Shown one piece after another: positions 1 through 64,000 of a DNA stretch of 64,000 nt. A program made the position numbers and the translations under genes. Numbering within the stretch: position 1 is the stretch's first letter; each line of letters opens with the position of its first letter. The DNA lies in assembly GCF_011683915.1 (NCBI RefSeq), contig NZ_JAAQPH010000006.1, forward strand, positions 230,627 through 294,626, written 5' to 3'. The notes under the pieces were generated by a model, which searched no databases, was not told the origin of the DNA, and saw only the letters and a program-made list of their open reading frames with translations. Source of the stretch: Pelagibius litoralis (lineage in GTDB: Bacteria; Pseudomonadota; Alphaproteobacteria; Kiloniellales; Kiloniellaceae).

Positions 1-762
1 CGCGACGATGAGAACTACCGGCGGGATCAGGGCACCGAAAACCCTGCTGCGCGACGGCTGCTCTTCGGGCTGAACCAGCGCCGGAGCATCGGTCGGAGAC
101 AGCCAGGCCTTGGCCAGCATGTAGGCGATGTAGATGGCCACCAGCAGCAGGCCGGGCAGCAGGGCCGCGGCGAAGGTCTGGCCGACGGAGATGGTGTCGA
201 TGGTGAACAGGCCCTGGCGGAACTGGGCCTGCTGATAGGCGTTCGACATGACGTCGGAGAGGATGATCAGCAGGGTCGAGGGCGGAATGATCTGGCCCAG
301 GGTGCCGGCGGTACAGACCACGCCGGAGGCAAGGCGCGGGTTGTAGCCGTTGCGCAGCATGGTGGGCAGAGCGATCATGCCCATGGCCACCACGGTGGCG
401 CCGACGATGCCGGTGGAGGCGGCCAGCAGCGCGCCGACCAGGATCACCGAAACGCCGAGGCCGCCGCGCAGACTGCCGAAGAGGCGCCCCATGGTTTCCA
501 GCAGGTCTTCGGCGATGCGGCTCTGCTGCAGCACCACGCCCATGAAGACGAAAAGCGGAATGGCGATCAGCACGTTGTTGGTCAGCAGGCCGAAGATACG
601 TTGGGAAAGCGCGCCCAGCAGCCCGACATCGAAGACGCCGAAGGCCCAGCCCAGCGCGGCAAAGATCACCGCGACGCCGGTCAGCGTGAAGGCCACGGGA
701 TAGCCGAGCAGGATGGCGCCGATCAGCACCGCGAACATCAGCAGGTCGAGGTATTCGATCAC
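1..762 (-). CDS. dctM: TRAP transporter large permease DctM (partial, N-terminal 254 residues)
   Basis: This is the large membrane subunit of a tripartite ATP-independent periplasmic transporter, which moves a carboxylated solute across the inner membrane using an ion gradient. The frame is open from a GTG at 762 to the window edge, so the C-terminal part lies outside. The start overlaps the dctQ stop as GTGA, which implies translational coupling. The translation is very hydrophobic and carries the DctM-type stretches STGIVGATVVAMG (about residue 130) and GTLGQIIPPSTLLII (about 165). It follows dctP and dctQ, and hutU lies upstream on the same strand. Family assignment is firm; the substrate is not readable from this subunit. 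Confidence 0.9.
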   Translation of the reverse strand, partial: MIEYLDLLMFAVLIGAILLGYPVAFTLTGVAVIFAALGWAFGVFDVGLLGALSQRIFGLLTNNVLIAIPLFVFMGVVLQQSRIAEDLLETMGRLFGSLRGGLGVSVILVGALLAASTGIVGATVVAMGMIALPTMLRNGYNPRLASGVVCTAGTLGQIIPPSTLLIILSDVMSNAYQQAQFRQGLFTIDTISVGQTFAAALLPGLLLVAIYIAYMLAKAWLSPTDAPALVQPEEQPSRSRVFGALIPPVVLIVA

Positions 763-1268
763 GCCGATTTCCGTTTCTCGAGAAGGGACAGCAGGTCACG
801 CAGCATCCCGGCCAGGCCCTGCACGATCAGCAGGATGCAGAAGGCCGGGATCAGGGACTTGAGCAGGAAGGAAGCGGGTATGCCGCCGACCGAGATCGGC
901 CCCTCCAGCACCGCCCAGGAATTGCGCACCGACGGCCAGGTGAACCACAGCAGCATCAGCAGGGAGGGCAGCAGGAAACCAAGGGCGGCGGCCAGGTCAA
1001 TGACCGCGCGGCCGCGCTTTGCAAAGCGGCTGTAGAAGATATCGACGCGCACATGGGCATCGGCCAGCAGGGTGTAGCCGGCGCCCAGCATGAAAAGGGC
1101 GGCATGCATGTAGAGCACGCCCTCGTTCAGGAAGATGAAGGAGATGCCGAAGACGTAGCGCAGCAGCACCACGGCGAACTGTAACAGCACCATCAGCAAG
1201 GCGAACCAGCGCACGCCCATGCCGACAGTATGGTTCACGGCATCGAGCCGGGCGATCCAAAGCTGCAT
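759..1268 (-). CDS. dctQ: TRAP transporter small permease DctQ
   Basis: This is the small membrane subunit of the TRAP transporter. Its 169 residues form about four hydrophobic segments (roughly 20-40, 50-68, 90-110 and 130-152), as expected for DctQ, which is normally 150-200 residues. The residues FLNEGVLYMHAALFMLGAGY around 46-65 match the family region that packs on DctM. ATG at 1268 is the first start in frame. It lies 183 bp after the dctP stop, with a palindromic repeat in the gap, and overlaps dctM by one codon. Cotranscription with dctP is likely, although the repeat could reduce read-through. Confidence 0.88.
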   Translation of the reverse strand: MQLWIARLDAVNHTVGMGVRWFALLMVLLQFAVVLLRYVFGISFIFLNEGVLYMHAALFMLGAGYTLLADAHVRVDIFYSRFAKRGRAVIDLAAALGFLLPSLLMLLWFTWPSVRNSWAVLEGPISVGGIPASFLLKSLIPAFCILLIVQGLAGMLRDLLSLLEKRKSA

Positions 1269-1324
1269 GGTTGGTTTCCCCGAAGCGCCGAATTAGTGAC
1301 GCAATGGTCCCTGATCATTCTCCG

Positions 1325-1423
1325 CCGTCATGCTCGGGCTTGTCCCGAGCATCCATGGTTCAGCCGCCTCGCCACGGCGTCATGGACCCTCGGAACAAGC
1401 CCGAGGGTGACGGAAGGAGAATG
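1325..1423. repeat. Dispersed palindromic repeat, single inverted copy
   Basis: Two hairpin-forming ends, TGCTCGGGCTTGTCCCGAGCA and CCCTCGG-AACAAG-CCGAGGG, flank a short spacer. The same family recurs in the opposite orientation as tandem copies at about 30,412-30,789 and 31,588-31,872. Here it sits between dctQ and dctP and could form an mRNA stem-loop that affects relative expression. It is not coding. Confidence 0.75.
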
Positions 1424-1451
1424 ACTGCAACAACGTCGTTGCGCCAGCCTG

Positions 1452-2546
1452 CTAGTATTTATAGTCGAGTGCGCGGGCGTTCATCTGCCCGTTGTCGGCG
1501 TAGACCATGTAGTCGGCGATCGAAGAGCGGTAGGCGAGGAAACTCTCGACGGTCCGTTTCACCAGTTCGTCGTCGTCCTCCCGCAACTCGGTCATCACTT
1601 CGCCGGCGGCGTTGCCCATGGCGACGATGACGCTCTCCGGCAGCATCTTCACCTGCACGCCTTGCTCGGCCACCAGCTTCTGCAGAGCGGCGGCATGCTT
1701 GGTGGTGTACTCGGTCCAGACCGGGTTGTAGAGCGACTCGCAGGCCAGGGCGACCGCCTGCTTCAGGTCGTCGGGCAGGGCGTTGTAGGCTTCCAGGTTG
1801 ACGCCGCATTCCTCCGCCGAAGAGGGCTCACCCACGCCGGGCCAGTAGTAGTTCTTGGCGACCTGATAGAAGCCGAGGGCGGAATCGGTCCAGGGGCCGA
1901 TGAACTCGCCGGCGTCCAGCGCGCCGGACTGCAACGCCTGGAACATGTCGCGCCCGCCCATGGCCTGCACCGCCATGCCGAGCTTGGCGCACATCTCAGA
2001 GGCCAGGCCGGTGGTGCGATAGCGCAGGCCCTTCAGGTCGTCGACCGAGTTGATGTCCTTGCTGAACCAGCCGGCCCACTGCGGCCCGGAGTTGCCGCAG
2101 AGGAAGGGCTTCAGGCCGAAGCGTCCGTACATTTCGTCGTAAAGCGCCTGGCCGCCGCCGTGGGTCAGCCAGCCGACCTGCTCGTCGGCGCGCAGGCCGA
2201 AGGGCTGGGAGCCGAACAGCAGGATGCCCTTGGACTTGGAACCCCAGTAGGCAGGGACGGCGTGATAGAGCTCGGCGGTGCCTTCGGAAACCGCGTCGAA
2301 GACGCCGCGACCGGGAACCAGTTCACCGGCGGCAAACAGCTTCACCTCGATGCGACCGCCGGAGAGGGCGGTGATGCGGTCGGCCAGCAACTGTGCGGCG
2401 ACGCCCGGTCCGGGCAGGTTTTTCGGCCAGGCCGTGACCATCTTCCACTGCATCTTGCCTTGCGCGATGGCCGGGGCGGCCAGAGCGGAACTCGCAGCGA
2501 CCGCGGCACCGGCGCCGCCGGCTTTCAAAAATGCACGTCTCTTCAT
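1452..2546 (-). CDS. dctP: TRAP transporter periplasmic solute-binding protein, DctP/TakP-like, Tat-exported
   Basis: This is the periplasmic receptor that delivers solute to DctQM. The N-terminus MKRRAFLKAGG is a twin-arginine signal, with cleavage likely after AIAQ at about residue 29. DLKGLRYRTTG at about 170-180 contains the arginine that in this family binds the substrate carboxylate. GPWTDSALGFYQVAKNYYWP around 240-260 resembles the 2-oxoacid/lactate-binding TakP branch, often labelled mannitol/chloroaromatic. Length (364) fits that branch. It begins 62 bp after the hutU stop, on the same strand, without an obvious terminator between. Context suggests urocanate, histidine or a related imidazole acid; family similarity suggests 2-oxo or hydroxy acids. 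The substrate is therefore open. Confidence 0.9.
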   Translation of the reverse strand: MKRRAFLKAGGAGAAVAASSALAAPAIAQGKMQWKMVTAWPKNLPGPGVAAQLLADRITALSGGRIEVKLFAAGELVPGRGVFDAVSEGTAELYHAVPAYWGSKSKGILLFGSQPFGLRADEQVGWLTHGGGQALYDEMYGRFGLKPFLCGNSGPQWAGWFSKDINSVDDLKGLRYRTTGLASEMCAKLGMAVQAMGGRDMFQALQSGALDAGEFIGPWTDSALGFYQVAKNYYWPGVGEPSSAEECGVNLEAYNALPDDLKQAVALACESLYNPVWTEYTTKHAAALQKLVAEQGVQVKMLPESVIVAMGNAAGEVMTELREDDDELVKRTVESFLAYRSSIADYMVYADNGQMNARALDYKY

Positions 2547-2608
2547 GTCTCGTCTCCCAAGTTAGCAACCCAAAAAGCTTTGTTTTAGTTTCCCTTAGGA
2601 CCGTCGCC

Positions 2609-4291
2609 TCAGTCCAGCATCGGCAGGTTGAGTCCCTGCTCTCTGGCACAGTCTTTTGCGATTTCGTAGCCGGCATCGGCGTGGCGCATGACGCCGGTGG
2701 CCGGATCGTTGTGCAGCACCCGGGCGATGCGCCGGGCCGCGGCTTCGGTGCCGTCGCAGACGATCACCATGCCGGAGTGTTGCGAGTAGCCCATGCCGAC
2801 CCCGCCGCCGTGATGCAGCGACACCCAGGTGGCGCCGCTGGCGGTGTTCAGCAAGGCGTTCAGCAGCGGCCAGTCGGAGACGGCGTCGGAGCCGTCCAGC
2901 ATGCCCTCGGTCTCCCGGTTGGGGCTGGCGACGGAGCCGGAGTCCAGGTGATCGCGGCCGATGACGATAGGTGCGGAGAGCTCGCTGCTGGCGACCATCT
3001 CGTTGAAGGCGAGGCCCAGCTTGGCGCGCTGGCCCAGGCCGACCCAGCAGATCCGCGCCGGCAGGCCCTGGAACTGAATGCGCTCACGCGCCATGTCCAG
3101 CCAGTTGTGCAGATGGGTGTCGTCGGGGATCAGTTCTTTTACCTTGGCGTCGGTCTTGTAGATGTCCTTCGGGTCGCCTGACAGCGCGGCCCAGCGGAAG
3201 GGTCCGATGCCGCGGCAGAAGAGGGGGCGGATGTAGGCCGGCACAAAACCGGGGAAGTCGAAGGCATGCTCGACGCCCATATCCTGGGCCATCTGGCGGA
3301 TGTTGTTGCCGTAGTCGAAGGTGGGGACGCCCTGGGCATGGAAGTCCAGCATGGCGCGCACCTGCACGGCCATGGATTCCTTGGCCGCCTGCACCACGGC
3401 GTCGGGATTCCTGGTCTTCTCGTCCTCCCAGCGCTGCAAGGTCCAACCCGCCGGCAGGTAGCCGTTCAGCGGATCGTGGGCGGAGGTCTGGTCGGTTACG
3501 GCATCGGGCCGGATGCCCTGCTCCACCATCTCCGGAAAAATCTCTGCGGCGTTGCCGAGCAGCCCGACGGAGACGGCTTCGTCTTTGGCCTTGGCGTCCT
3601 CGATGATCGCCATCGCTTCTTCCAGGGTTGCGGCCTGACGGTCGAGGTAGCCGGTCTTCAGGCGCATCTCGATACGGCTGGGCTGGCATTCGACCGCCAG
3701 CATGGAGGCGCCGGCCATGGTCGCCGCCAGCGGCTGGGCGCCGCCCATGCCACCCAGGCCGCCGGTCAAAATCCAGCGGCCCTTCAGGTCGCCGCCATAG
3801 TGCTGGCGCCCGACCTCGACGAAGGTCTCGTAGGTGCCCTGCACGATGCCCTGGCTGCCGATGTAGATCCAGGATCCGGCGGTCATCTGGCCGTACATCA
3901 TGAGCCCGGCCTTATCGAGCTCGTTGAAGTGTTCCCAGTCGGCCCAGTGCGGCACCAGGTTGGAATTGGCGATCAGCACCCGCGGCGCATCGGCATGGGT
4001 TGGGAAGATGCCGACCGGCTTGCCGGACTGCACCAGCAGGGTCTCGTCGTCGTTCAGGTTCTGCAGGCAGGAAACGATGGTGTCGAAGGACTTCCAGTCC
4101 CGTGCCGCCCGGCCGATACCGCCGTAGACCACAAGCTCTTCCGGCTTCTCCGCCACCTCCGGGTCGAGGTTGTTCATCAGCATGCGAAGCGGCGCTTCGG
4201 TCAGCCAGGACTTGGCGGAGAGTTCCGCGCCATGGGGGCTGCGGATGACGCGGGCGTTGTCACGCCTTGAGTTGGTGGGAGTATCGGACAT
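2609..4291 (-). CDS. hutU: Urocanate hydratase
   Basis: It converts urocanate to 4-imidazolone-5-propionate in the cytoplasm, the second step of histidine degradation, with tightly bound NAD+. The 560-residue length is normal for HutU. The glycine-rich [18 protein letters not shown] near residue 175 is the NAD-binding region, and [17 protein letters not shown] near 400 holds the conserved catalytic-loop cysteine. ATG at 4291 is preferred over a TTG three codons upstream because GGAG lies about 10 nt before it. A perfect HutC-type operator lies 29 bp upstream. The TRAP receptor gene follows, so hutU and the transporter are probably one HutC-controlled unit. hutH is not adjacent. Confidence 0.97.
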
Positions 4292-4319
4292 GGCAGGCAA
4301 ACTCCGGATCTGGACCGAA

Positions 4320-4333
4320 GTTGTATATACAAC
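4320..4333. promoter_or_regulatory. HutC operator in front of hutU
   Basis: GTTGTATATACAAC is a perfect 14-bp palindrome and matches the known HutC binding sequence (core TGTATATACA). It lies 29 bp upstream of the hutU start, where bound repressor would block transcription or initiation. Release by urocanate is the established HutC mechanism. Three further copies occur in the next 10 kb. Confidence 0.9.
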
Positions 4334-4375
4334 TTTCGCCGGAGAGTCGACGGGGAAGGGCAGGCGCGCTCCGGC

Positions 4376-4870
4376 CTAGCCGCTCCGCCCGCAACTGCGC
4401 GCGAGGATCGGGACCCATTCTTCACCCAGGTCGGCTTCCCAGAGGGCGTCGAAGCGGTCGTTGCCGGTGAAGCGGAATTCTTCGCGCACCGGCCCGCCGC
4501 TGGCGAGGACGTGGCGCATCTCGCCCTCAAGCTTTATGCGCTCGGCGGTTTCCTCCACCAGTTTCATCTCCACCGTGGCGTCGTAGGAGAGGACCCGGCG
4601 CAGGGCGAGCGGCGTCGAACCGTCGTCCAGCCAGACGTCGAGCAGGGTGGCGCCGTTGTCCTCGGTGATCTCGCCGATCAGCCAGCCGTTGCTGAGGCGG
4701 TAGTTCAGGGTCATGGCGATGGCGGCGTCGTTTTCCTGGGCCTGACAGGACCACTGGCCGACCAGCCTTTCCGCCAGCGGTGCGGCCTCGGCTTTGGCCC
4801 ATGGATTGCCCAGGAACAGGGCGGCCGCGAGGACCGGGATGGCGGACTGAAGGAGGGTTCCGGGTCGCAC
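4376..4870 (-). CDS. Secreted hypothetical protein
   Basis: This is a 164-residue protein with an N-terminal signal peptide (hydrophobic ALLQSAIPVLAAALFLG region, likely cleaved near AEAA at about residue 30). The mature part is rich in beta-prone residues, starts LVGQWSCQAQ and ends with a cysteine at about 161, so one disulphide is possible. The pattern resembles small lipocalin-like or DUF-type stress proteins that begin with a W-containing LxGxW motif, but no specific family is recognised. It lies on the same strand upstream of hutU, with the HutC operator between, so it is probably a separate unit. No function is proposed. Confidence 0.7.
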   Translation of the reverse strand: MRPGTLLQSAIPVLAAALFLGNPWAKAEAAPLAERLVGQWSCQAQENDAAIAMTLNYRLSNGWLIGEITEDNGATLLDVWLDDGSTPLALRRVLSYDATVEMKLVEETAERIKLEGEMRHVLASGGPVREEFRFTGNDRFDALWEADLGEEWVPILARSCGRSG

Positions 4871-5022
4871 GATCAGGGCTCCAAGTGACGGTTCATCGGC
4901 GACTCAGCTTCAGTCTTGTAGGGTTTTCAGGCGGGGGCGTCCAGTGATCCTGCGGAAATCGTTGCCCGGACCGCACTCAAACGTGATTGGCGCCGGTCAC
5001 CTTGCAATGGTGGACTTTGCCG

Positions 5023-5847
5023 ATGCGCTGTCTCTTGCAAAAAATCTCTCCGGTGGCGGCCTTGGCGATCTTGATGCTGTCCGGCAATGCAACAGCAGCC
5101 GATCCCGGACTTGACCTGGTCGCCATTCCCGGCGGCAGTTTCGTGACCGGTGACGCGGGCGGCGATGCCAACGAGGTGCGGCGGCGCGTTAGCGTTGCGC
5201 CCTTCAGCCTGATGCGGCGTGAAGTGACCAATGCCCAGTTCGCCGCCTTCGCCGCGCTGAAGAACCATAGGACGGAGGCTGAATTGCGGGGCAGCGGCTA
5301 TGTCTGGACAGACCGCTGGCGGTTGGCCGCTGGGGCCGACTGGCGGCGTCCACAGGGTCAGGGTTCTTCCATCGACGGCCTGGACGCGCATCCTGTGGTG
5401 CAGGTCTCCGTCCGCGATGCCGAAGCTTTCTGCGCCCACCACGGCCTGCGTCTGCCCAGCGAAAACGAGTGGGCCTTCGCCGCCCGGGGGCCGCAGTCGC
5501 TGCGCTACGCCTGGGGCGACGTCCCGCCGGTGCAGGACGGCAAACAGCTTGTCGCCAACTTCGGGACCGAGCCCTGCTGCGCAGCGGATGACAGCGACGG
5601 CTATGCGCGCACGGCCCCGGTCGGCAGCTATCCCGCCGGGCGCTCGCCCTTCGCGCTCGACGACATGGCCGGCAATGTCTGGGAGTGGACGGCCAGCCCG
5701 TTTCCCGGCAAGCCGGCGGAGCGGGTGATCCGCGGCGGCGGCTGGGGCAACAACCCCTACTGTCTGCGCGCCGCCTACCGCCACGGCAACCCGCCGGACA
5801 TCAGCCTGGACATGGTCGGCTTTCGCTGCGCTGGGCCGCCAAGCTAA
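5023..5847 (+). CDS. SUMF1/formylglycine-generating-enzyme-like secreted protein
   Basis: This FGE-sulfatase/SUMF1-domain protein has about 274 residues. ATG at 5023 gives a clean signal peptide (VAALAILMLSG, cleavage near ATAA); a TTG 12 codons upstream is less likely. Family landmarks are IPGGSFVTGD near residue 35, NAQFAAFAA, LPSENEWAFAARG, MAGNVWEWT and the terminal VIRGGGWGNNPYCLRAAYR...GFRC. In true formylglycine-generating enzymes two cysteines about five residues apart sit in the RGGS-C-xxxx-C segment. Here the first position is not cysteine, only the second is. Sulfatase activation is therefore doubtful, and a binding or other SUMF1-fold role is more likely. No sulfatase gene is nearby. 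Confidence 0.82.
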   Translation: MRCLLQKISPVAALAILMLSGNATAADPGLDLVAIPGGSFVTGDAGGDANEVRRRVSVAPFSLMRREVTNAQFAAFAALKNHRTEAELRGSGYVWTDRWRLAAGADWRRPQGQGSSIDGLDAHPVVQVSVRDAEAFCAHHGLRLPSENEWAFAARGPQSLRYAWGDVPPVQDGKQLVANFGTEPCCAADDSDGYARTAPVGSYPAGRSPFALDDMAGNVWEWTASPFPGKPAERVIRGGGWGNNPYCLRAAYRHGNPPDISLDMVGFRCAGPPS

Positions 5848-5890
5848 GGGCGGCAAAAACGACTTGAAGGTAAGGTTCTTTTGTTTATAT

Positions 5891-5906
5891 AGTTATCATG
5901 ATAACT
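5891..5906. promoter_or_regulatory. Palindromic operator, probable MarR site
   Basis: AGTTATCATGATAACT is a perfect 16-bp palindrome, 14 bp in front of the ABM monooxygenase start and inside an AT-rich promoter-like stretch. The gene after the monooxygenase encodes a MarR regulator, and MarR proteins usually bind such palindromes over their own operon promoter. Autoregulation is inferred. Confidence 0.7.
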
Positions 5907-5920
5907 AAATGGAGCCCGTC

Positions 5921-6214
5921 ATGCCGGAAACCTTTTCTCTCTTCGCCCGGATCGTCCCGAAGCCCGAGCACCTTGAAGATGCCCGCCAGGCGATTCAGGA
6001 GATCATCCCGGCGACGCGCCGGGAAGCGGGCTGCCGCGAATTCGTTCTGCACGAGGCCCGCGACGGCGCCGGGCACCTCTTCCTCTATGAGACCTGGGAC
6101 GACGATGCGGCGTTGGAGGCGCACTACGCTCAGCCTTACACGCTGTCGGTTTTCGAGCGTTATCGGGACTGGCTGGCCGAACCGGTGCAGATCACCAAGC
6201 TGACGCGGCTGTGA
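5921..6214 (+). CDS. Antibiotic-biosynthesis-monooxygenase (ABM) domain protein, putative quinol monooxygenase
   Basis: This is a 97-residue single ABM-domain protein of the YgiN type. Such proteins are dimeric ferredoxin-like folds that act on quinols or aromatic metabolites without cofactor. The segments REAGCREFVLHEA and LFLYETWDDDAALEAH are the family signature. ATG at 5921 is chosen because GGAG ends six bases before it; an ATG four codons upstream lacks this. The MarR gene follows after 13 bp, so the two form an operon, probably responding to a phenolic or quinone-like signal. The substrate is unknown. Confidence 0.85.
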   Translation: MPETFSLFARIVPKPEHLEDARQAIQEIIPATRREAGCREFVLHEARDGAGHLFLYETWDDDAALEAHYAQPYTLSVFERYRDWLAEPVQITKLTRL

Positions 6215-6227
6215 GGGCGGCCTCTCT

Positions 6228-6665
6228 ATGTTTTTCCTGAAAGACCTGCCGACCCAGGACATGCTGCGGGGTTATCAGGCACGCTTTACCGAGATGGATG
6301 CGCCGACGGTAGAGGCGGCCCTGAAGCTGCTACGCCGGGCCAGCCTTTTGCTGCGCGCTCTTGAGACTTACTTCGCCGAGCACGGTCTCTCTCAGACGCG
6401 CTTTTTGATCCTGGTTCTGCTGGACCGCGACCCGACGGTGGACGGCCTCTCGGCGACGGAGATTTCGGAGAAGCTGGATATCTCCAAGCCCATCGTCACC
6501 AACACGCTGAAGGCCCTGGCCCGCGAAGGTTTTATCCGGGTCACCGACAACGAGGAAGACCGCCGGGCCCGTTGGATCACTTTGACCCGCAAGGGCCGGG
6601 CGAGACTGCAGGCGCTGTTGCCGGGCTATTTCGAAACGATCCAGACCTTCATGGCCGAAGACTGA
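6228..6665 (+). CDS. MarR-family transcriptional regulator
   Basis: This is a 145-residue winged-helix regulator. The DNA-binding region TEISEKLDISKPIVTNTLKA (about 82-101) is followed by the wing DNEEDRRARWITLTRKG (about 108-124), which is diagnostic of MarR. An amphipathic N-terminal helix and the C-terminal helix form the dimer interface. It lies 13 bp after the ABM gene, with which it is probably cotranscribed. The 16-bp palindrome at 5891-5906 is the likely operator for both. The ligand cannot be deduced; phenolic compounds or oxidants are typical. Confidence 0.9.
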   Translation: MFFLKDLPTQDMLRGYQARFTEMDAPTVEAALKLLRRASLLLRALETYFAEHGLSQTRFLILVLLDRDPTVDGLSATEISEKLDISKPIVTNTLKALAREGFIRVTDNEEDRRARWITLTRKGRARLQALLPGYFETIQTFMAED

Positions 6666-6686
6666 GCGAACGCGGGTTATGCCAAG

Positions 6687-6965
6687 GTGAACAAGCGTCT
6701 GGTCTTCATGCTCGCGGTCTGGGTCTGCGTCTATCCGCTGGTCACCCTGCTGCTGTCCGCTTTGGAATGGCTCGGCCTGCAGCTTCCCCTGGCCCTGCAA
6801 ACCCTGTTGCTGACCGCCGTTGTGGTGCCCGCCATGGTGTTTGTTGTTGTCCCGGGCGTTTCGCGGTTTGTTGGCGGGCCCGTTAGTCCCGGTCCCGGTC
6901 TTCCGCCGAAAAGCGCCCGCCCAGGCGGTAGCGGTCGCCGGGGTGGAGCAGGCGGGCCCAGGTGA
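6687..6965 (+). CDS. Small two-helix membrane protein, 3' end antisense to hutC
   Basis: A GTG-initiated frame of 92 residues starts 21 bp after the MarR stop. Residues 5-28 (FMLAVWVCVYPLVTLLLSAL) and 36-58 (ALQTLLLTAVVVPAMVFVVV) are clear hydrophobic helices with the look of a real inner-membrane hairpin. The last 27 residues are Gly/Pro/Arg-rich because they run antisense through the end of hutC (83-bp convergent overlap), so this tail is probably unstructured. AAGG precedes the start. The third-gene position in the ABM-MarR operon supports it. The family is not recognised. Confidence 0.5.
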   Translation: MNKRLVFMLAVWVCVYPLVTLLLSALEWLGLQLPLALQTLLLTAVVVPAMVFVVVPGVSRFVGGPVSPGPGLPPKSARPGGSGRRGGAGGPR

Positions 6966-7635
6966 CCGGTCGCTTGCCGGACCAGGTGTGGCGGCGCAGC
7001 AGCAGGCAGGGGGTGCCGGCGTCGATCTCCAGCAGGCGCCGTTCCTCATCGCTGGGCAGCACCGCCATCACCATGTGCTCGGCTTCGCTTAAGGGAGCGG
7101 CCTGCATCAGATAGTGGTTGGGTGTGATCCTGGTGAAGTCCTGGTCCATGTAGGCCGGTGCCGCCGCCGGGCTGACGTAGCGGTCTTCCAACTGGATCGG
7201 CTGGCCGTTTTCCCGGTGAACGATGATAGAATGAAACAGCGTGTCGCCGCGTTTCAGGCCTAGCAGCTTGGCCTCGAAGGCGCGGGCCTTCTCGCGGCGC
7301 AGCAGGCAGATCTCGGCGCTGTGGTCGTGGCCACGCGCGCGAATCTCGTCGGCGATGTTGTGGATCGAGAGGATTTCGGACTGCGGCTTGGTCTGCGCCA
7401 CAAAGGTGCCGGCGCCCTGGACCCGGTCCAGCCAGCCTTCGCCGGTCAGCTCCCGCAGGGCGCGGTTCACCGTCATCCGGCTGACGCCCTGTTCGCGGGT
7501 CAGTTCGTTCTCCGAAGGCACGCGCCCGCCCTCCGGCCAGTCACCCGCCAGGATGCGGCTGACGATGTAGTCCTTCACCTGCTGATAGAGGGGCGGGTCG
7601 TCCTGCGCGGTGGGGGCGGGGGTGGAAGGGGCCAT
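6883..7635 (-). CDS. hutC: Histidine utilisation repressor HutC (GntR family)
   Basis: This is a GntR/HutC-type repressor of 250 residues. The N-terminal winged helix includes YQQVKDYIVSRI, GRVPSENELTREQGVSRMTV and RVQGAGTFVA (residues about 15-80). The C-terminal UTRA ligand domain, which senses urocanate in characterised HutC proteins, carries HSIIVHRENGQPIQLEDRYV. ATG at 7635 gives the canonical length; an in-frame start further upstream would fall inside the operator. It is divergent from hutG with the operator at 7731-7744 between, so autorepression is likely. Four matching operators in the window define its probable regulon. Its 3' end overlaps a small membrane gene on the other strand. 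Confidence 0.95.
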   Translation of the reverse strand: MAPSTPAPTAQDDPPLYQQVKDYIVSRILAGDWPEGGRVPSENELTREQGVSRMTVNRALRELTGEGWLDRVQGAGTFVAQTKPQSEILSIHNIADEIRARGHDHSAEICLLRREKARAFEAKLLGLKRGDTLFHSIIVHRENGQPIQLEDRYVSPAAAPAYMDQDFTRITPNHYLMQAAPLSEAEHMVMAVLPSDEERRLLEIDAGTPCLLLRRHTWSGKRPVTWARLLHPGDRYRLGGRFSAEDRDRD

Positions 7636-7730
7636 AGGGTAGGGTGGTTTCCTGGGTTGGGTTTGCTTGCGGCCTGAACTGTTCCAAGCAACTGCCTTTG
7701 CCTGCCATGAGACAAGCTTTACGGCAGAAA

Positions 7731-7744
7731 CTTGTATATACAAG
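7731..7744. promoter_or_regulatory. HutC operator between hutC and hutG
   Basis: CTTGTATATACAAG is a perfect palindrome 57 bp upstream of hutG and 95 bp upstream of hutC on the opposite strand. It could repress both directions. The TTGTATATACAA core is identical to the other three sites. Confidence 0.9.
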
Positions 7745-7800
7745 ATGGGGTGTTCTGGCCAGCCTGACGCCGCTTGCGCCGGCCCTCAAAAGGATCGTCG

Positions 7801-8610
7801 ATGGACCTCTTTGAATTTTCACAAGGCTCCCTGCCGCTGCTGGTTTCCATGCCTCACAGCGGCACCCACATTCCGCCCGAACTGGCGGCGCGGATGACCG
7901 AAGAGGGTCTGGCGGTGCCGGATACGGATTGGCATATCCCCCGGCTCTACGACTTTCTCGGAGATCTCGACGTCTCGGTCATCCGGGCGACCCATTCGCG
8001 TTACGTCGCCGACCTGAACCGTGCGCCGGACGGTGCGGCGCTCTACGCCGGGGCCGACAATACGGAACTCTGCCCGATCTCGACCTTCGGCCGCCGGCCG
8101 ATCTATCGCGACGGGCAGGCGCCGGCGGAAGCGGAGGTGGCGCAGCGGCGGTCGGATTACTGGCAGCCCTATCACGACCGCATCGCCGCTGCGTTGGCAA
8201 CGATGAAAGAGCGTCACGGCATCGCCCTGCTGTGGGATGCCCATTCGATCCGCAGCGAGGTGCCGCGCTTCTTCGAGGGGCGCCTGCCGGATCTCAACCT
8301 GGGTACGGCGGAGGGGGCGGCGGCGGCCCCGGACCTGCTGGGTATCCTAACGGCGGTGGCCCGCGAGGCCGAGGCGATCGGTTACAGCCATGCCGCCAAC
8401 GGGCGCTTCAAGGGCGGCTACATCACGCGCCAATATGGCAAGCCCGACGCCGGTATTCACGCGGTGCAGTTGGAGCTTTCCTGGATCACCTACATGGACG
8501 AGGATCCGCCCTTTGCTTTCCGTGAAGACTTGGCGGCCAAGGTGCGCCCGGTGCTCTCCGGCCTCGTTCAGACCATGCTGGCCTGGGCGGAGATGGAGGT
8601 GGATCTCTGA
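7801..8610 (+). CDS. hutG: N-formylglutamate deformylase
   Basis: It hydrolyses N-formyl-L-glutamate to glutamate and formate, the last step of the five-step histidine route. The 269-residue protein belongs to the N-formylglutamate amidohydrolase family: SMPHSGTHIPPEL near the N-terminus, RYVADLNRAPDG at about 62-73 and LLWDAHSIRSEVPRFFEG at about 144-161 supply zinc-binding and catalytic residues. ATG at 7801 is preceded by AAGGA. Together with hutF this fixes the HutF/HutG variant, rather than direct formiminoglutamase. A VOC-family gene follows after 51 bp and may be cotranscribed. Divergent hutC and the shared operator indicate HutC control. Confidence 0.95.
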   Translation: MDLFEFSQGSLPLLVSMPHSGTHIPPELAARMTEEGLAVPDTDWHIPRLYDFLGDLDVSVIRATHSRYVADLNRAPDGAALYAGADNTELCPISTFGRRPIYRDGQAPAEAEVAQRRSDYWQPYHDRIAAALATMKERHGIALLWDAHSIRSEVPRFFEGRLPDLNLGTAEGAAAAPDLLGILTAVAREAEAIGYSHAANGRFKGGYITRQYGKPDAGIHAVQLELSWITYMDEDPPFAFREDLAAKVRPVLSGLVQTMLAWAEMEVDL

Positions 8611-8661
8611 GTCGAAGTCGCCGACAGTGTTGTGAGCAATGGCGAACAGGGGGAGGCACCG

Positions 8662-9051
8662 ATGGCGAAGGTTCTGGGACTTGGCGGTCTGTTCATGGCT
8701 TGCGCCGATCCGGAGGCGACGAAGGCCTGGTATGCTCGGGTGCTGGGGCTTCAGGCGAACGACTACGGCGGTTTCGATTTCCTTCAGCAACAGGCGGTGG
8801 AAGCCTTTCCGGGCGCGGCGCGCACCGTCTTCGCGCCCTTCGACGCCAAGAGCGATTACTTCGCCCCCTCGACGCTGCCCTTCATGTTGAACCTGATGGT
8901 CGACGACCTCGACGGCATGTTGGCGCGTGCCAAGGCCGGGGGAGTCGAGCCGGTCCAGCCCGGCGAGGACTACGACTACGGCCGTTTCGCCTGGCTGATG
9001 GACCCGGACGGCCGCAAAGTCGAACTCTGGGAGCCGGTCAGTCAAGGCTAG
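8662..9051 (+). CDS. VOC (glyoxalase/bleomycin-resistance) superfamily protein
   Basis: This 129-residue single-domain vicinal oxygen chelate protein has the two beta-alpha-beta-beta-beta halves visible: GGLFMACADPEATKAWYARV at the start and LPFMLNLMVDDLDGMLARAK in the middle, ending YGRFAWLMDPDGRKVELWEP. The final glutamate (VELWEP) is a typical metal ligand. GGGAGG at 8651-8656 selects ATG at 8662 over an upstream GTG. It follows hutG by 51 bp and is probably in the hut transcript, though the reaction is unknown. A large inverted repeat follows it. Confidence 0.85.
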   Translation: MAKVLGLGGLFMACADPEATKAWYARVLGLQANDYGGFDFLQQQAVEAFPGAARTVFAPFDAKSDYFAPSTLPFMLNLMVDDLDGMLARAKAGGVEPVQPGEDYDYGRFAWLMDPDGRKVELWEPVSQG

Positions 9052-9063
9052 CGCGAAGAAAGA

Positions 9064-9213
9064 ATCCCCCTCACCCTCCCGCTACGCGGGAAGCCCCCTC
9101 ACCCCGACCCTCTCCCACGAGGGGAGAGGGGGAACCCAAAAAAGGGTCGCTGTCGTTCCCTCTCCCCTTGTGGGAGAGGGAGGGGCCCGCGTTAGCGGGA
9201 GGGTGAGGGGAGT
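9064..9213. repeat. Large complex inverted repeat between convergent genes
   Basis: The left arm starts CCCCCTCACCCTCCCGCTAC and the right arm ends GTAGCGGGAGGGTGAGGGG-like, with an inner arm pair CCCTCTCCC...GGGAGAGGG. The element fills the gap between the VOC gene and the end of hutI, both of which read into it. It could serve as a bidirectional terminator. Repeats of this composition are widespread in GC-rich proteobacteria. Confidence 0.75.
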
Positions 9214-9217
9214 TTCG

Positions 9218-10450
9218 TCAGCCGCCCTGAACGACCTTCCCGTCCTTCACCACCTGATGGCAGGGGTTGAAGCCGATGCGGTAGGCGAGCTCGGCCGGGT
9301 GATCGATATCCCAGAGCACGAAGTCGGCGGCCTTACCGGTTTCCAGGGTGCCGTGGCTGTCCTGCAGGCCGAGGGCGCGGGCGCCGTTGCGGGTGATTCC
9401 GGCCAAGGCCTCCTCCGGTGTCAGGCGGAACAGGGTGCAGGCCATATTCAGCATCAGCAGCAGTGAGGTGGCCGGGGCCGAACCCGGGTTGCAGTCGCTG
9501 GCCAGCGCGATGGGCACTCTGGCCTGGCGGAAAACCTCCACCGGCGGCTGTTGGGTTTCGCGCAGGAAGTAAAACGCGCCGGGCAGCAGCACCGCAACCG
9601 CGCCGCTGGCGGCCATGGCGCGCACGCCCTCGTCGCTGGTGTATTCCAGATGATCGGCGGAGAGTGCGCCGAAGCGGGCGGCAAGCGCGGCGCCCTTGAG
9701 GTCGGAGAGTTGATCGGCGTGCAGTTTCACAGGCAGGCCGGCGGCCCGGGCCGCCTCGAAGACGCGGGCCACCTGTTCCGGGTAAAAGGCGATGTGCTCG
9801 CAAAACGCGTCGACGGCATCGGCCAGGCCGGAGGCGGCGACCTCCGGCATCATGGCGATCACGGCATCGATATAGTCTTCCGGCCGGCCGTCGAATTCCG
9901 GCGGCAGCGCGTGGGCGCCCAGGAAGGTGGTCTTCACCGTCAGCGCTTCGTTCGCGCCCAGGCGCCGGGCAACGCGCAGCATCTTCAACTCGTGTTCCAG
10001 CGACAGGCCGTAACCGGACTTGATCTCGATGGTCGTCACCCCCTCGGCCAGGAAGGCGCGCAGGCGGGGCAGGGCGGCGTTGTAGAGGGTCTCCTCGTCG
10101 GCTTCGCGGGTCTGGGCGACGGTGAAGCGGATGCCGCCGCCGGCCCGCGCGATTTCCTCGTAGGAAGCCCCCTCCAGGCGCAGTTCGAACTCCCGCGCCC
10201 GATCGCCGCCATAGACCAGATGGGTGTGACAGTCGATCAGGCCGGGGGTGATCCAGCGGCCCGCGCAGTCGTGTACCGCGCCGGCCAGATCCGCCGGCGC
10301 GCCGGGCAGCGCGCTTTGCGGCCCCAGCCAGGCAATCCTGCCGCCGGCCACGGCAAGCGCCGCCGCTTCGACGGCGCCGTAAGGTTTGGCGTGCGCCGGG
10401 TCGGCCACCATGGTGGCCAGGCGCGCGCCGGTCCAGAGCTCATCCCACAT
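9218..10450 (-). CDS. hutI: Imidazolonepropionase
   Basis: It hydrolyses 4-imidazolone-5-propionate to N-formimidoyl-L-glutamate, step three of histidine degradation, in the cytoplasm. The 410-residue amidohydrolase shows the metal motif [19 protein letters not shown] near residue 75, [16 protein letters not shown] near 143, the histidine of KLHADQLSD near 244 and the aspartate of [12 protein letters not shown] near 320. ATG at 10450 has an AGGGGAAA ribosome site about 8 nt ahead. It is divergent from hutF, with a HutC operator 55 bp upstream of its start. Confidence 0.96.
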
Positions 10451-10504
10451 GAGTGCCGTTTCCCCTGTTCACGACGTCGCCATTGCAGCGCCACTGCGGC
10501 GTCA

Positions 10505-10518
10505 GTTGTATATACAAC
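10505..10518. promoter_or_regulatory. HutC operator between hutI and hutF
   Basis: GTTGTATATACAAC is identical to the site in front of hutU. It lies 55 bp from hutI and 68 bp from hutF, centred in their divergent promoter region, so one bound repressor could control both. Confidence 0.9.
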
Positions 10519-10585
10519 CTGCTTGGCTTACGCTCGGCTCTCCCAACACGCAAGCGCAAGTCGCCTCTTCTCATAGCAGGACATC

Positions 10586-11977
10586 ATGACGAGCCATAAG
10601 CTTTTTGCAGAGCAGGCCTTTCTTTCAGACGGCTGGGCGGAAAATGTGCTGCTGGAGGTTGATGCGCGGGGTGACCTTCGTCAGGTGACGCGAGATGCCG
10701 CGGCGGGCGACGCCACGCGGCTGGCCGGGCCGGTGCTGCCCGGCATGGCGAACCTGCACAGCCATGCCTTCCAGCGGGCCATGGCGGGCCTGGCCGAACA
10801 TGTGGAGCCGGGCGGAGCAGGCGACGATTCCTTCTGGACCTGGCGGGAGGTAATGTACCGCTTCGTCGGCACCCTGACCCCCGAACAGGTGCAGGCCATC
10901 GCCGCCCAGCTCTATGTCGAGATGCTGAAGTCCGGCTACACGGCGGTCGGTGAATTTCACTATCTGCATCATGGCCCTGATGGGCAGCCTTACGACGATA
11001 TCGCAGAGATGTCGCACCGGACCATCGCGGCGGCCAAGGCCACCGGGATCGGCATTACCCAGCTTCCGGTGCTCTATGGTTACGGCGGTTTCGGAGCTCA
11101 GCAAGCCGGTGAAGGGCAGCGGCGTTTTCTCAATAATCCCAATCGCTTGTTGGGCATTGTTGAGGCGCTTAAGATATCGCATGAGGGCGATCCTCAGATT
11201 CGGGTCGGTCTGGCGCCGCACTCCCTGCGGGCGGTTACGCTTGAGACATTGGATGAAGCGGTGACGGGCCTGACTGCACTCGATCCCGGGGCGCCGATCC
11301 ATCTCCATATCGCCGAGCAGGTGAAGGAGGTGGAGGATTGTCTGGCCTGGTCCGGCAGGCGCCCGGTCGAATGGCTGCTGGAGAACCGCCCGCCCGACCG
11401 CCGCTGGTGTCTGGTGCATGCGACCCACATGAGTGCGGCAGAGACGAAGGGGTTGGCGGCCTCCGGCGCGGTCGTCGGGCTCTGTCCGACGACGGAGGCA
11501 AACCTGGGCGACGGCCTGTTCCCGGCGGCAGACTTTCTGGATGCCGGCGGCGCCTGGGGCATCGGTTCCGACAGCCACATCTCGGTCAGCCCTGTGGAGG
11601 AACTGCGCTGGTTCGAGTACGGCCAGCGCCTTGCCACCCGGCGGCGCAACGTGCTGGCGGGAGAGGGCGCGGCTGCCGCGCTCGGCCACCGCCTCTACAG
11701 CGAAGCGCTCGCCGGCGGCGCCCAGGCCCTCGGCCGTCCCATCGGCGCACTGGAGGCGGGCCGCCGCGCCGACCTCGTGGTCCTCGACCCGGCGACGCCG
11801 GCACTCTCGCAGATGCCCGTCGAGCGCCTGCTCGACGCGACGATCTTCGCCGGCAACTGCAATCCCGTGCGCGACGTCATGGTCGGCGGCGACTGGGTCG
11901 TCTGCGAAGGGTCGCACAGGGACGAGCGCAAGGTGCTGGAAAACTACCGCGTCGTATTGAAGTCGCTGCTGTCCTAG
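10586..11977 (+). CDS. hutF: Formimidoylglutamate deiminase
   Basis: It converts N-formimidoyl-L-glutamate to N-formyl-L-glutamate and ammonia, feeding HutG. The 463-residue amidohydrolase carries PGMANLHSHAFQRAMAGL (about 52-69, metal His-x-His and the HutF-specific FQRAMAG), HLHIAEQVKEVEDC near 238, LVHATHMSAAE near 271 and IGSDSHISVSP near 325, whose aspartate is the fourth metal/catalytic residue. ATG at 10586 is preceded by GCAGGA. It is divergent from hutI and shares the HutC operator. Alternative amidohydrolase functions are unlikely given the motif and neighbours. Confidence 0.96.
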   Translation: MTSHKLFAEQAFLSDGWAENVLLEVDARGDLRQVTRDAAAGDATRLAGPVLPGMANLHSHAFQRAMAGLAEHVEPGGAGDDSFWTWREVMYRFVGTLTPEQVQAIAAQLYVEMLKSGYTAVGEFHYLHHGPDGQPYDDIAEMSHRTIAAAKATGIGITQLPVLYGYGGFGAQQAGEGQRRFLNNPNRLLGIVEALKISHEGDPQIRVGLAPHSLRAVTLETLDEAVTGLTALDPGAPIHLHIAEQVKEVEDCLAWSGRRPVEWLLENRPPDRRWCLVHATHMSAAETKGLAASGAVVGLCPTTEANLGDGLFPAADFLDAGGAWGIGSDSHISVSPVEELRWFEYGQRLATRRRNVLAGEGAAAALGHRLYSEALAGGAQALGRPIGALEAGRRADLVVLDPATPALSQMPVERLLDATIFAGNCNPVRDVMVGGDWVVCEGSHRDERKVLENYRVVLKSLLS

Positions 11978-11979
11978 AT

Positions 11980-12118
11980 CGGATCATGTTTTGACGGAAC
12001 CACTTCGTAGTTGCGCCAAAACATGTGAATCCGATCGCCATCAAACAGTTAGAGCAGATTCACCCGGTCGATGGATCGCCTCCGACGATTCCATCCGACC
12101 GGGATCTGCTCTAGGAAG
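11980..12118. repeat. Two adjacent inverted repeats after hutF
   Basis: The first pairs CATGTTTTG (11986-11994) with CAAAACATG (12016-12024). The second pairs AGAGCAGATTCACCCGGTCG-type sequence (from 12050) with CGACCGGGATCTGCTCT (to 12113). They may act as the hutF terminator or be mobile repeat remnants. Similar palindromes starting GAGCAGAT are common in alphaproteobacterial intergenic regions. Confidence 0.65.
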
Positions 12119-12122
12119 AGCT

Positions 12123-12461
12123 TTGATTAATACAACAAAGCCTCTCACCCGCTGGCCCAATGATGAGATTGCGGCGCTTCTGGGCGATGCCGTCGAAAAA
12201 CGGGACCTCACGACGGCGGTTGTGAAAGATCTGATCCGCCAGGGCCGGCTGCGCTTCGTCGTCGCCGACGTTGGCCATCCGTTGCAGGCCATACCGCTCG
12301 GAGACTGCTACGACTTTTGGAAGCGCGATGTCGCGGACCATCTTTGCGATAAGCCGGAGGGCTGCTCCCTGGGCGGCTTCCGGGGCGCCTACTTCTATGT
12401 TGCCTCTGAATGGGATGATGGTTCCGCTGTGCCTTTGGTTCTGCTGATCAAGTATCACTGA
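12123..12461 (+). CDS. Hypothetical protein
   Basis: A frame of 112 residues begins with TTG at 12123, with AGGAAG four bases ahead. The frame stays open further upstream but that part lies in the repeat. The sequence includes LTRWPNDEIAALLGDAVEKR and ends FYVASEWDDGSAVPLVLLIK, a reasonably globular composition without a signal peptide or membrane helix. It sits between hutF and a terminator, so it may be monocistronic. No family is recognised, and the start is uncertain. Confidence 0.5.
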   Translation: MINTTKPLTRWPNDEIAALLGDAVEKRDLTTAVVKDLIRQGRLRFVVADVGHPLQAIPLGDCYDFWKRDVADHLCDKPEGCSLGGFRGAYFYVASEWDDGSAVPLVLLIKYH

Positions 12462-12614
12462 TGGCGGCGGGCGGCTTGGTTCATGCGTAGGAGGAGAGGT
12501 GACTGACGATTGAGCCAAATCCTCACGAAGAGCCTCCAGAGGAATAATGTTAGTTCTTTCAATCGCAGCCCGCCAGCTAGTGGCTGACATATTGACAGCT
12601 TAACCAGCACGCAA

Positions 12615-12646
12615 AAAAGGCGGAGCCACATAAAGCTCCGCCTTTT
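12615..12646. terminator. Bidirectional rho-independent terminator
   Basis: AAAAGGCGGAGC and GCTCCGCCTTTT form a 12-bp perfect stem with an 8-nt loop and A/T tracts on both sides. It lies between the hypothetical gene on the plus strand and the FAD oxidoreductase on the minus strand, so it can end both transcripts. Confidence 0.88.
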
Positions 12647-12669
12647 CGTTTACTCCAGCGTGCCGTTTG

Positions 12670-14004
12670 CTAAACCCAGGGGCAGTGGCTGTTGGAGGCG
12701 CCGAAGGTGCGGCCTTGGGCGAAGCGGGTGAAGGCGAAGGGCTCCAGCTCCGCCACCCGGTTGTCGCCGGCCAGGATCTTTGCCACCAGCTTGCCGACCC
12801 CGGTCATTTTGAAGCCGTGGTTTGAATCGGCGATCATGTAGGCGTTGGGCAGGATCCAGTCGAAGATCGGCACGTTGTCCGGCGTGAAGGCGCCGATGCC
12901 GCCGTTGGGCCGGTCCTTGAAGTTCTTCCGGTGTCCTTTGAAGCGCGGCATCAGATAGCCCATGGCGGCGGTCAGGTAGTCGGCGAACCAGTCGTCGGCC
13001 TGGTAGTCCTTGTTGTCCCAGCCGTAGGGATCGACCGCGGCCTTGGGGCCGATCTTGATGGGGATGGTGCCGCCCTGCACGCCGGCGCGCTCCATCCGCT
13101 CGGCGCCGTTCTTCCAGTAGACATAGAGATGGTCGGAGATCTCGGCACCGGTTTCCTCGTTCATCACCGGGGTGTTCATCATCTCGACGTGGAGTACCGG
13201 CGGGTCCAGGTCGCGGTTATCGCGGTAGGGCTCATCGACATAGACCTCGCCCTCCAGCAGCCGCCAGTAGGTCCACATGTCCAGGCTGTTGGTGCCGCCG
13301 TCGGGATACTTGGCCTCGATGGTGTCGGGCTTGCCCAGCATCTCCCAGTGCTTGCCGATCCAGGCGCCGTAGCAGAGCACGGCGACGTCGCAGGCGATGT
13401 CGCCCTCGTTGGTGTGCAGCTTGGAGATGCGTCCGTTGGTGACGTCGTAGCCGGTAACCTCGATGCCGGAGAGGATCTGCACGCCGTGCTGAACGCACTT
13501 CTCGGCCAGGCCGGCGACGGCCTGGCGGGTGCCGGCATAGCCCGAGGGTTTTTCGTGCAGCACGACACCGACGTTCTCGGTGTTGAAGTCGGGCCAGTAT
13601 CCTTTCAGGAAAGACTTGGCCTCCTTGCCGACATAAACGTCGGAGCGGTAGTCGGCGGCGTTCTGACTCTTGGTCATGCGCTCGTAGTCGGCGATCTGGT
13701 TTTCCTCGCCGACGGAGATGTAGCCGACCTGCTGGAAGCCGAAGCGCACCGGGTCTTCCATCCAGACGTCGACGGAATGACGCAGGATCGGATGCAGCGC
13801 TTCGGTCATGTAGAAGTTGCGCACGCAGCCGCAGGCGATGCCGCTGGCCCCGGCGCCGGGTGCTGTCTTGTCGAGGACGACGATGTCTTTGCCGGACCCC
13901 TTGCCGCGAGCCTCCAGCTCCATGGCCAGGTGCCAGGCAGTGGAGAGGCCGTGGATGCCGGCCCCGGCGATGACATAGGTTTTTGAATCCGGAAGTACGG
14001 TCAT
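12670..14004 (-). CDS. FAD-dependent oxidoreductase, DAO family (putative N-methyl amino acid oxidase/demethylase)
   Basis: This 444-residue flavoprotein of the glycine oxidase/sarcosine oxidase/dimethylglycine dehydrogenase family has the dinucleotide fold TYVIAGAGIHGLSTAWHLA at 8-27 and VVLDKTAPGAGASGIACGCV at about 42-61. The C-terminal flavin segment NGGIGAFTPDNVPIFDW is followed by NHGFKMTGVGKLVAKIL. It lacks the GcvT-like tetrahydrofolate domain of full dimethylglycine dehydrogenases. It is divergent from an MttB-like methyltransferase, with a HutC operator in the shared intergenic region. A reasonable role is oxidation of a partially demethylated amine or amino acid formed by the methyltransferase. 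The substrate is inferred, not shown. Confidence 0.85.
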   Translation of the reverse strand: MTVLPDSKTYVIAGAGIHGLSTAWHLAMELEARGKGSGKDIVVLDKTAPGAGASGIACGCVRNFYMTEALHPILRHSVDVWMEDPVRFGFQQVGYISVGEENQIADYERMTKSQNAADYRSDVYVGKEAKSFLKGYWPDFNTENVGVVLHEKPSGYAGTRQAVAGLAEKCVQHGVQILSGIEVTGYDVTNGRISKLHTNEGDIACDVAVLCYGAWIGKHWEMLGKPDTIEAKYPDGGTNSLDMWTYWRLLEGEVYVDEPYRDNRDLDPPVLHVEMMNTPVMNEETGAEISDHLYVYWKNGAERMERAGVQGGTIPIKIGPKAAVDPYGWDNKDYQADDWFADYLTAAMGYLMPRFKGHRKNFKDRPNGGIGAFTPDNVPIFDWILPNAYMIADSNHGFKMTGVGKLVAKILAGDNRVAELEPFAFTRFAQGRTFGASNSHCPWV

Positions 14005-14380
14005 GGTGGTGGTATCCTTGTCAGGTCTGATCGACGGATCGTTCCCCCCTGGCGCCCACCTTGACCGTATGGCCCGCTAGGAAGACCGCGTCTGTCTTCC
14101 CGTCTGCGCCGGGCGGAATCGATCCGACCCTTTTCGGGTGCCGCCGGGGCGGTTGTTGACCGCCAGAACCCTGCGCGTTTAGGCCGGAAACGACACCACC
14201 TGTCGTCTATACACGAGACTTTCCGGACTTGTATATACAATTTGATAGGGAAGCAGATCAGCCGCGGCGGCCCGCCACGATTCTGGCGCAACGGGGCCGG
14301 GAGCCCGTGATGCACGCCGCCGGGCAGGCTGTCCTGTCGCACAAACATAAAGGCCTCACCATGAAGGCCGAGGAGGTACC
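14005..14380. other. Divergent control region of the FAD oxidoreductase/MttB pair
   Basis: This 376-bp gap holds the HutC-type operator at 14229-14240 and a strong ribosome site (AGGAGGT, 14371-14377) for the methyltransferase. TATACA-like hexamers flank the operator, but no single promoter could be chosen. No coding frame is convincing. Confidence 0.7.
14229..14240. promoter_or_regulatory. HutC-type operator in front of the MttB-like/FAD oxidoreductase pair
   Basis: TTGTATATACAA is identical to the 12-bp core of the three sites beside hut genes, although the flanking bases are less symmetrical. It lies 140 bp from the methyltransferase start and 224 bp from the oxidoreductase start. It implies that both genes respond to urocanate through HutC. 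Confidence 0.8.
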
Positions 14381-15925
14381 ATGGCACGGGATACGGGGCG
14401 CCGCGGCGGACGGCGCGGGCAGGGGGAACGCAGGCCGGCAGCCGGCCTGAAGCAGCTCGACTGGGTGTTGCCGGAAAACCCCTACGACCCCATAAAAGTG
14501 CTGCGCGACGATCAGGTTGAAATGATCACCGACACCGCCTTCCGCATTCTGGAAGAGGTCGGCATGGACTTCCTCCACTCCGAAGCCCGGGAAATCCTCG
14601 CCAAGGCCGGCGCCAGGGTGGAGCCGGGCAGCCAGCGTGTTTACCTCGACCGCGGTCTGGTGAAGGAGGCGCTGGCCTCGGCCCCTTCCAGTTTCACCCT
14701 GCATGCCCGCAACCCGGCCCACAATCTGGAGATCGGCGGGCGCAGGATCGTGTTCGGCAGCGTCGGCTCGGCCCCCAATTCATCCGATATGGACGGCGGG
14801 CGCCGTCCCGGCAACTACCGGGACTACAAGAACTTCCTGCGCCTGACCCAGGCCTTCAACATCGTGCACTTCGTGGCCGGCTATCCGGTGGAGCCGGTCG
14901 ACCTGCACCCTGCGACCCGGCACCTGGATGCGCTGCGGGATTGTCTGACGCTGACCGACAAGGCTTTCCATGCCTATTCCCTCGGCCGGGCCCGCATTCT
15001 CGACGGCCTGGAGATCGTGCGTATCGGTCACGGCATGACGGAGACTGAACTGGCCGCCAAACCCTGCCTGTTCACCATCGTCAACACCTCCTCGCCGCTG
15101 CGCCTCGACGGACCGATGATCGAAGGCATCATCGAAATGGCGCGGCGCAATCAGGTGGTGATCATCACGCCGTTCACGCTGTCGGGTGCCATGAGCCCGG
15201 CGACGGTGGCCGGGGCCCTGGCCCAGCAGCATGCCGAGGCCATGGCGGGCATGGCCTTTACCCAGATGGTCAACCCGGGTGCGCCGGTGATCTACGGCGG
15301 CTTCACCTCCAACGTCGATATGAAATCGGGCGCGCCGGCCTTCGGCACGCCGGAATACAGCCGCGCCGCCCTGGCCGGCGGACAGCTGGCCCGGCACCTG
15401 GGCATTCCCTATCGCTCCTCCAACGCCAACGCGGCCAACTGCGTCGATGCCCAGGCGGCTTACGAATCCCAGATGTCGATCTGGGGCGCGGTCATGGGCC
15501 ACGCCAATTTCATGATGCACGGCGCCGGCTGGCTGGAGGGCGGTCTCTGTGCCTCCTTCGAGAAATTCGTGCTGGATGTGGAGATGCTGCAGATGATGAC
15601 GGAGTTCCTGCGGCCCCTGGAGGTCAGCGAGGACTCCATCGGTCTGGAAGCGATCCGCGAGGTCGGGCCCGGCGGTCATTTCTTCGGCGCCGCCCATACG
15701 CTGGAGCGCTATGAGACTGCCTTCTACGATCCTATCCTGTCGGACTGGCGCAACTTCGAAAACTGGCAGGACGGCGGCAGCGAAACCGCGACCCAGCGCG
15801 CCAACCGCCTGTACAAATCCGTGCTGGAAGACTTCACGCCGCCGCCCCTCGACCCGGCGATAAAGGACGAGCTCGACGACTTCGTCGCGCGCCGCACGGC
15901 GGAGGGGGGTGCAGAAGCAGCATAG
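14381..15925 (+). CDS. MttB-superfamily methyltransferase (non-pyrrolysine, putative betaine methyltransferase)
   Basis: This 514-residue member of the trimethylamine methyltransferase family has no in-frame amber codon, so it belongs to the non-pyrrolysine branch. Characterised members of that branch take a methyl group from quaternary amines such as glycine betaine, proline betaine or carnitine and pass it to a corrinoid protein. Landmarks are DTAFRILEEVGMDFLHSEAR near 48-67, FGSVGSAPNSSDMDGG near 125-140 and the barrel segments NPGAPVIYGGFTSN and GHANFMMHGAGWLEGG. ATG at 14381 follows AGGAGGT. The first about 25 residues are Arg/Gly-rich. No corrinoid protein gene is in the window. The HutC operator upstream hints at a histidine-derived betaine. 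Confidence 0.88.
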   Translation: MARDTGRRGGRRGQGERRPAAGLKQLDWVLPENPYDPIKVLRDDQVEMITDTAFRILEEVGMDFLHSEAREILAKAGARVEPGSQRVYLDRGLVKEALASAPSSFTLHARNPAHNLEIGGRRIVFGSVGSAPNSSDMDGGRRPGNYRDYKNFLRLTQAFNIVHFVAGYPVEPVDLHPATRHLDALRDCLTLTDKAFHAYSLGRARILDGLEIVRIGHGMTETELAAKPCLFTIVNTSSPLRLDGPMIEGIIEMARRNQVVIITPFTLSGAMSPATVAGALAQQHAEAMAGMAFTQMVNPGAPVIYGGFTSNVDMKSGAPAFGTPEYSRAALAGGQLARHLGIPYRSSNANAANCVDAQAAYESQMSIWGAVMGHANFMMHGAGWLEGGLCASFEKFVLDVEMLQMMTEFLRPLEVSEDSIGLEAIREVGPGGHFFGAAHTLERYETAFYDPILSDWRNFENWQDGGSETATQRANRLYKSVLEDFTPPPLDPAIKDELDDFVARRTAEGGAEAA

Positions 15926-15961
15926 CTGGTTCTGCACGGGGTCGGTTAGTCTCGGCCCGTC

Positions 15962-16849
15962 ATGAACAATTTATCCGACAACTTCCGCGGCGCCCTTTTC
16001 ATGTCCATCTCCATGGCGGGCTTTGCGCTGAACGACGCGACCGTCAAGTTGGCTTCCGCGGACCTCGGCCTGTTTCAGATTATCCTGCTGCGCGGCGTTT
16101 TCGCCTGCCTGTTGCTCACCCTGCTGGCCTGGCATCGCCGCAGCCTGTTCTATCGGCCATCGCGCGGCGACACGATGGTGCTGATCCTGAGGGCGACGGG
16201 CGAGGTCGGTGGCACGCTGTGTTTCCTGACCGCGCTTTTCAACATGCCGATCGCCAACGCGACCGCCATCCTTCAGGCGTTGCCCCTGGCCGTCACCCTG
16301 GCGGCCGCCCTGTTCCTGGACGAGGCCGTGGGCTGGCGGCGCTACAGCGCCATCGCGGTGGGCTTCATCGGTGTGCTGATTATCGTCCGGCCGGGCGGGG
16401 AGGGCTTTAACGCCTACGCCCTCTGGGCCGTGGCGGCTGTCGCCTTCATCGTGCTGCGCGATCTTTCAACCCGGCTTCTTTCCGCCGGCGTTCCCACGCT
16501 GTTCACCGCGCTCACCTCCGGCCTGGCGATTACCGTTGTCGGCGGCGTGCTGGCGCTGACCGAGGACTGGGCGCCGGTCAGCGGACCGTCGCTCGCGCTG
16601 ACGGCGGGCGCCGCCTTCTTCCTGCTCTTTGCCTATATCTTCGGTGTCAGGACCATGCGCATGGGCGAGGTCAGCTTCATCTCACCCTTCCGCTACACTG
16701 TCCTCATCTGGGCGATGATCCTGGGCTTCCTGCTGTTCGGCGAAGTTCCCGACGGCTGGACCCTGGTCGGCAGCCTCGTCGTGGTCGGTATGGGCATCTA
16801 CACCTTCTACCGCGAACGGCGGCTGTTGAAGGCGGCTGCGGCGCAATGA
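15962..16849 (+). CDS. EamA/DMT-family permease
   Basis: This 295-residue membrane protein has about ten hydrophobic segments arranged as two EamA repeats (roughly 10-140 and 150-285), the usual layout of drug/metabolite exporters. The first repeat includes NMPIANATAILQALPLAVTL, a typical EamA segment at the end of the fourth helix. It starts 36 bp after the methyltransferase stop on the same strand and may be cotranscribed. Members export or import amino acids, nucleotides or other metabolites, so a link to the betaine/histidine genes is possible but not shown. Confidence 0.88.
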   Translation: MNNLSDNFRGALFMSISMAGFALNDATVKLASADLGLFQIILLRGVFACLLLTLLAWHRRSLFYRPSRGDTMVLILRATGEVGGTLCFLTALFNMPIANATAILQALPLAVTLAAALFLDEAVGWRRYSAIAVGFIGVLIIVRPGGEGFNAYALWAVAAVAFIVLRDLSTRLLSAGVPTLFTALTSGLAITVVGGVLALTEDWAPVSGPSLALTAGAAFFLLFAYIFGVRTMRMGEVSFISPFRYTVLIWAMILGFLLFGEVPDGWTLVGSLVVVGMGIYTFYRERRLLKAAAAQ

Positions 16850-16853
16850 GACC

Positions 16854-17606
16854 CTAATATTCGGGAAACTTTTCGCTGCTGAGTCTAGTCTTGTCGTTAG
16901 CTAGAAAGTGGGCGAACCGTCTGACCACCTCTCGCGCAATCTCCATCTGCCTTTTGCGCTGACCCCATGTCTGATCAACGATAATGCCATGTCTCATTTG
17001 ATCGGCTGCTACTTTGAACTCTGCTAGGGTGCTTTGCTGCAAATTCAGAGCAGTGCGCATTTCTCTCCATGCTGCGATGTCTTTTCTACCAGACGTCATC
17101 GAAAGAAAGAATCCTTTCACAGCCTCTATTGCTCGGTAGCAATAAAACGCTGTTTCAATAGGCATTCTTATCGATCTCCGGAAATTGGCCATTGCTGATC
17201 GCAACTGGAGATCTGATCCCGCTAGCTGAACGAGCTGAGCAAGCTCCGGGAACGGGTCCGTGGTATCTATTCGTTCGTCAGCGCCAAACACTCGTAAATA
17301 GCCAGAGTCGACGTTGAGAGCTGAAACGATCTCAACATCGTAGCCGATCCCGCTCGCAATTCCATGAGCATCAGTGAAGACTGACACTAGGCTGTTGACC
17401 ACAAGATTTCGTAGCGTTTCCAAATTGATTTCGACGTTGTTGGTTATGCATCGGACCGAAATTACCGATTTCAGAATCGTGAAGTGACAGCCAATCTCAC
17501 CGAACGGTGTTTCGATAGACCTCTGGATGGGATTGCCCCCACTACCGGTAGCATTAAAGTCGGCTCTCTCGGGAATGACGCGGCCATGGAATACAATTGT
17601 AGACAT
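16854..17606 (-). CDS. Hypothetical protein in an AT-rich island
   Basis: The 250-residue product has no signal peptide or membrane helix. It is beta-rich at the N-terminus and has a C-terminal helical region (about 135-240) with FYCYRAIEAVKGFFLSMTSG. The base composition is visibly lower in GC than both neighbours and codon choice differs (many AT-ending codons), which suggests horizontal transfer. Its stop lies 4 bp from the end of the permease gene on the other strand. No family is recognised; it resembles orphan accessory proteins that occur singly on islands. Confidence 0.75.
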   Translation of the reverse strand: MSTIVFHGRVIPERADFNATGSGGNPIQRSIETPFGEIGCHFTILKSVISVRCITNNVEINLETLRNLVVNSLVSVFTDAHGIASGIGYDVEIVSALNVDSGYLRVFGADERIDTTDPFPELAQLVQLAGSDLQLRSAMANFRRSIRMPIETAFYCYRAIEAVKGFFLSMTSGRKDIAAWREMRTALNLQQSTLAEFKVAADQMRHGIIVDQTWGQRKRQMEIAREVVRRFAHFLANDKTRLSSEKFPEY

Positions 17607-17769
17607 CAGTGTCCTGAGTTTTTTGGTTCACTGATTAGTTAGCCAATCTGACTTCTCAATGACCAGAGAAAACGAAAAATGCTGCTATCTGTGTTGGTCC
17701 GCCTAGGCGATCGCGTAGAACGGTGAGCAGCTGCTCCCGTGCCTCTTCGATCAGAACCGATTAGGGTGG

Positions 17770-18711
17770 TTATGCCGTTCCCGGATGGACCGGGGCTTCC
17801 TTGGCGCGGAAGAAATAGCGCCGGAAGATGGTACCGTAACCGGAGAACACGTAGCCCCCGTTGGCGGCCTGGAAGAGGGCGCGCTGTTCGCGGTAGAGCG
17901 CCGGGATGCGGTACCAGGGCAGGCCCGGCTTGGCGTGGTGGACGATGTGCAGGTTGTTGTTGAGGAACAGCAGCGACATCAGCGGCCCGGCCTCGACGAT
18001 GGCCGAGCGGTGGGTCGGAACCGGCTCCGCGCGATGCTCCAGGAAGGAGCGCAGCAGGGTCAGGCCGATGCCGGGATAGACGAAGAACAGCAGGTATTGC
18101 CAGAGCGGCAGGCCGCAGACGGCGAGCACCCAGGTAAGCACCAGAACGACACCCAGCCCATGAAGCGCCCAGGCCTTGGCGTGGGAGAAATCGCCCCGCA
18201 GCAGGCGCTTGCCTTCGGCACCGTAGAGCAGCCAGAAGCAGCGCAGCGGCCCCAACAGCAGGCGCCCGGCAAGGCTGTTCTGCACCCAGAGGAAGGTCCG
18301 GACGAAGGGGCCGGCGGTGGCCCAGGCCTCAGCGGTAAGATAGAAGGATTCCGGATCGTCCAGCGGATCGGTGAGGCTGTCGTCGTTGTGGTGTGCCAGA
18401 TGGCTTTCGCGATAGAGGCGGAAGGGGATCCAGAGCCAGAGGCTCGGCAGCACCAGGGCTTCGTTCAGCCAGGCGAAAGGCGTCGGGTGGCCGTGCACCA
18501 CCTCATGCTGCAGTGAGCCGTGCCAGGCCACCAGAAAGGTGCCGGCCGGCAGCAGGACCCACCAGGCCAGGGCGCCGTGGAACCAGGTAAGGGCGCCGAA
18601 GGCAGCGTAAATCACAACCACGACCGCCAGGGTCGGGAACTCGAACTTTCTGGAAACGTGTTTTCTCAGAACGGGGGCAGAGGCCTGCCCCGACACAAAA
18701 CGATTACTCAA
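17770..18711 (-). CDS. Membrane fatty-acid desaturase family protein
   Basis: This 313-residue integral membrane di-iron enzyme shows the three histidine boxes: LQHEVVHGHPTPF (about 68-80), RESHLAHHND (about 101-110) and NNLHIVHHAKPG (about 253-264). Hydrophobic helices lie at about 27-62, 175-215 and 235-250. The family desaturates acyl chains or hydroxylates lipids and carotenoids at the membrane. The best start is TTG at 18711 with GGGGGAT about 10 nt ahead; an ATG at 18721 opens only a five-codon frame across it. It is divergent from the XRE regulator at 18903. The exact substrate is unknown. Confidence 0.87.
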   Translation of the reverse strand: MSNRFVSGQASAPVLRKHVSRKFEFPTLAVVVVIYAAFGALTWFHGALAWWVLLPAGTFLVAWHGSLQHEVVHGHPTPFAWLNEALVLPSLWLWIPFRLYRESHLAHHNDDSLTDPLDDPESFYLTAEAWATAGPFVRTFLWVQNSLAGRLLLGPLRCFWLLYGAEGKRLLRGDFSHAKAWALHGLGVVLVLTWVLAVCGLPLWQYLLFFVYPGIGLTLLRSFLEHRAEPVPTHRSAIVEAGPLMSLLFLNNNLHIVHHAKPGLPWYRIPALYREQRALFQAANGGYVFSGYGTIFRRYFFRAKEAPVHPGTA

Positions 18712-18799
18712 GTGGTTTCATCCCCCGATGAATAACGGCTGATACATAACGACCAGGGCATTCTCCCAAAAAGGGGTAGGGGACAACAATGCGGGACTG

Positions 18800-18864
18800 C
18801 GCACATATCGCAGTTTCTTATCTGCATTGTTTACAATCGCCGCATATTCACTCTAATATGTGCG
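18800..18864. promoter_or_regulatory. Inverted repeat upstream of the XRE regulator
   Basis: CGCACATAT (18800-18808) and ATATGTGCG (18856-18864) are exact inverted 9-mers separated by 47 bp in AT-rich DNA, just ahead of a helix-turn-helix gene and behind the divergent desaturase. A two-site operator with looping or cooperative binding is plausible. Confidence 0.45.
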
Positions 18865-18902
18865 AATTATCAACAAAGTGGCTAATAATCACGGAAACCT
18901 TA

Positions 18903-19781
18903 ATGGATCGCCGACAAACCGTTGAAATCTTTCGCGAACGCCTGACCGAGGTGATCGACCGCTCGGGCCTCAGCCGTTCGGCCTTCGCCCGCAAGGCCGG
19001 TCTCGACCGCTCGACGCTCTCACAGCTGCTGTCCGACGGAAACGACCGCCTGCCGCGGGCGGAGACCATTGCTTCCATCGCCGAACATGAGCAGGTCTCC
19101 ACCGACTGGCTGCTGGGGCTGATCCAGGAGGAGAAGGTCGGCACCAACATTCTGAGTGAGGCACCGGAAATCGCCCAGGGGACTTCTTCCACCTTTGCTG
19201 ACGAGCGGCTGGCGCGCTGGCGGGCCGAGGCGGTGGGCTACAAGATCCGCTATGTGCCCTCCACCCTGCCGGACCTCTTGAAGGGGGAGGAAGTGATCCG
19301 CTTCGAGTATCGTCAGCAGGGCAGCGAGATGCCGGCCTTTCGCATGGAGCAGGCGGAGGCGCGTCTGGCCTACAGCCGGCGGCCGGAGACCGACCTGGAG
19401 GCCTGTTCCTCCCTTCAATCGCTGGAGATGTTTGCGCGCGGGCAGGGCATCTGGTCGACCCTGCCGCTGTCCGACCGCAAGCTGCAGCTCTCCTGGATGA
19501 TCGCGCTGCTGGATGAACTCTATCCGACCTTCCGCTGGTTTCTCTTCGATGGCCTGAAGCATTACTCCGCGCCGGTTACCATCTTCGGGCCCACGCGGGC
19601 CGCCGCCTATATCGGCAATATGTATTTCGTCTTCAATTCGACCGAACATATCCGTGCGCTGACCCAGCACTTTGATAATCTGATCCGCGGTGCCGTGGTG
19701 CAGCCGCCGGATGTGTCAAAGCTGCTGGCGGGCCTGTTGTCGGAGCTTGAGAGCCGGGAAGAGAAGGGCGCCAAGCGCTAG
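18903..19781 (+). CDS. XRE/Cro-type transcriptional regulator with C-terminal sensory domain
   Basis: This 292-residue protein has an N-terminal helix-turn-helix (SRSAFARKAGLDRSTLSQLL, about residues 22-41) and a short repeat-type motif EHEQVSTDWLLGL. A C-terminal domain of about 200 residues, with conserved aromatic content, is not recognised as a specific ligand fold. ATG at 18903 is the start that gives a normal HTH position; the upstream extension is AT-rich and unlikely to be coding. It is divergent from a fatty-acid desaturase, so it may control membrane lipid modification as well as itself. The GFA gene follows after 30 bp. Confidence 0.85.
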   Translation: MDRRQTVEIFRERLTEVIDRSGLSRSAFARKAGLDRSTLSQLLSDGNDRLPRAETIASIAEHEQVSTDWLLGLIQEEKVGTNILSEAPEIAQGTSSTFADERLARWRAEAVGYKIRYVPSTLPDLLKGEEVIRFEYRQQGSEMPAFRMEQAEARLAYSRRPETDLEACSSLQSLEMFARGQGIWSTLPLSDRKLQLSWMIALLDELYPTFRWFLFDGLKHYSAPVTIFGPTRAAAYIGNMYFVFNSTEHIRALTQHFDNLIRGAVVQPPDVSKLLAGLLSELESREEKGAKR

Positions 19782-19811
19782 GAGCGGCAATGCATTAGGG
19801 GCATTACGGGG

Positions 19812-20252
19812 ATGACGAAAGACGACACAAGAGAAGGCGGTTGCCTCTGCGGCGCGATACGCTTTCGCGTGACCGGGCCGCTGCGCCCGGTGATTGCCTG
19901 CCATTGCGGACAGTGCCGCCGGGTACACAGTAACTTCGCGGCGTTTTCGGCGGTCCGGCGCGACGGCCTTGCGATCGTGAACGAGGCGGCGGTCGTCTGG
20001 TACGGCTCTTCGCCCGGCGTGCGCCGGGGCTTTTGCGGCGGCTGCGGTGCCTCGCTGTTTTGGGACAAGGCGGACAACGATTTCGTCTCGGTCTCCGCAG
20101 GCGCTCTGGATCAACCGTCGGGCCTGCGCGTTCATCGTCATATCCATGTCGCCGACAAGGGCGACTTCTACGAGATCGGCGACGGTCTTGAGCGGCTGTC
20201 CGCAGGCCAGAATGATCCTTGGCCGGACGATCCCTGGCCGGACGGGGCCTGA
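19812..20252 (+). CDS. GFA-family (glutathione-dependent formaldehyde-activating-like) protein
   Basis: This 146-residue zinc protein carries the GFA cysteine pattern: GGCLCGAIRF (about 9-18), CHCGQCRR (about 31-38) and CGGCGASLFW (about 75-84), which hold two zinc ions. The prototype binds glutathione and was proposed to speed S-hydroxymethylglutathione formation, but most members have no proven function. The C-terminus ends with a duplicated DPWPD. Its stop overlaps the next start (TGATG), so the two are translationally coupled. Confidence 0.87.
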   Translation: MTKDDTREGGCLCGAIRFRVTGPLRPVIACHCGQCRRVHSNFAAFSAVRRDGLAIVNEAAVVWYGSSPGVRRGFCGGCGASLFWDKADNDFVSVSAGALDQPSGLRVHRHIHVADKGDFYEIGDGLERLSAGQNDPWPDDPWPDGA

Positions 20253-21058
20253 TGCTGAGGGCATCCCTGCCGATGTACGACCTGCCCGGCCTTCAGGCGC
20301 AGACCGATGCCTGGTGGGCGGCGCTGGCCCGGGCATTCCGTGCCGAAGGGCTGCAGGACGTGCCCGACATCCTGGAGCGCGGCGGCGATCCGGCGGCGCT
20401 TTGGCTGTCTCCCGATCTGCTGTTCAGCCAGACCTGCGGCTATCCGCTGACCCATGCGCTGAAGGGCAGGGTAACCCTGCTGGCGACCCCGGAATACGAC
20501 TGCCCGGGTTGCGAGGGTGGGTTTTATTTCAGCGAGATCCTGGTGCGCGAAGACGCCGACTATGGCGATCTCACTGCACTGAAGGGCGCGCGTGCCGTGG
20601 CGAACGAGGTGGGTTCGCAGAGCGGCTACAATGTCCTGCGCGCGGCCGTCGCGCCTCTGGCCGAGGATGGCAGATTCTTTGCCTCCCTGCGTCTCAGTGG
20701 CAGCCACCGGGCATCGATGGCGGCTGTGATCGCGGGTGAGGCCGATGTCTGTGCCGTCGACTGTGTGACCTATCGTTTGCTGGCCGGAACGCAGCCCGCT
20801 GCGGTGGCGGGGCTGCGCCGCCTGGTGGCCAGTCCCGCGGCACCGGCCTTGCCCTACATCACGCGCGGCGACATCGCGGCGGCGGATCTGGAGCGTCTGC
20901 GGGCCGGCCTGCGCAGCGCCTTTGCCGATCCGGCTTTGCAGGACTTACGGGCGGAGCTGCTGCTGCACAAGATCCTGGTGAAGCCTGCCAGTGCCTATGA
21001 CTGTATTTGTGAGATGGAAGCCGGCGCGGTGGCGCTGGGCTATCCGGAAGTCGCCTGA
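20252..21058 (+). CDS. PhnD-like periplasmic-binding-fold protein lacking an obvious signal peptide
   Basis: This 268-residue protein has the phosphate/phosphonate-binding PhnD fold: LFSQTCGYPLTHAL, ARAVANEVGSQSGYNVLRA, LRLSGSHRASMAAVIAGEAD and VCAVDCVTYRLL. Normal PhnD proteins are exported, but this one begins MLRASLPMYDLPGLQAQTD with no hydrophobic leader and is coupled to the GFA gene. No ABC permease or ATPase is nearby. It may be a cytoplasmic ligand-binding or enzymatic relative. An amidase follows after 26 bp, so the three genes form an operon of unknown role. Confidence 0.8.
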   Translation: MLRASLPMYDLPGLQAQTDAWWAALARAFRAEGLQDVPDILERGGDPAALWLSPDLLFSQTCGYPLTHALKGRVTLLATPEYDCPGCEGGFYFSEILVREDADYGDLTALKGARAVANEVGSQSGYNVLRAAVAPLAEDGRFFASLRLSGSHRASMAAVIAGEADVCAVDCVTYRLLAGTQPAAVAGLRRLVASPAAPALPYITRGDIAAADLERLRAGLRSAFADPALQDLRAELLLHKILVKPASAYDCICEMEAGAVALGYPEVA

Positions 21059-21084
21059 GAGCGCCTTCGGCAAAAGAGGAAAAC

Positions 21085-22524
21085 ATGACCGAAGAGACCT
21101 CCCTCTGTGATATGAGCGCGCTGTCGCTGCGGCGCCTGCTGCTGGCGAAGGAGGTCTCGCCGGTCGAGCTTCTGACCGCCTGCCACCAGCGCATCGATGC
21201 CGTGAATCCGGCGGTCAATGCCATCGTTGCCGAAGATCGTGCGGCGGCCCTGGCGGCGGCAAAGCAGGCGGAGGCGGCGATCCTGCGCGGTGAAACGCAA
21301 GCGCCGCTGTTGGGCCTGCCGATCGGCATCAAGGACCTGAACGAGACGGCGGGCCTGCGCACGACCTTCGGCTCGCCGGCCTTTGCCGAACATGTTCCCG
21401 CGAAGGACGATGCCTTTGTGGCGACGGTCCGGGCGGCCGGCGGGATCATCGCTGCCAAGACCAACACACCGGAGTTCGGGGCCGGCGCCAATACGACCAA
21501 CGCGGTCTACGGGACCACGGCCAATCCTTATGACACCGCGCTGACCTGCGGCGGTTCCTCCGGCGGCTCGGCGGTGGCCCTGGCGACCGGGATGCTGCCC
21601 CTGGCCGGCGGCTCCGATCTCGGCGGGTCGCTGCGTACGCCGGCGGCCTACTGCGGTATCGTCGGTTATCGGGCAACCCCGGGCCTGGTGCCGACGGCGC
21701 GCAAGGCAATGGGTTGGTCGCCGCTCTGGACCGAAGGGCCGATGGCGCGGAGCCTTGGCGACCTCCTGCTGTTCCTCTCCGCCATTGCCGGTGAGGACCG
21801 GCGCGACCCGCTGTCGGGCTTTACCGAAGGCGCTGCCTTTGGCGGGCTGCGCCCTGCGTCGCTTGAAGGCGTCAAGGTAGCCGTCTCCGAAGACCTCGGC
21901 GCGGCCCCGGTCAGCCAGGCAGTGCGCCGGCTCTTCCGCCAGCGCTGCGCGGCGCTGGGCGAGATTGTCGACTGCAGGGAAGCGAACCCGGCACTGGGCG
22001 AGCAGGACCGCTGTTTCGAGGTGCTGCGGGCTGTCGGCTTCCTGGGGGAACTGAAAAGCCTGGTCGAGCGCTCGCCGGCGCTGGTCGGCCCCAATGTCAC
22101 GGCCAATGTGAAGCTCGGTCTGACGTTTTCCGCGGTGGATGTGGCCGAGGCCCTGGTCGCGCAGACAGCGCTCTATCATCGCTTCCTGGCGTTTATGGAA
22201 GACTACGACCTCTTGGTCTGCCCGGTGGCTTCGGTCCAGCCCTTCGACAAGGCGCAGCTCTTCCCGACGGAAATCGACGGGCAGCCCTTGGCGACCTACA
22301 TCTCCTGGGTGGCGATTACCTATGTCCTGACGTTGACCGGCCACCCGGTTCTTGTGTTGCCCTGCGGTCTTGATGAAAACGGTCTGCCCTTCGGGCTGCA
22401 GTTCGTCGGCCGCAAGGGGCGGGACCGGGAGCTGCTGCGCCTCGGCCTGGCGCTTGAAGAGGCGCTGGCGAAAGAGACGCTGCTTTCGCGCAGCCTGCCT
22501 GATATCGCCGGTCTGCATCGCTGA
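21085..22524 (+). CDS. Amidase signature family enzyme
   Basis: This 479-residue amidase has the Ser-cisSer-Lys machinery. Lysine is in LPIGIKDLNETAG (about 77-89), and the glycine/serine-rich signature CGGSSGGSAVALATGM runs on to GGSDLGGSLRTPAAYCG (about 153-192). The C-terminal half contains the family segment TLTGHPVLVLPCGL. It hydrolyses an amide to acid and ammonia; the substrate is unknown. It is not GatA, because no gatB or gatC is nearby and motifs are those of general amidases. It is the third gene of the GFA/PhnD-like run, which may suggest an imported or generated amide substrate. Confidence 0.9.
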   Translation: MTEETSLCDMSALSLRRLLLAKEVSPVELLTACHQRIDAVNPAVNAIVAEDRAAALAAAKQAEAAILRGETQAPLLGLPIGIKDLNETAGLRTTFGSPAFAEHVPAKDDAFVATVRAAGGIIAAKTNTPEFGAGANTTNAVYGTTANPYDTALTCGGSSGGSAVALATGMLPLAGGSDLGGSLRTPAAYCGIVGYRATPGLVPTARKAMGWSPLWTEGPMARSLGDLLLFLSAIAGEDRRDPLSGFTEGAAFGGLRPASLEGVKVAVSEDLGAAPVSQAVRRLFRQRCAALGEIVDCREANPALGEQDRCFEVLRAVGFLGELKSLVERSPALVGPNVTANVKLGLTFSAVDVAEALVAQTALYHRFLAFMEDYDLLVCPVASVQPFDKAQLFPTEIDGQPLATYISWVAITYVLTLTGHPVLVLPCGLDENGLPFGLQFVGRKGRDRELLRLGLALEEALAKETLLSRSLPDIAGLHR

Positions 22525-22550
22525 TTGCCGTACGCCCGTCCAAAGAAAAG

Positions 22551-22575
22551 CGGCCCCGGGAAGAACCCGGGGCCG
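22551..22575 (-). terminator. Stem-loop terminator, best oriented on the minus strand
   Basis: CGGCCCCGGG and CCCGGGGCCG form a perfect 10-bp stem with a 5-nt loop. On the minus strand it is followed by CTTTTCTTT, whereas the plus side lacks a T run. It therefore most likely ends a minus-strand transcript, although it may also help stop the amidase message. Confidence 0.65.
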
Positions 22576-22576
22576 T

Positions 22577-22910
22577 AAGGACTAATCGTGGCTTAAAGGT
22601 AGGTCCCACGGCAAGGTCGCTAACGCCGTATTGAACCTAGTACTGGCAAAGCAGTAATCAGAAGGTATCACCCCTAAGGGCTAGAATCAATTGAAATTCG
22701 AATAATTAACTATTCATGTTAATGTATAGGCGTTATTTTCATTTTGAATTTCTTATAAATACAACTGTTAACTATTAATTTTGATGAATTACAGTGTGTT
22801 TTATAGGAGTTGTTTTTCCTAGTTTATCTAGATTGTTTTGTTAATTAACCGACTGCTATCGGATAATCGCGTCTTTTATTACAACAGGGTTTAGGCGGTT
22901 GACCGATTTG
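22577..22910. other. AT-rich intergenic stretch
   Basis: About 330 bp with visibly low GC and no open frame of note. It separates the amidase terminator from a degenerate nuclease gene. Motifs like TATAAT and TTAATTAA occur by composition. A promoter or remnant of inserted DNA is possible; nothing else is seen. Confidence 0.5.
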
Positions 22911-23414
22911 TTACCGGCCGCGCCAGAGCCCCCGGCCGGCCGCACGGGCTGTCTCTTCCTGTGCCAGGTAATCGGTAACGTCGTCTCGTTCAGCCAGAGC
23001 CCAGCCCTGTTCGACCAGCCAGGCATTGAGCTCGGGCCCGCCGACGCCGCCGAGATAGCAGACCGCGAGGATGTCCCCGCCGGCGCCGCGCGCACGCTCG
23101 ACGCAGACGACCCAGTGATTGCCGACCCGGTTCTGGGTTGCCCAGCGCGCTTCCTGGCCGCAAGCCCAGACTTGGTCGCCGATTGCGCAGGTTTGGGACG
23201 GTGCGACGGCACGCAGGCCGTAAAGAGAGAGGCGCTGGCCGGCGAAGCCGAGGCTGGCGGAATCGATCACGGCCGGTCCGCGGCCCGATACCTGGCGGGC
23301 GCTTTTCTGCGCCCCGGCCTCAGCCGCTGCAAGGCAGAGGGTGAGGGCCGCCATCAACAGGGAGCGCCACAAAAGCCTGTTCGAGCCTGCGGCGGGAAGG
23401 ATGTGGATGCTCAT
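22911..23414 (-). CDS. SNase-fold secreted protein with altered catalytic residues
   Basis: This 167-residue exported protein has a signal peptide (LLMAALTLCLAAAEAGAQ, cleaved at about residue 36) and the staphylococcal-nuclease-like OB fold. RLSLYGLRAVAPSQTC aligns with the usual GIDAPE-type segment, but the positions of catalytic Asp and Glu are Arg and Ala. The later GR of the active site is GGD in GGDILAVCYL. Catalysis is therefore unlikely. NAWLVEQGWALA and AGRGLW are the closing family motifs. The gene stands alone beside an AT-rich gap. Confidence 0.78.
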   Translation of the reverse strand: MSIHILPAAGSNRLLWRSLLMAALTLCLAAAEAGAQKSARQVSGRGPAVIDSASLGFAGQRLSLYGLRAVAPSQTCAIGDQVWACGQEARWATQNRVGNHWVVCVERARGAGGDILAVCYLGGVGGPELNAWLVEQGWALAERDDVTDYLAQEETARAAGRGLWRGR

Positions 23415-23599
23415 GCGCCGAACTTGCCATAGGGACCGCCGAAAGGTAAGCCGCTGGATTGCTGCGTGCTGCTCTCATTTCGTTAAGCAATTATGGTTAA
23501 ATATGACTAAGAGCAGCAACAGGATCGACGTAACCTCCAGGTGCCCTCTAAGGCTGGGTTTGGGTGGGCGGTCCCGGAACAACCGGCATGGATTGAGCA

Positions 23600-24043
23600 A
23601 TGCCTGACGACGACGAAGAGAAGAACGCCGAGGCCTCCGCCGACGCCGAGGGCGAAGTGGACGCATCTGCTGAAGAAGCCGGTTCGGATGACGCCGACCA
23701 GGAGGCCATGATGGCTGAGTGGGCGGCCATGGCCGAAGAGGGTGAAGAAGACGACGCGGCGGGTGGTGACGACGGGTCAGCCGCCGGCGACGACGCTTCT
23801 GAGATGATACCCTCCATCCACGAGGTTTCGCTGGAGGCCTATGCGATCCTCGGCACCGCTTCCATGCCGGTCAGCCAGCTTTTGCGCATGGGCCGCGGCG
23901 CGGTGGTGGAGTTGGAGACCGGACTGGGCGACGAGATAGAAATGCGGATCAACGACCAGCTTGTCGCCAAGGGCGAGGTTGTGGTGGTCGAAGACCGTAT
24001 CGCCATTGAGATTACGGATATCGTCAAGCGCGAAGGCAGCTGA
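23600..24043 (+). CDS. fliN: Flagellar motor switch protein FliN-like
   Basis: This 147-residue protein has a highly acidic, Ala-rich low-complexity N-terminal region (residues 1-68, mostly Asp, Glu and Ala) followed by a SpoA/FliN domain. The domain reads VSLEAYAILGTASMPVSQLL, GRGAVVELETGLGDEIEM, INDQLVAKGEVVVVEDRIAI. FliN forms the C-ring with FliM and controls rotation direction and export. The rest of the flagellar genes are not here, so this is a detached copy or an auxiliary FliN. The acidic tail is longer than usual. Confidence 0.88.
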   Translation: MPDDDEEKNAEASADAEGEVDASAEEAGSDDADQEAMMAEWAAMAEEGEEDDAAGGDDGSAAGDDASEMIPSIHEVSLEAYAILGTASMPVSQLLRMGRGAVVELETGLGDEIEMRINDQLVAKGEVVVVEDRIAIEITDIVKREGS

Positions 24044-24086
24044 TCTCTGGCTGACCTGGCCGCTTACCGGGCGCCGCGCGACAGGG

Positions 24087-24437
24087 TCAGGCGGCGCTGA
24101 CGCGGTTGTTGGGGATTCCCTGACGCAGGCAGTGGGAAATCAGCCGCAGGGCCGAATCGGTCAGCGTGAACGCAATACCCATGCATTCCCCGTCATGCCA
24201 CATGCAGGTTCCCAGGATCTCACCCGCCTCGGCATGCTCGACGCTTACGTCCACCGGCGGTGGCGTTTCGTCGGCAAAGCGCAGTTTGGCGCCGCCGATC
24301 GAGACATCCTCTAGAATGCCTTGGTAGCATTTGCCTGCGGCGGTCAAGGTGATCGTTTCCTGCCGCGGCAACACGAAGCGTAACGAGCGTCGCCGCTCGA
24401 AATCACGCAGATGCTCTGGGCCAACTTTTGAGCTCAT
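24087..24437 (-). CDS. PilZ-domain protein
   Basis: This 116-residue PilZ protein is a probable c-di-GMP receptor. The N-terminal FERRRSLRFVL (about 13-23) supplies the RxxxR motif and DVSIGGAKLRF (about 44-54) the D/NxSxxG motif, so both binding motifs are present. GGAGTTCCT sits just before the ATG at 24437. It is convergent with fliN and about 570 bp from yajQ, another protein reported to bind c-di-GMP in Xanthomonas. A role in motility or surface switching fits but is inferred. Confidence 0.87.
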   Translation of the reverse strand: MSSKVGPEHLRDFERRRSLRFVLPRQETITLTAAGKCYQGILEDVSIGGAKLRFADETPPPVDVSVEHAEAGEILGTCMWHDGECMGIAFTLTDSALRLISHCLRQGIPNNRVSAA

Positions 24438-25007
24438 AGGAACTCCAAAAAAACTTACTAACGGAACCTTTCTAATCGTAATCGGTAAGATATTAACAAG
24501 ATACTAATCGACAAAGGCGATTTCAGAATAAAACCGGTTAAGGAGAAGTTACTTCGCAGGTTCATTGGTTTCCTGCGTGTAATTAGCCTTAAATCGCGCG
24601 TGATTATTCTGTGGCAAACGCAGGGTGTACTCAGGTGAGCCGAGGATCGACGCCGGCTTGAACCTTCCGGCGGCCGGTTTCCGGTTGATGTTCCGTAGAA
24701 AAGGCGGCCTGCCTTATTGGTAGAATAGGGCGCCAGGACATTCTCGATTACTTGATTCGAATCTTACGGGAAGGGGGTACGCTGGCAGACCGTATCGTCG
24801 GGATCTTTCCCTGACGCGCTTCCCGGAAGAAACGATCCGGGCGACCCTGCCGAGCGACTATAATGTGCTGGTCGAATCGGCCGCAGGGTGGAACCGTCCG
24901 CGGTGCCGAAGGTCGGTCGCATCAGGGCGCGATGTTCCCGGTTGAGGCAATTGGGAGCGCAAATCGCCCCTACCTTGTTCAGGCAGAGGCTGGAGGAGAA
25001 CCAAAGC
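24438..25007. other. Intergenic region before yajQ
   Basis: This 570-bp gap is AT-rich at its left end (promoter region of the PilZ gene) and GC-rich after about 24,640. A TATAAT hexamer at 24859-24864 may be a -10 box for yajQ, but no good -35 partner is visible. GGAGGAGA precedes the yajQ start. No coding frame is convincing. Confidence 0.5.
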
Positions 25008-25493
25008 ATGCCGTCGTTTGATATCGTCTCGGAAACGGACCTCAATGAGGTCGACAATGCGCTTGCCGGCATGCGCCGGGAAATCGAGCAGCGCTATGAC
25101 TTCAAAGGATCGAAGTGTTCGATCGAGCGGAAGGAGGGCGTTCTGACCCTTCTGGCCGATGACGATCTGAAACTGCGCCAGATGCACGACCTCCTCAGCA
25201 CCTACCTGACGCGGCGCAAGATCGATTCAGGTGCTTGCGACCTCGGCACGCCGGAAAAGGCCTCGGGCAACTCCATCCGCCAGACCGTGACCATCAAGCA
25301 GGGGATCGCACAGGATCTCGGCAAGAAGATCGTGAAGGAACTGAAGTCCAGCAAACTGAAGGTTCAGGTCTCGATCCAGGGCGACAGCCTGCGGGTGACC
25401 GGCAAAAAGCGCGATGACCTTCAGGACGCCATTGCCTTCGTCAAGGATCTGGGGATCGACCAGCCCCTGCAATACGAGAACTTCCGCGACTGA
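25008..25493 (+). CDS. yajQ: YajQ family (UPF0234/DUF520) nucleotide-binding protein
   Basis: This 161-residue protein starts MPSFDIVSETDLNEVDNAL, the characteristic YajQ N-terminus; the ATG at 25008 is set by GGAGGAGA about 9 nt ahead. The two ferredoxin-like halves are seen with RYDFKGSKCSIE near 30 and IQGDSLRVTGKKRDDLQDAI near 122. The family binds nucleotides, tRNA or, in Xanthomonas, c-di-GMP as a transcription co-factor. Its role here is unknown. The length is normal. Confidence 0.92.
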   Translation: MPSFDIVSETDLNEVDNALAGMRREIEQRYDFKGSKCSIERKEGVLTLLADDDLKLRQMHDLLSTYLTRRKIDSGACDLGTPEKASGNSIRQTVTIKQGIAQDLGKKIVKELKSSKLKVQVSIQGDSLRVTGKKRDDLQDAIAFVKDLGIDQPLQYENFRD

Positions 25494-25710
25494 TATCCGG
25501 TTGCCGACTACCACCCCACTACATCTGGTGGGTGATGGCGCCTGGACCCCAGGTTCGGACGATTGGACAGGCCTGAATCCAGTTTGGTAATTTGTTATTA
25601 ACTATTGAGGATCAATGTCTTAGCCAATCATTGAAAGAACTGGCGACATTTACCTCATGGTTACATTTTCAAGGGAAGCTGAAGGCAACGTCCGAACCGT
25701 GGAGAGGTCC

Positions 25711-26031
25711 ATGTCGGTTTTGCCCATTGGTCATGCAGAGTTTACGCGGGCCGATATTCATGTCCTGCTGAACAAAGGTTGCGAGATGGTCGATCGCGGT
25801 TTGGCCGGCGCTTGTGTGCCGGTGGAAACCGAGGCCGGCGAACTGGTGGTCGCTTTGCTCGACTACGATCATCAATGCCTGATTTGCGCTTTCGGCAAGG
25901 CCCAAGGCTGGTACTACGCCCTGGATGCCGCTTGGCAGCCCCTGGCACAGGGACAGTTGATCGAAGATGTCCTTTCGGTCCTGCCCGGCGCCCTGGAAGC
26001 CCATCGGCCCGCCGCGGCCAACGCCTGCTGA
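25711..26031 (+). CDS. Hypothetical protein
   Basis: This small globular protein has 106 residues from ATG at 25711, which has GGAG with 6-nt spacing; an ATG 18 codons upstream is possible. The sequence includes EFTRADIHVLLNKGCEMVDR and three cysteines. There is no signal peptide. It lies 12 bp before a Sel1-repeat gene and probably shares its transcript. The family is not recognised. Confidence 0.6.
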   Translation: MSVLPIGHAEFTRADIHVLLNKGCEMVDRGLAGACVPVETEAGELVVALLDYDHQCLICAFGKAQGWYYALDAAWQPLAQGQLIEDVLSVLPGALEAHRPAAANAC

Positions 26032-26043
26032 ACGGACATCATC

Positions 26044-26778
26044 GTGTCCGCCCGGTCTGTACGGCCTGATCGCTGTACCTTGGCGATACGAACCGTTCTC
26101 GCCGCTTTCCTGTTGCCGGTCTTTCTGCTTGCCGCTGCGCAGGCAGAGTCCCCTGCTGTACCTTCAGCGGCCGGGGAAACAGGCGAACCACACGCCGATA
26201 AATCAAACGCAGATACATCGCCCTGGGAACACGATCTCTGGAACGGCGCGACGACGATGATGCGCGTCTATATCTGCGCCCATGCCCGCCGGGCGCCGAC
26301 CTGGTGCGCGCAGACGCAAGTGCTGCCGTCGAATGTGCCGCTCCCCGACGAACAGGGGCCGCCCCTCACAGCCGAGGATGCGGCCTGGCTGGCGTTTCTG
26401 GAGCAGACCGACCCAGCCGATCTCTCTTTGAAGGAAGTTGCCTTCATCAAGCGCCGCGCCTTGGATCGCCGCGACACGCAGGCCATGGAAATCCTCGGTT
26501 ATCTCTATGCGCAGGGAGTGTCGGTGAAACGAGATTATGCCGAGGCCTATCGCTGGTATGGCCGTGCCTTCCTGGCTGGCGAGAAAAGGGTGCGTCCCAA
26601 TCTGGATTTGGTCTGGGGCCTGCTGCAGAGATACGATCTGGAGGCGGCGGTGGCGCTGACCCGTGAGTTCAACGCCCTTAAGGAGGGCGAGCTGATGCCG
26701 GCGGTCGAGGCGCAGGGCGACCCGCCGCTGGCCGGCGGCCAGGCACCGGTGGCGCAGGGCGACCCCACAGGTCTCTAG
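26044..26778 (+). CDS. Secreted Sel1-repeat protein
   Basis: This 244-residue protein is GTG-initiated at 26044. It has a signal peptide (TVLAAFLLPVFLLAAAQA, cleavage near residue 34) and one clear Sel1-like helical repeat AMEILGYLYAQGVSVKRDYAE...YRWYGRAFLAG (about 146-178). Two cysteines at about 77 and 87 could form a disulphide. The C-terminal tail is low-complexity and repeats Q/G/D/P. Sel1 proteins usually scaffold protein complexes in the envelope. It follows the hypothetical gene at 25711 by 12 bp. Confidence 0.7.
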   Translation: MSARSVRPDRCTLAIRTVLAAFLLPVFLLAAAQAESPAVPSAAGETGEPHADKSNADTSPWEHDLWNGATTMMRVYICAHARRAPTWCAQTQVLPSNVPLPDEQGPPLTAEDAAWLAFLEQTDPADLSLKEVAFIKRRALDRRDTQAMEILGYLYAQGVSVKRDYAEAYRWYGRAFLAGEKRVRPNLDLVWGLLQRYDLEAAVALTREFNALKEGELMPAVEAQGDPPLAGGQAPVAQGDPTGL

Positions 26779-26979
26779 CTTCGGGCCTCTAGTCCCAGGC
26801 GTTGCGGGACCGGCAAACTATCCACGACTGGTTCCCAGGAACGGCTTGTTGAGGCTGATCCCCACACCAGTATCCGTTGCAAGAAGAGTGACGGCATGGA
26901 ATGACTTCCAGTCTGCGAAGTCTATAAACCGCTGGTGACTGTTGCGGAATTGCCGCTATTCCTGCCTATATTTTAGAAC

Positions 26980-27134
26980 GTTTGGTCAATTTTTCAGCAA
27001 ATGAAAAAATTGCTTTGTAGATTGCTGCTGAAATACCCATATTAGACCTGCGAACGGTGCTTTGCGCCGTTCCGGACGCCCTTCGGGCGTTTCCTCCCTA
27101 AACTTGGGCCACCGGTTACGGTGGCCTTTTTTTT
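26980..27134 (+). ncRNA. Candidate small RNA with strong terminator
   Basis: In a 374-bp gap without coding frames, three hairpins follow one another: a CAATTTTTCA/TGAAAAAATTG stem near 26987-27012, GAACGG/CCGTTC near 27051-27071 and GGACGCCC-TTCG-GGCGTTTCC near 27073-27093. A pyrimidine-rich unpaired stretch TTTCCTCCCTAAACTT is next, then a perfect terminator. Single-stranded CCTCCC motifs recur in alphaproteobacterial trans-acting small RNAs. A TATATT at 26967 could be a -10 box. No homology was tested. Confidence 0.5.
27107..27134 (+). terminator. Rho-independent terminator
   Basis: GGCCACCG and CGGTGGCC form an 8-bp stem with a GTTA loop followed by eight T. It points rightwards and ends the candidate small RNA. 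The convergent esterase gene stops at 27153, just beyond it. Confidence 0.88.
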
Positions 27135-27152
27135 GTCTGAACCGAGGGGCTG

Positions 27153-28157
27153 TCAGCTCAGTGCCTTGGCCAGGAAGGGCAGGCTGCGGTCCATCCGATA
27201 GTCGACCGCGGAGTGGTCGTCGGCGAATTCCTCGTAGACATGATCGACCCCGGCGGCTTTCAGTTTGCGGTGCAGCCTTCGGGCGCCGTAAACCAGCTGG
27301 TATTGATCGACGTCGCCGCAGTCGATCCACAAGGCCTTCAGTTTTTTCAGATTGTCCGTCTTGTCGTCGGCCATGTTGACCGGGTCCCAGGGGCGCCAGT
27401 TCCGCCAGCGTTCTTCGATCAACTCGCAGGTCTCGAGATCGACCGGCAGGCGGACACCGCAGAAGGCGGCGGGGTCCGGGTCGTAGGTGGCGCACATGGC
27501 CAGGGTCATGAGCAGATGAATGTCGCCGCCCTTCCATTTCGGCCCGGCCTCGAAATCCTTGATGAACTTTTCGATGGAACCTTTTTTGGCGATGGCGCGC
27601 AGCACGGCGGGCATATCGCCGAGATAGCAGAGCTCGAAGCCCATGTCCCCCGAATGACAGGCCGCCGCCGACCAGCAGTCCGGCCGGCGAAAGGCATGGA
27701 CGATGGAGCCGTAGCCGCCTGAGGACTTTCCGAAGAGGCCACGGCGTCCGTCGCCGCCGCAGCCGAAGTGCTGCTCCACCAGGGGCACAACTTCGTCGAT
27801 CAGCACGTCTTCCCAGGGGCCCATGGCTTCCGAGTTGATGTACTGATTGCCGCCCAGCCGGGTGAAGCAGTCTGGAAAGGCCACCACCGCCGGCGGCATC
27901 TCGCCCTGGCCGATCAGCCGGTCGAGGCGTTCGGGAACGTTCTCGCCGAAGTTCTTCCAGTTCACATGGGCCGGGCCGCCGGCGGTAAAGCCGACGATGT
28001 CGATCAGCAGCGGCAGATCCTTGCCGTCGTGTCCCTGGGGTATGTAGACCACAACATCGCGTTCGTGCGGGTCACCCAGCAGGTTATTGCGCAGCAGCGT
28101 GGAATCGAGAACCAGACGGTGAAGCATGCCCCGGGGGGCTGAGCGGTCGAGACGCAT
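27153..28157 (-). CDS. Putative alpha/beta-hydrolase esterase (Esterase D-like)
   Basis: This 334-residue alpha/beta hydrolase has a serine nucleophile in FGKSSGGYGSIVHA (about 144-157), an acid in LWIDCGDVDQYQL (about 285-297) and a histidine in EFADDHSAVDYR (about 314-325). ATG at 28157 has AAGAAGGA seven bases ahead; the frame stays open further upstream, but without a ribosome site. It is divergent from the TMADH-like flavoprotein gene, and the pair may share control. The natural ester is unknown. Confidence 0.85.
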   Translation of the reverse strand: MRLDRSAPRGMLHRLVLDSTLLRNNLLGDPHERDVVVYIPQGHDGKDLPLLIDIVGFTAGGPAHVNWKNFGENVPERLDRLIGQGEMPPAVVAFPDCFTRLGGNQYINSEAMGPWEDVLIDEVVPLVEQHFGCGGDGRRGLFGKSSGGYGSIVHAFRRPDCWSAAACHSGDMGFELCYLGDMPAVLRAIAKKGSIEKFIKDFEAGPKWKGGDIHLLMTLAMCATYDPDPAAFCGVRLPVDLETCELIEERWRNWRPWDPVNMADDKTDNLKKLKALWIDCGDVDQYQLVYGARRLHRKLKAAGVDHVYEEFADDHSAVDYRMDRSLPFLAKALS

Positions 28158-28305
28158 GGGGTCATCCTTCTTTGATCCTCGGTTGTCCTTAGTCTGTCCA
28201 TTGCTGCCGGCCACTGCAATCTGCGAAGAGACCGTCCCAGAAAAGTTGCGAAAGAGGCCGCAGCGGTTAGCCTGCTTGTCAAGAGACAGACGTTGAAGGA
28301 CCCTC

Positions 28306-30387
28306 ATGCGCGATCCCCGTTACGACATTCTTTTCGAGCCGGTGGCCATCGGGCCGGTGACCGCCCGCAACCGCTTTTACCAGGTGCCGCACTGCGCCGG
28401 CATGGGCTACCGCTATCCCAGCTCCAATGCCGCCCTGCGCGGCATGAAGGCCGAGGGCGGCTGGGCCGTGGTCTGTACCGAAGAAGCCGAGATTCATCCC
28501 TCCGCCGAGATCAGCCCCTATGTCGAGAACCGCATCTGGGATGCCCAGGACCTGCCGCACCTGACGGCGCTGACCGAGGCGGTGCATGCCCAGGGCGGGC
28601 TGGCGGGGATCGAACTGGTTCACAATGGCCTGCACAGCCCCAATCACTACAGCCGCGAGGTACCCATGGGCCCGTCCCACCGGGCCGTCGATTCCGGCGA
28701 TCCGCTGCAGGCCCGGGCCATGGACAAGGCGGACATCGCCAACCTCAGGCGCTGGCACCGTAACGCGGCCCTGCGCGCCAGAGAGGCCGGCTTCGACATC
28801 GTCTACGTCTATGCCGGTCATGATATGTCGCTGCTGCAGCACTTCCTCTCGCGGCGCCACAACGACCGCACGGACGAATACGGCGGCAGCCTGGAAAACC
28901 GTGTCCGGCTGATCAGGGAGGTCCTGATCGACACCAAGGAGGCGGTCGGCGACCGCTGTGGCGTCGCCTTTCGCTTCGCCGTCGACGAGCTGCTGGGCGC
29001 GGACGGGATCACCGCCGGGGGCGAGGGGCACGATGCCGTCGCGATGTTGGCCGAACTGCCGGACCTCTGGGATGTGAATGTCTCGGGCTGGGATAACGAC
29101 AGCCAGACCGCCCGCTTCGCCGAAGAGGGCTATCAGGAAACCTACACCCGCTTCGTGAAATCCTTGACGACAAAGCCGGTGGTGGGGGTCGGCCGCTACA
29201 CCTCGCCCGATGCCATGGTGCGGGTGGTGAAGCAGGGCATCATGGACATGCTCGGTGCGGCGCGGCCTTCCATCGCCGATCCCTTCCTGCCAAAGAAAAT
29301 CGAGACCGGGCGCATCGACGACATCCGCGAATGCATCGGCTGCAACATCTGCGTCACCGGCGACAACTTCGCGGCGCCGATCCGCTGCACCCAGAACCCG
29401 ACCATGGGGGAGGAGTGGCGCCGCGGCTGGCACCCGGAGGTGATCCCCGAGATCAAACAGCGCGAGCGGGTGCTGATCGTCGGTGGCGGCCCCGCCGGGC
29501 TGGAAGCGGCGCGCGCCTGCGGCCAGCGTGGCCTGGAGGTGGTGCTGGCGGAAGCAGGAGAGGTTTGGGGCGGCCGCGTGGCGCGTGAATGCAAGTTGCC
29601 GGGCCTCGCCTCCTGGGGCCGGGTGCGGGACTGGCGCCTCGGCCAGTTGCACAAGCTGGCCAACGTCGAGATGTATTTGGCAAGCGACCTCACGGCCGAC
29701 GACATCCTGAGCTACGGCATCGCCCATGTCGCCCTGGCGACCGGCGCTGTCTGGCGGCGCGACGGCATCGGGCGCACGCGTCACTCTGAGATTCCTGGAT
29801 TGGATAGGGGCCCGCTGCTGACCCCCGACGATGTGATGGCCGAAGGTTTCGACGATCAGGCGCTGCCCGACGGGCCTGTGGTGGTCTATGACGACGAGGG
29901 CTACGTGATGGGCGGCCTGATGGCGGAGGTGCTGGCCAGGGCAGGGCGGGCGGTGACGCTGGTAACGCCCGCGCCCCTGGTGTCCGCCTGGACCCAGCAC
30001 GCCCTGGATCAGCCGCGCATCCACCGCCGGCTGGTGGAGAGCGGCGTGAGCATCAGGCTGAACGCAGTGATGACGGCGCGCGGCGCCGATAGCGTCGATC
30101 TGGCCTGCAGCTACACCGGCGCGCCAGACAGGCTCGCCTGCGTGCTGTTGGTTGCGGTGACATCACGGCTGCCGAATGAAAAACTCTATCTCGATCTGAA
30201 AGCCCGCGAGAGCGACGGGACCGACATCGGGATCGAAACGCTGGGGAGCATCGGCGACGGCCGCGCCCCCGGCACCATCGCCGCCGCCGTCTTCGCCGGC
30301 CACCGCTACGCCCGCGACTTCGGCGAGGTTATCGATCCCGACGTAACGCCCTTCCGGCGCGAGGCGATCGAGGTGCTTGGGAATTGA
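28306..30387 (+). CDS. TMADH/dimethylglycine-demethylase-like flavoprotein (FMN barrel, 4Fe-4S, FAD domain)
   Basis: This 693-residue protein has the layout of trimethylamine dehydrogenase. An N-terminal TIM barrel includes FYQVPHCAGMG (about 24-34, whose cysteine would carry the 6-S-cysteinyl-FMN link). A 4Fe-4S motif CIGCNICVTGDNFAAPIRC lies near 344-362, and a nucleotide-binding domain reads VLIVGGGPAGLEAARACG near 388-405. Family members oxidise methylated amines, amino acids or histamine. Against TMADH recalled from memory, the aromatic cage changes: the Tyr60 position is Glu (CTEEAEIHP) and the Trp355 position is not Trp, while Trp264 remains. TMA is therefore unlikely as substrate. It is divergent from the esterase. 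Confidence 0.86.
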   Translation: MRDPRYDILFEPVAIGPVTARNRFYQVPHCAGMGYRYPSSNAALRGMKAEGGWAVVCTEEAEIHPSAEISPYVENRIWDAQDLPHLTALTEAVHAQGGLAGIELVHNGLHSPNHYSREVPMGPSHRAVDSGDPLQARAMDKADIANLRRWHRNAALRAREAGFDIVYVYAGHDMSLLQHFLSRRHNDRTDEYGGSLENRVRLIREVLIDTKEAVGDRCGVAFRFAVDELLGADGITAGGEGHDAVAMLAELPDLWDVNVSGWDNDSQTARFAEEGYQETYTRFVKSLTTKPVVGVGRYTSPDAMVRVVKQGIMDMLGAARPSIADPFLPKKIETGRIDDIRECIGCNICVTGDNFAAPIRCTQNPTMGEEWRRGWHPEVIPEIKQRERVLIVGGGPAGLEAARACGQRGLEVVLAEAGEVWGGRVARECKLPGLASWGRVRDWRLGQLHKLANVEMYLASDLTADDILSYGIAHVALATGAVWRRDGIGRTRHSEIPGLDRGPLLTPDDVMAEGFDDQALPDGPVVVYDDEGYVMGGLMAEVLARAGRAVTLVTPAPLVSAWTQHALDQPRIHRRLVESGVSIRLNAVMTARGADSVDLACSYTGAPDRLACVLLVAVTSRLPNEKLYLDLKARESDGTDIGIETLGSIGDGRAPGTIAAAVFAGHRYARDFGEVIDPDVTPFRREAIEVLGN

Positions 30388-30411
30388 TGTAAGACGGCCA
30401 TCCTCTCCTAT

Positions 30412-30789
30412 CGTCACCCTCGTGCCTGTCACGAGGGTCCATCGCGCCACCGCGCGAACCTTGGCGGCCAATGCCCGGGCCGGGCCGGAGCATGGATACT
30501 CGGGACAAAGCCCGAGTATGACGGGGTGTTTTCCGTTCGTCACCCTCGTGCCTGTCACGAGGGTCCATCGCGCCACCGCGCGAACCTTGGCGGCCAATGC
30601 CCGGGACGGGCCGAAGCATGGATACTCGGGACAAAGCCCGAGTATGACGGGGTGTTTTCCGTTCGTCACCCTCGTGCCTGTCACGAGGGTCCATCGCGCC
30701 GCCGCGCGAACCTTGGCGGCGAAGGTCTGGGTCGGGCCGGAGCATGGATGCTCGTGTCGAGCACGAGCATGACGGTTTTGGGGTGCCGA
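30412..30789. repeat. Three tandem 126-bp repeat units
   Basis: Units start CGTCACCCTCGTGCCTGTCA at 30412, 30538 and 30664. Each has two hairpin ends (CCCTCG..CGAGGG and ATACTCGGG..CCCGAGTAT). The first two units are almost identical and the third has drifted, with its closing hairpin reading TGCTCGTGTC-GAGCACGAGCA. The 126-bp unit is a multiple of three, so it gives spurious open frames on several frames; none is taken as a gene. Confidence 0.88.
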
Positions 30790-30801
30790 GGGTGAGGGGC
30801 G

Positions 30802-31038
30802 TCAGGTTTTGCGCAGGCGCACGCCGGGGCCGGCGGTGTCGTCTTCGTCGATGAAGATCACGCCCGCGTTCTCCAGGGCAGCACGCAGGGCGGCGCGGTT
30901 GTTGGGATGGGGCGTATGGGCGCCGGTTTCGAAGTTGGCAATGGTCTCACGTGTTAAGCCGGTGGCTTCGGCGAGGTTGGGCTGCGACCAATTCAAGAGG
31001 GCGCGACCGGCGCGGCATTGTTCCAGGGTTAGGCTCAT
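30802..31038 (-). CDS. Small XRE-type helix-turn-helix protein
   Basis: This 78-residue protein has HTH segment SQPNLAEATGLTRETIANFE (about 18-37) and a C-terminal beta hairpin AGVIFIDEDDTAGPGVRLRK. GGAG three bases ahead marks ATG at 31038. It is divergent from a paralogous small XRE gene at 31199, with which it shares the QCRAxRAxLxW start and the AGVxxIDxDxxxGPGVxL end. It lies between two repeat arrays. Confidence 0.82.
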   Translation of the reverse strand: MSLTLEQCRAGRALLNWSQPNLAEATGLTRETIANFETGAHTPHPNNRAALRAALENAGVIFIDEDDTAGPGVRLRKT

Positions 31039-31089
31039 GGGCTCCTGATACGACAAAGCGTTTGACGGTCCAACACAGTCTTGGTATTA

Positions 31090-31124
31090 AATACAAAGTT
31101 TTACGATACATAAAACTTTGTATT
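31090..31124. promoter_or_regulatory. Perfect 14-bp inverted repeat between divergent XRE genes
   Basis: AATACAAAGTTTTA (31090-31103) and TAAAACTTTGTATT (31111-31124) are exact reverse complements separated by CGATACA. The site lies in the AT-rich shared upstream region of two small helix-turn-helix genes and is the obvious operator candidate for one or both. Confidence 0.75.
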
Positions 31125-31198
31125 CTCTAGACGGCGCAGACGGGTGGTGGAACACCCGCCCGCGCCTGACCACAACCCGACTGTAAAGGAGTCAGGCC

Positions 31199-31534
31199 AT
31201 GGCTAAGCCTAGCCTTATCACGGATTCGCATTCTCAAGGCAAACGGCCCTCCAACAACGGCGCCGCAACCCTGCCGCCCCCGGCGGAGCCCACCCGGATC
31301 ACCGGCCATCAGTGCCGCGCCGCCCGGGCCATGCTGGAGTGGAGCCGCGAGGACCTCGCCGAGCGCAGCGGCATCCACTACATCACCCTCTGCAACTTCG
31401 AACTCGGTCACTGCGCCCTCAAGCCGGCCGGTGCCCGCCTGCTGCGCCTGACCTTCATTTCCGCCGGAGTGCTGCTGATCGACGCCGACGGCAGCGGCGG
31501 CCCCGGCGTCTGCCTTGCGAAGCCAGTGGCCTAA
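31199..31534 (+). CDS. Small XRE-type helix-turn-helix protein, paralogue of the divergent gene
   Basis: The 111 residues start with an unstructured Ser/Pro-rich N-terminal extension of about 30 residues, followed by HQCRAARAMLEWSREDLAER and GIHYITLCNFELG, then a C-terminal strand pair AGVLLIDADGSGGPGVCLAK. It differs from its divergent relative by the longer N-terminus. AAAGGAG precedes ATG at 31199. Both genes probably bind the palindrome at 31090-31124. Confidence 0.82.
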   Translation: MAKPSLITDSHSQGKRPSNNGAATLPPPAEPTRITGHQCRAARAMLEWSREDLAERSGIHYITLCNFELGHCALKPAGARLLRLTFISAGVLLIDADGSGGPGVCLAKPVA

Positions 31535-31587
31535 GCGGTTCCGGTCCGCGCCTTGCTGAGCCGGTCTCACCGCCGCGCTCTTCTATA

Positions 31588-31872
31588 GTCACCCTCGGGC
31601 TTTGTCCCGAGTATGACGGGGGTGTTTTCCGTTCGTCACCCTCGGGCTTGTCCCGAGGGTCCATCGCGCCACCCTCTGGGGTCTTGGTGGTGACGATTCG
31701 AAACCGGCCGAACCTTGGATGCTCGGGACAAAGCCCGAGCATGACGGGGGTGTTTTCCGTTCGTCACCCTCGGGCTTGTCCCGAGGGTCCATCGCGCCAC
31801 CCTCTGGGTCTTGATGGTGACGGTTCGAAACCGGCCGAACCATGGATGCTCGGGACAAAGCCCGAGCATGGC
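31588..31872. repeat. Two full units and one partial unit of the dispersed repeat
   Basis: Full units begin CGTCACCCTCGGGCTTGTCC at 31634 and 31762 (128-bp period), preceded by a partial copy from 31588. They match the family at 1325-1423 and 30412-30789 but differ in the central spacer (CTCTGGGGTCTTGGTGGTG instead of CGCGCGAACC). Each end can form a hairpin. Confidence 0.85.
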
Positions 31873-31902
31873 GGGTGCGGGGCAGGCGGGCGAGAGCCGT
31901 GA

Positions 31903-33006
31903 TTAGTTCCCGAACAGATGGGTACCCAGGATGAAGCGGCGGCCCGCCGTGACCGGCAGGATGTCGTGCAGCAGGGTGCAGGACCAGACGATGGCGGTGC
32001 CGGTGGGCACCCTGTAACCCTGCTGGCTGTATTCGCCGAAGCGCAAGGCCCCACCCTCGAAGTCGCCGGCGTTCAGGGCGACCGAGAGGGTGAAGCGGCG
32101 GTGCCGGGTTTCCTTCGTCGGGTTGTCGCGGTGCGGGCCCAGGCTGCCGTCCTCCGCCGCGTCATAGCCGGCGATGCGGTATTCCTCGCGCCGCGAAACC
32201 TTGGTCTGAAAGGCCTTCCGGATCTCCGGCATCACCCGGCGGTGGATCTTGGCGTCGAGATACTTCTGCAGCGGCCCGTCGCGCACCACCCGCTGCAGAA
32301 CTTTGCCGTAATCCTTGTTGCGCACCATGAAGTCGCCGGTTTCCTGCTCGAAGCCCCGGCTGTTCAGGCCCTCCGCCTCCCAGACCGGGGCCGGGCGGTG
32401 CCAGTAGTCGATCAGGTCGGCGCAGTCCCGGGCGGTTAGCGTGCGCGGCAGGACGAGCACCGGCGGGTGACCGGCCATCGCTGTCGTAGCGGGATCTTCC
32501 GATGCGGATTCCAGGGCCGTCAGGATCTTGGCGCCGCGCGTGGCGCCGCCGCCGTCGATCACCGCCACCATCCGCAGGTTGGCGTCCAGCACGAAGGTGA
32601 CGGCGGAACGGCCGATGGTCTGCGGGTCCAGGCCACAGGCACGATAGACCTCGGCTTTAGCATCGGCGAGTATGGGAAAGGGCAGGGTCTGGCTGTTCTG
32701 CAAGGCGCGGTTCGCGGCAAGGCTGCGCCGGGTAACGGCCAGCACCACCGCAGTGCGGGGCTGTCCGCCGGGGGCAAATTCACTGCTCTCCAGCGTCTCG
32801 GTCAGCCCCGACAGTTCGTCGCCGTAGGAAGGGCCGCTGCCGGCGCATTCGAAGATCAGCACCAACGGCTTGCCCGCAAGGTGATCGAAGAGTGGGTTGA
32901 TGAGTTTGCCGTCGGGGTCCGGCAGGCTGAAGGGCCGTATGCGGTCACCCGCTTCCAGACGATCCACGCCCTGAAAGGGTTTTTGTTCCTGCGTCGCTAC
33001 GGCCAT
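31903..33006 (-). CDS. Fusion protein: redoxin-like N-terminus and 2OG-Fe(II) oxygenase C-terminus
   Basis: This 367-residue two-domain protein starts with an AhpC/TSA/redoxin-like domain (about 15-165), with IRPFSLPDPDGKLINPLF and LVLIFECAGSGPSYGDEL. The latter keeps a cysteine near the peroxidatic position, but the typical PxxxTxxC is absent. Residues about 180-367 are a prolyl-4-hydroxylase-like oxygenase: GPHRDNPTKE (His and Asp of the iron triad), LLHDILPV (distal His) and RRFILGTHLF (Arg for 2-oxoglutarate). The substrate is unknown. The RidA gene lies 92 bp upstream on the same strand. Confidence 0.85.
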   Translation of the reverse strand: MAVATQEQKPFQGVDRLEAGDRIRPFSLPDPDGKLINPLFDHLAGKPLVLIFECAGSGPSYGDELSGLTETLESSEFAPGGQPRTAVVLAVTRRSLAANRALQNSQTLPFPILADAKAEVYRACGLDPQTIGRSAVTFVLDANLRMVAVIDGGGATRGAKILTALESASEDPATTAMAGHPPVLVLPRTLTARDCADLIDYWHRPAPVWEAEGLNSRGFEQETGDFMVRNKDYGKVLQRVVRDGPLQKYLDAKIHRRVMPEIRKAFQTKVSRREEYRIAGYDAAEDGSLGPHRDNPTKETRHRRFTLSVALNAGDFEGGALRFGEYSQQGYRVPTGTAIVWSCTLLHDILPVTAGRRFILGTHLFGN

Positions 33007-33063
33007 CCCCGGCTCCCCCGTCCCGGAACGATCCTCCTCCGATACCAGGGTTTTGCCAACCGT

Positions 33064-33102
33064 ATTGTTTAGATCAGTATTGTTTAGGCCGCGATTGTTT
33101 AG
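33064..33102. repeat. Three ATTGTTTAG direct repeats at 15-bp period
   Basis: ATTGTTTAG occurs at 33064, 33079 and 33094 with exact 15-bp spacing. It covers the RidA stop codon and the region before the fusion gene. It may be a slipped-strand duplication or a regulator-binding array upstream of the oxygenase gene. Confidence 0.6.
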
Positions 33103-33497
33103 TCCAGGGCGGTCCGAGAGGCGGTTATCCTGACTTCGACCAAAGCGCCTTCGACGGCCAGTTCAGCGACGCCGATGGCGGTCCAGGCGGGATAGGGTTC
33201 GGTAACGTAACGCTCTCTGACCTGCCGAAAGAGCGCCAGGTGATCCCGAAGGCCGACATGGTAGCTCGTCATTTCGATCACGTGGCGAAAGTCGAGCGCC
33301 GCTTCTGTCAGGACCAGCTTGACGGTTTCAAAGGCTTGAATGAATTGGCCCTCAGGGTCGTTCGGAAGCGACCCATCCGCTGCGACACCGGTGAAGCCGG
33401 ACAAGAAGACAAGGCCATCGGATTCAATGGCCGGTGAAAAGCACCAGTCGTCATAGTAGGACTGCAGGGCAGGCGGTGTGATCGATTTGCGCAGCAT
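33099..33497 (-). CDS. RidA/YjgF family protein
   Basis: This 132-residue Rid protein has LVFLSGFTGVAADGS near residues 29-43 and ends VEGALVEVRITASRTA, where the arginine of the VEVRITA segment is the conserved carboxylate-binding residue of enamine/imine deaminases. It probably hydrolyses reactive 2-aminoacrylate or related imines in the cytoplasm, although divergent Rid subgroups have other jobs. It is upstream of the redoxin-oxygenase fusion on the same strand. Confidence 0.88.
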   Translation of the reverse strand: MLRKSITPPALQSYYDDWCFSPAIESDGLVFLSGFTGVAADGSLPNDPEGQFIQAFETVKLVLTEAALDFRHVIEMTSYHVGLRDHLALFRQVRERYVTEPYPAWTAIGVAELAVEGALVEVRITASRTALD

Positions 33498-33572
33498 ACG
33501 CCTGTTTTAACACCGGCCAGCTGCTTTAACACCGGCAATGAAGGCTTCCTATCGATGGCTTCGACCGAGTGT

Positions 33573-34412
33573 TCAGTCGGTCAGCAGGGCTTCGGCCTTA
33601 TCGCCAAGGCTGTAGCCGGTCAGATGGCCCATGACGGTACCGTAGGCGGTTTCGATCTGCAGGCGCACCGGAATCAGCGGGGCGTCCTCGGCCGGGCGGG
33701 CGACCCAGATCACGCGCTCGCGCGCCGTCGCGGCGTACTTGCTGCGCTCGACACGGTGACCGCCCAGCATTTCATAGTCCAGGCGGCAGCCCCGGGCTTC
33801 GCCGTCGAAGATCGAGTAGTCGTTGGGCTCCAGTTTGCGTGTGCCGGCGTCGGCGACCGTCAGGTCATAACGCTTGCGGCCGTCGAAGACGGCAAAGCGC
33901 CCCTCGCAGGCGCCGCCTGACTGCAACAGTTGTGCGAGCCCGGCGATAATGCTCAGGGGGTCGAGCGTGCCCTTGCCGGCATCGGCGGGCAGGGGGTGGC
34001 GATCCTCCCAGTCCTGTTCCGGCATAACGTCCGCCTCGATGATGTTGCCGGCATTGTCGTAGCGCAGGGCAACGATGCGCTCGCCTTCCTCGGCCGTGCC
34101 GCGGTTGTCATGGCGCTGGGGAATGATCTTGTCGGCGGCGACTAGGCCCCGGCTTTCGGTTTCGCCTTTCCAGGGATTGAACCAGCCGAGCATGCCCTGG
34201 GTTTCCGCCGCCGCAGCGACCCGGTAGCGCTCACCGCCGTTTTCAAGCCGGGCTTCGGCGTTCAACACATGGAAGCCGCCGAAGAAGACCTCGTAGGTCG
34301 CGGTTATCGGCCGTTGCTCTGCTGAAGGTTCTTCCGCCGCCGCTACGCCGCCAGCGAAGGCACAAAAGAGTAGGGGAGCCCATATCCTCGTATATCTACG
34401 GCCATATACCAT
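33573..34412 (-). CDS. DUF3108-domain secreted protein
   Basis: This protein has 279 residues from ATG at 34412, with a signal peptide (YTRIWAPLLFCAFAGGVAAA). The mature part has the DUF3108 pattern: ITATYEVFFGGFHVLNAEAR, GWFNPWKGETESRG and the late WVARPAEDAPLIPVRLQI. The family is periplasmic or outer-membrane-associated with a lipocalin-like barrel of unknown function. An in-frame ATG at 34442 is possible but would extend past the signal peptide. The reading frame is longer upstream but lacks a ribosome site. Confidence 0.8.
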   Translation of the reverse strand: MVYGRRYTRIWAPLLFCAFAGGVAAAEEPSAEQRPITATYEVFFGGFHVLNAEARLENGGERYRVAAAAETQGMLGWFNPWKGETESRGLVAADKIIPQRHDNRGTAEEGERIVALRYDNAGNIIEADVMPEQDWEDRHPLPADAGKGTLDPLSIIAGLAQLLQSGGACEGRFAVFDGRKRYDLTVADAGTRKLEPNDYSIFDGEARGCRLDYEMLGGHRVERSKYAATARERVIWVARPAEDAPLIPVRLQIETAYGTVMGHLTGYSLGDKAEALLTD

Positions 34413-34877
34413 CGCGTCACCAGCCTGCCCACAAATAGTCATAAGACGCCTCTTGACCGAGGACACGCAATTTATTACGCAGAGCGCGGTCGCCTGGATC
34501 ATGCGCGTGCCTGACCGCGCATAAGCTTATCTGAGAAACGCATGCAGATCGAGCCTGCTTGGCGACGGCAATCCGCAACCTTTTGCGGACGTGCAAACGC
34601 ACGAAAATCATTTTCTTTTGAACCTCTACCCGGGCAGCAGCGACCAGAAGGTAGCTGCGCGGCGTTTCCGCGTGAGCGGCCGGACAGGAGGCACGTGCCG
34701 ATCACCATTCAGTTTCGTATTCACGTACCACTGCGACTTTGCAATTCGTGTAGCCGAATCTGCGGAGACAGCTGCATGTCCGTTGCGGACAAAAAAGGGC
34801 CGGAATTTCACGGTCCTGTCCCTGCGGGCGTCCGGGCAGCGACAGCATAACCAATCAAAATATTAGGAGACCTAGAC
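34413..34877. other. Intergenic region upstream of the LCCL gene
   Basis: This 465-bp gap has no convincing gene. A short inverted repeat GCGCGGTC/GACCGCGC lies near 34486-34520. TAGGAGACC precedes the LCCL gene start. The long distance suggests a leader or promoter region for the secreted LCCL protein. Confidence 0.5.
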
Positions 34878-35726
34878 ATGACTAAGCGCAACATTACCTT
34901 TCTCGCCGCGGTTGCGGCTGCGGGTTTTTCTCTGGGTGGGGTGGCGATCAATCAGGCTGCGGCCCAGGACGCTGCCCAGCAGATTCCTGAAATCGAGTTG
35001 AACACCACCCTCGGGAACTACCAGTTCGATAGCGACAAGTTTATCGGACAGCGGTTCAGCGCCGTATGCCCGCCGCTTTCAATCAAAGACAAAGCCGACG
35101 CGATCTACGGAACGGACGTTTATCCCAGCAACAATCCGATCTGCGTTGCCGCGCTGCATGCCGGCAAAGTTACGACCGACGGCGGCAAGGTCACGGTTCA
35201 GCTGAATCCCGGCCTGGAATCCTACGAGGGAAGCAGCCGTAATGATGTCGATAGCGGCAGCTTGCCGGGCACCAAACGCAGCATGGTCTTCGTTGATGCC
35301 GCCGGTTCCTCCGCGGCCGATGAGGCCCGGGCGCCCTATATCGAGCGCCTGAAATGGGACAGCAGGTTTTCCCGCAGCGGCTTCGCCCACAAGCAGCTGG
35401 TCGGCCAGCAGTTCACCTTCAACTGCCCTGCCGCCCCCGCCGACATGAAGCCGCGGCGCGTGATCGGCACGGACTCTTATGCCCAGAAGGCCATCATCTG
35501 TCTGGCGGCCGTTCATGCCGGCAAGATCACCACGACGGACGGTGGCCTGGTAACCGTTCAGATGAACCCCGGCATCAAGAAGCTGGTCGGCAGCATCCGC
35601 AACGGTATCGAGACGGTTGACGGTTCCGGCAGCCCGCATTCGATTTCGTTTGTGGACGGCCCGGCCGCCGGCAGCACGGCTGCCAGCACCCCCGATGCCA
35701 GCGCCCCGGCGACGACGTCGAACTAA
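34878..35726 (+). CDS. Secreted protein with two LCCL domains
   Basis: This 282-residue exported protein has a signal peptide (LAAVAAAGFSLGGVAINQAA, cleavage near AAAQ at residue 30). Two LCCL-type domains follow: about 50-125 (FSAVCPPLS, IYGTDVYPSNNPICVAALHAG, VTVQLNPGLESYEGSSRND) and about 175-255 (FTFNCPAAP, VIGTDSYAQKAIICLAAVHA, VTVQMNPGIKKLVGSIRN). Each keeps the paired cysteines and the Tyr/Gly-Ser-x-x-N end. LCCL domains are better known in eukaryotic secreted proteins; bacterial function is unknown. TAGGAGA precedes the ATG. The C-terminal tail is Ala/Ser/Thr-rich. Confidence 0.82.
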   Translation: MTKRNITFLAAVAAAGFSLGGVAINQAAAQDAAQQIPEIELNTTLGNYQFDSDKFIGQRFSAVCPPLSIKDKADAIYGTDVYPSNNPICVAALHAGKVTTDGGKVTVQLNPGLESYEGSSRNDVDSGSLPGTKRSMVFVDAAGSSAADEARAPYIERLKWDSRFSRSGFAHKQLVGQQFTFNCPAAPADMKPRRVIGTDSYAQKAIICLAAVHAGKITTTDGGLVTVQMNPGIKKLVGSIRNGIETVDGSGSPHSISFVDGPAAGSTAASTPDASAPATTSN

Positions 35727-35874
35727 GAAGCGGCGATCCGCAAACAGGGCGGTGAAAGACGACTCACCGTCATTGAATCGGGACGCCTTGGAAATGGGAC
35801 ACCTTGGTCCGGGCCTGCGGCACGGCCAAGGTGTTTCCTTTTCGGTGAAGTCGCTCAGCTTTGGGAGAGGTGCC

Positions 35875-36171
35875 ATGTTTGGCGTGATATCGGGTATTGT
35901 TCTGCTGGCCGGATCCGTGGGCCTGATGGCCGCTGCCGTCCTGCACAATCAGCTGGACCCCAACTACGCGACCGCTATGACCATACCGCTGGCCAATATC
36001 ATCAGTCTGATAACGGCCCTTTTGAGCGCGGTGGTTTCGGCGCTTGCCTCCAGGGGTGGCCGGGCCAGGGCAGCGGCGAAGCGAACCATGATGACGGGCT
36101 TTGCCTGCGCGGTCGTGCTGGCACTGCTCCTTCCGCTTTCGAATGGCGGTCATCTGAGCAGCGTTCAATAA
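35875..36171 (+). CDS. Small membrane protein
   Basis: This 98-residue protein starts at ATG 35875 with GGAGAGG five bases ahead. Helices at 2-22 (FGVISGIVLLAGSVGLMAAA), 36-60 and 71-90 are hydrophobic, with a positive RGGRARAAAKR between. It is 148 bp after the LCCL gene on the same strand. No family is recognised. Confidence 0.62.
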   Translation: MFGVISGIVLLAGSVGLMAAAVLHNQLDPNYATAMTIPLANIISLITALLSAVVSALASRGGRARAAAKRTMMTGFACAVVLALLLPLSNGGHLSSVQ

Positions 36172-36325
36172 GCCGGAGGACAGGCCCTGCCATCCAAAGG
36201 GCCGCGCGACTTGAAATCTGGCGGCGTCGGTATACTTGCGAATTAAGGTAACAATGCTCCGGGCAGGAACAGTCCCCTATGGGTCTGCTGCGCGGGCTAT
36301 ACCACCGACGCTGGAGAATGAGATC

Positions 36326-36451
36326 GTGTTTGCAGTAATCGGATATTCTGTCGCAGCAAAGGGCTTTGTTCTCGGCATTGCGGTCGGCGGCACCATGGCG
36401 GCGCTGGCAAAGCGCTGCAGGAAATGCCGGGGCGAAAGGAGTCCGTCTTGA
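36326..36451 (+). CDS. Putative very small membrane protein, coupled to the next frame
   Basis: A GTG frame of 41 residues (one helix, FAVIGYSVAAKGFVLGIAVG, then a cysteine- and Arg-rich tail KRCRKCRGER) has GGAG nine bases ahead. Its TGA overlaps a TTG start (TTGA) of a second small hydrophobic frame. Small-gene calls of this size are uncertain. Confidence 0.4.
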   Translation: MFAVIGYSVAAKGFVLGIAVGGTMAALAKRCRKCRGERSPS

Positions 36452-36609
36452 TCGTTCGTCTTGGATTGAGTTTCGGCGTCCACCTGTTGGCCGGTGTCGC
36501 CTTCGGTGCGCTGGCCGTCGGCGCTGCGCGGTCATGCACCAAAAAACGGGAGAACAGCTTGTCTGGGCCTCGGTCGGAATCAACCACGCGCCCTGCCGCA
36601 CAAAGCTGA
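36448..36609 (+). CDS. Putative very small membrane protein
   Basis: A TTG frame of 53 residues overlaps the previous stop. GGAG lies six bases ahead. Residues 1-30 (LIVRLGLSFGVHLLAGVAFG, then ALAVGAA) form one long hydrophobic helix, followed by a basic tail. It ends 11 nt before the best start of the DCC gene, so a chain of coupled genes is possible. It is uncertain because of size and start codon. Confidence 0.35.
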   Translation: MIVRLGLSFGVHLLAGVAFGALAVGAARSCTKKRENSLSGPRSESTTRPAAQS

Positions 36610-36620
36610 CAGGCTGTTCA

Positions 36621-37112
36621 TTGCCTCCCGCAAAATCGCTCACCGTCTTTTACGACGGCGCCTGTCCCCTCTGTGAACGCGAGATCGGGTTTTACCGCCG
36701 CCGCAAAGGTGCAGCAGCGCTGCATTGGGTCGACGTGAGCGAGGCTGATGACGGTGAAGTCGCGCCGGGACTGTTCAGAGATGAGGCGATGGCACGCTTT
36801 CATGTGCGCGATGAAGCAGGAGATATCGTGTCGGGGGGCGAAGCTTTTGCCCGGCTGTGGCAGGCACTGCCCGGCTTTCGCCCAGTCGGCAGGCTCTTCA
36901 GCCTCTGGCCTTTGACCTGGCTGATCAATGGGTCTTACGATTACTTCTTGCGGTTTCGCCCCCGGCTTCAGCGCCTGGCCGGCGCCTTTGGTGGCAAAGG
37001 CCGAGAGGTCTGTGAAGAAACGGGGCCTTGCTCAAGCAATCCCGTTTCGTCCAAGGCTGTCGTCGAGACCAGTCCGGAAAAACTTCGGAAGTCACCCTCT
37101 GGTGGCTCGTAA
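36621..37112 (+). CDS. DCC-family (DUF393) thiol-disulphide oxidoreductase-like protein
   Basis: The call covers 163 residues from TTG at 36621; ATG at 36534 is also in frame. SLTVFYDGACPLCEREIGFY is the DCC signature DGxCxxC with a CxxC pair. VGRLFSLWPLTWLINGSYDY at about 95-115 is the family helix. Members are small redox or ferredoxin-like proteins of unknown partner. The C-terminus past about 140 is low-complexity. It is immediately followed by the CIA30-domain gene (8-nt gap), suggesting an operon. Confidence 0.78.
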   Translation: MPPAKSLTVFYDGACPLCEREIGFYRRRKGAAALHWVDVSEADDGEVAPGLFRDEAMARFHVRDEAGDIVSGGEAFARLWQALPGFRPVGRLFSLWPLTWLINGSYDYFLRFRPRLQRLAGAFGGKGREVCEETGPCSSNPVSSKAVVETSPEKLRKSPSGGS

Positions 37113-37119
37113 GGCAGAT

Positions 37120-37779
37120 GTGCGGTATGGCGGTTGGTGGCGCTGGATAGGCGCCTGCGTTCCTGCGTCCGGCGTCGCATCGCCTTGCCGCTTGCTATGG
37201 TATCCGCTTGGCTTGGCGTCTCTCCTGTTCTTGCTTCAGGATGCCGCTATTGGAAAAACGGCGGATAGCCAGATGCTGATTGACGACTTCTCCAGACCGG
37301 ACCTGACCTCTGCGCTGGGTACCCGCTGGCGGGCCGTCAGCGATCAGGTGATGGGGGGTGTTTCCGAGGTCTCGGTCGAGCGTCGGCAGATCGGGCAAAG
37401 CGACTGCCTGCATCTCGGCGGCCCGGTGCGATTGGACAACAACGGCGGTTTCATCCAGGCGGCGCTTGACCTGTCGCCCTCTGAGGAAGTGCTCGATGCA
37501 TCGGCCTATGCCGGCCTGCGGATAACGGTACGCGGCAATGGCGAGGTCTATGCGCTGCATCTGCGCAGCGCCGACATCAACAAGCCCTGGCAATCTTATC
37601 GCGCCTCGTTCCTTGCCAAAGAGGCGCTGCAGACCATCGATCTGCCGTTTGCCGATTTTGCTCCCCATCGCCTGGAAACGGCTTTGGACGTGACCCGGTT
37701 GCGGCGCGTAGGCCTTGTCGCCATCGGCCGCGCTTTTCAGGCTGACCTGTCGCTCTGTGGAATCAGCTTCTATCGCTGA
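37120..37779 (+). CDS. CIA30-domain (complex I intermediate-associated protein 30-like) protein
   Basis: This protein has 219 residues from GTG at 37120, with AAGG ahead. An N-terminal hydrophobic segment (YPLGLASLLFLLQDAAIG, about 28-45) looks like a signal or anchor. The domain follows: LIDDFSRPDLTSALGTRWRA, SDQVMGGVSE, GGFIQAALDL, YAGLRITVRGNGEVYALHLR and IGRAFQADLSLCGISFYR. CIA30-like bacterial proteins fold as galactose-binding beta sandwiches and have no firm role. It forms an operon with DCC. The start is uncertain, as the frame is open into the upstream gene. Confidence 0.8.
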   Translation: MRYGGWWRWIGACVPASGVASPCRLLWYPLGLASLLFLLQDAAIGKTADSQMLIDDFSRPDLTSALGTRWRAVSDQVMGGVSEVSVERRQIGQSDCLHLGGPVRLDNNGGFIQAALDLSPSEEVLDASAYAGLRITVRGNGEVYALHLRSADINKPWQSYRASFLAKEALQTIDLPFADFAPHRLETALDVTRLRRVGLVAIGRAFQADLSLCGISFYR

Positions 37780-38294
<515 letters not shown>

Positions 38295-39794
38295 ATGTCA
38301 GCGGCCCTCTCCATCGAAACCCTCAAAAATCAGGTCCAGGGCCTGTCGTTCCGCAACCAGGCTTTCATCGACGGCAAGTTCGCCGATGCCGCCTCGGGCA
38401 AGACCTTCGACTGCGTCTCGCCGGTCGACGGCAAGGTTCTGACCCAGGTTGCCGCCGGCGATCAGGAAGACGTCGACCGTGCCGTAAAGGCCGCCCGCGC
38501 CGCCTTCGAGGATGGCCGCTGGCGTAACATGCATCCGGCCAAGCGAAAGAAGGTGCTGCAGCGCTGGGCTGACCTGATCGATGCCCATACCACCGAACTG
38601 GCGCTGCTCGAGACCCTGGATATGGGCAAGCCGATCGGCGATTCCACGCGCATCGACATTCCCGGCGTCGCCAACTGCATCCGCTGGTACGGCGAGGCCA
38701 TCGATAAGATGTACGACGAGATTGCCCCGACCGGCCCGGATGCGGTCGCCATGATGGTGCGCGAGCCGGTGGGCGTTGTCGCCGCCGTGGTGCCCTGGAA
38801 TTTCCCGCTGATGATGGCGGCCTGGAAAATGGGCCCGGCGCTGGCCACCGGCAATTCGATGATCGTGAAGCCGGCCGAGCAGTCGCCGCTCACCGTTATC
38901 CGCGTCGCCGAACTGGCGGTCGAGGCGGGTCTGCCGGAGGGCGTGCTGAACGTCGTTCCCGGTTTCGGCGAGACGGCGGGTCAGGCCCTGGGCCGCCACA
39001 TGGATGTCGACGGTATCGCCTTCACCGGCTCCGGCGAGGTGGGCAAGCTGTTCCTGAAGTACTCCGGCGAGTCCAACATGAAGCGGGTGTCGCTGGAATG
39101 CGGCGGCAAGACCCCGAACATCGTCATGGCCGATGCGCCGGACCTGGACGCCGCGGCGACCGCCGCCGCCTGGGCGATCTTCTTCAACCAGGGTGAGGTC
39201 TGCAACGCCGGCTCCCGCCTGCTGGTCGAGGAGACCATCAAGGACGAGCTGCTGGAGCGCATCATGAAGGTCGGCCGGCAGATGCGGGTCGGCGACCCCC
39301 TCGACCCGGCGACCCAGATGGGCGCCATGGTCGACGATACCCAGATGGAGCGGGTGCTGGGCTACATCGAAAAGGGTCAGGCCGAAGGGGCCAAGCTGGC
39401 GATGGGCGGCGAACGCATCATGGCCGAGACCGGTGGCTACTACATCGAGCCGACGATCTTCGACAACGTGAAGAACGACATGGCCATCGCCCAGGAGGAG
39501 ATCTTCGGGCCGGTGCTCTCTACCATCAGCTTTTCCGATCCGGAAGAAGCGATCCGGATCGGCAACGATACGATCTACGGTCTGGCCAGTGCGGTCTGGA
39601 CCAGCGACATCAAAAAGGCCCACAAGACCGCCAAGGCGCTGCGTGCCGGTGTGGTCTGGGTGAACTGCTTCGACGCCGGGGAAATCTCCACCCCCTTCGG
39701 CGGCTTCAAGCAGTCCGGTTTCGGCCGCGACAAGTCGCTGCATGCCATGGAGAAATACACGGAAGTGAAGACCATCTGGATCGATCTTCAGTAA
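38295..39794 (+). CDS. Aldehyde dehydrogenase, PuuC-like
   Basis: This 499-residue NAD(P)+-dependent aldehyde dehydrogenase has the fold-specific VVPWNFPLMMAAWKMGPALA (about 161-180), GFGETAGQALGRH and FTGSGEVGK, and the catalytic glutamate in SLECGGK. The nucleophile Cys lies in NQGEVCNAGSRLLVEE (about 300-315). It resembles gamma-glutamyl-gamma-aminobutyraldehyde or related amine-derived aldehyde dehydrogenases. Starts upstream in frame exist, but ATG 38295 has GGGAGC ahead. The convergent PuuA/aminotransferase/AguB cluster supports polyamine use. A perfect terminator follows. Confidence 0.88.
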   Translation: MSAALSIETLKNQVQGLSFRNQAFIDGKFADAASGKTFDCVSPVDGKVLTQVAAGDQEDVDRAVKAARAAFEDGRWRNMHPAKRKKVLQRWADLIDAHTTELALLETLDMGKPIGDSTRIDIPGVANCIRWYGEAIDKMYDEIAPTGPDAVAMMVREPVGVVAAVVPWNFPLMMAAWKMGPALATGNSMIVKPAEQSPLTVIRVAELAVEAGLPEGVLNVVPGFGETAGQALGRHMDVDGIAFTGSGEVGKLFLKYSGESNMKRVSLECGGKTPNIVMADAPDLDAAATAAAWAIFFNQGEVCNAGSRLLVEETIKDELLERIMKVGRQMRVGDPLDPATQMGAMVDDTQMERVLGYIEKGQAEGAKLAMGGERIMAETGGYYIEPTIFDNVKNDMAIAQEEIFGPVLSTISFSDPEEAIRIGNDTIYGLASAVWTSDIKKAHKTAKALRAGVVWVNCFDAGEISTPFGGFKQSGFGRDKSLHAMEKYTEVKTIWIDLQ

Positions 39795-39818
39795 GCACTA
39801 AAACAGCTTTCGTTGCTG

Positions 39819-39850
39819 CGGCGGGGTCTTACCGGACCCCGCCGTTTTTT
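39819..39850 (+). terminator. Rho-independent terminator of the aldehyde dehydrogenase
   Basis: CGGCGGGGTC and GACCCCGCCG form a perfect 10-bp stem with a 6-nt loop, followed by TTTTTT. It begins 24 bp after the stop codon. Confidence 0.92.
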
Positions 39851-40073
39851 ATGGAATTTGCAAGGCTCTCTCCCGCTGCCCGCGCCGCCTATCCATGCGC
39901 GAATTTGCCGCCTGATCCTTTCTATCGCCGGGCCCCTTTTGGGCTGAAATTGCCTTAGCATTGACGCACGCGGAGCTTGTCTCCGGCCCTAAGTTTAACG
40001 CCACGATGGGCAAAGGTTCCGGTCGTGCCGTCGACCTGCGGCAGCACGGCGGGTACAAGAAGGGCTGAGGGAC

Positions 40074-40232
40074 ATGACTGTTATTGATTTCCAGGCGGCC
40101 GCGATACAGCATCGCGCGCCGGCCGTTCGTCTTGATCTGGACGATCTGGTTTTGCGCGGCAGCGAGGAGTTGGGGCTCGAGGTCGATACCGAGGGTTATC
40201 TGGTTCTGACCGAAGGCGAGGACTTCGACTAG
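40074..40232 (+). CDS. Putative small acidic protein
   Basis: A 52-residue frame starts at ATG 40074 with GAGG four bases ahead. The sequence is MTVIDFQAAAIQHRAPAVRL then an acidic C-terminal half ending LVLTEGEDFD. The convergent GNAT gene ends 33 bp away. Codon-position GC looks like coding DNA. No family is known. Confidence 0.45.
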   Translation: MTVIDFQAAAIQHRAPAVRLDLDDLVLRGSEELGLEVDTEGYLVLTEGEDFD

Positions 40233-40265
40233 GGGAGGGCCGGCGCGGTCGGGATTAAGGCGGCG

Positions 40266-40718
40266 CTAAAGTAGCTTTCTCATATAGACGCGGTCGTAGC
40301 CGGCTACCGCTTTGCGTTCGATCCCCACATAGCCGAGACGCGCATAGATGGCGATATTTTCCACCATCACCTCATTGGTATAGAGCACGATGGCGGCGTA
40401 GCCCTGGCGCCGCGCTTCCGCCTCGGCAAAAGCCATCAGGATCTTTCCATAGCCACCGCCCTGGGCGGCCGGGTCGACCGCGATGTTGTCCAGCAGCAGG
40501 AAGTCTTCGCCCGGCTCCAGCACCAGAATCCCGACGATCCTGCCGTTGCTTTCAAGCACATGGGTCTGGCCGGCCGCAATGCGCTTTGCATAGTCGTCGA
40601 CCATCGGCCCCGGCGGCCGGTCCATGCGCTGCAGGTAGGGGGTATAGGCGGCCGCGACGATGGCCTCGATCTGTGCCTTGTCGGCTTCCTCGGCGAGACG
40701 GATTTGCGGGCGGGGCAT
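40266..40718 (-). CDS. GNAT-family N-acetyltransferase
   Basis: This 150-residue acetyltransferase has the acetyl-CoA loop VDPAAQGGGYGKILMAFAEA (about 86-105) and core strand VGILVLEPGEDFLLLDNIAV, and ends YAAIVLYTNEVMVENIAIYA. ATG at 40718 lies 5 bp after the amidase stop, so the two are coupled. The substrate is not known; the gene is at the end of the polyamine-like cluster, and amine acetylation is a possibility. Confidence 0.87.
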   Translation of the reverse strand: MPRPQIRLAEEADKAQIEAIVAAAYTPYLQRMDRPPGPMVDDYAKRIAAGQTHVLESNGRIVGILVLEPGEDFLLLDNIAVDPAAQGGGYGKILMAFAEAEARRQGYAAIVLYTNEVMVENIAIYARLGYVGIERKAVAGYDRVYMRKLL

Positions 40719-40723
40719 GGCGA

Positions 40724-41602
40724 TCAGGCGGGAAAAGTCCGGCCGTCGGAGGTCAGCAGCGGGCCGTAGAGTTCCGGCCGCCGGTCCCGGAACAGGCCCC
40801 AGGAAGCCCGCTGCGCCTGAACGGCATCCAGGTCGAAGGTGGCGGTGATCACCGCCCGGTCGGTCTCGTTTGCTTCCGCCACCTTGGCGCCGGTCGGATC
40901 GGCGATGAAGGAGGACCCATAGAAGGTGATGCCCGCGGCCTCGCCTTCTTCCCGCCCGATGCGGTTGGAGGCGACAAGGGGAGTCAGGTTGGCGGCGGCA
41001 TGGCCCTGCATGGTGCGCTGCCAATGGTCCCGGGAGTTGATCGCCGGGTCCTGTGGCTCACTGCCGATGGCGGTCGGATAGAACAGGATCTCCGCCCCCA
41101 TCACCGCCATGGCCCGGGCGCATTCCGGAAACCACTGATCCCAGCAGATGCCGGCACCCAGAGTGCCGTAGCGGGTCTGCCAGACGCGAAAGCCGCTGTC
41201 GCCGGGATTGAAGTAGAACTTCTCCTGATAGCCCGGCCCGTCGGGGATGTGGGATTTGCGGTAGACGCCCAGGTTGGTCCCGTCGGCGTCGATCATGGCC
41301 AGGGAATTGTAGTGGGCATTGTTCGCCCGCTCAAAAAAGCTGACCGGGAGCACCACGCCGAGCTCCGCCGCCAGCGCCGACATCTTCGCCAGCACCGGAT
41401 GGTTCCTTACCGGGTGGGCAAGGGCGAAGTACTCCTGCTTCTGGTCGACGCAGAAGTAAGGTGTCTCGAACAGCTCCTGGATCAGCGCTATCTGCGCGCC
41501 CTGACCGGCCGCTTCGCGCACCAGGGCCTCGGCCCCGGCGACATTGGCCTCGCGGTCCCAACTGCAGGCCATCTGGCTGGCGGCGACGGTCACCTGGCGC
41601 AT
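40724..41602 (-). CDS. aguB: Carbon-nitrogen hydrolase, AguB-like (N-carbamoylputrescine amidase)
   Basis: This 292-residue nitrilase-superfamily amidase has the Glu-Lys-Cys triad: Glu in IQELFETPYF (about 41-50), Lys in GVYRKSHIPDGPGYQEKF (about 112-129) and Cys in AGICWDQWFPECARAM (about 150-165). It matches N-carbamoylputrescine amidase, which releases putrescine, CO2 and ammonia. The agmatine deiminase expected with AguB is not in the window. It lies 22 bp after the aminotransferase and 5 bp before the GNAT gene, all on the minus strand. Confidence 0.88.
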   Translation of the reverse strand: MRQVTVAASQMACSWDREANVAGAEALVREAAGQGAQIALIQELFETPYFCVDQKQEYFALAHPVRNHPVLAKMSALAAELGVVLPVSFFERANNAHYNSLAMIDADGTNLGVYRKSHIPDGPGYQEKFYFNPGDSGFRVWQTRYGTLGAGICWDQWFPECARAMAVMGAEILFYPTAIGSEPQDPAINSRDHWQRTMQGHAAANLTPLVASNRIGREEGEAAGITFYGSSFIADPTGAKVAEANETDRAVITATFDLDAVQAQRASWGLFRDRRPELYGPLLTSDGRTFPA

Positions 41603-41624
41603 TGCGGCATGCCTCCCGTTCAGG

Positions 41625-43007
41625 TCACTTGATATTCAGGTCTGCCGCCGCCCCGTCGAGGGCCAGGCGCAGGCGTTTCACCAGCTCGTCGGCCTCTTCG
41701 CGGGTCAGTGTCAGCGGCGGCGCCACCACCATGGTGTCGCCGACGGCGCGCGAGACCACGCCGATCTTCACGCAGTGATCGCGGCAGAGGGTGCCGGCGC
41801 GTCCCTTGGGATTGAAGCGGCCGCGGCTGGCTTTGTCGGTCACCAGCTCGATCGCGCCGATGAAGCCAACCCCGCGCACCTCGCCCACCAGCGGGTGCTC
41901 GGCCAGGCTTGCCAGTTGTTGCTGCAGGTAGGGGCCGGTGTCGTCATGCACCCGCTCAACCAGCTTTTCTTCCTCGATGATGGCGATGTTTTCCAACGCC
42001 ACGGCGCAGGCCACGGGATGGCCGGAGTAGGTGAAGCCATGAGCGAATTCTCCGCCCTCCGACCACAGCAGATCGGCCACCCGGTCGCCGACCATGACCG
42101 CGGAAAGCGGCAGGTAGCCGGAGGTGATGCCCTTGGCCAGGGTCATCATGTCGGGCTTTATGTCATAGAGATTGCTGCCGAACCAATGGCCGGTGCGCCC
42201 GAAGCCGCAGATCACCTCATCGGCGATCAGCAGGATGTCGTGGGCCTTACAGATGCGCTGCACCTCCGGCCAGTAGCTCTCCGGCGGGATGATGACGCCG
42301 CCGGCGCCCTGGATCGGTTCGCCGATGAAGGCCGCGACCGTCTCCGGCCCCAGCTCCAGGATCTTGTCTTCGATCGCTTTTGCCGCGGCGATGCCGAAAT
42401 CCGCCGGGGACATGTCGCCGCCTTCACCGAACCAATAGGGTTGGCGGACATGATGAAAGCCGGGCAGGGGCAGGCCGTCGAGTTCATGCATCGGCTGCAT
42501 GCCGCCCAGGCTGGCGGCGGCCATGGTGCTGCCGTGATAGCCGTTGTGACGGCTGATGATGTTGCGCCGCGCCGGCTGGCCGGCCAACTGCCAGTAGCGC
42601 CGGACCATGCGGGCGATGGTGTCGTTGGCCTCGGAGCCGGAGGAGGCATAGAACACCCGGCTCAAGCCCTCGGGCGTAAGGGCGGCGAGCTTTTCGGACA
42701 GCTCGATCGAGGGCGGCGTCGCCGTCTTGAAAAAGGTGTTGTAGTAGGGCAGCGCCAACATCTGCTCATAGGCGGCTTTGGCCAGGCGCTCGCGCCCGTA
42801 GCCGACGTTCACGCACCACAGCCCGGACATGCCGTCCAGGATGCGGGCGCCTTCCGAATCTTCCAGCCAGACGCCCTCGGCCTTGGTGATGATACGGCTG
42901 CCGCCCTCGGCGGCGAGGCCCTGAAAGTCGGTGAAGGGGTGCAGGTGGTGGCGGGTGTCGGCGGCGCGCCAAACGGCCGTGGAATTGCGGATGGTTTGTG
43001 TGGTCAT
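41625..43007 (-). CDS. Class III pyridoxal-phosphate aminotransferase (putrescine/SpuC-like)
   Basis: This 460-residue omega-aminotransferase has the PLP-binding lysine in [20 protein letters not shown] (about 283-302), [20 protein letters not shown] near 252-271 and [19 protein letters not shown] near 147-165. Substrates in this branch are putrescine, cadaverine, beta-alanine or other omega-amines with pyruvate or 2-oxoglutarate. The flanking amidase and PuuA homologue point to putrescine. It could also be a general omega-amino acid:pyruvate aminotransferase. Confidence 0.88.
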
Positions 43008-43253
43008 GGCTTCAATCCTGTCGGTTTCGCTGGGGGAAGGAAGGGTTTCCTTTGCCTTGTGAAGGGCCCCGCGAACTAGGGATTGAAGCCGATTCTGGCG
43101 CAGTTCAGCAGCAGCTCAGCCAGGCGGCAACGCAGCGAAACCCGGCGGCTTGCCGCGTCGGCGGCCGCGAAGTCTTCTGCGATGGTATTGGCGGTCTTGT
43201 GCATGCCGGCTGTTCGATTCCGTTCCAAATGGATCCAAGAAGTCGATCAAGGC

Positions 43254-44603
43254 CTATACATTTAGCAGAAGGTGCTCGCGTTCCCAAGACGAGATCACCT
43301 GCTGGTAGGCATCCAGCTCCGCGTATTTCACCAGGGTGACCGCCTGGATGAAGAGGGCGCCGAGGACGGGTTTCAGCGCTTTGGCGCCGTTGAAGCGCTC
43401 CAGCGCATCGTAAAGCGTGCGCGGCAGGGTGCGGGCCAGGCGGTAGGCGCTGCCATCGACCGGTTGGCGCGGTTTCAGTTTCTCCATCATGCCCAGGTAA
43501 CCGCATGCCAGAGAGGTGGCAATGGCCAGATAGGGATTGGCGTCGGCGCCGGCCAGACGGTTTTCCACCCGGCGGTTCTCCGGCCCGGAATTGGGAACGC
43601 GCAGGCCCACGGTGCGGTTGTCGTAGCCCCAGTGGGTGTTGATCGGCGCGTCGTAGTCCGGCACCAGCCGGCGATAGCTGTTCACGTTGGGGGCCAGCAG
43701 CGGCATCACCGCGGGCAGGTAGCGCTGCAGCCCGGCGATATGGTTGCGGAACAGGGCGGTATCCTTGCCGCCCTTGGTGGCGAAGAGATTGCGGCCGGTC
43801 TTGGCGTCGAGCACGCTCTGGTGGATGTGCATGGAGCTGCCCGGCTCCCCCTGCATGGGCTTGGCCATGAAGGTCGCATAGACCTTGTGACGCAGCCCGG
43901 CCTCGCGCACGGCGCGCTTGAAGAGGAAGGCCTGGTCGGCCAGCAGCAGGGCGTCGCCGTGATTGAAGTTCATCTCCATCTGGGCGGCCCCGCCCTCGTG
44001 GGTCAGGGTGTCGATGTCGATGTTCATGGCCTCGCAGAAGTCATAGACCTCTTCGAAGATCGGATCGAACTCGTTCACCGCGTCCAGCCCGTAGGCCTGG
44101 CGGCTGGTTTCGCGCCGGCCCGAGCGGCCGATCGGCGGTTCCAGCGGGTAATCGGGATCGGTGTTCACATCGACCAGGAAGAACTCCAGCTCCGGCGCCA
44201 CGGTCGGCGTCCAGCCCTGCTCGGCGTACAGCTCCAGCACCTTTTTCAGGATTCGTCTTGGGGCGATCTCCACCGGCTCATGACTGAACTGAAAGGCATC
44301 GCAGATGACCTGCGCCGTCGGTTCTGAATACCAGGGTACAATTCGGATGGTCTCTGCATCGGGGGTCAGATAGACATCCCTGGCGGCGGCGCTGACCACC
44401 GGGGTGGGGTCTTCCGGATAATCGCCGTTCACGGTCTGGACAAAAACATCCTCCGGTATGCGCAGGCCGCGCTGGCGCATGCCCTCCAGAAACTTCTTGG
44501 CCGGCAGGATCTTGCCGCGGGCGATGCCCGCCATGTCGGGGACGAGGCATTCGACCTCGTCGATCCTGTTTTCCTTCAGAAAGGCTTCGATGGCGGAGCT
44601 CAT
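43254..44603 (-). CDS. Glutamine synthetase family, PuuA-like (gamma-glutamylputrescine synthetase)
   Basis: This 449-residue member of the GS-like ligase family starts MSSAIEAFLKENRIDEVECL. The barrel segments EGGAAQMEMNFNHGDALLLA (metal and glutamate binding) and MHIHQSVLDAKTGRNLF are typical; NRRVENRLAGADANPYLAIA is the late family motif. Members of this subgroup join glutamate to amines such as putrescine. ATG at 44603 is used; a GTG two codons upstream is equally in frame. A 246-bp gap separates it from the aminotransferase, so a separate promoter is possible. Confidence 0.9.
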   Translation of the reverse strand: MSSAIEAFLKENRIDEVECLVPDMAGIARGKILPAKKFLEGMRQRGLRIPEDVFVQTVNGDYPEDPTPVVSAAARDVYLTPDAETIRIVPWYSEPTAQVICDAFQFSHEPVEIAPRRILKKVLELYAEQGWTPTVAPELEFFLVDVNTDPDYPLEPPIGRSGRRETSRQAYGLDAVNEFDPIFEEVYDFCEAMNIDIDTLTHEGGAAQMEMNFNHGDALLLADQAFLFKRAVREAGLRHKVYATFMAKPMQGEPGSSMHIHQSVLDAKTGRNLFATKGGKDTALFRNHIAGLQRYLPAVMPLLAPNVNSYRRLVPDYDAPINTHWGYDNRTVGLRVPNSGPENRRVENRLAGADANPYLAIATSLACGYLGMMEKLKPRQPVDGSAYRLARTLPRTLYDALERFNGAKALKPVLGALFIQAVTLVKYAELDAYQQVISSWEREHLLLNV

Positions 44604-44721
44604 AATCACCTGCGTGTTGATGTGGGCAAACCGCTAACACGCCGTTCGCGCGGCTGGCAAGGCGGCTGAGTTAGCCGGCCGGCGGCGGGAACGGCCGGAA
44701 AAGCCCGGGGAAGTAGGGATT

Positions 44722-45579
44722 TCAGCCGCGGCCGAGCAGCTCGTAGAGAGCCACGGCGGCGGCGTTGGAGATATTGAGGGCCTGAATCGGCGGGCGGGTC
44801 GGCAGCTTCACCAGCAGGTCGCAGCGCTCCCGGGTCAGGCGGCGCAGGCCGCTGCCCTCGGCGCCCAGCACCAGGGCGACGGCCTCTGCCGGATTGCTTT
44901 GGGCGAGGCTGTGATCGGCCTCTCCAGCCAGGCCCAGGCACCAGTAACCGGCTTCCTTAAGGCTATCGAGGGTCCGCGCCAGGTTGGTGACGGTGACATA
45001 GGGCATGACCTCGAGCGCGCCGGAGGCGGATTTCGCCAGGCTGCCGCTTTCCTCCGGGGCTCCGGCGTCCAGGGCGACCACTGCCTGGGCGCCGAACGCG
45101 GCGGCGGAGCGCAGAACCGCCCCCACGTTGTGCGGATCGGTCACCTGATCGAGCAGCAGGATGACCCGGCGGCCCGGCGGCGACTCGGCCAGCTCATGGT
45201 GCGTTTTATCGGCAATGATGTCCTCGATCGCCGGCTGGTCCAGGGGCTGTGACAGGAGGGCGAGCCCCTGATGAACCGCGCCTTCCGGCAGTAAATCGTC
45301 GATTTCCCGCCGGCTGAGGGTTTCGGGATTGATCTTGTCGTGGTGCGGATCGCGTTCCTGACGCAGCCGCTGGCCCCAGGTCTGGGCCGCCTCGGGGCTG
45401 AGCAGCAGCCGCCGGATCCGGCGGCGCGGGTTGGCCAGGGCCGCCAGAACCGGGTGAACGCCGTAGAGCCAAAGGCCGGCGCTGGGCGCGGAATGCCGCG
45501 GATTTCGGTCGTTTCGGCCCGTCCGGACGGGTTGTTTCCCCTGTTGGCTTCCAGAGTGCTTGGTCTTGCGTTTCGTCAT
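44722..45579 (-). CDS. rlmB: 23S rRNA (guanosine-2'-O-)-methyltransferase RlmB/TrmH family
   Basis: This 285-residue SPOUT methyltransferase has a basic N-terminal extension (residues 1-35) and an L30e-like substrate domain with LYGVHPVLAALANP. The SPOUT knot is seen with ILLLDQVTDPHNVGAVLRSA (about 133-152), VALVLGAEGSGLRRLT near 228-243 and LPTRPPIQALNISNAAAVAL. In E. coli RlmB methylates G2251 of 23S rRNA. ATG at 45579 fits; the frame extends 12 codons further upstream without a ribosome site. It sits next to the translation operon on the other strand. Confidence 0.9.
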   Translation of the reverse strand: MTKRKTKHSGSQQGKQPVRTGRNDRNPRHSAPSAGLWLYGVHPVLAALANPRRRIRRLLLSPEAAQTWGQRLRQERDPHHDKINPETLSRREIDDLLPEGAVHQGLALLSQPLDQPAIEDIIADKTHHELAESPPGRRVILLLDQVTDPHNVGAVLRSAAAFGAQAVVALDAGAPEESGSLAKSASGALEVMPYVTVTNLARTLDSLKEAGYWCLGLAGEADHSLAQSNPAEAVALVLGAEGSGLRRLTRERCDLLVKLPTRPPIQALNISNAAAVALYELLGRG

Positions 45580-45682
45580 TTGGAGACCTAATATCATAAG
45601 AACGAGCAGCGACATCCATCTGCGTTCCTCTCGACCACCCGGTCAAAATGGTCGAAAGGGGCGCTTTTGCCGTGTTTAGAAG

Positions 45683-45711
45683 TTGACAGGCTGAATTAAA
45701 TCAACATATTT
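45683..45711 (+). promoter_or_regulatory. Sigma-70-like promoter of the tRNA/tuf operon
   Basis: TTGACA at 45683-45688 and ATATTT at 45706-45711 are separated by 17 bp, about 34 bp before tRNA-Tyr. Strong -35 identity fits the highly expressed downstream tRNA/tuf genes. Confidence 0.7.
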
Positions 45712-45744
45712 CGCAACTCCATCGCACCGCCGGTTGCGTCGGCT

Positions 45745-45829
45745 GGAGGGGTGCCCGAGTGGCTAAAGGGGACGGGCTGTAAACCCGTTGGCTATGCCTA
45801 CGTTGGTTCGAATCCAACCCCCTCCACCA
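45745..45829 (+). tRNA. tRNA-Tyr (anticodon GTA)
   Basis: The acceptor GGAGGGG pairs with CCCCTCC and CCA is encoded. The anticodon arm is GACGGG-CTGTAAA-CCCGT, giving GTA. A long variable arm and T loop GGTTCGAATCC are present, as expected for tRNA-Tyr. It leads the tRNA/tuf operon. Confidence 0.97.
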
Positions 45830-45884
45830 AGATCCCTTCTGGCGGGATGCGGAGCGCGCAATAGGGCGGGTGCGAGAGATCGTT

Positions 45885-45958
<74 letters not shown>

Positions 45959-46045
45959 AGAGCGAACGGAATCCGGCCTCGGTCGGTCCGGTGTAGAACG
46001 CAGATGCATTTATGCGCCTGAGACGACGACAGGAACGGTAAGGTA

Positions 46046-47236
<1,191 letters not shown>

Positions 47237-47355
47237 AGAGAGACGGTAGCGTAAGCGGGTCGTTTGCGGGCTTCCTTGAAAAAGGGGCCCGCCGGCGACA
47301 CTCCGGAGGCCAGGCCGGCCGGACATCAGGTCCCAAGGCCCGGCAGGCGGCGCGA

Positions 47356-47431
47356 AGGAGTGTAGCTCAATTGGCAGAGCACCGGTCTCCAAAACCGGGG
47401 GTTGTGGGTTCGAGTCCCTCCACTCCTGCCA
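47356..47431 (+). tRNA. tRNA-Trp (anticodon CCA)
   Basis: The acceptor AGGAGTG pairs with CACTCCT, followed by G and encoded CCA. The anticodon arm CCGGT-CTCCAAA-ACCGG gives CCA. It lies between tuf and secE, as in other proteobacteria. Confidence 0.97.
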
Positions 47432-47560
47432 GCGCAGGCGGCGGCACGGGTCATAAGCAGCCGCCCGCAGGCTTTGCCCCGGCAAGGCAGGCAGGCAGGC
47501 AGAATTTTTACAACCGCGCTATCGGCGCGGTTTAGGCGTAGTAGGAAGCAGTTCCAACTG

Positions 47561-47758
47561 ATGGCAATGATTAACCCGGCACAGTTCGTTCGCGAGGTCA
47601 TCGGCGAGGTCAAGAAAGTGACCTGGCCGACCCGGAAGGAAACCGTGGTCACCACGATCATGGTGTTCATCATGGTGTTCCTGACGGCGATTTTCTTCTT
47701 CCTGGTCGACCAGGTGCTTTCCTTTGGGGTGAAGCAGATTCTTGGGCTGGGGGGTTAA
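47561..47758 (+). CDS. secE: Preprotein translocase subunit SecE
   Basis: This 65-residue single-helix SecE has the amphipathic segment [20 protein letters not shown] followed by [20 protein letters not shown] as the conserved membrane helix. The KVTWPTRKE motif is diagnostic. It is the short alphaproteobacterial form with one helix. ATG at 47561 is used (second ATG at 47567 also possible). nusG follows after 4 nt, so the two are coupled. Confidence 0.95.
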
Positions 47759-47762
47759 GGCC

Positions 47763-48290
47763 ATGGCGATGCATTGGTACGTGCTGCACGTTTATTCCGG
47801 CTTCGAAAAGAAGGTCGCCGAGGGGATTACCGAGCAGGCGCGGCAGAAGGGCATGGAAGACCTCTTCGAGCAGGTGCTGGTGCCGACCGAAGAAGTGGTG
47901 GAACTGCGCCGCGGCCAGAAGGTCAATGCAGAGCGCAAGTTCTTCCCCGGTTATGTACTGCTGCGCATGGAACTGACCGATGAGTCCTGGCATCTGGTGA
48001 AAAACACACCGAAGGTGACCGGGTTCCTCGGCAACCGGCGGCCGACGCCGATCTCCTCGAAAGAGGCGGAGCGGATTCTGCGCCAGGTTCAGGAAGGGGT
48101 TGAGCGGCCCAAGCCCTCGATCATCTTCGAGATCGGCGAGCAGGTGCGGGTGGCCGATGGGCCCTTCACCTCATTCAACGGCCTGGTGGAAGAGGTCGAC
48201 GAGGAGCGCGCCCGCCTCAAGGTGGCGGTGTCGATCTTCGGGCGGGCGACGCCGGTCGAACTGGAGTACTCGCAGGTCGAGAAGCTGTAA
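47763..48290 (+). CDS. nusG: Transcription termination/antitermination factor NusG
   Basis: This 175-residue protein has an NGN domain ([20 protein letters not shown] at the start, [20 protein letters not shown] near 58-77) and a KOW domain ([20 protein letters not shown] near 125-145, [19 protein letters not shown] at the end). It links RNA polymerase to Rho and to the ribosome. ATG at 47763 is used; the frame extends upstream into the secE end. It leads into the rplKAJL genes. Confidence 0.96.
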
Positions 48291-48401
48291 CGATTTTTAA
48301 CCGTCCGGGCCGAATTGTCCGGACCTGCGGGAGGCGCTGCCGCACCAAGTCCACAGGTCGCGCCGTACCGCAAAACCCTAGATGTTGGAAAGGGATAGAA
48401 A

Positions 48402-48830
48402 GTGGCGAAGAAAGTATCAGGTTTCATCAAGCTGGAGATTCCGGCGGGTCAGGCGAATCCCTCGCCGCCGGTCGGGCCGGCGCTTGGTGCGCGTGGTCTG
48501 AATATCATGGAGTTCTGCAAGGCCTTCAATGCGGCGACCCAGAACATCGAGCAGGGTGCCCCGACGCCGGTGGTCATTACCGCCTATTCGGATCGCTCTT
48601 TTTCCTTCGAGACCAAGACCGCACCGGCCAGTTATTACCTGCGCAAGGCAGCCAAGGTCGCCAAGGGCTCGGCCGTACCGAACCGCGATAAGATCGGTAA
48701 GGTAAGCATGGCTCAGGTCCGGGAAATCGCGGAAGCGAAGATGGAGGATCTGAACGCGAACGACATCGACGCTGCCGCCAAGATCATTATGGGCTCGGCG
48801 CGCTCGATGGGTATCGAGGTGACGGAGTAG
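48402..48830 (+). CDS. rplK: Ribosomal protein L11
   Basis: This 142-residue L11 starts with GTG at 48402. The N-terminal [20 protein letters not shown] is the thiostrepton-region segment, and the C-terminal [20 protein letters not shown] and [13 protein letters not shown] bind the 23S rRNA GTPase centre. Length is normal. It lies 4 nt before rplA, implying coupling; L1 is the usual translational repressor of this pair. Confidence 0.96.
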
Positions 48831-48834
48831 GGCC

Positions 48835-49530
48835 ATGGGATCTCAGGGAAAAAGGCTGAAAACAGCCTACGATGGTATTGACCGCAATGCGGTTTACGGC
48901 ATCGACGAAGCGGTGAAGATGATCAAGGCCAGTGCCAAGGCCAAGTTCGACGAGACCATCGAGATCTCGATGAACCTGGGCGTTGACCCGCGCCACGCGG
49001 ACCAGAACGTCCGTGGCGTTGTCTCGCTGCCCCATGGCACCGGCAAGTCCGTGAAGGTCGCGGTCTTTGCCCGTGCGGCCAAGGCGGACGAGGCCCGCGA
49101 AGCCGGCGCCGATATCGTCGGCGCCGAGGACCTGGCGGAGAAGATCCAGGCCGGCGAGATGGATTTCGATCGCTGCATCGCGACGCCGGACATGATGCCG
49201 GTGGTCGGTCGTCTCGGTAAGGTGCTGGGCCCGCGCGGCCTGATGCCGAACCCCAAGCTGGGTACCGTGACCGCCGACGTGGCCGCCGCCATCCAGGCCG
49301 TCAAGGGCGGTCAGGTGGAGTTCCGCGCCGAGAAGGCGGGGATCATCCATGCCGGCGTCGGCAAGGCGAGCTTCGGCGAAGACGCGCTGGTTGAGAACGT
49401 GAAGGCCTTTGTTGCGGCGATTTCGCGGGCCAAGCCAAGCGGCGCCAAGGGTACCTACATCAAGCGCATTGCTCTTTCGTCCACCATGGGGCCGGGCCTG
49501 CGCGTTGAACTGGGCAGCATCCAGGCCTAA
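48835..49530 (+). CDS. rplA: Ribosomal protein L1
   Basis: This 231-residue L1 has conserved [20 protein letters not shown] and [20 protein letters not shown] (about 127-146). It shapes the L1 stalk near the E site and commonly represses rplKA translation. ATG at 48835 is preceded by GTAGGGCC. A long leader follows before rplJ. Confidence 0.96.
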
Positions 49531-49559
49531 AGCCTGGTCTGCCAAAACGGGATTTTCGG

Positions 49560-49870
49560 CCGTAGCCTCCTGACTTTTTTGGGGGCGCCGGCTGGAAGTG
49601 GGACGGCAGCCAAGCTGCCGGACCAACCTGTCCGAGACTGCAGGTGTCGGTCGCGGGGAGCCTCCAAGAAGGGGCGATCCGGGGCCGGTTTAAGCCATCC
49701 GGGCCTGCATAGACGGGAGGAAAGGGTTTCGCGGTTCCCACCTCGGGGACCGAGAGGCTTGAACTTCCGGGACAGGCGAGCCGGATCACCGGAGCCTAAA
49801 GCCGGTGGTCCTCGTTGAAACCGGAAGGACCGCAATCCTGCGGTCCGACCAAGTAGAGCGGAAGTGACTC
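49560..49870 (+). promoter_or_regulatory. rplJ leader, probable L10(L12)4-binding autoregulatory region
   Basis: The gap between rplA and rplJ is 340 nt without coding frames. It has several G/C-rich paired segments, for example GGCAGC/GCTGCC at 49604-49620 and GGACCGCA/TGCGGTCC near 49828-49845. In bacteria this leader binds L10-L12 and controls translation. Family assignment is by position and length; the structure was not computed. Confidence 0.6.
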
Positions 49871-50389
49871 GTGGACCGATCTCAAAAAGAAGAGCTGGTC
49901 GCCAGTCTGCATAGCACGTTCAGCGAGACGACTCTGGTCGTTGTCACCCAGCAGTCCGGGATGACAGTGGCCGAGGCATCGTCTCTCAGGCGTCAGATGC
50001 TAGAGGCGGGTGCCAGCTACAAGGTGACCAAGAATCGGCTCACGCGTCTTGCCCTTGAGGGTACTCAGTTCGAGGCGCTGAAAGACATGTTCACCGGACC
50101 GACGGCGATTGCCGTTTCGGAAGATCCGGTGGCGGCTGCGAAAGTCTGCGTGGAGTTCGCCAAGAAGAACGACAAGCTGACGATCATCGGCGGTGCGATG
50201 GGTGCGACCATGCTGGATCCCAATGGGATCAAGGCATTGGCGACCCTGCCGTCGCTCGATGCGCTGCGCGGCAAGTTGATCGGTGTTCTGCAGGCCCCGG
50301 CCACCAAGGTGGCGGGTGTGGTGCAGGCGCCGGCTGCTCAGCTGGCCCGCGTATTCAGTGCCTACGGCTCTCAGGGAGAAGCCGCGTAA
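49871..50389 (+). CDS. rplJ: Ribosomal protein L10
   Basis: This 172-residue L10 starts with GTG at 49871. MDRSQKEELVASLHSTFSET is the N-terminal 23S-binding part, with GASYKVTKNRLTRLAL near 45-60, and the C-terminal helix binds L7/L12 dimers. It is followed by rplL after 43 bp. Length is normal. Confidence 0.96.
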   Translation: MDRSQKEELVASLHSTFSETTLVVVTQQSGMTVAEASSLRRQMLEAGASYKVTKNRLTRLALEGTQFEALKDMFTGPTAIAVSEDPVAAAKVCVEFAKKNDKLTIIGGAMGATMLDPNGIKALATLPSLDALRGKLIGVLQAPATKVAGVVQAPAAQLARVFSAYGSQGEAA

Positions 50390-50432
50390 GCCTCGTCACG
50401 GACGAGAGTTCAAGCCTAGGAGAAAGTAAGAA

Positions 50433-50804
50433 ATGGCTGATTTGGATAAGCTGGTTGAAGAGCTGTCGAAGCTGACCGTCATCGAGGCGGCTGAGCTGGC
50501 TAAGAAACTGGAAGATAGCTGGGGCGTCTCTGCGGCGGCTCCGGTTGCTGTTGCGGCTGCTGCGGCTCCGGCCGAGGCGGCTGCTGCCGAGCAGACCGAG
50601 TTCGACGTCGTTCTGGCTGCCGCCGGCGACAAGAAGATCAACGTCATCAAGGAAGTCCGTGCGATTACCGGACTGGGCCTGAAAGAGGCGAAGGATCTTG
50701 TCGAATCCGCACCGAAGGCGGTGAAGGAAGGCGTCGGCAAGGACGAAGCCGAAGAGCTCAAGAAGAAGCTCGAAGAGGCTGGCGCATCGGTCGAGCTCAA
50801 GTAG
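50433..50804 (+). CDS. rplL: Ribosomal protein L7/L12
   Basis: This 123-residue stalk protein has an N-terminal dimer domain ([19 protein letters not shown]), an Ala-rich hinge (about 36-55) and a C-terminal factor-binding domain with [20 protein letters not shown] and [18 protein letters not shown]. It recruits EF-Tu and EF-G. Length is normal. Confidence 0.97.
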
Positions 50805-51069
50805 CTTGATCGAACGCCATTGCAGATATACCGGCCGGCTTGCGCCCCAAAGGCGCAGGCCGCGCCGGCTATCTGTGTCTCTCCTCTAGGAGAGGCGGTG
50901 GTTCGGTTCGATGAGCCGGCCACGGAAGAAAACGGCCTTGGGGATTGGGCAGAGCGAGAATCCCTTAAGACCGGGCCAGAGCTGAGGGTCCGGTGCCAAG
51001 AGCGAAATGGGATTGCCGCGGCGATCCCCGGACGTTCGGCTCAGCGACGTGAACGAGGACACGACAGAC
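50805..51069 (+). promoter_or_regulatory. rplL-rpoB intergenic region
   Basis: This 265-nt gap shows inverted segments (GGCCGGCTTGCGCC / GGCCGCGCCGGC near 50832-50870 and CTCCTC/GAGGAG-type pairing near 50880-50900). In enterics this position holds an attenuator and an RNase III site that sets rpoB level. The same role here is an inference. No gene is seen. Confidence 0.45.
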
Positions 51070-55236
<4,167 letters not shown>

Positions 55237-55264
55237 TGCGGCGCTGACCCTGCGCCCCGTTTAG

Positions 55265-59479
<4,215 letters not shown>

Positions 59480-59804
59480 CGGCCGGCGACGGCATTTTTG
59501 TTACTTATGAGGTCGCGCCCAGGAAATAAATGATCGCCGACTCCTGGGCGCGGCGCATCCTTGGAAGCATTTGAAAAAGTAAGGTTTCCTGGGATTAACG
59601 GACTTGACGGAGGGTAGGGGCATCAATAGTATGCGCCAACCTTTCGAGGGGTTGGTGGTAGGCCCGCTGCGGTCTAGACGCAACCTCTGGCGATTATGGT
59701 ATTGAAATAGATAGCTGTTTTCGACGGCGATGTGGCATCCGCAGGGCTGATTTCTAGCCCTTTGCGGTGCTTTGTCTCGAAGACCGGGCGCATAGGAAAC
59801 CCTG
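59480..59804. other. Region between rpoC and rpsL
   Basis: This gap has an inverted repeat CGCGCCCAGGA (59513-59523) / TCCTGGGCGCG (59541-59551) that may terminate part of rpoBC read-through, followed by a promoter for the str genes. No coding frame is convincing. Confidence 0.6.
59604..59632 (+). promoter_or_regulatory. Sigma-70-like promoter of rpsL-rpsG-fusA-tuf
   Basis: TTGACG (59604-59609) and TAGTAT (59627-59632) are separated by exactly 17 bp, about 170 nt before rpsL. This gives an independent promoter for the str operon. Confidence 0.7.
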
Positions 59805-60176
59805 ATGCCAACGATCAACCAATTGATCCGTAAGCCGCGCAAACCTGAAGTTGTGCGGAACAAGGTGCCGGCTCTTGAGGCCTGTCCGCAGAAGCGCGGC
59901 GTTTGCACGCGCGTCTACACGACGACGCCGAAGAAGCCGAACTCGGCCCTCAGAAAGGTGGCGCGCGTGCGCCTGACCAACGGTTTTGAGGTCACCAGCT
60001 ACATTCCGGGCGAAGGGCATAACCTTCAAGAGCACTCCGTCGTCATGATCCGCGGCGGCCGTGTGAAGGATCTTCCCGGCGTTCGCTATCACATCATTCG
60101 TGGCACGCTCGATACCCAGGGCGTCAAGGATCGCCGCCAGCGCCGTTCGAAATACGGCGCCAAACGGCCCAAGTAA
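59805..60176 (+). CDS. rpsL: Ribosomal protein S12
   Basis: This 123-residue S12 has [20 protein letters not shown] with the Lys42 equivalent and [20 protein letters not shown] with the Lys87 equivalent intact, so a streptomycin-susceptible genotype is expected. It forms part of the decoding centre. ATG at 59805 gives [13 protein letters not shown], the usual start. rpsG follows after 15 nt. Confidence 0.97.
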
Positions 60177-60191
60177 GCCAGGGAGCAAGGC

Positions 60192-60662
60192 ATGTCACGT
60201 CGTCATAGCGCCGAAAAGCGGGAAGTGCTTCCCGATCCCAAGTTCGGCGATATCGTTCTGAGCAAGTTCATGAATTGCCTCATGTACGACGGAAAAAAGT
60301 CCGTCGCGGAGGGCATCGTCTACGGCGCTCTGGACCGGGTGCAAGAGCGCGGCGGCCAGGACCCCGTGCGGACCTTCCATGAGGCGCTGGACAACGTTAA
60401 GCCGGACCTTGAAGTGCGTTCGCGCCGCGTCGGTGGTGCGACCTATCAGGTTCCGGTCGAAGTGCGTAACGACCGCGGTCAGGCCCTGGCCATCCGGTGG
60501 TTGATTTCGGCCTCGCGCTCGCGTTCCGAGCTGACGATGACCGAGCGCCTTGCCGGTGAGCTGATGGACGCCTCGAACAACCGCGGCGCGGCTGTGAAGA
60601 AGCGGGAAGACACCCATCGCATGGCGGAGGCCAACAAAGCCTTCTCGCATTATCGCTGGTAA
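60192..60662 (+). CDS. rpsG: Ribosomal protein S7
   Basis: This 156-residue S7 starts [20 protein letters not shown]. The helical rRNA-binding body has [20 protein letters not shown] and [20 protein letters not shown]; the C-terminal part keeps [17 protein letters not shown]7 starts assembly of the 30S head and often represses the str operon. fusA follows after 20 nt. Confidence 0.97.
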
Positions 60663-60682
60663 TCAACGCAGAGTAGATCGTC

Positions 60683-62758
60683 ATGGCACGCACCACCCCC
60701 TTAGATCGCTATCGCAACATCGGCATTATGGCTCATATCGATGCCGGTAAGACGACGACCACCGAGCGCGTTCTGTATTACACGGGTGTTTCCCACAAGA
60801 TCGGCGAAGTCCATGACGGCAACGCGACCATGGACTGGATGGAGCAGGAGCAGGAGCGGGGTATCACCATCACCTCTGCTGCGACGACCTGTTTCTGGAA
60901 CGATCACCGCATCAACATCATCGATACCCCGGGCCACGTTGACTTCACTATTGAGGTCGAGCGCTCACTGCGGGTGCTTGATGGTGCCGTCGCGGTCTTC
61001 GACTCGGTCGCCGGCGTTGAGCCACAGTCCGAGACGGTCTGGCGTCAGGCGGACAAGTACAAGGTTCCGCGGATCTGCTTCGTCAACAAGATGGACCGCA
61101 CCGGGGCCGACTTCTATCGCTGCGTCGACATGATCGTCGACCGGCTCGGCGCGCAGCCGATGGTGCTGCAGCTGCCCATCGGGTCAGAGGGCGAATACAA
61201 AGGCGTGGTCGACCTGGTCGCCATGAAGGCTATCGTCTGGCAGGACGAGTCGCTGGGCGCAAAGTTCGACATCGTCGACATTCCCGCCGACCTTGCCGAC
61301 AAGGCCGCTGAGTATCGTGAGAAGCTGGTCGAGCTGGCGGTCGAGCAAGACGATGACGCCATGGAGGCCTATCTGGAGGGCAACGAGCCCGACGAGGCGA
61401 CGCTGAAGCGCTGCATTCGTGAGGGCGCGGTCGGGTTGAAGTTCGTGCCGGTGCTGAACGGCACGGCCTTTAAGAACAAGGGTGTGCAGCCGCTGCTTGA
61501 CGCGGTGGTTGACTATCTGCCCTCGCCCGTCGAAGTGCCGGCCGTTAAAGGCGTGAAGCCCGACAGCGATGTGGAGGACACCCGGCCCAGCAGTGACGAT
61601 GCACCGGCATCCGGTCTGGCCTTCAAGATCATGACCGACCCCTTCGTCGGCTCGCTGACGTTCGTTCGGGTCTATTCCGGTGTTTTCACCACCGGCACGC
61701 AGATCATGAATTCGGTCAAGGATCAGCGTGAGCGTGTCGGCCGCATGCTGCAGATGCACTCCAATCACCGCGAAGACGTGAAAGAGGCGCGCGCCGGCGA
61801 CATCGTCGCCATTGCCGGCCTGAAGAACACCACGACCGGTGAGACGCTTTGCGATCCGCAGCACCCGATCATCCTGGAGCGCATGGAGTTCCCCGATCCG
61901 GTCATCGAGGTGGCGGTCGAGCCGAAGACCAAGAGCGATCAGGAAAAGATGGGTGTGGCTCTCAGCCGCCTCGCGCAGGAAGATCCCTCTTTCCAGGTGG
62001 CCAGCGATATCGAAAGCGGCCAGACCGTCATCAAGGGTATGGGCGAGCTTCACCTCGACATCATCGTCGATCGCATGAAGCGCGAGTTCAAGGTCGACGC
62101 CAATGTGGGCGCGCCGCAGGTTGCTTACCGCGAGACCATCACCCGCGAAGCCGAGATCGACTACACCCATAAGAAGCAGACCGGTGGTTCCGGTCAGTTC
62201 GCCCGCCTGAAGGTGGTGTTCTCGCCGACGGAGCCTGGTGAAGGCTTCCTGTTCGAGAACGGCATTACCGGCGGCTCGATCCCCAGGGAATTCATTCCCG
62301 GTGTGGAAAAGGGTCTGAAGTCCGCTCAGGAAACCGGCGTTTTGGCTGGCTTCCCGATGATCGACTTCAGGGCGCGGCTGATCGACGGCGCCAGCCATGA
62401 TGTTGACTCCAGCGTTCTGGCGTTCGAGATCGCATCACGGGCGGCTTTCCGCGAAGGCATTCCGAAAGCGGGACCGGTTCTGTTGGAGCCGATGATGAAG
62501 GTTGAGGTGGTGACCCCGGAAGAATACATGGGTGACATCATCGGCGATCTGAACAGCCGGCGCGGCAGCGTGCAGGGCATGGACAGCCGCGGTAACGCGC
62601 AGGTCATCAATGCCATGGTGCCGCTGGCCAACATGTTTGGTTACGTCAATACCCTGCGCTCCATGAGCCAGGGCCGTGCACAGTACACGATGTTCTTTGA
62701 CCACTATTCGAAGGTCCCGCAGGCAGTGGCCGACGAAGTGGTTTCCAAGTTGGCCTAG
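60683..62758 (+). CDS. fusA: Elongation factor G
   Basis: This 691-residue translocase GTPase has motifs [20 protein letters not shown] (about 14-33), [40 protein letters not shown] and the domain IV segment [20 protein letters not shown]. Length is normal and codon use (ACC, GTC) is in the neighbour style, unlike the tuf copies. tuf follows after 62 bp. Confidence 0.97.
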
Positions 62759-62820
62759 GCTAAGCCCGGGTTCAGGTATTAGGCGAGCGCAATAGCCGAG
62801 TGACGGAGAAGTAAGACCGA

Positions 62821-64000
<1,180 letters not shown>

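Follow-up and report, generated by a model that had tools for sequence, protein, structure and literature searches.

The window analysed here, a 64,000 nt stretch of the Pelagibius litoralis genome, contains two divergent genes separated by a gap of 376 bp. On the minus strand lies the gene for a sarcosine-oxidase-like DAO flavoenzyme of 444 aa (12670–14004; PF01266, 116 bits), and on the plus strand mttB1, specifying a 514 aa MttB-superfamily methyltransferase without pyrrolysine (14381–15925; PF06253, 684 bits against a cut-off of 25). Both ORFs are intact, with the boundaries first given for them, and the enzyme classes proposed in the sequence-only reading (MttB-like methyltransferase and DAO flavoenzyme) were correct, as judged by PF06253 for the former and by PF01266 and the Foldseek fold for the latter. 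Its observation that the two genes diverge from a perfect HutC-type palindrome was likewise confirmed in the window sequence, where the operator word TTGTATATACAA occupies 14229–14240 inside the gap. A second, imperfect operator-like repeat, CGTCTATACACG, was found at 14204–14215 by sequence and alignment, and is present in sister genomes too. Within the gap Rfam listed no RNA element at the gathering score, and no sigma-70-type promoter was found beside the operator with a simple scan. Downstream of mttB1, and starting 36 bp past it, an EamA-family permease gene (15962–16849, plus strand; PF00892) is likely to share its transcript, and the same gene order was observed at three further loci (L007, L009 and L046). 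Beyond this lies a gene for an FA_desaturase-family membrane protein (17770–18711, minus strand; PF00487), which in relatives adjoins DAO or mttB1 and is co-conserved with both, followed by a co-conserved block (18789–21058) of three plus-strand genes for an XRE regulator (18789–19781), a GFA protein (19812–20252) and a PhnD-like binding protein (20219–21058).

The same window holds most of a histidine utilization gene set, with HutC-type operator words located by a core-word scan. The repressor gene hutC (6883–7743, minus strand; TIGR02018, 317 bits, cut-off 220) is annotated with a TTG start that falls inside the operator word of the hutC/hutG gap (7732–7743), and its true start likely lies further in. 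On the other side of this gap is hutG, for N-formylglutamate deformylase (7774–8610, plus strand; TIGR02017, 333 bits), whilst a further word (10506–10517) separates the imidazolonepropionase gene hutI (9218–10450, minus strand; TIGR01224, 496 bits) from the formimidoylglutamate deiminase gene hutF (10586–11977, plus strand; TIGR02022, 636 bits). The ORF at 2609–4300 (minus strand), which we take by likeness to be the urocanate hydratase gene hutU, has homologues in relatives that are 76–82 % identical and sit among hut genes; a fourth word lies upstream of it (4321–4332). Directly downstream of hutU, after 62 bp, are TRAP transporter ORFs (1–2546, minus strand), of which the binding protein matches TRAP_S1 and the others were presumptively assigned by likeness. 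These genes and hutU are likely on one transcript, and the transporter is a candidate importer.

We searched both the window and the whole genome for the operator word. The 10-base core TGTATATACA, with at most one mismatch, occurs four times in the window against 0.09 expected, a count reached in none of 100 shuffles, and these sites are those of hutU, hutC/hutG, hutI/hutF and the DAO/mttB1 pair. Across the 6.03-Mb genome the exact core has five copies (one for the reversed-word control), four at hut promoters (hutU, hutC/hutG, hutI/hutF and hutH) and the fifth at DAO/mttB1. The 12-mer with at most one mismatch is found at six places, five of which are the hut and DAO/mttB1 sites, and its reversed control at none. 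By alignment, the 14229–14240 site is kept in near relatives, where its flanking sequence diverges. When 32 distinct MttB1 upstream regions were compared (using simple letter shuffles, with L010 and G050:C430 treated as one contig and counted once), the perfect 12-mer was present in 10, the window's included, a two-mismatch form in three more, and the operator was absent from 19. In one genome, G008, an MttB1 gene with the perfect word is accompanied by one-mismatch forms directly before hutI and a HutH-like gene. For Pseudomonas, the published HutC site reads TGTA-N2-TACA and urocanate is given as the effector (PMC12977541); the DAO/mttB1 promoter region carries this pattern, and the same word stands at four hut promoters of a genome that also has hutC. 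Membership of the pair in the HutC regulon of this genome and its near relatives, where HutC is predicted to bind the site, is strongly supported at the level of sequence, and the earlier claim of regulon membership is backed to that extent, as the word is nearly restricted to hut promoters and the pair and is kept in near relatives.

The score of MttB1 against the pyrrolysine-containing trimethylamine methyltransferase model is below cut-off (TIGR02369, 306 versus 525 bits), and mttB1 contains no in-frame stop (amber codon), so that pyrrolysine use finds no support. Members of the superfamily without pyrrolysine are known for quaternary amines. For MttB1, the predicted step is removal of the first methyl group of a histidine betaine. 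In a tree of 61 rows, built from 90 matches plus four added sequences after removal of identical copies and those under 400 residues, MttB1 fell into a separate 47-row group (support 99/99), apart from MtgB (PDB 9yce) and outside the Sinorhizobium meliloti-type branch, of which the same genome has a separate paralogue (L047). The identification of MttB1 as a plain MtgB found no support in this placement, the position of MtgB itself being unsure because its branch is long. For DAO, the AlphaFold model (pLDDT 88.7) gave heterotetrameric sarcosine oxidase beta as top PDB match, followed by L-proline dehydrogenase beta and dimethylglycine oxidase; the fold match to 3ad9_B (Foldseek E-value 3.7e-26) agrees with the DAO domain. 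The protein nevertheless scores far under the SoxB model (TIGR01373, 55 bits versus a cut-off of 529), and a profile search found the DAO domain alone, with no folate domain. Some sources label its relatives methylglutamate dehydrogenase subunit A. Of 40 DAO loci, 26 were aligned together with the window sequence; among those omitted, L015 is interrupted by an in-frame stop, and the rest were unchosen or partial. DAO is predicted to oxidize the remaining N-methyl groups.

The genome encodes a single stand-alone corrinoid protein (L005:7475–8257; MetH is additional), whose gene lies 5 kb from hutH, in a row (L005:2414–8257) that also specifies a methyl-THF:corrinoid methyltransferase, an activase (L005:2414–4543), a MetF-like protein and a 217 aa product. 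The same kinds of gene serve glycine betaine demethylation in Ruegeria, as reported in the available text of PMC12478193. Corrinoid protein, methyl-folate transferase and activase, as needed for corrinoid-dependent methyl transfer, are thus all encoded in the genome, and the set lies in the same chromosome part as DAO/mttB1. As the genome additionally contains EgtD- and EgtB-like genes, hercynine (histidine betaine) probably belongs to the bacterium's own metabolism. Detection of hercynine in nine of ten cyanobacterial strains is described in the accessible part of PMC3826126.

Beyond this genome, we examined 150 MttB rows among the matches listed, excluding 10 in genomes without a hutI match. 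Among these, hutI lay within 20 kb for 14 of 38 rows at least 60 % identical versus 4 of 102 less similar ones (Fisher p = 2e-6, from genomes that are not independent), and the MttB–hut linkage extends to other families. The MttB1/DAO pair also occurs in other phyla, there without hut genes in its flanks. Described MttB relatives use glycine betaine, carnitine, proline betaine, gamma-butyrobetaine and choline, and together with the hut-free flanks in other phyla this would suit a non-imidazole betaine as substrate of MttB1 and DAO, HutC merely coupling them to nitrogen or glutamate supply. We consider this unlikely, given that MttB1 branches apart from both MtgB and the S. meliloti type, with a paralogue of the latter type in the genome, and that HutC control and an adjoining relative of histidine lyase would be left unexplained.

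This relative, homologous to histidine ammonia-lyase but devoid of the MIO triad, occurs beside DAO or MttB1 in some related genomes. L012, from Rhodospirillaceae bacterium SYSU D60014, combines MttB1, DAO, the lyase and the operator site. The lyase adjoins DAO at three loci (L007, L012 and L129), takes the DAO position opposite MttB1 at five (L093, L096, L097, L098 and L175) and, counting the latter five and L185, adjoins an MttB1-type gene in six genomes. Although often named histidine ammonia-lyase in public sources, its best PDB match both by sequence and by Foldseek is ergothionase, a HAL-fold enzyme likewise lacking the triad that splits trimethylamine off a betaine of histidine. The ergothionase lysine and glutamate are each kept in 120 of 120 lyases, whilst an arginine replaces the ergothionase/HutH histidine in 119 of 120. 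All seven full-length matches of at least 55 % identity lie at MttB1, DAO or hut genes, a count that omits the partial matches G034:C419, G034:C345, G053:C64, G057:C40 and G011:C766; the first of these is 2.9 kb from hutF, and near G057:C40 MttB1, DAO and hut were not found. Of 11 near-full matches at 43–52 %, one is at MttB1/hut (L185), nine have neither within the DNA examined and the remaining one is on a 3-kb contig too short to judge; in 385 genomes of the class, at 1e-95, one of seven matches is at MttB1/hut (L175) and six are not. Use of the lyase by the window genome itself was rejected, its sole match being HutH at 34 %, and its sisters G001 and G005 similarly have MttB1 with no lyase match above HutH level.

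The ergothionase likeness and conserved lysine and glutamate would also fit ergothioneine (2-thio-hercynine) as substrate, its sulfur being removed before or after demethylation, and hercynine occurs in cyanobacteria together with a thiol of hercynine, possibly ergothioneine (PMC3826126, accessible part). The arginine substitution, the absence of a lyase from the window genome and the linkage to ordinary hut genes, which act on sulfur-free urocanate-type compounds, make this quite improbable. Demethylation by MttB1 of trimethylamine freed by a betaine lyase, after release of the carbon skeleton, might be read from the six adjacent gene pairs; it appears very improbable, as three genomes have MttB1 with no such lyase and MttB1 lacks pyrrolysine.

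A trimethylated histidine, most simply hercynine, is favoured because of the observed operator, hut linkage, corrinoid set and ergothionase-like lyase, and we lean towards the view that the pair supplies the hut pathway with histidine by demethylating a histidine betaine, hercynine being the likeliest one. The corrinoid protein would receive from MttB1 a single N-methyl of Na,Na,Na-trimethylhistidine, which the adjoining methyltransferase would hand on to tetrahydrofolate; a RamA/AcsV-type protein would reduce the cobalamin again, and the MetF-like protein would channel methyl-THF into C1 oxidation. DAO would convert dimethyl- and monomethylhistidine to histidine by oxidation, and HutH would yield urocanate, lifting HutC and inducing the whole set. 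The chief weaknesses are the pair without flanking hut genes in other phyla, the operator-free upstream regions and the missing lyase of the window genome. The hercynine substrate first proposed is backed in part, by MttB–hut linkage in other families and by lyase exchange and adjacency, though not by the other phyla, and the accompanying caution stands, ergothioneine or another betaine being a less likely substrate. That proposal knew of no described pathway of this kind; no described route from hercynine to histidine was found in the literature searched, mainly titles and abstract openings. More tentatively, and with somewhat more doubt than belief, hercynine may be a standard hut entry substrate of Kiloniellaceae-like bacteria that is admitted by either of two interchangeable doors belonging to one regulon: a cobalamin route of MttB1 and DAO, saving methyls as methyl-folate, and the MIO-less lyase as a new, arginine-bearing hercynine trimethylamine-lyase. 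If the pair does demethylate hercynine, this betaine would be fed into ordinary histidine breakdown, the MttB superfamily would gain a further class of substrates through a corrinoid demethylase under HutC control, vitamin B12 would be linked to histidine use in aerobes, and a function would be suggested for the MIO-less lyase group.

Amongst known systems, MtgBCD of the aerobe Ruegeria pomeroyi resembles the present one in combining MttB-family, stand-alone corrinoid, pterin methyltransferase, RamA and MetF2 kinds, but acts on glycine betaine, and the available text mentions no HutC control or hut linkage (PMC12478193). In our tree MttB1 stands apart from Desulfitobacterium hafniense MtgB and the S. 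meliloti protein. Ergothionase of Treponema denticola (PDB 6s7j) shares fold, triad loss, lysine and glutamate with the relatives' lyases, which differ in the histidine-to-arginine exchange and hut genomic setting. The DAO fold is common to the window enzyme, heterotetrameric sarcosine oxidase beta, dimethylglycine oxidase and methylglutamate dehydrogenase A, whilst the window enzyme differs in its low SoxB score and in having the DAO domain alone, with no folate domain. Finally, the HutC histidine-utilization regulon in the portion of PMC5343134 available has the same operator word and hut targets, alongside histidine biosynthesis, transporters and HutH paralogues; the word methyltransferase is absent from its main text.

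The genes for the DAO flavoenzyme (12670–14004, minus strand) and for MttB1, an MttB-family methyltransferase (14381–15925, plus strand), are intact and diverge from a 376 bp gap, in which we found the HutC-type word TTGTATATACAA at 14229–14240 and a weaker repeat at 14204–14215. The HutC operator that the sequence-only reading had placed between these genes is indeed predicted there. The published Pseudomonas HutC site is TGTA-N2-TACA, and HutC binding is weakened by urocanate, according to the available part of the source (PMC12977541). Within the window, the 10-base core of the word, allowing one mismatch at most, was found four times versus 0.09 expected, a number reached by none of 100 shuffles. 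Across the whole 6.03 Mb genome the exact core has five copies, located at hutH, hutU, hutC/hutG, hutI/hutF and the DAO/MttB1 pair, and the reversed core, used as a control, has one. With up to one mismatch, the 12-mer was found at six places, five of them at these same genes, compared with none for its reverse.

The genes hutC, hutG, hutI and hutF, as well as what we take from likeness to be hutU, lie towards the window start from the pair, and hutH lies outside the window, before its start. TRAP transporter genes begin 62 bp past hutU in the same orientation, and an EamA permease gene begins 36 bp past MttB1. In many relatives, DAO or MttB1 is kept together with a block that the window has at 17770–22524 (encoding a desaturase-like protein, an XRE regulator, a GFA protein, a PhnD-like protein with no obvious signal peptide by eye, and an amidase); the desaturase-like gene is immediately upstream of DAO, on its strand, in 10 of 40 DAO loci. 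The window also contains Rfam matches to an mmgR/suhB-type small RNA (27071–27141, 63.5 bits) and, unexpectedly for this contig, the R1162 plasmid antisense RNA (31132–31206, 61.3 bits; gathering threshold 55).

The perfect word was found in the DAO–MttB1 gap at seven of the 40 DAO loci (L007, L008, L009, L010, L012, L013 and L046), which is 7 of the 10 where an MttB1-type gene is divergent from DAO; it is absent from this gap in L022, L026 and L038. We compared 33 MttB1 upstream regions, 32 of them distinct with the window's own included: the word is perfect in 10 of the 32, has two mismatches in three (genomes G003, G007 and G031) and at least three in 19, and in the alignment of relatives it is kept while the adjoining gap sequence changes. 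In G008 the sole perfect word belongs to MttB1, with the one-mismatch form TTGTCTATACAA standing immediately before hutI and also before a HutH-like gene (reversed control, 1). The sole perfect word of G098 (locus L012), G099 (L013) and G050 is at the DAO/MttB1 pair (reversed controls 1, 0 and 0), with the three places in G098 having at most one mismatch, the perfect one included, not exceeding its reversed control of four. G034, from another family, has perfect words at MttB1 and among hut genes on other contigs. Counter to this pattern, MttB1 has only the two-mismatch form in G003 and G007, where the hut region does contain perfect words, G026 has no word genome-wide even with one mismatch, and the single perfect word of G100 (L017) lies between transport-type genes rather than at DAO. 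Five sister genomes (G001, G002, G004, G005 and G006) possess one additional perfect word on a contig away from the hut cluster; at the one such site read, in G005 (L153), the word stands before an ABC-transporter ATPase gene that may belong to an uptake system.

Linkage to hutI was assessed for 150 listed MttB matches, 140 of which were in genomes with a hutI match. Among the matches listed, some with neighbourhoods cut by contig ends, 14 of 38 rows with ≥ 60 % identity to MttB1 lay within 20 kb of hutI, as did 4 of 33 at 53–59 % and none of 69 below 53 % (14/38 versus 4/102, Fisher P = 2e-6, for non-independent genomes). The 18 rows near hutI among these matches span eight families (f1, f2, f3, f4, f5, f7, f8 and f41). 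Counting against linkage, MttB1 relatives from genera g3 and g4 are not near hutI, and MttB2, a window-genome paralogue outside the listed matches, is 17 kb from hutI without a site.

MttB1 belongs to PF06253 (684 bits), a family with seven members in the window genome; assignment as a pyrrolysine trimethylamine methyltransferase was rejected (306 bits, 525 needed). In a 61-row tree, some branches of which the program flagged as long, it falls in a 47-row group (support 99/99) separate from MtgB (9yce), the S. meliloti protein 4yyc and MttB2. The second MttB paralogue lies between hutH and hutU (L006:5369–6946) without a HutC-type site. Besides MetH, the window genome has one stand-alone corrinoid protein, through which we infer that MttB1 acts. 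Its gene closes a same-strand row approximately 5 kb from hutH (L005:2414–8257), following those for an activase, a methyl-THF:corrinoid methyltransferase, a MetF-like protein and a 217-aa protein that lacks an NCBIfam match and is possibly, by likeness, DUF1638. These gene kinds are those serving glycine betaine demethylation in Ruegeria pomeroyi, as described in the available part of PMC12478193.

The AlphaFold model of DAO (pLDDT 88.7) best matched heterotetrameric sarcosine oxidase beta, followed by L-proline dehydrogenase beta, dimethylglycine oxidase and monomeric sarcosine oxidase, which fits oxidation of a presumptive N-methyl amino acid substrate. Of 98 genomes searched, 9 (that of the window among them) have DAO at ≥ 73 % identity, and 30 others have a 38–44 % relative alone. 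MttB1-type and DAO genes are also neighbours in Chloroflexota (side by side in L018 and L020, separated by 1 kb in L021) and in Actinomycetota (L026), and this pairing suggests an old common task, which need not involve histidine betaine. In four genomes of two other families (f5 and f7; L188, L189, L190 and L191), a 42 % DAO relative lies 3–6 kb from hutH. In G003 the MttB1–hutF interval, DAO's place elsewhere, is occupied by other genes (L192:5390–9892), including small ones that we presume to be activator-of-Hsp90-like.

The best pointer to trimethylated histidine as substrate is the replacement of DAO, at hut-linked loci, by a putative enzyme of the type that expels trimethylamine from histidine betaine. 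This lyase, a histidine-ammonia-lyase homologue of a kind absent from the window genome, is encoded opposite MttB1, in DAO's position, at five loci (L093, L096, L097, L098 and L175). Elsewhere its gene lies 78 bp past DAO on the same strand (L007), adjoins DAO (L012), or follows consecutive desaturase-like and DAO genes beside hutF, hutI and hutG (G026). Ergothionase (6s7j), an enzyme without MIO according to the available part of PMC13405746, is the best PDB match by sequence and the top Foldseek match of the lyase model (pLDDT 92.1); VIA-align gave 46.9 versus 46.3 for tyrosine aminomutase, a lead of < 1 Z. All of the best 120 of 632 homologues lack the central MIO-triad residue and keep the lysine and the glutamate of ergothionase, and 119 of them have Arg where HutH and ergothionase have His. 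Where named, these 120 are called histidine ammonia-lyase or aromatic amino acid lyase despite the incomplete triad. All seven full-length matches at ≥ 55 % are at MttB1, DAO or hut; of 11 near-full matches at 43–52 %, one is (L185), nine are not within the DNA examined around them, and one, on a 3 kb contig, could not be judged.

In the route proposed, hercynine would be imported, with the TRAP and EamA genes encoding candidate importers, and MttB1 would pass one methyl to cobalamin and then folate. The remaining two would be removed by DAO to give histidine, and the urocanate formed from it would release the HutC operators. At a guess, the desaturase-like protein could instead be an oxygen-dependent remover of the first methyl. 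The window genome has an EgtD-like gene and, read by eye from the ORF, an EgtB-like gene, so hercynine is perhaps an internal metabolite as well.

No pathway for hercynine or histidine-betaine demethylation was found in the literature at the level of titles and abstract openings, a coverage beyond which most subscription papers lie. A survey of 113 HutC regulons describes, in its available part, hut enzymes, transporters and HutH paralogues, and the word 'methyltransferase' is absent from its main text (PMC5343134). Both enzyme families are known, and what appears new is their regulon; if the substrate proposed here holds, it too would be new for these families.
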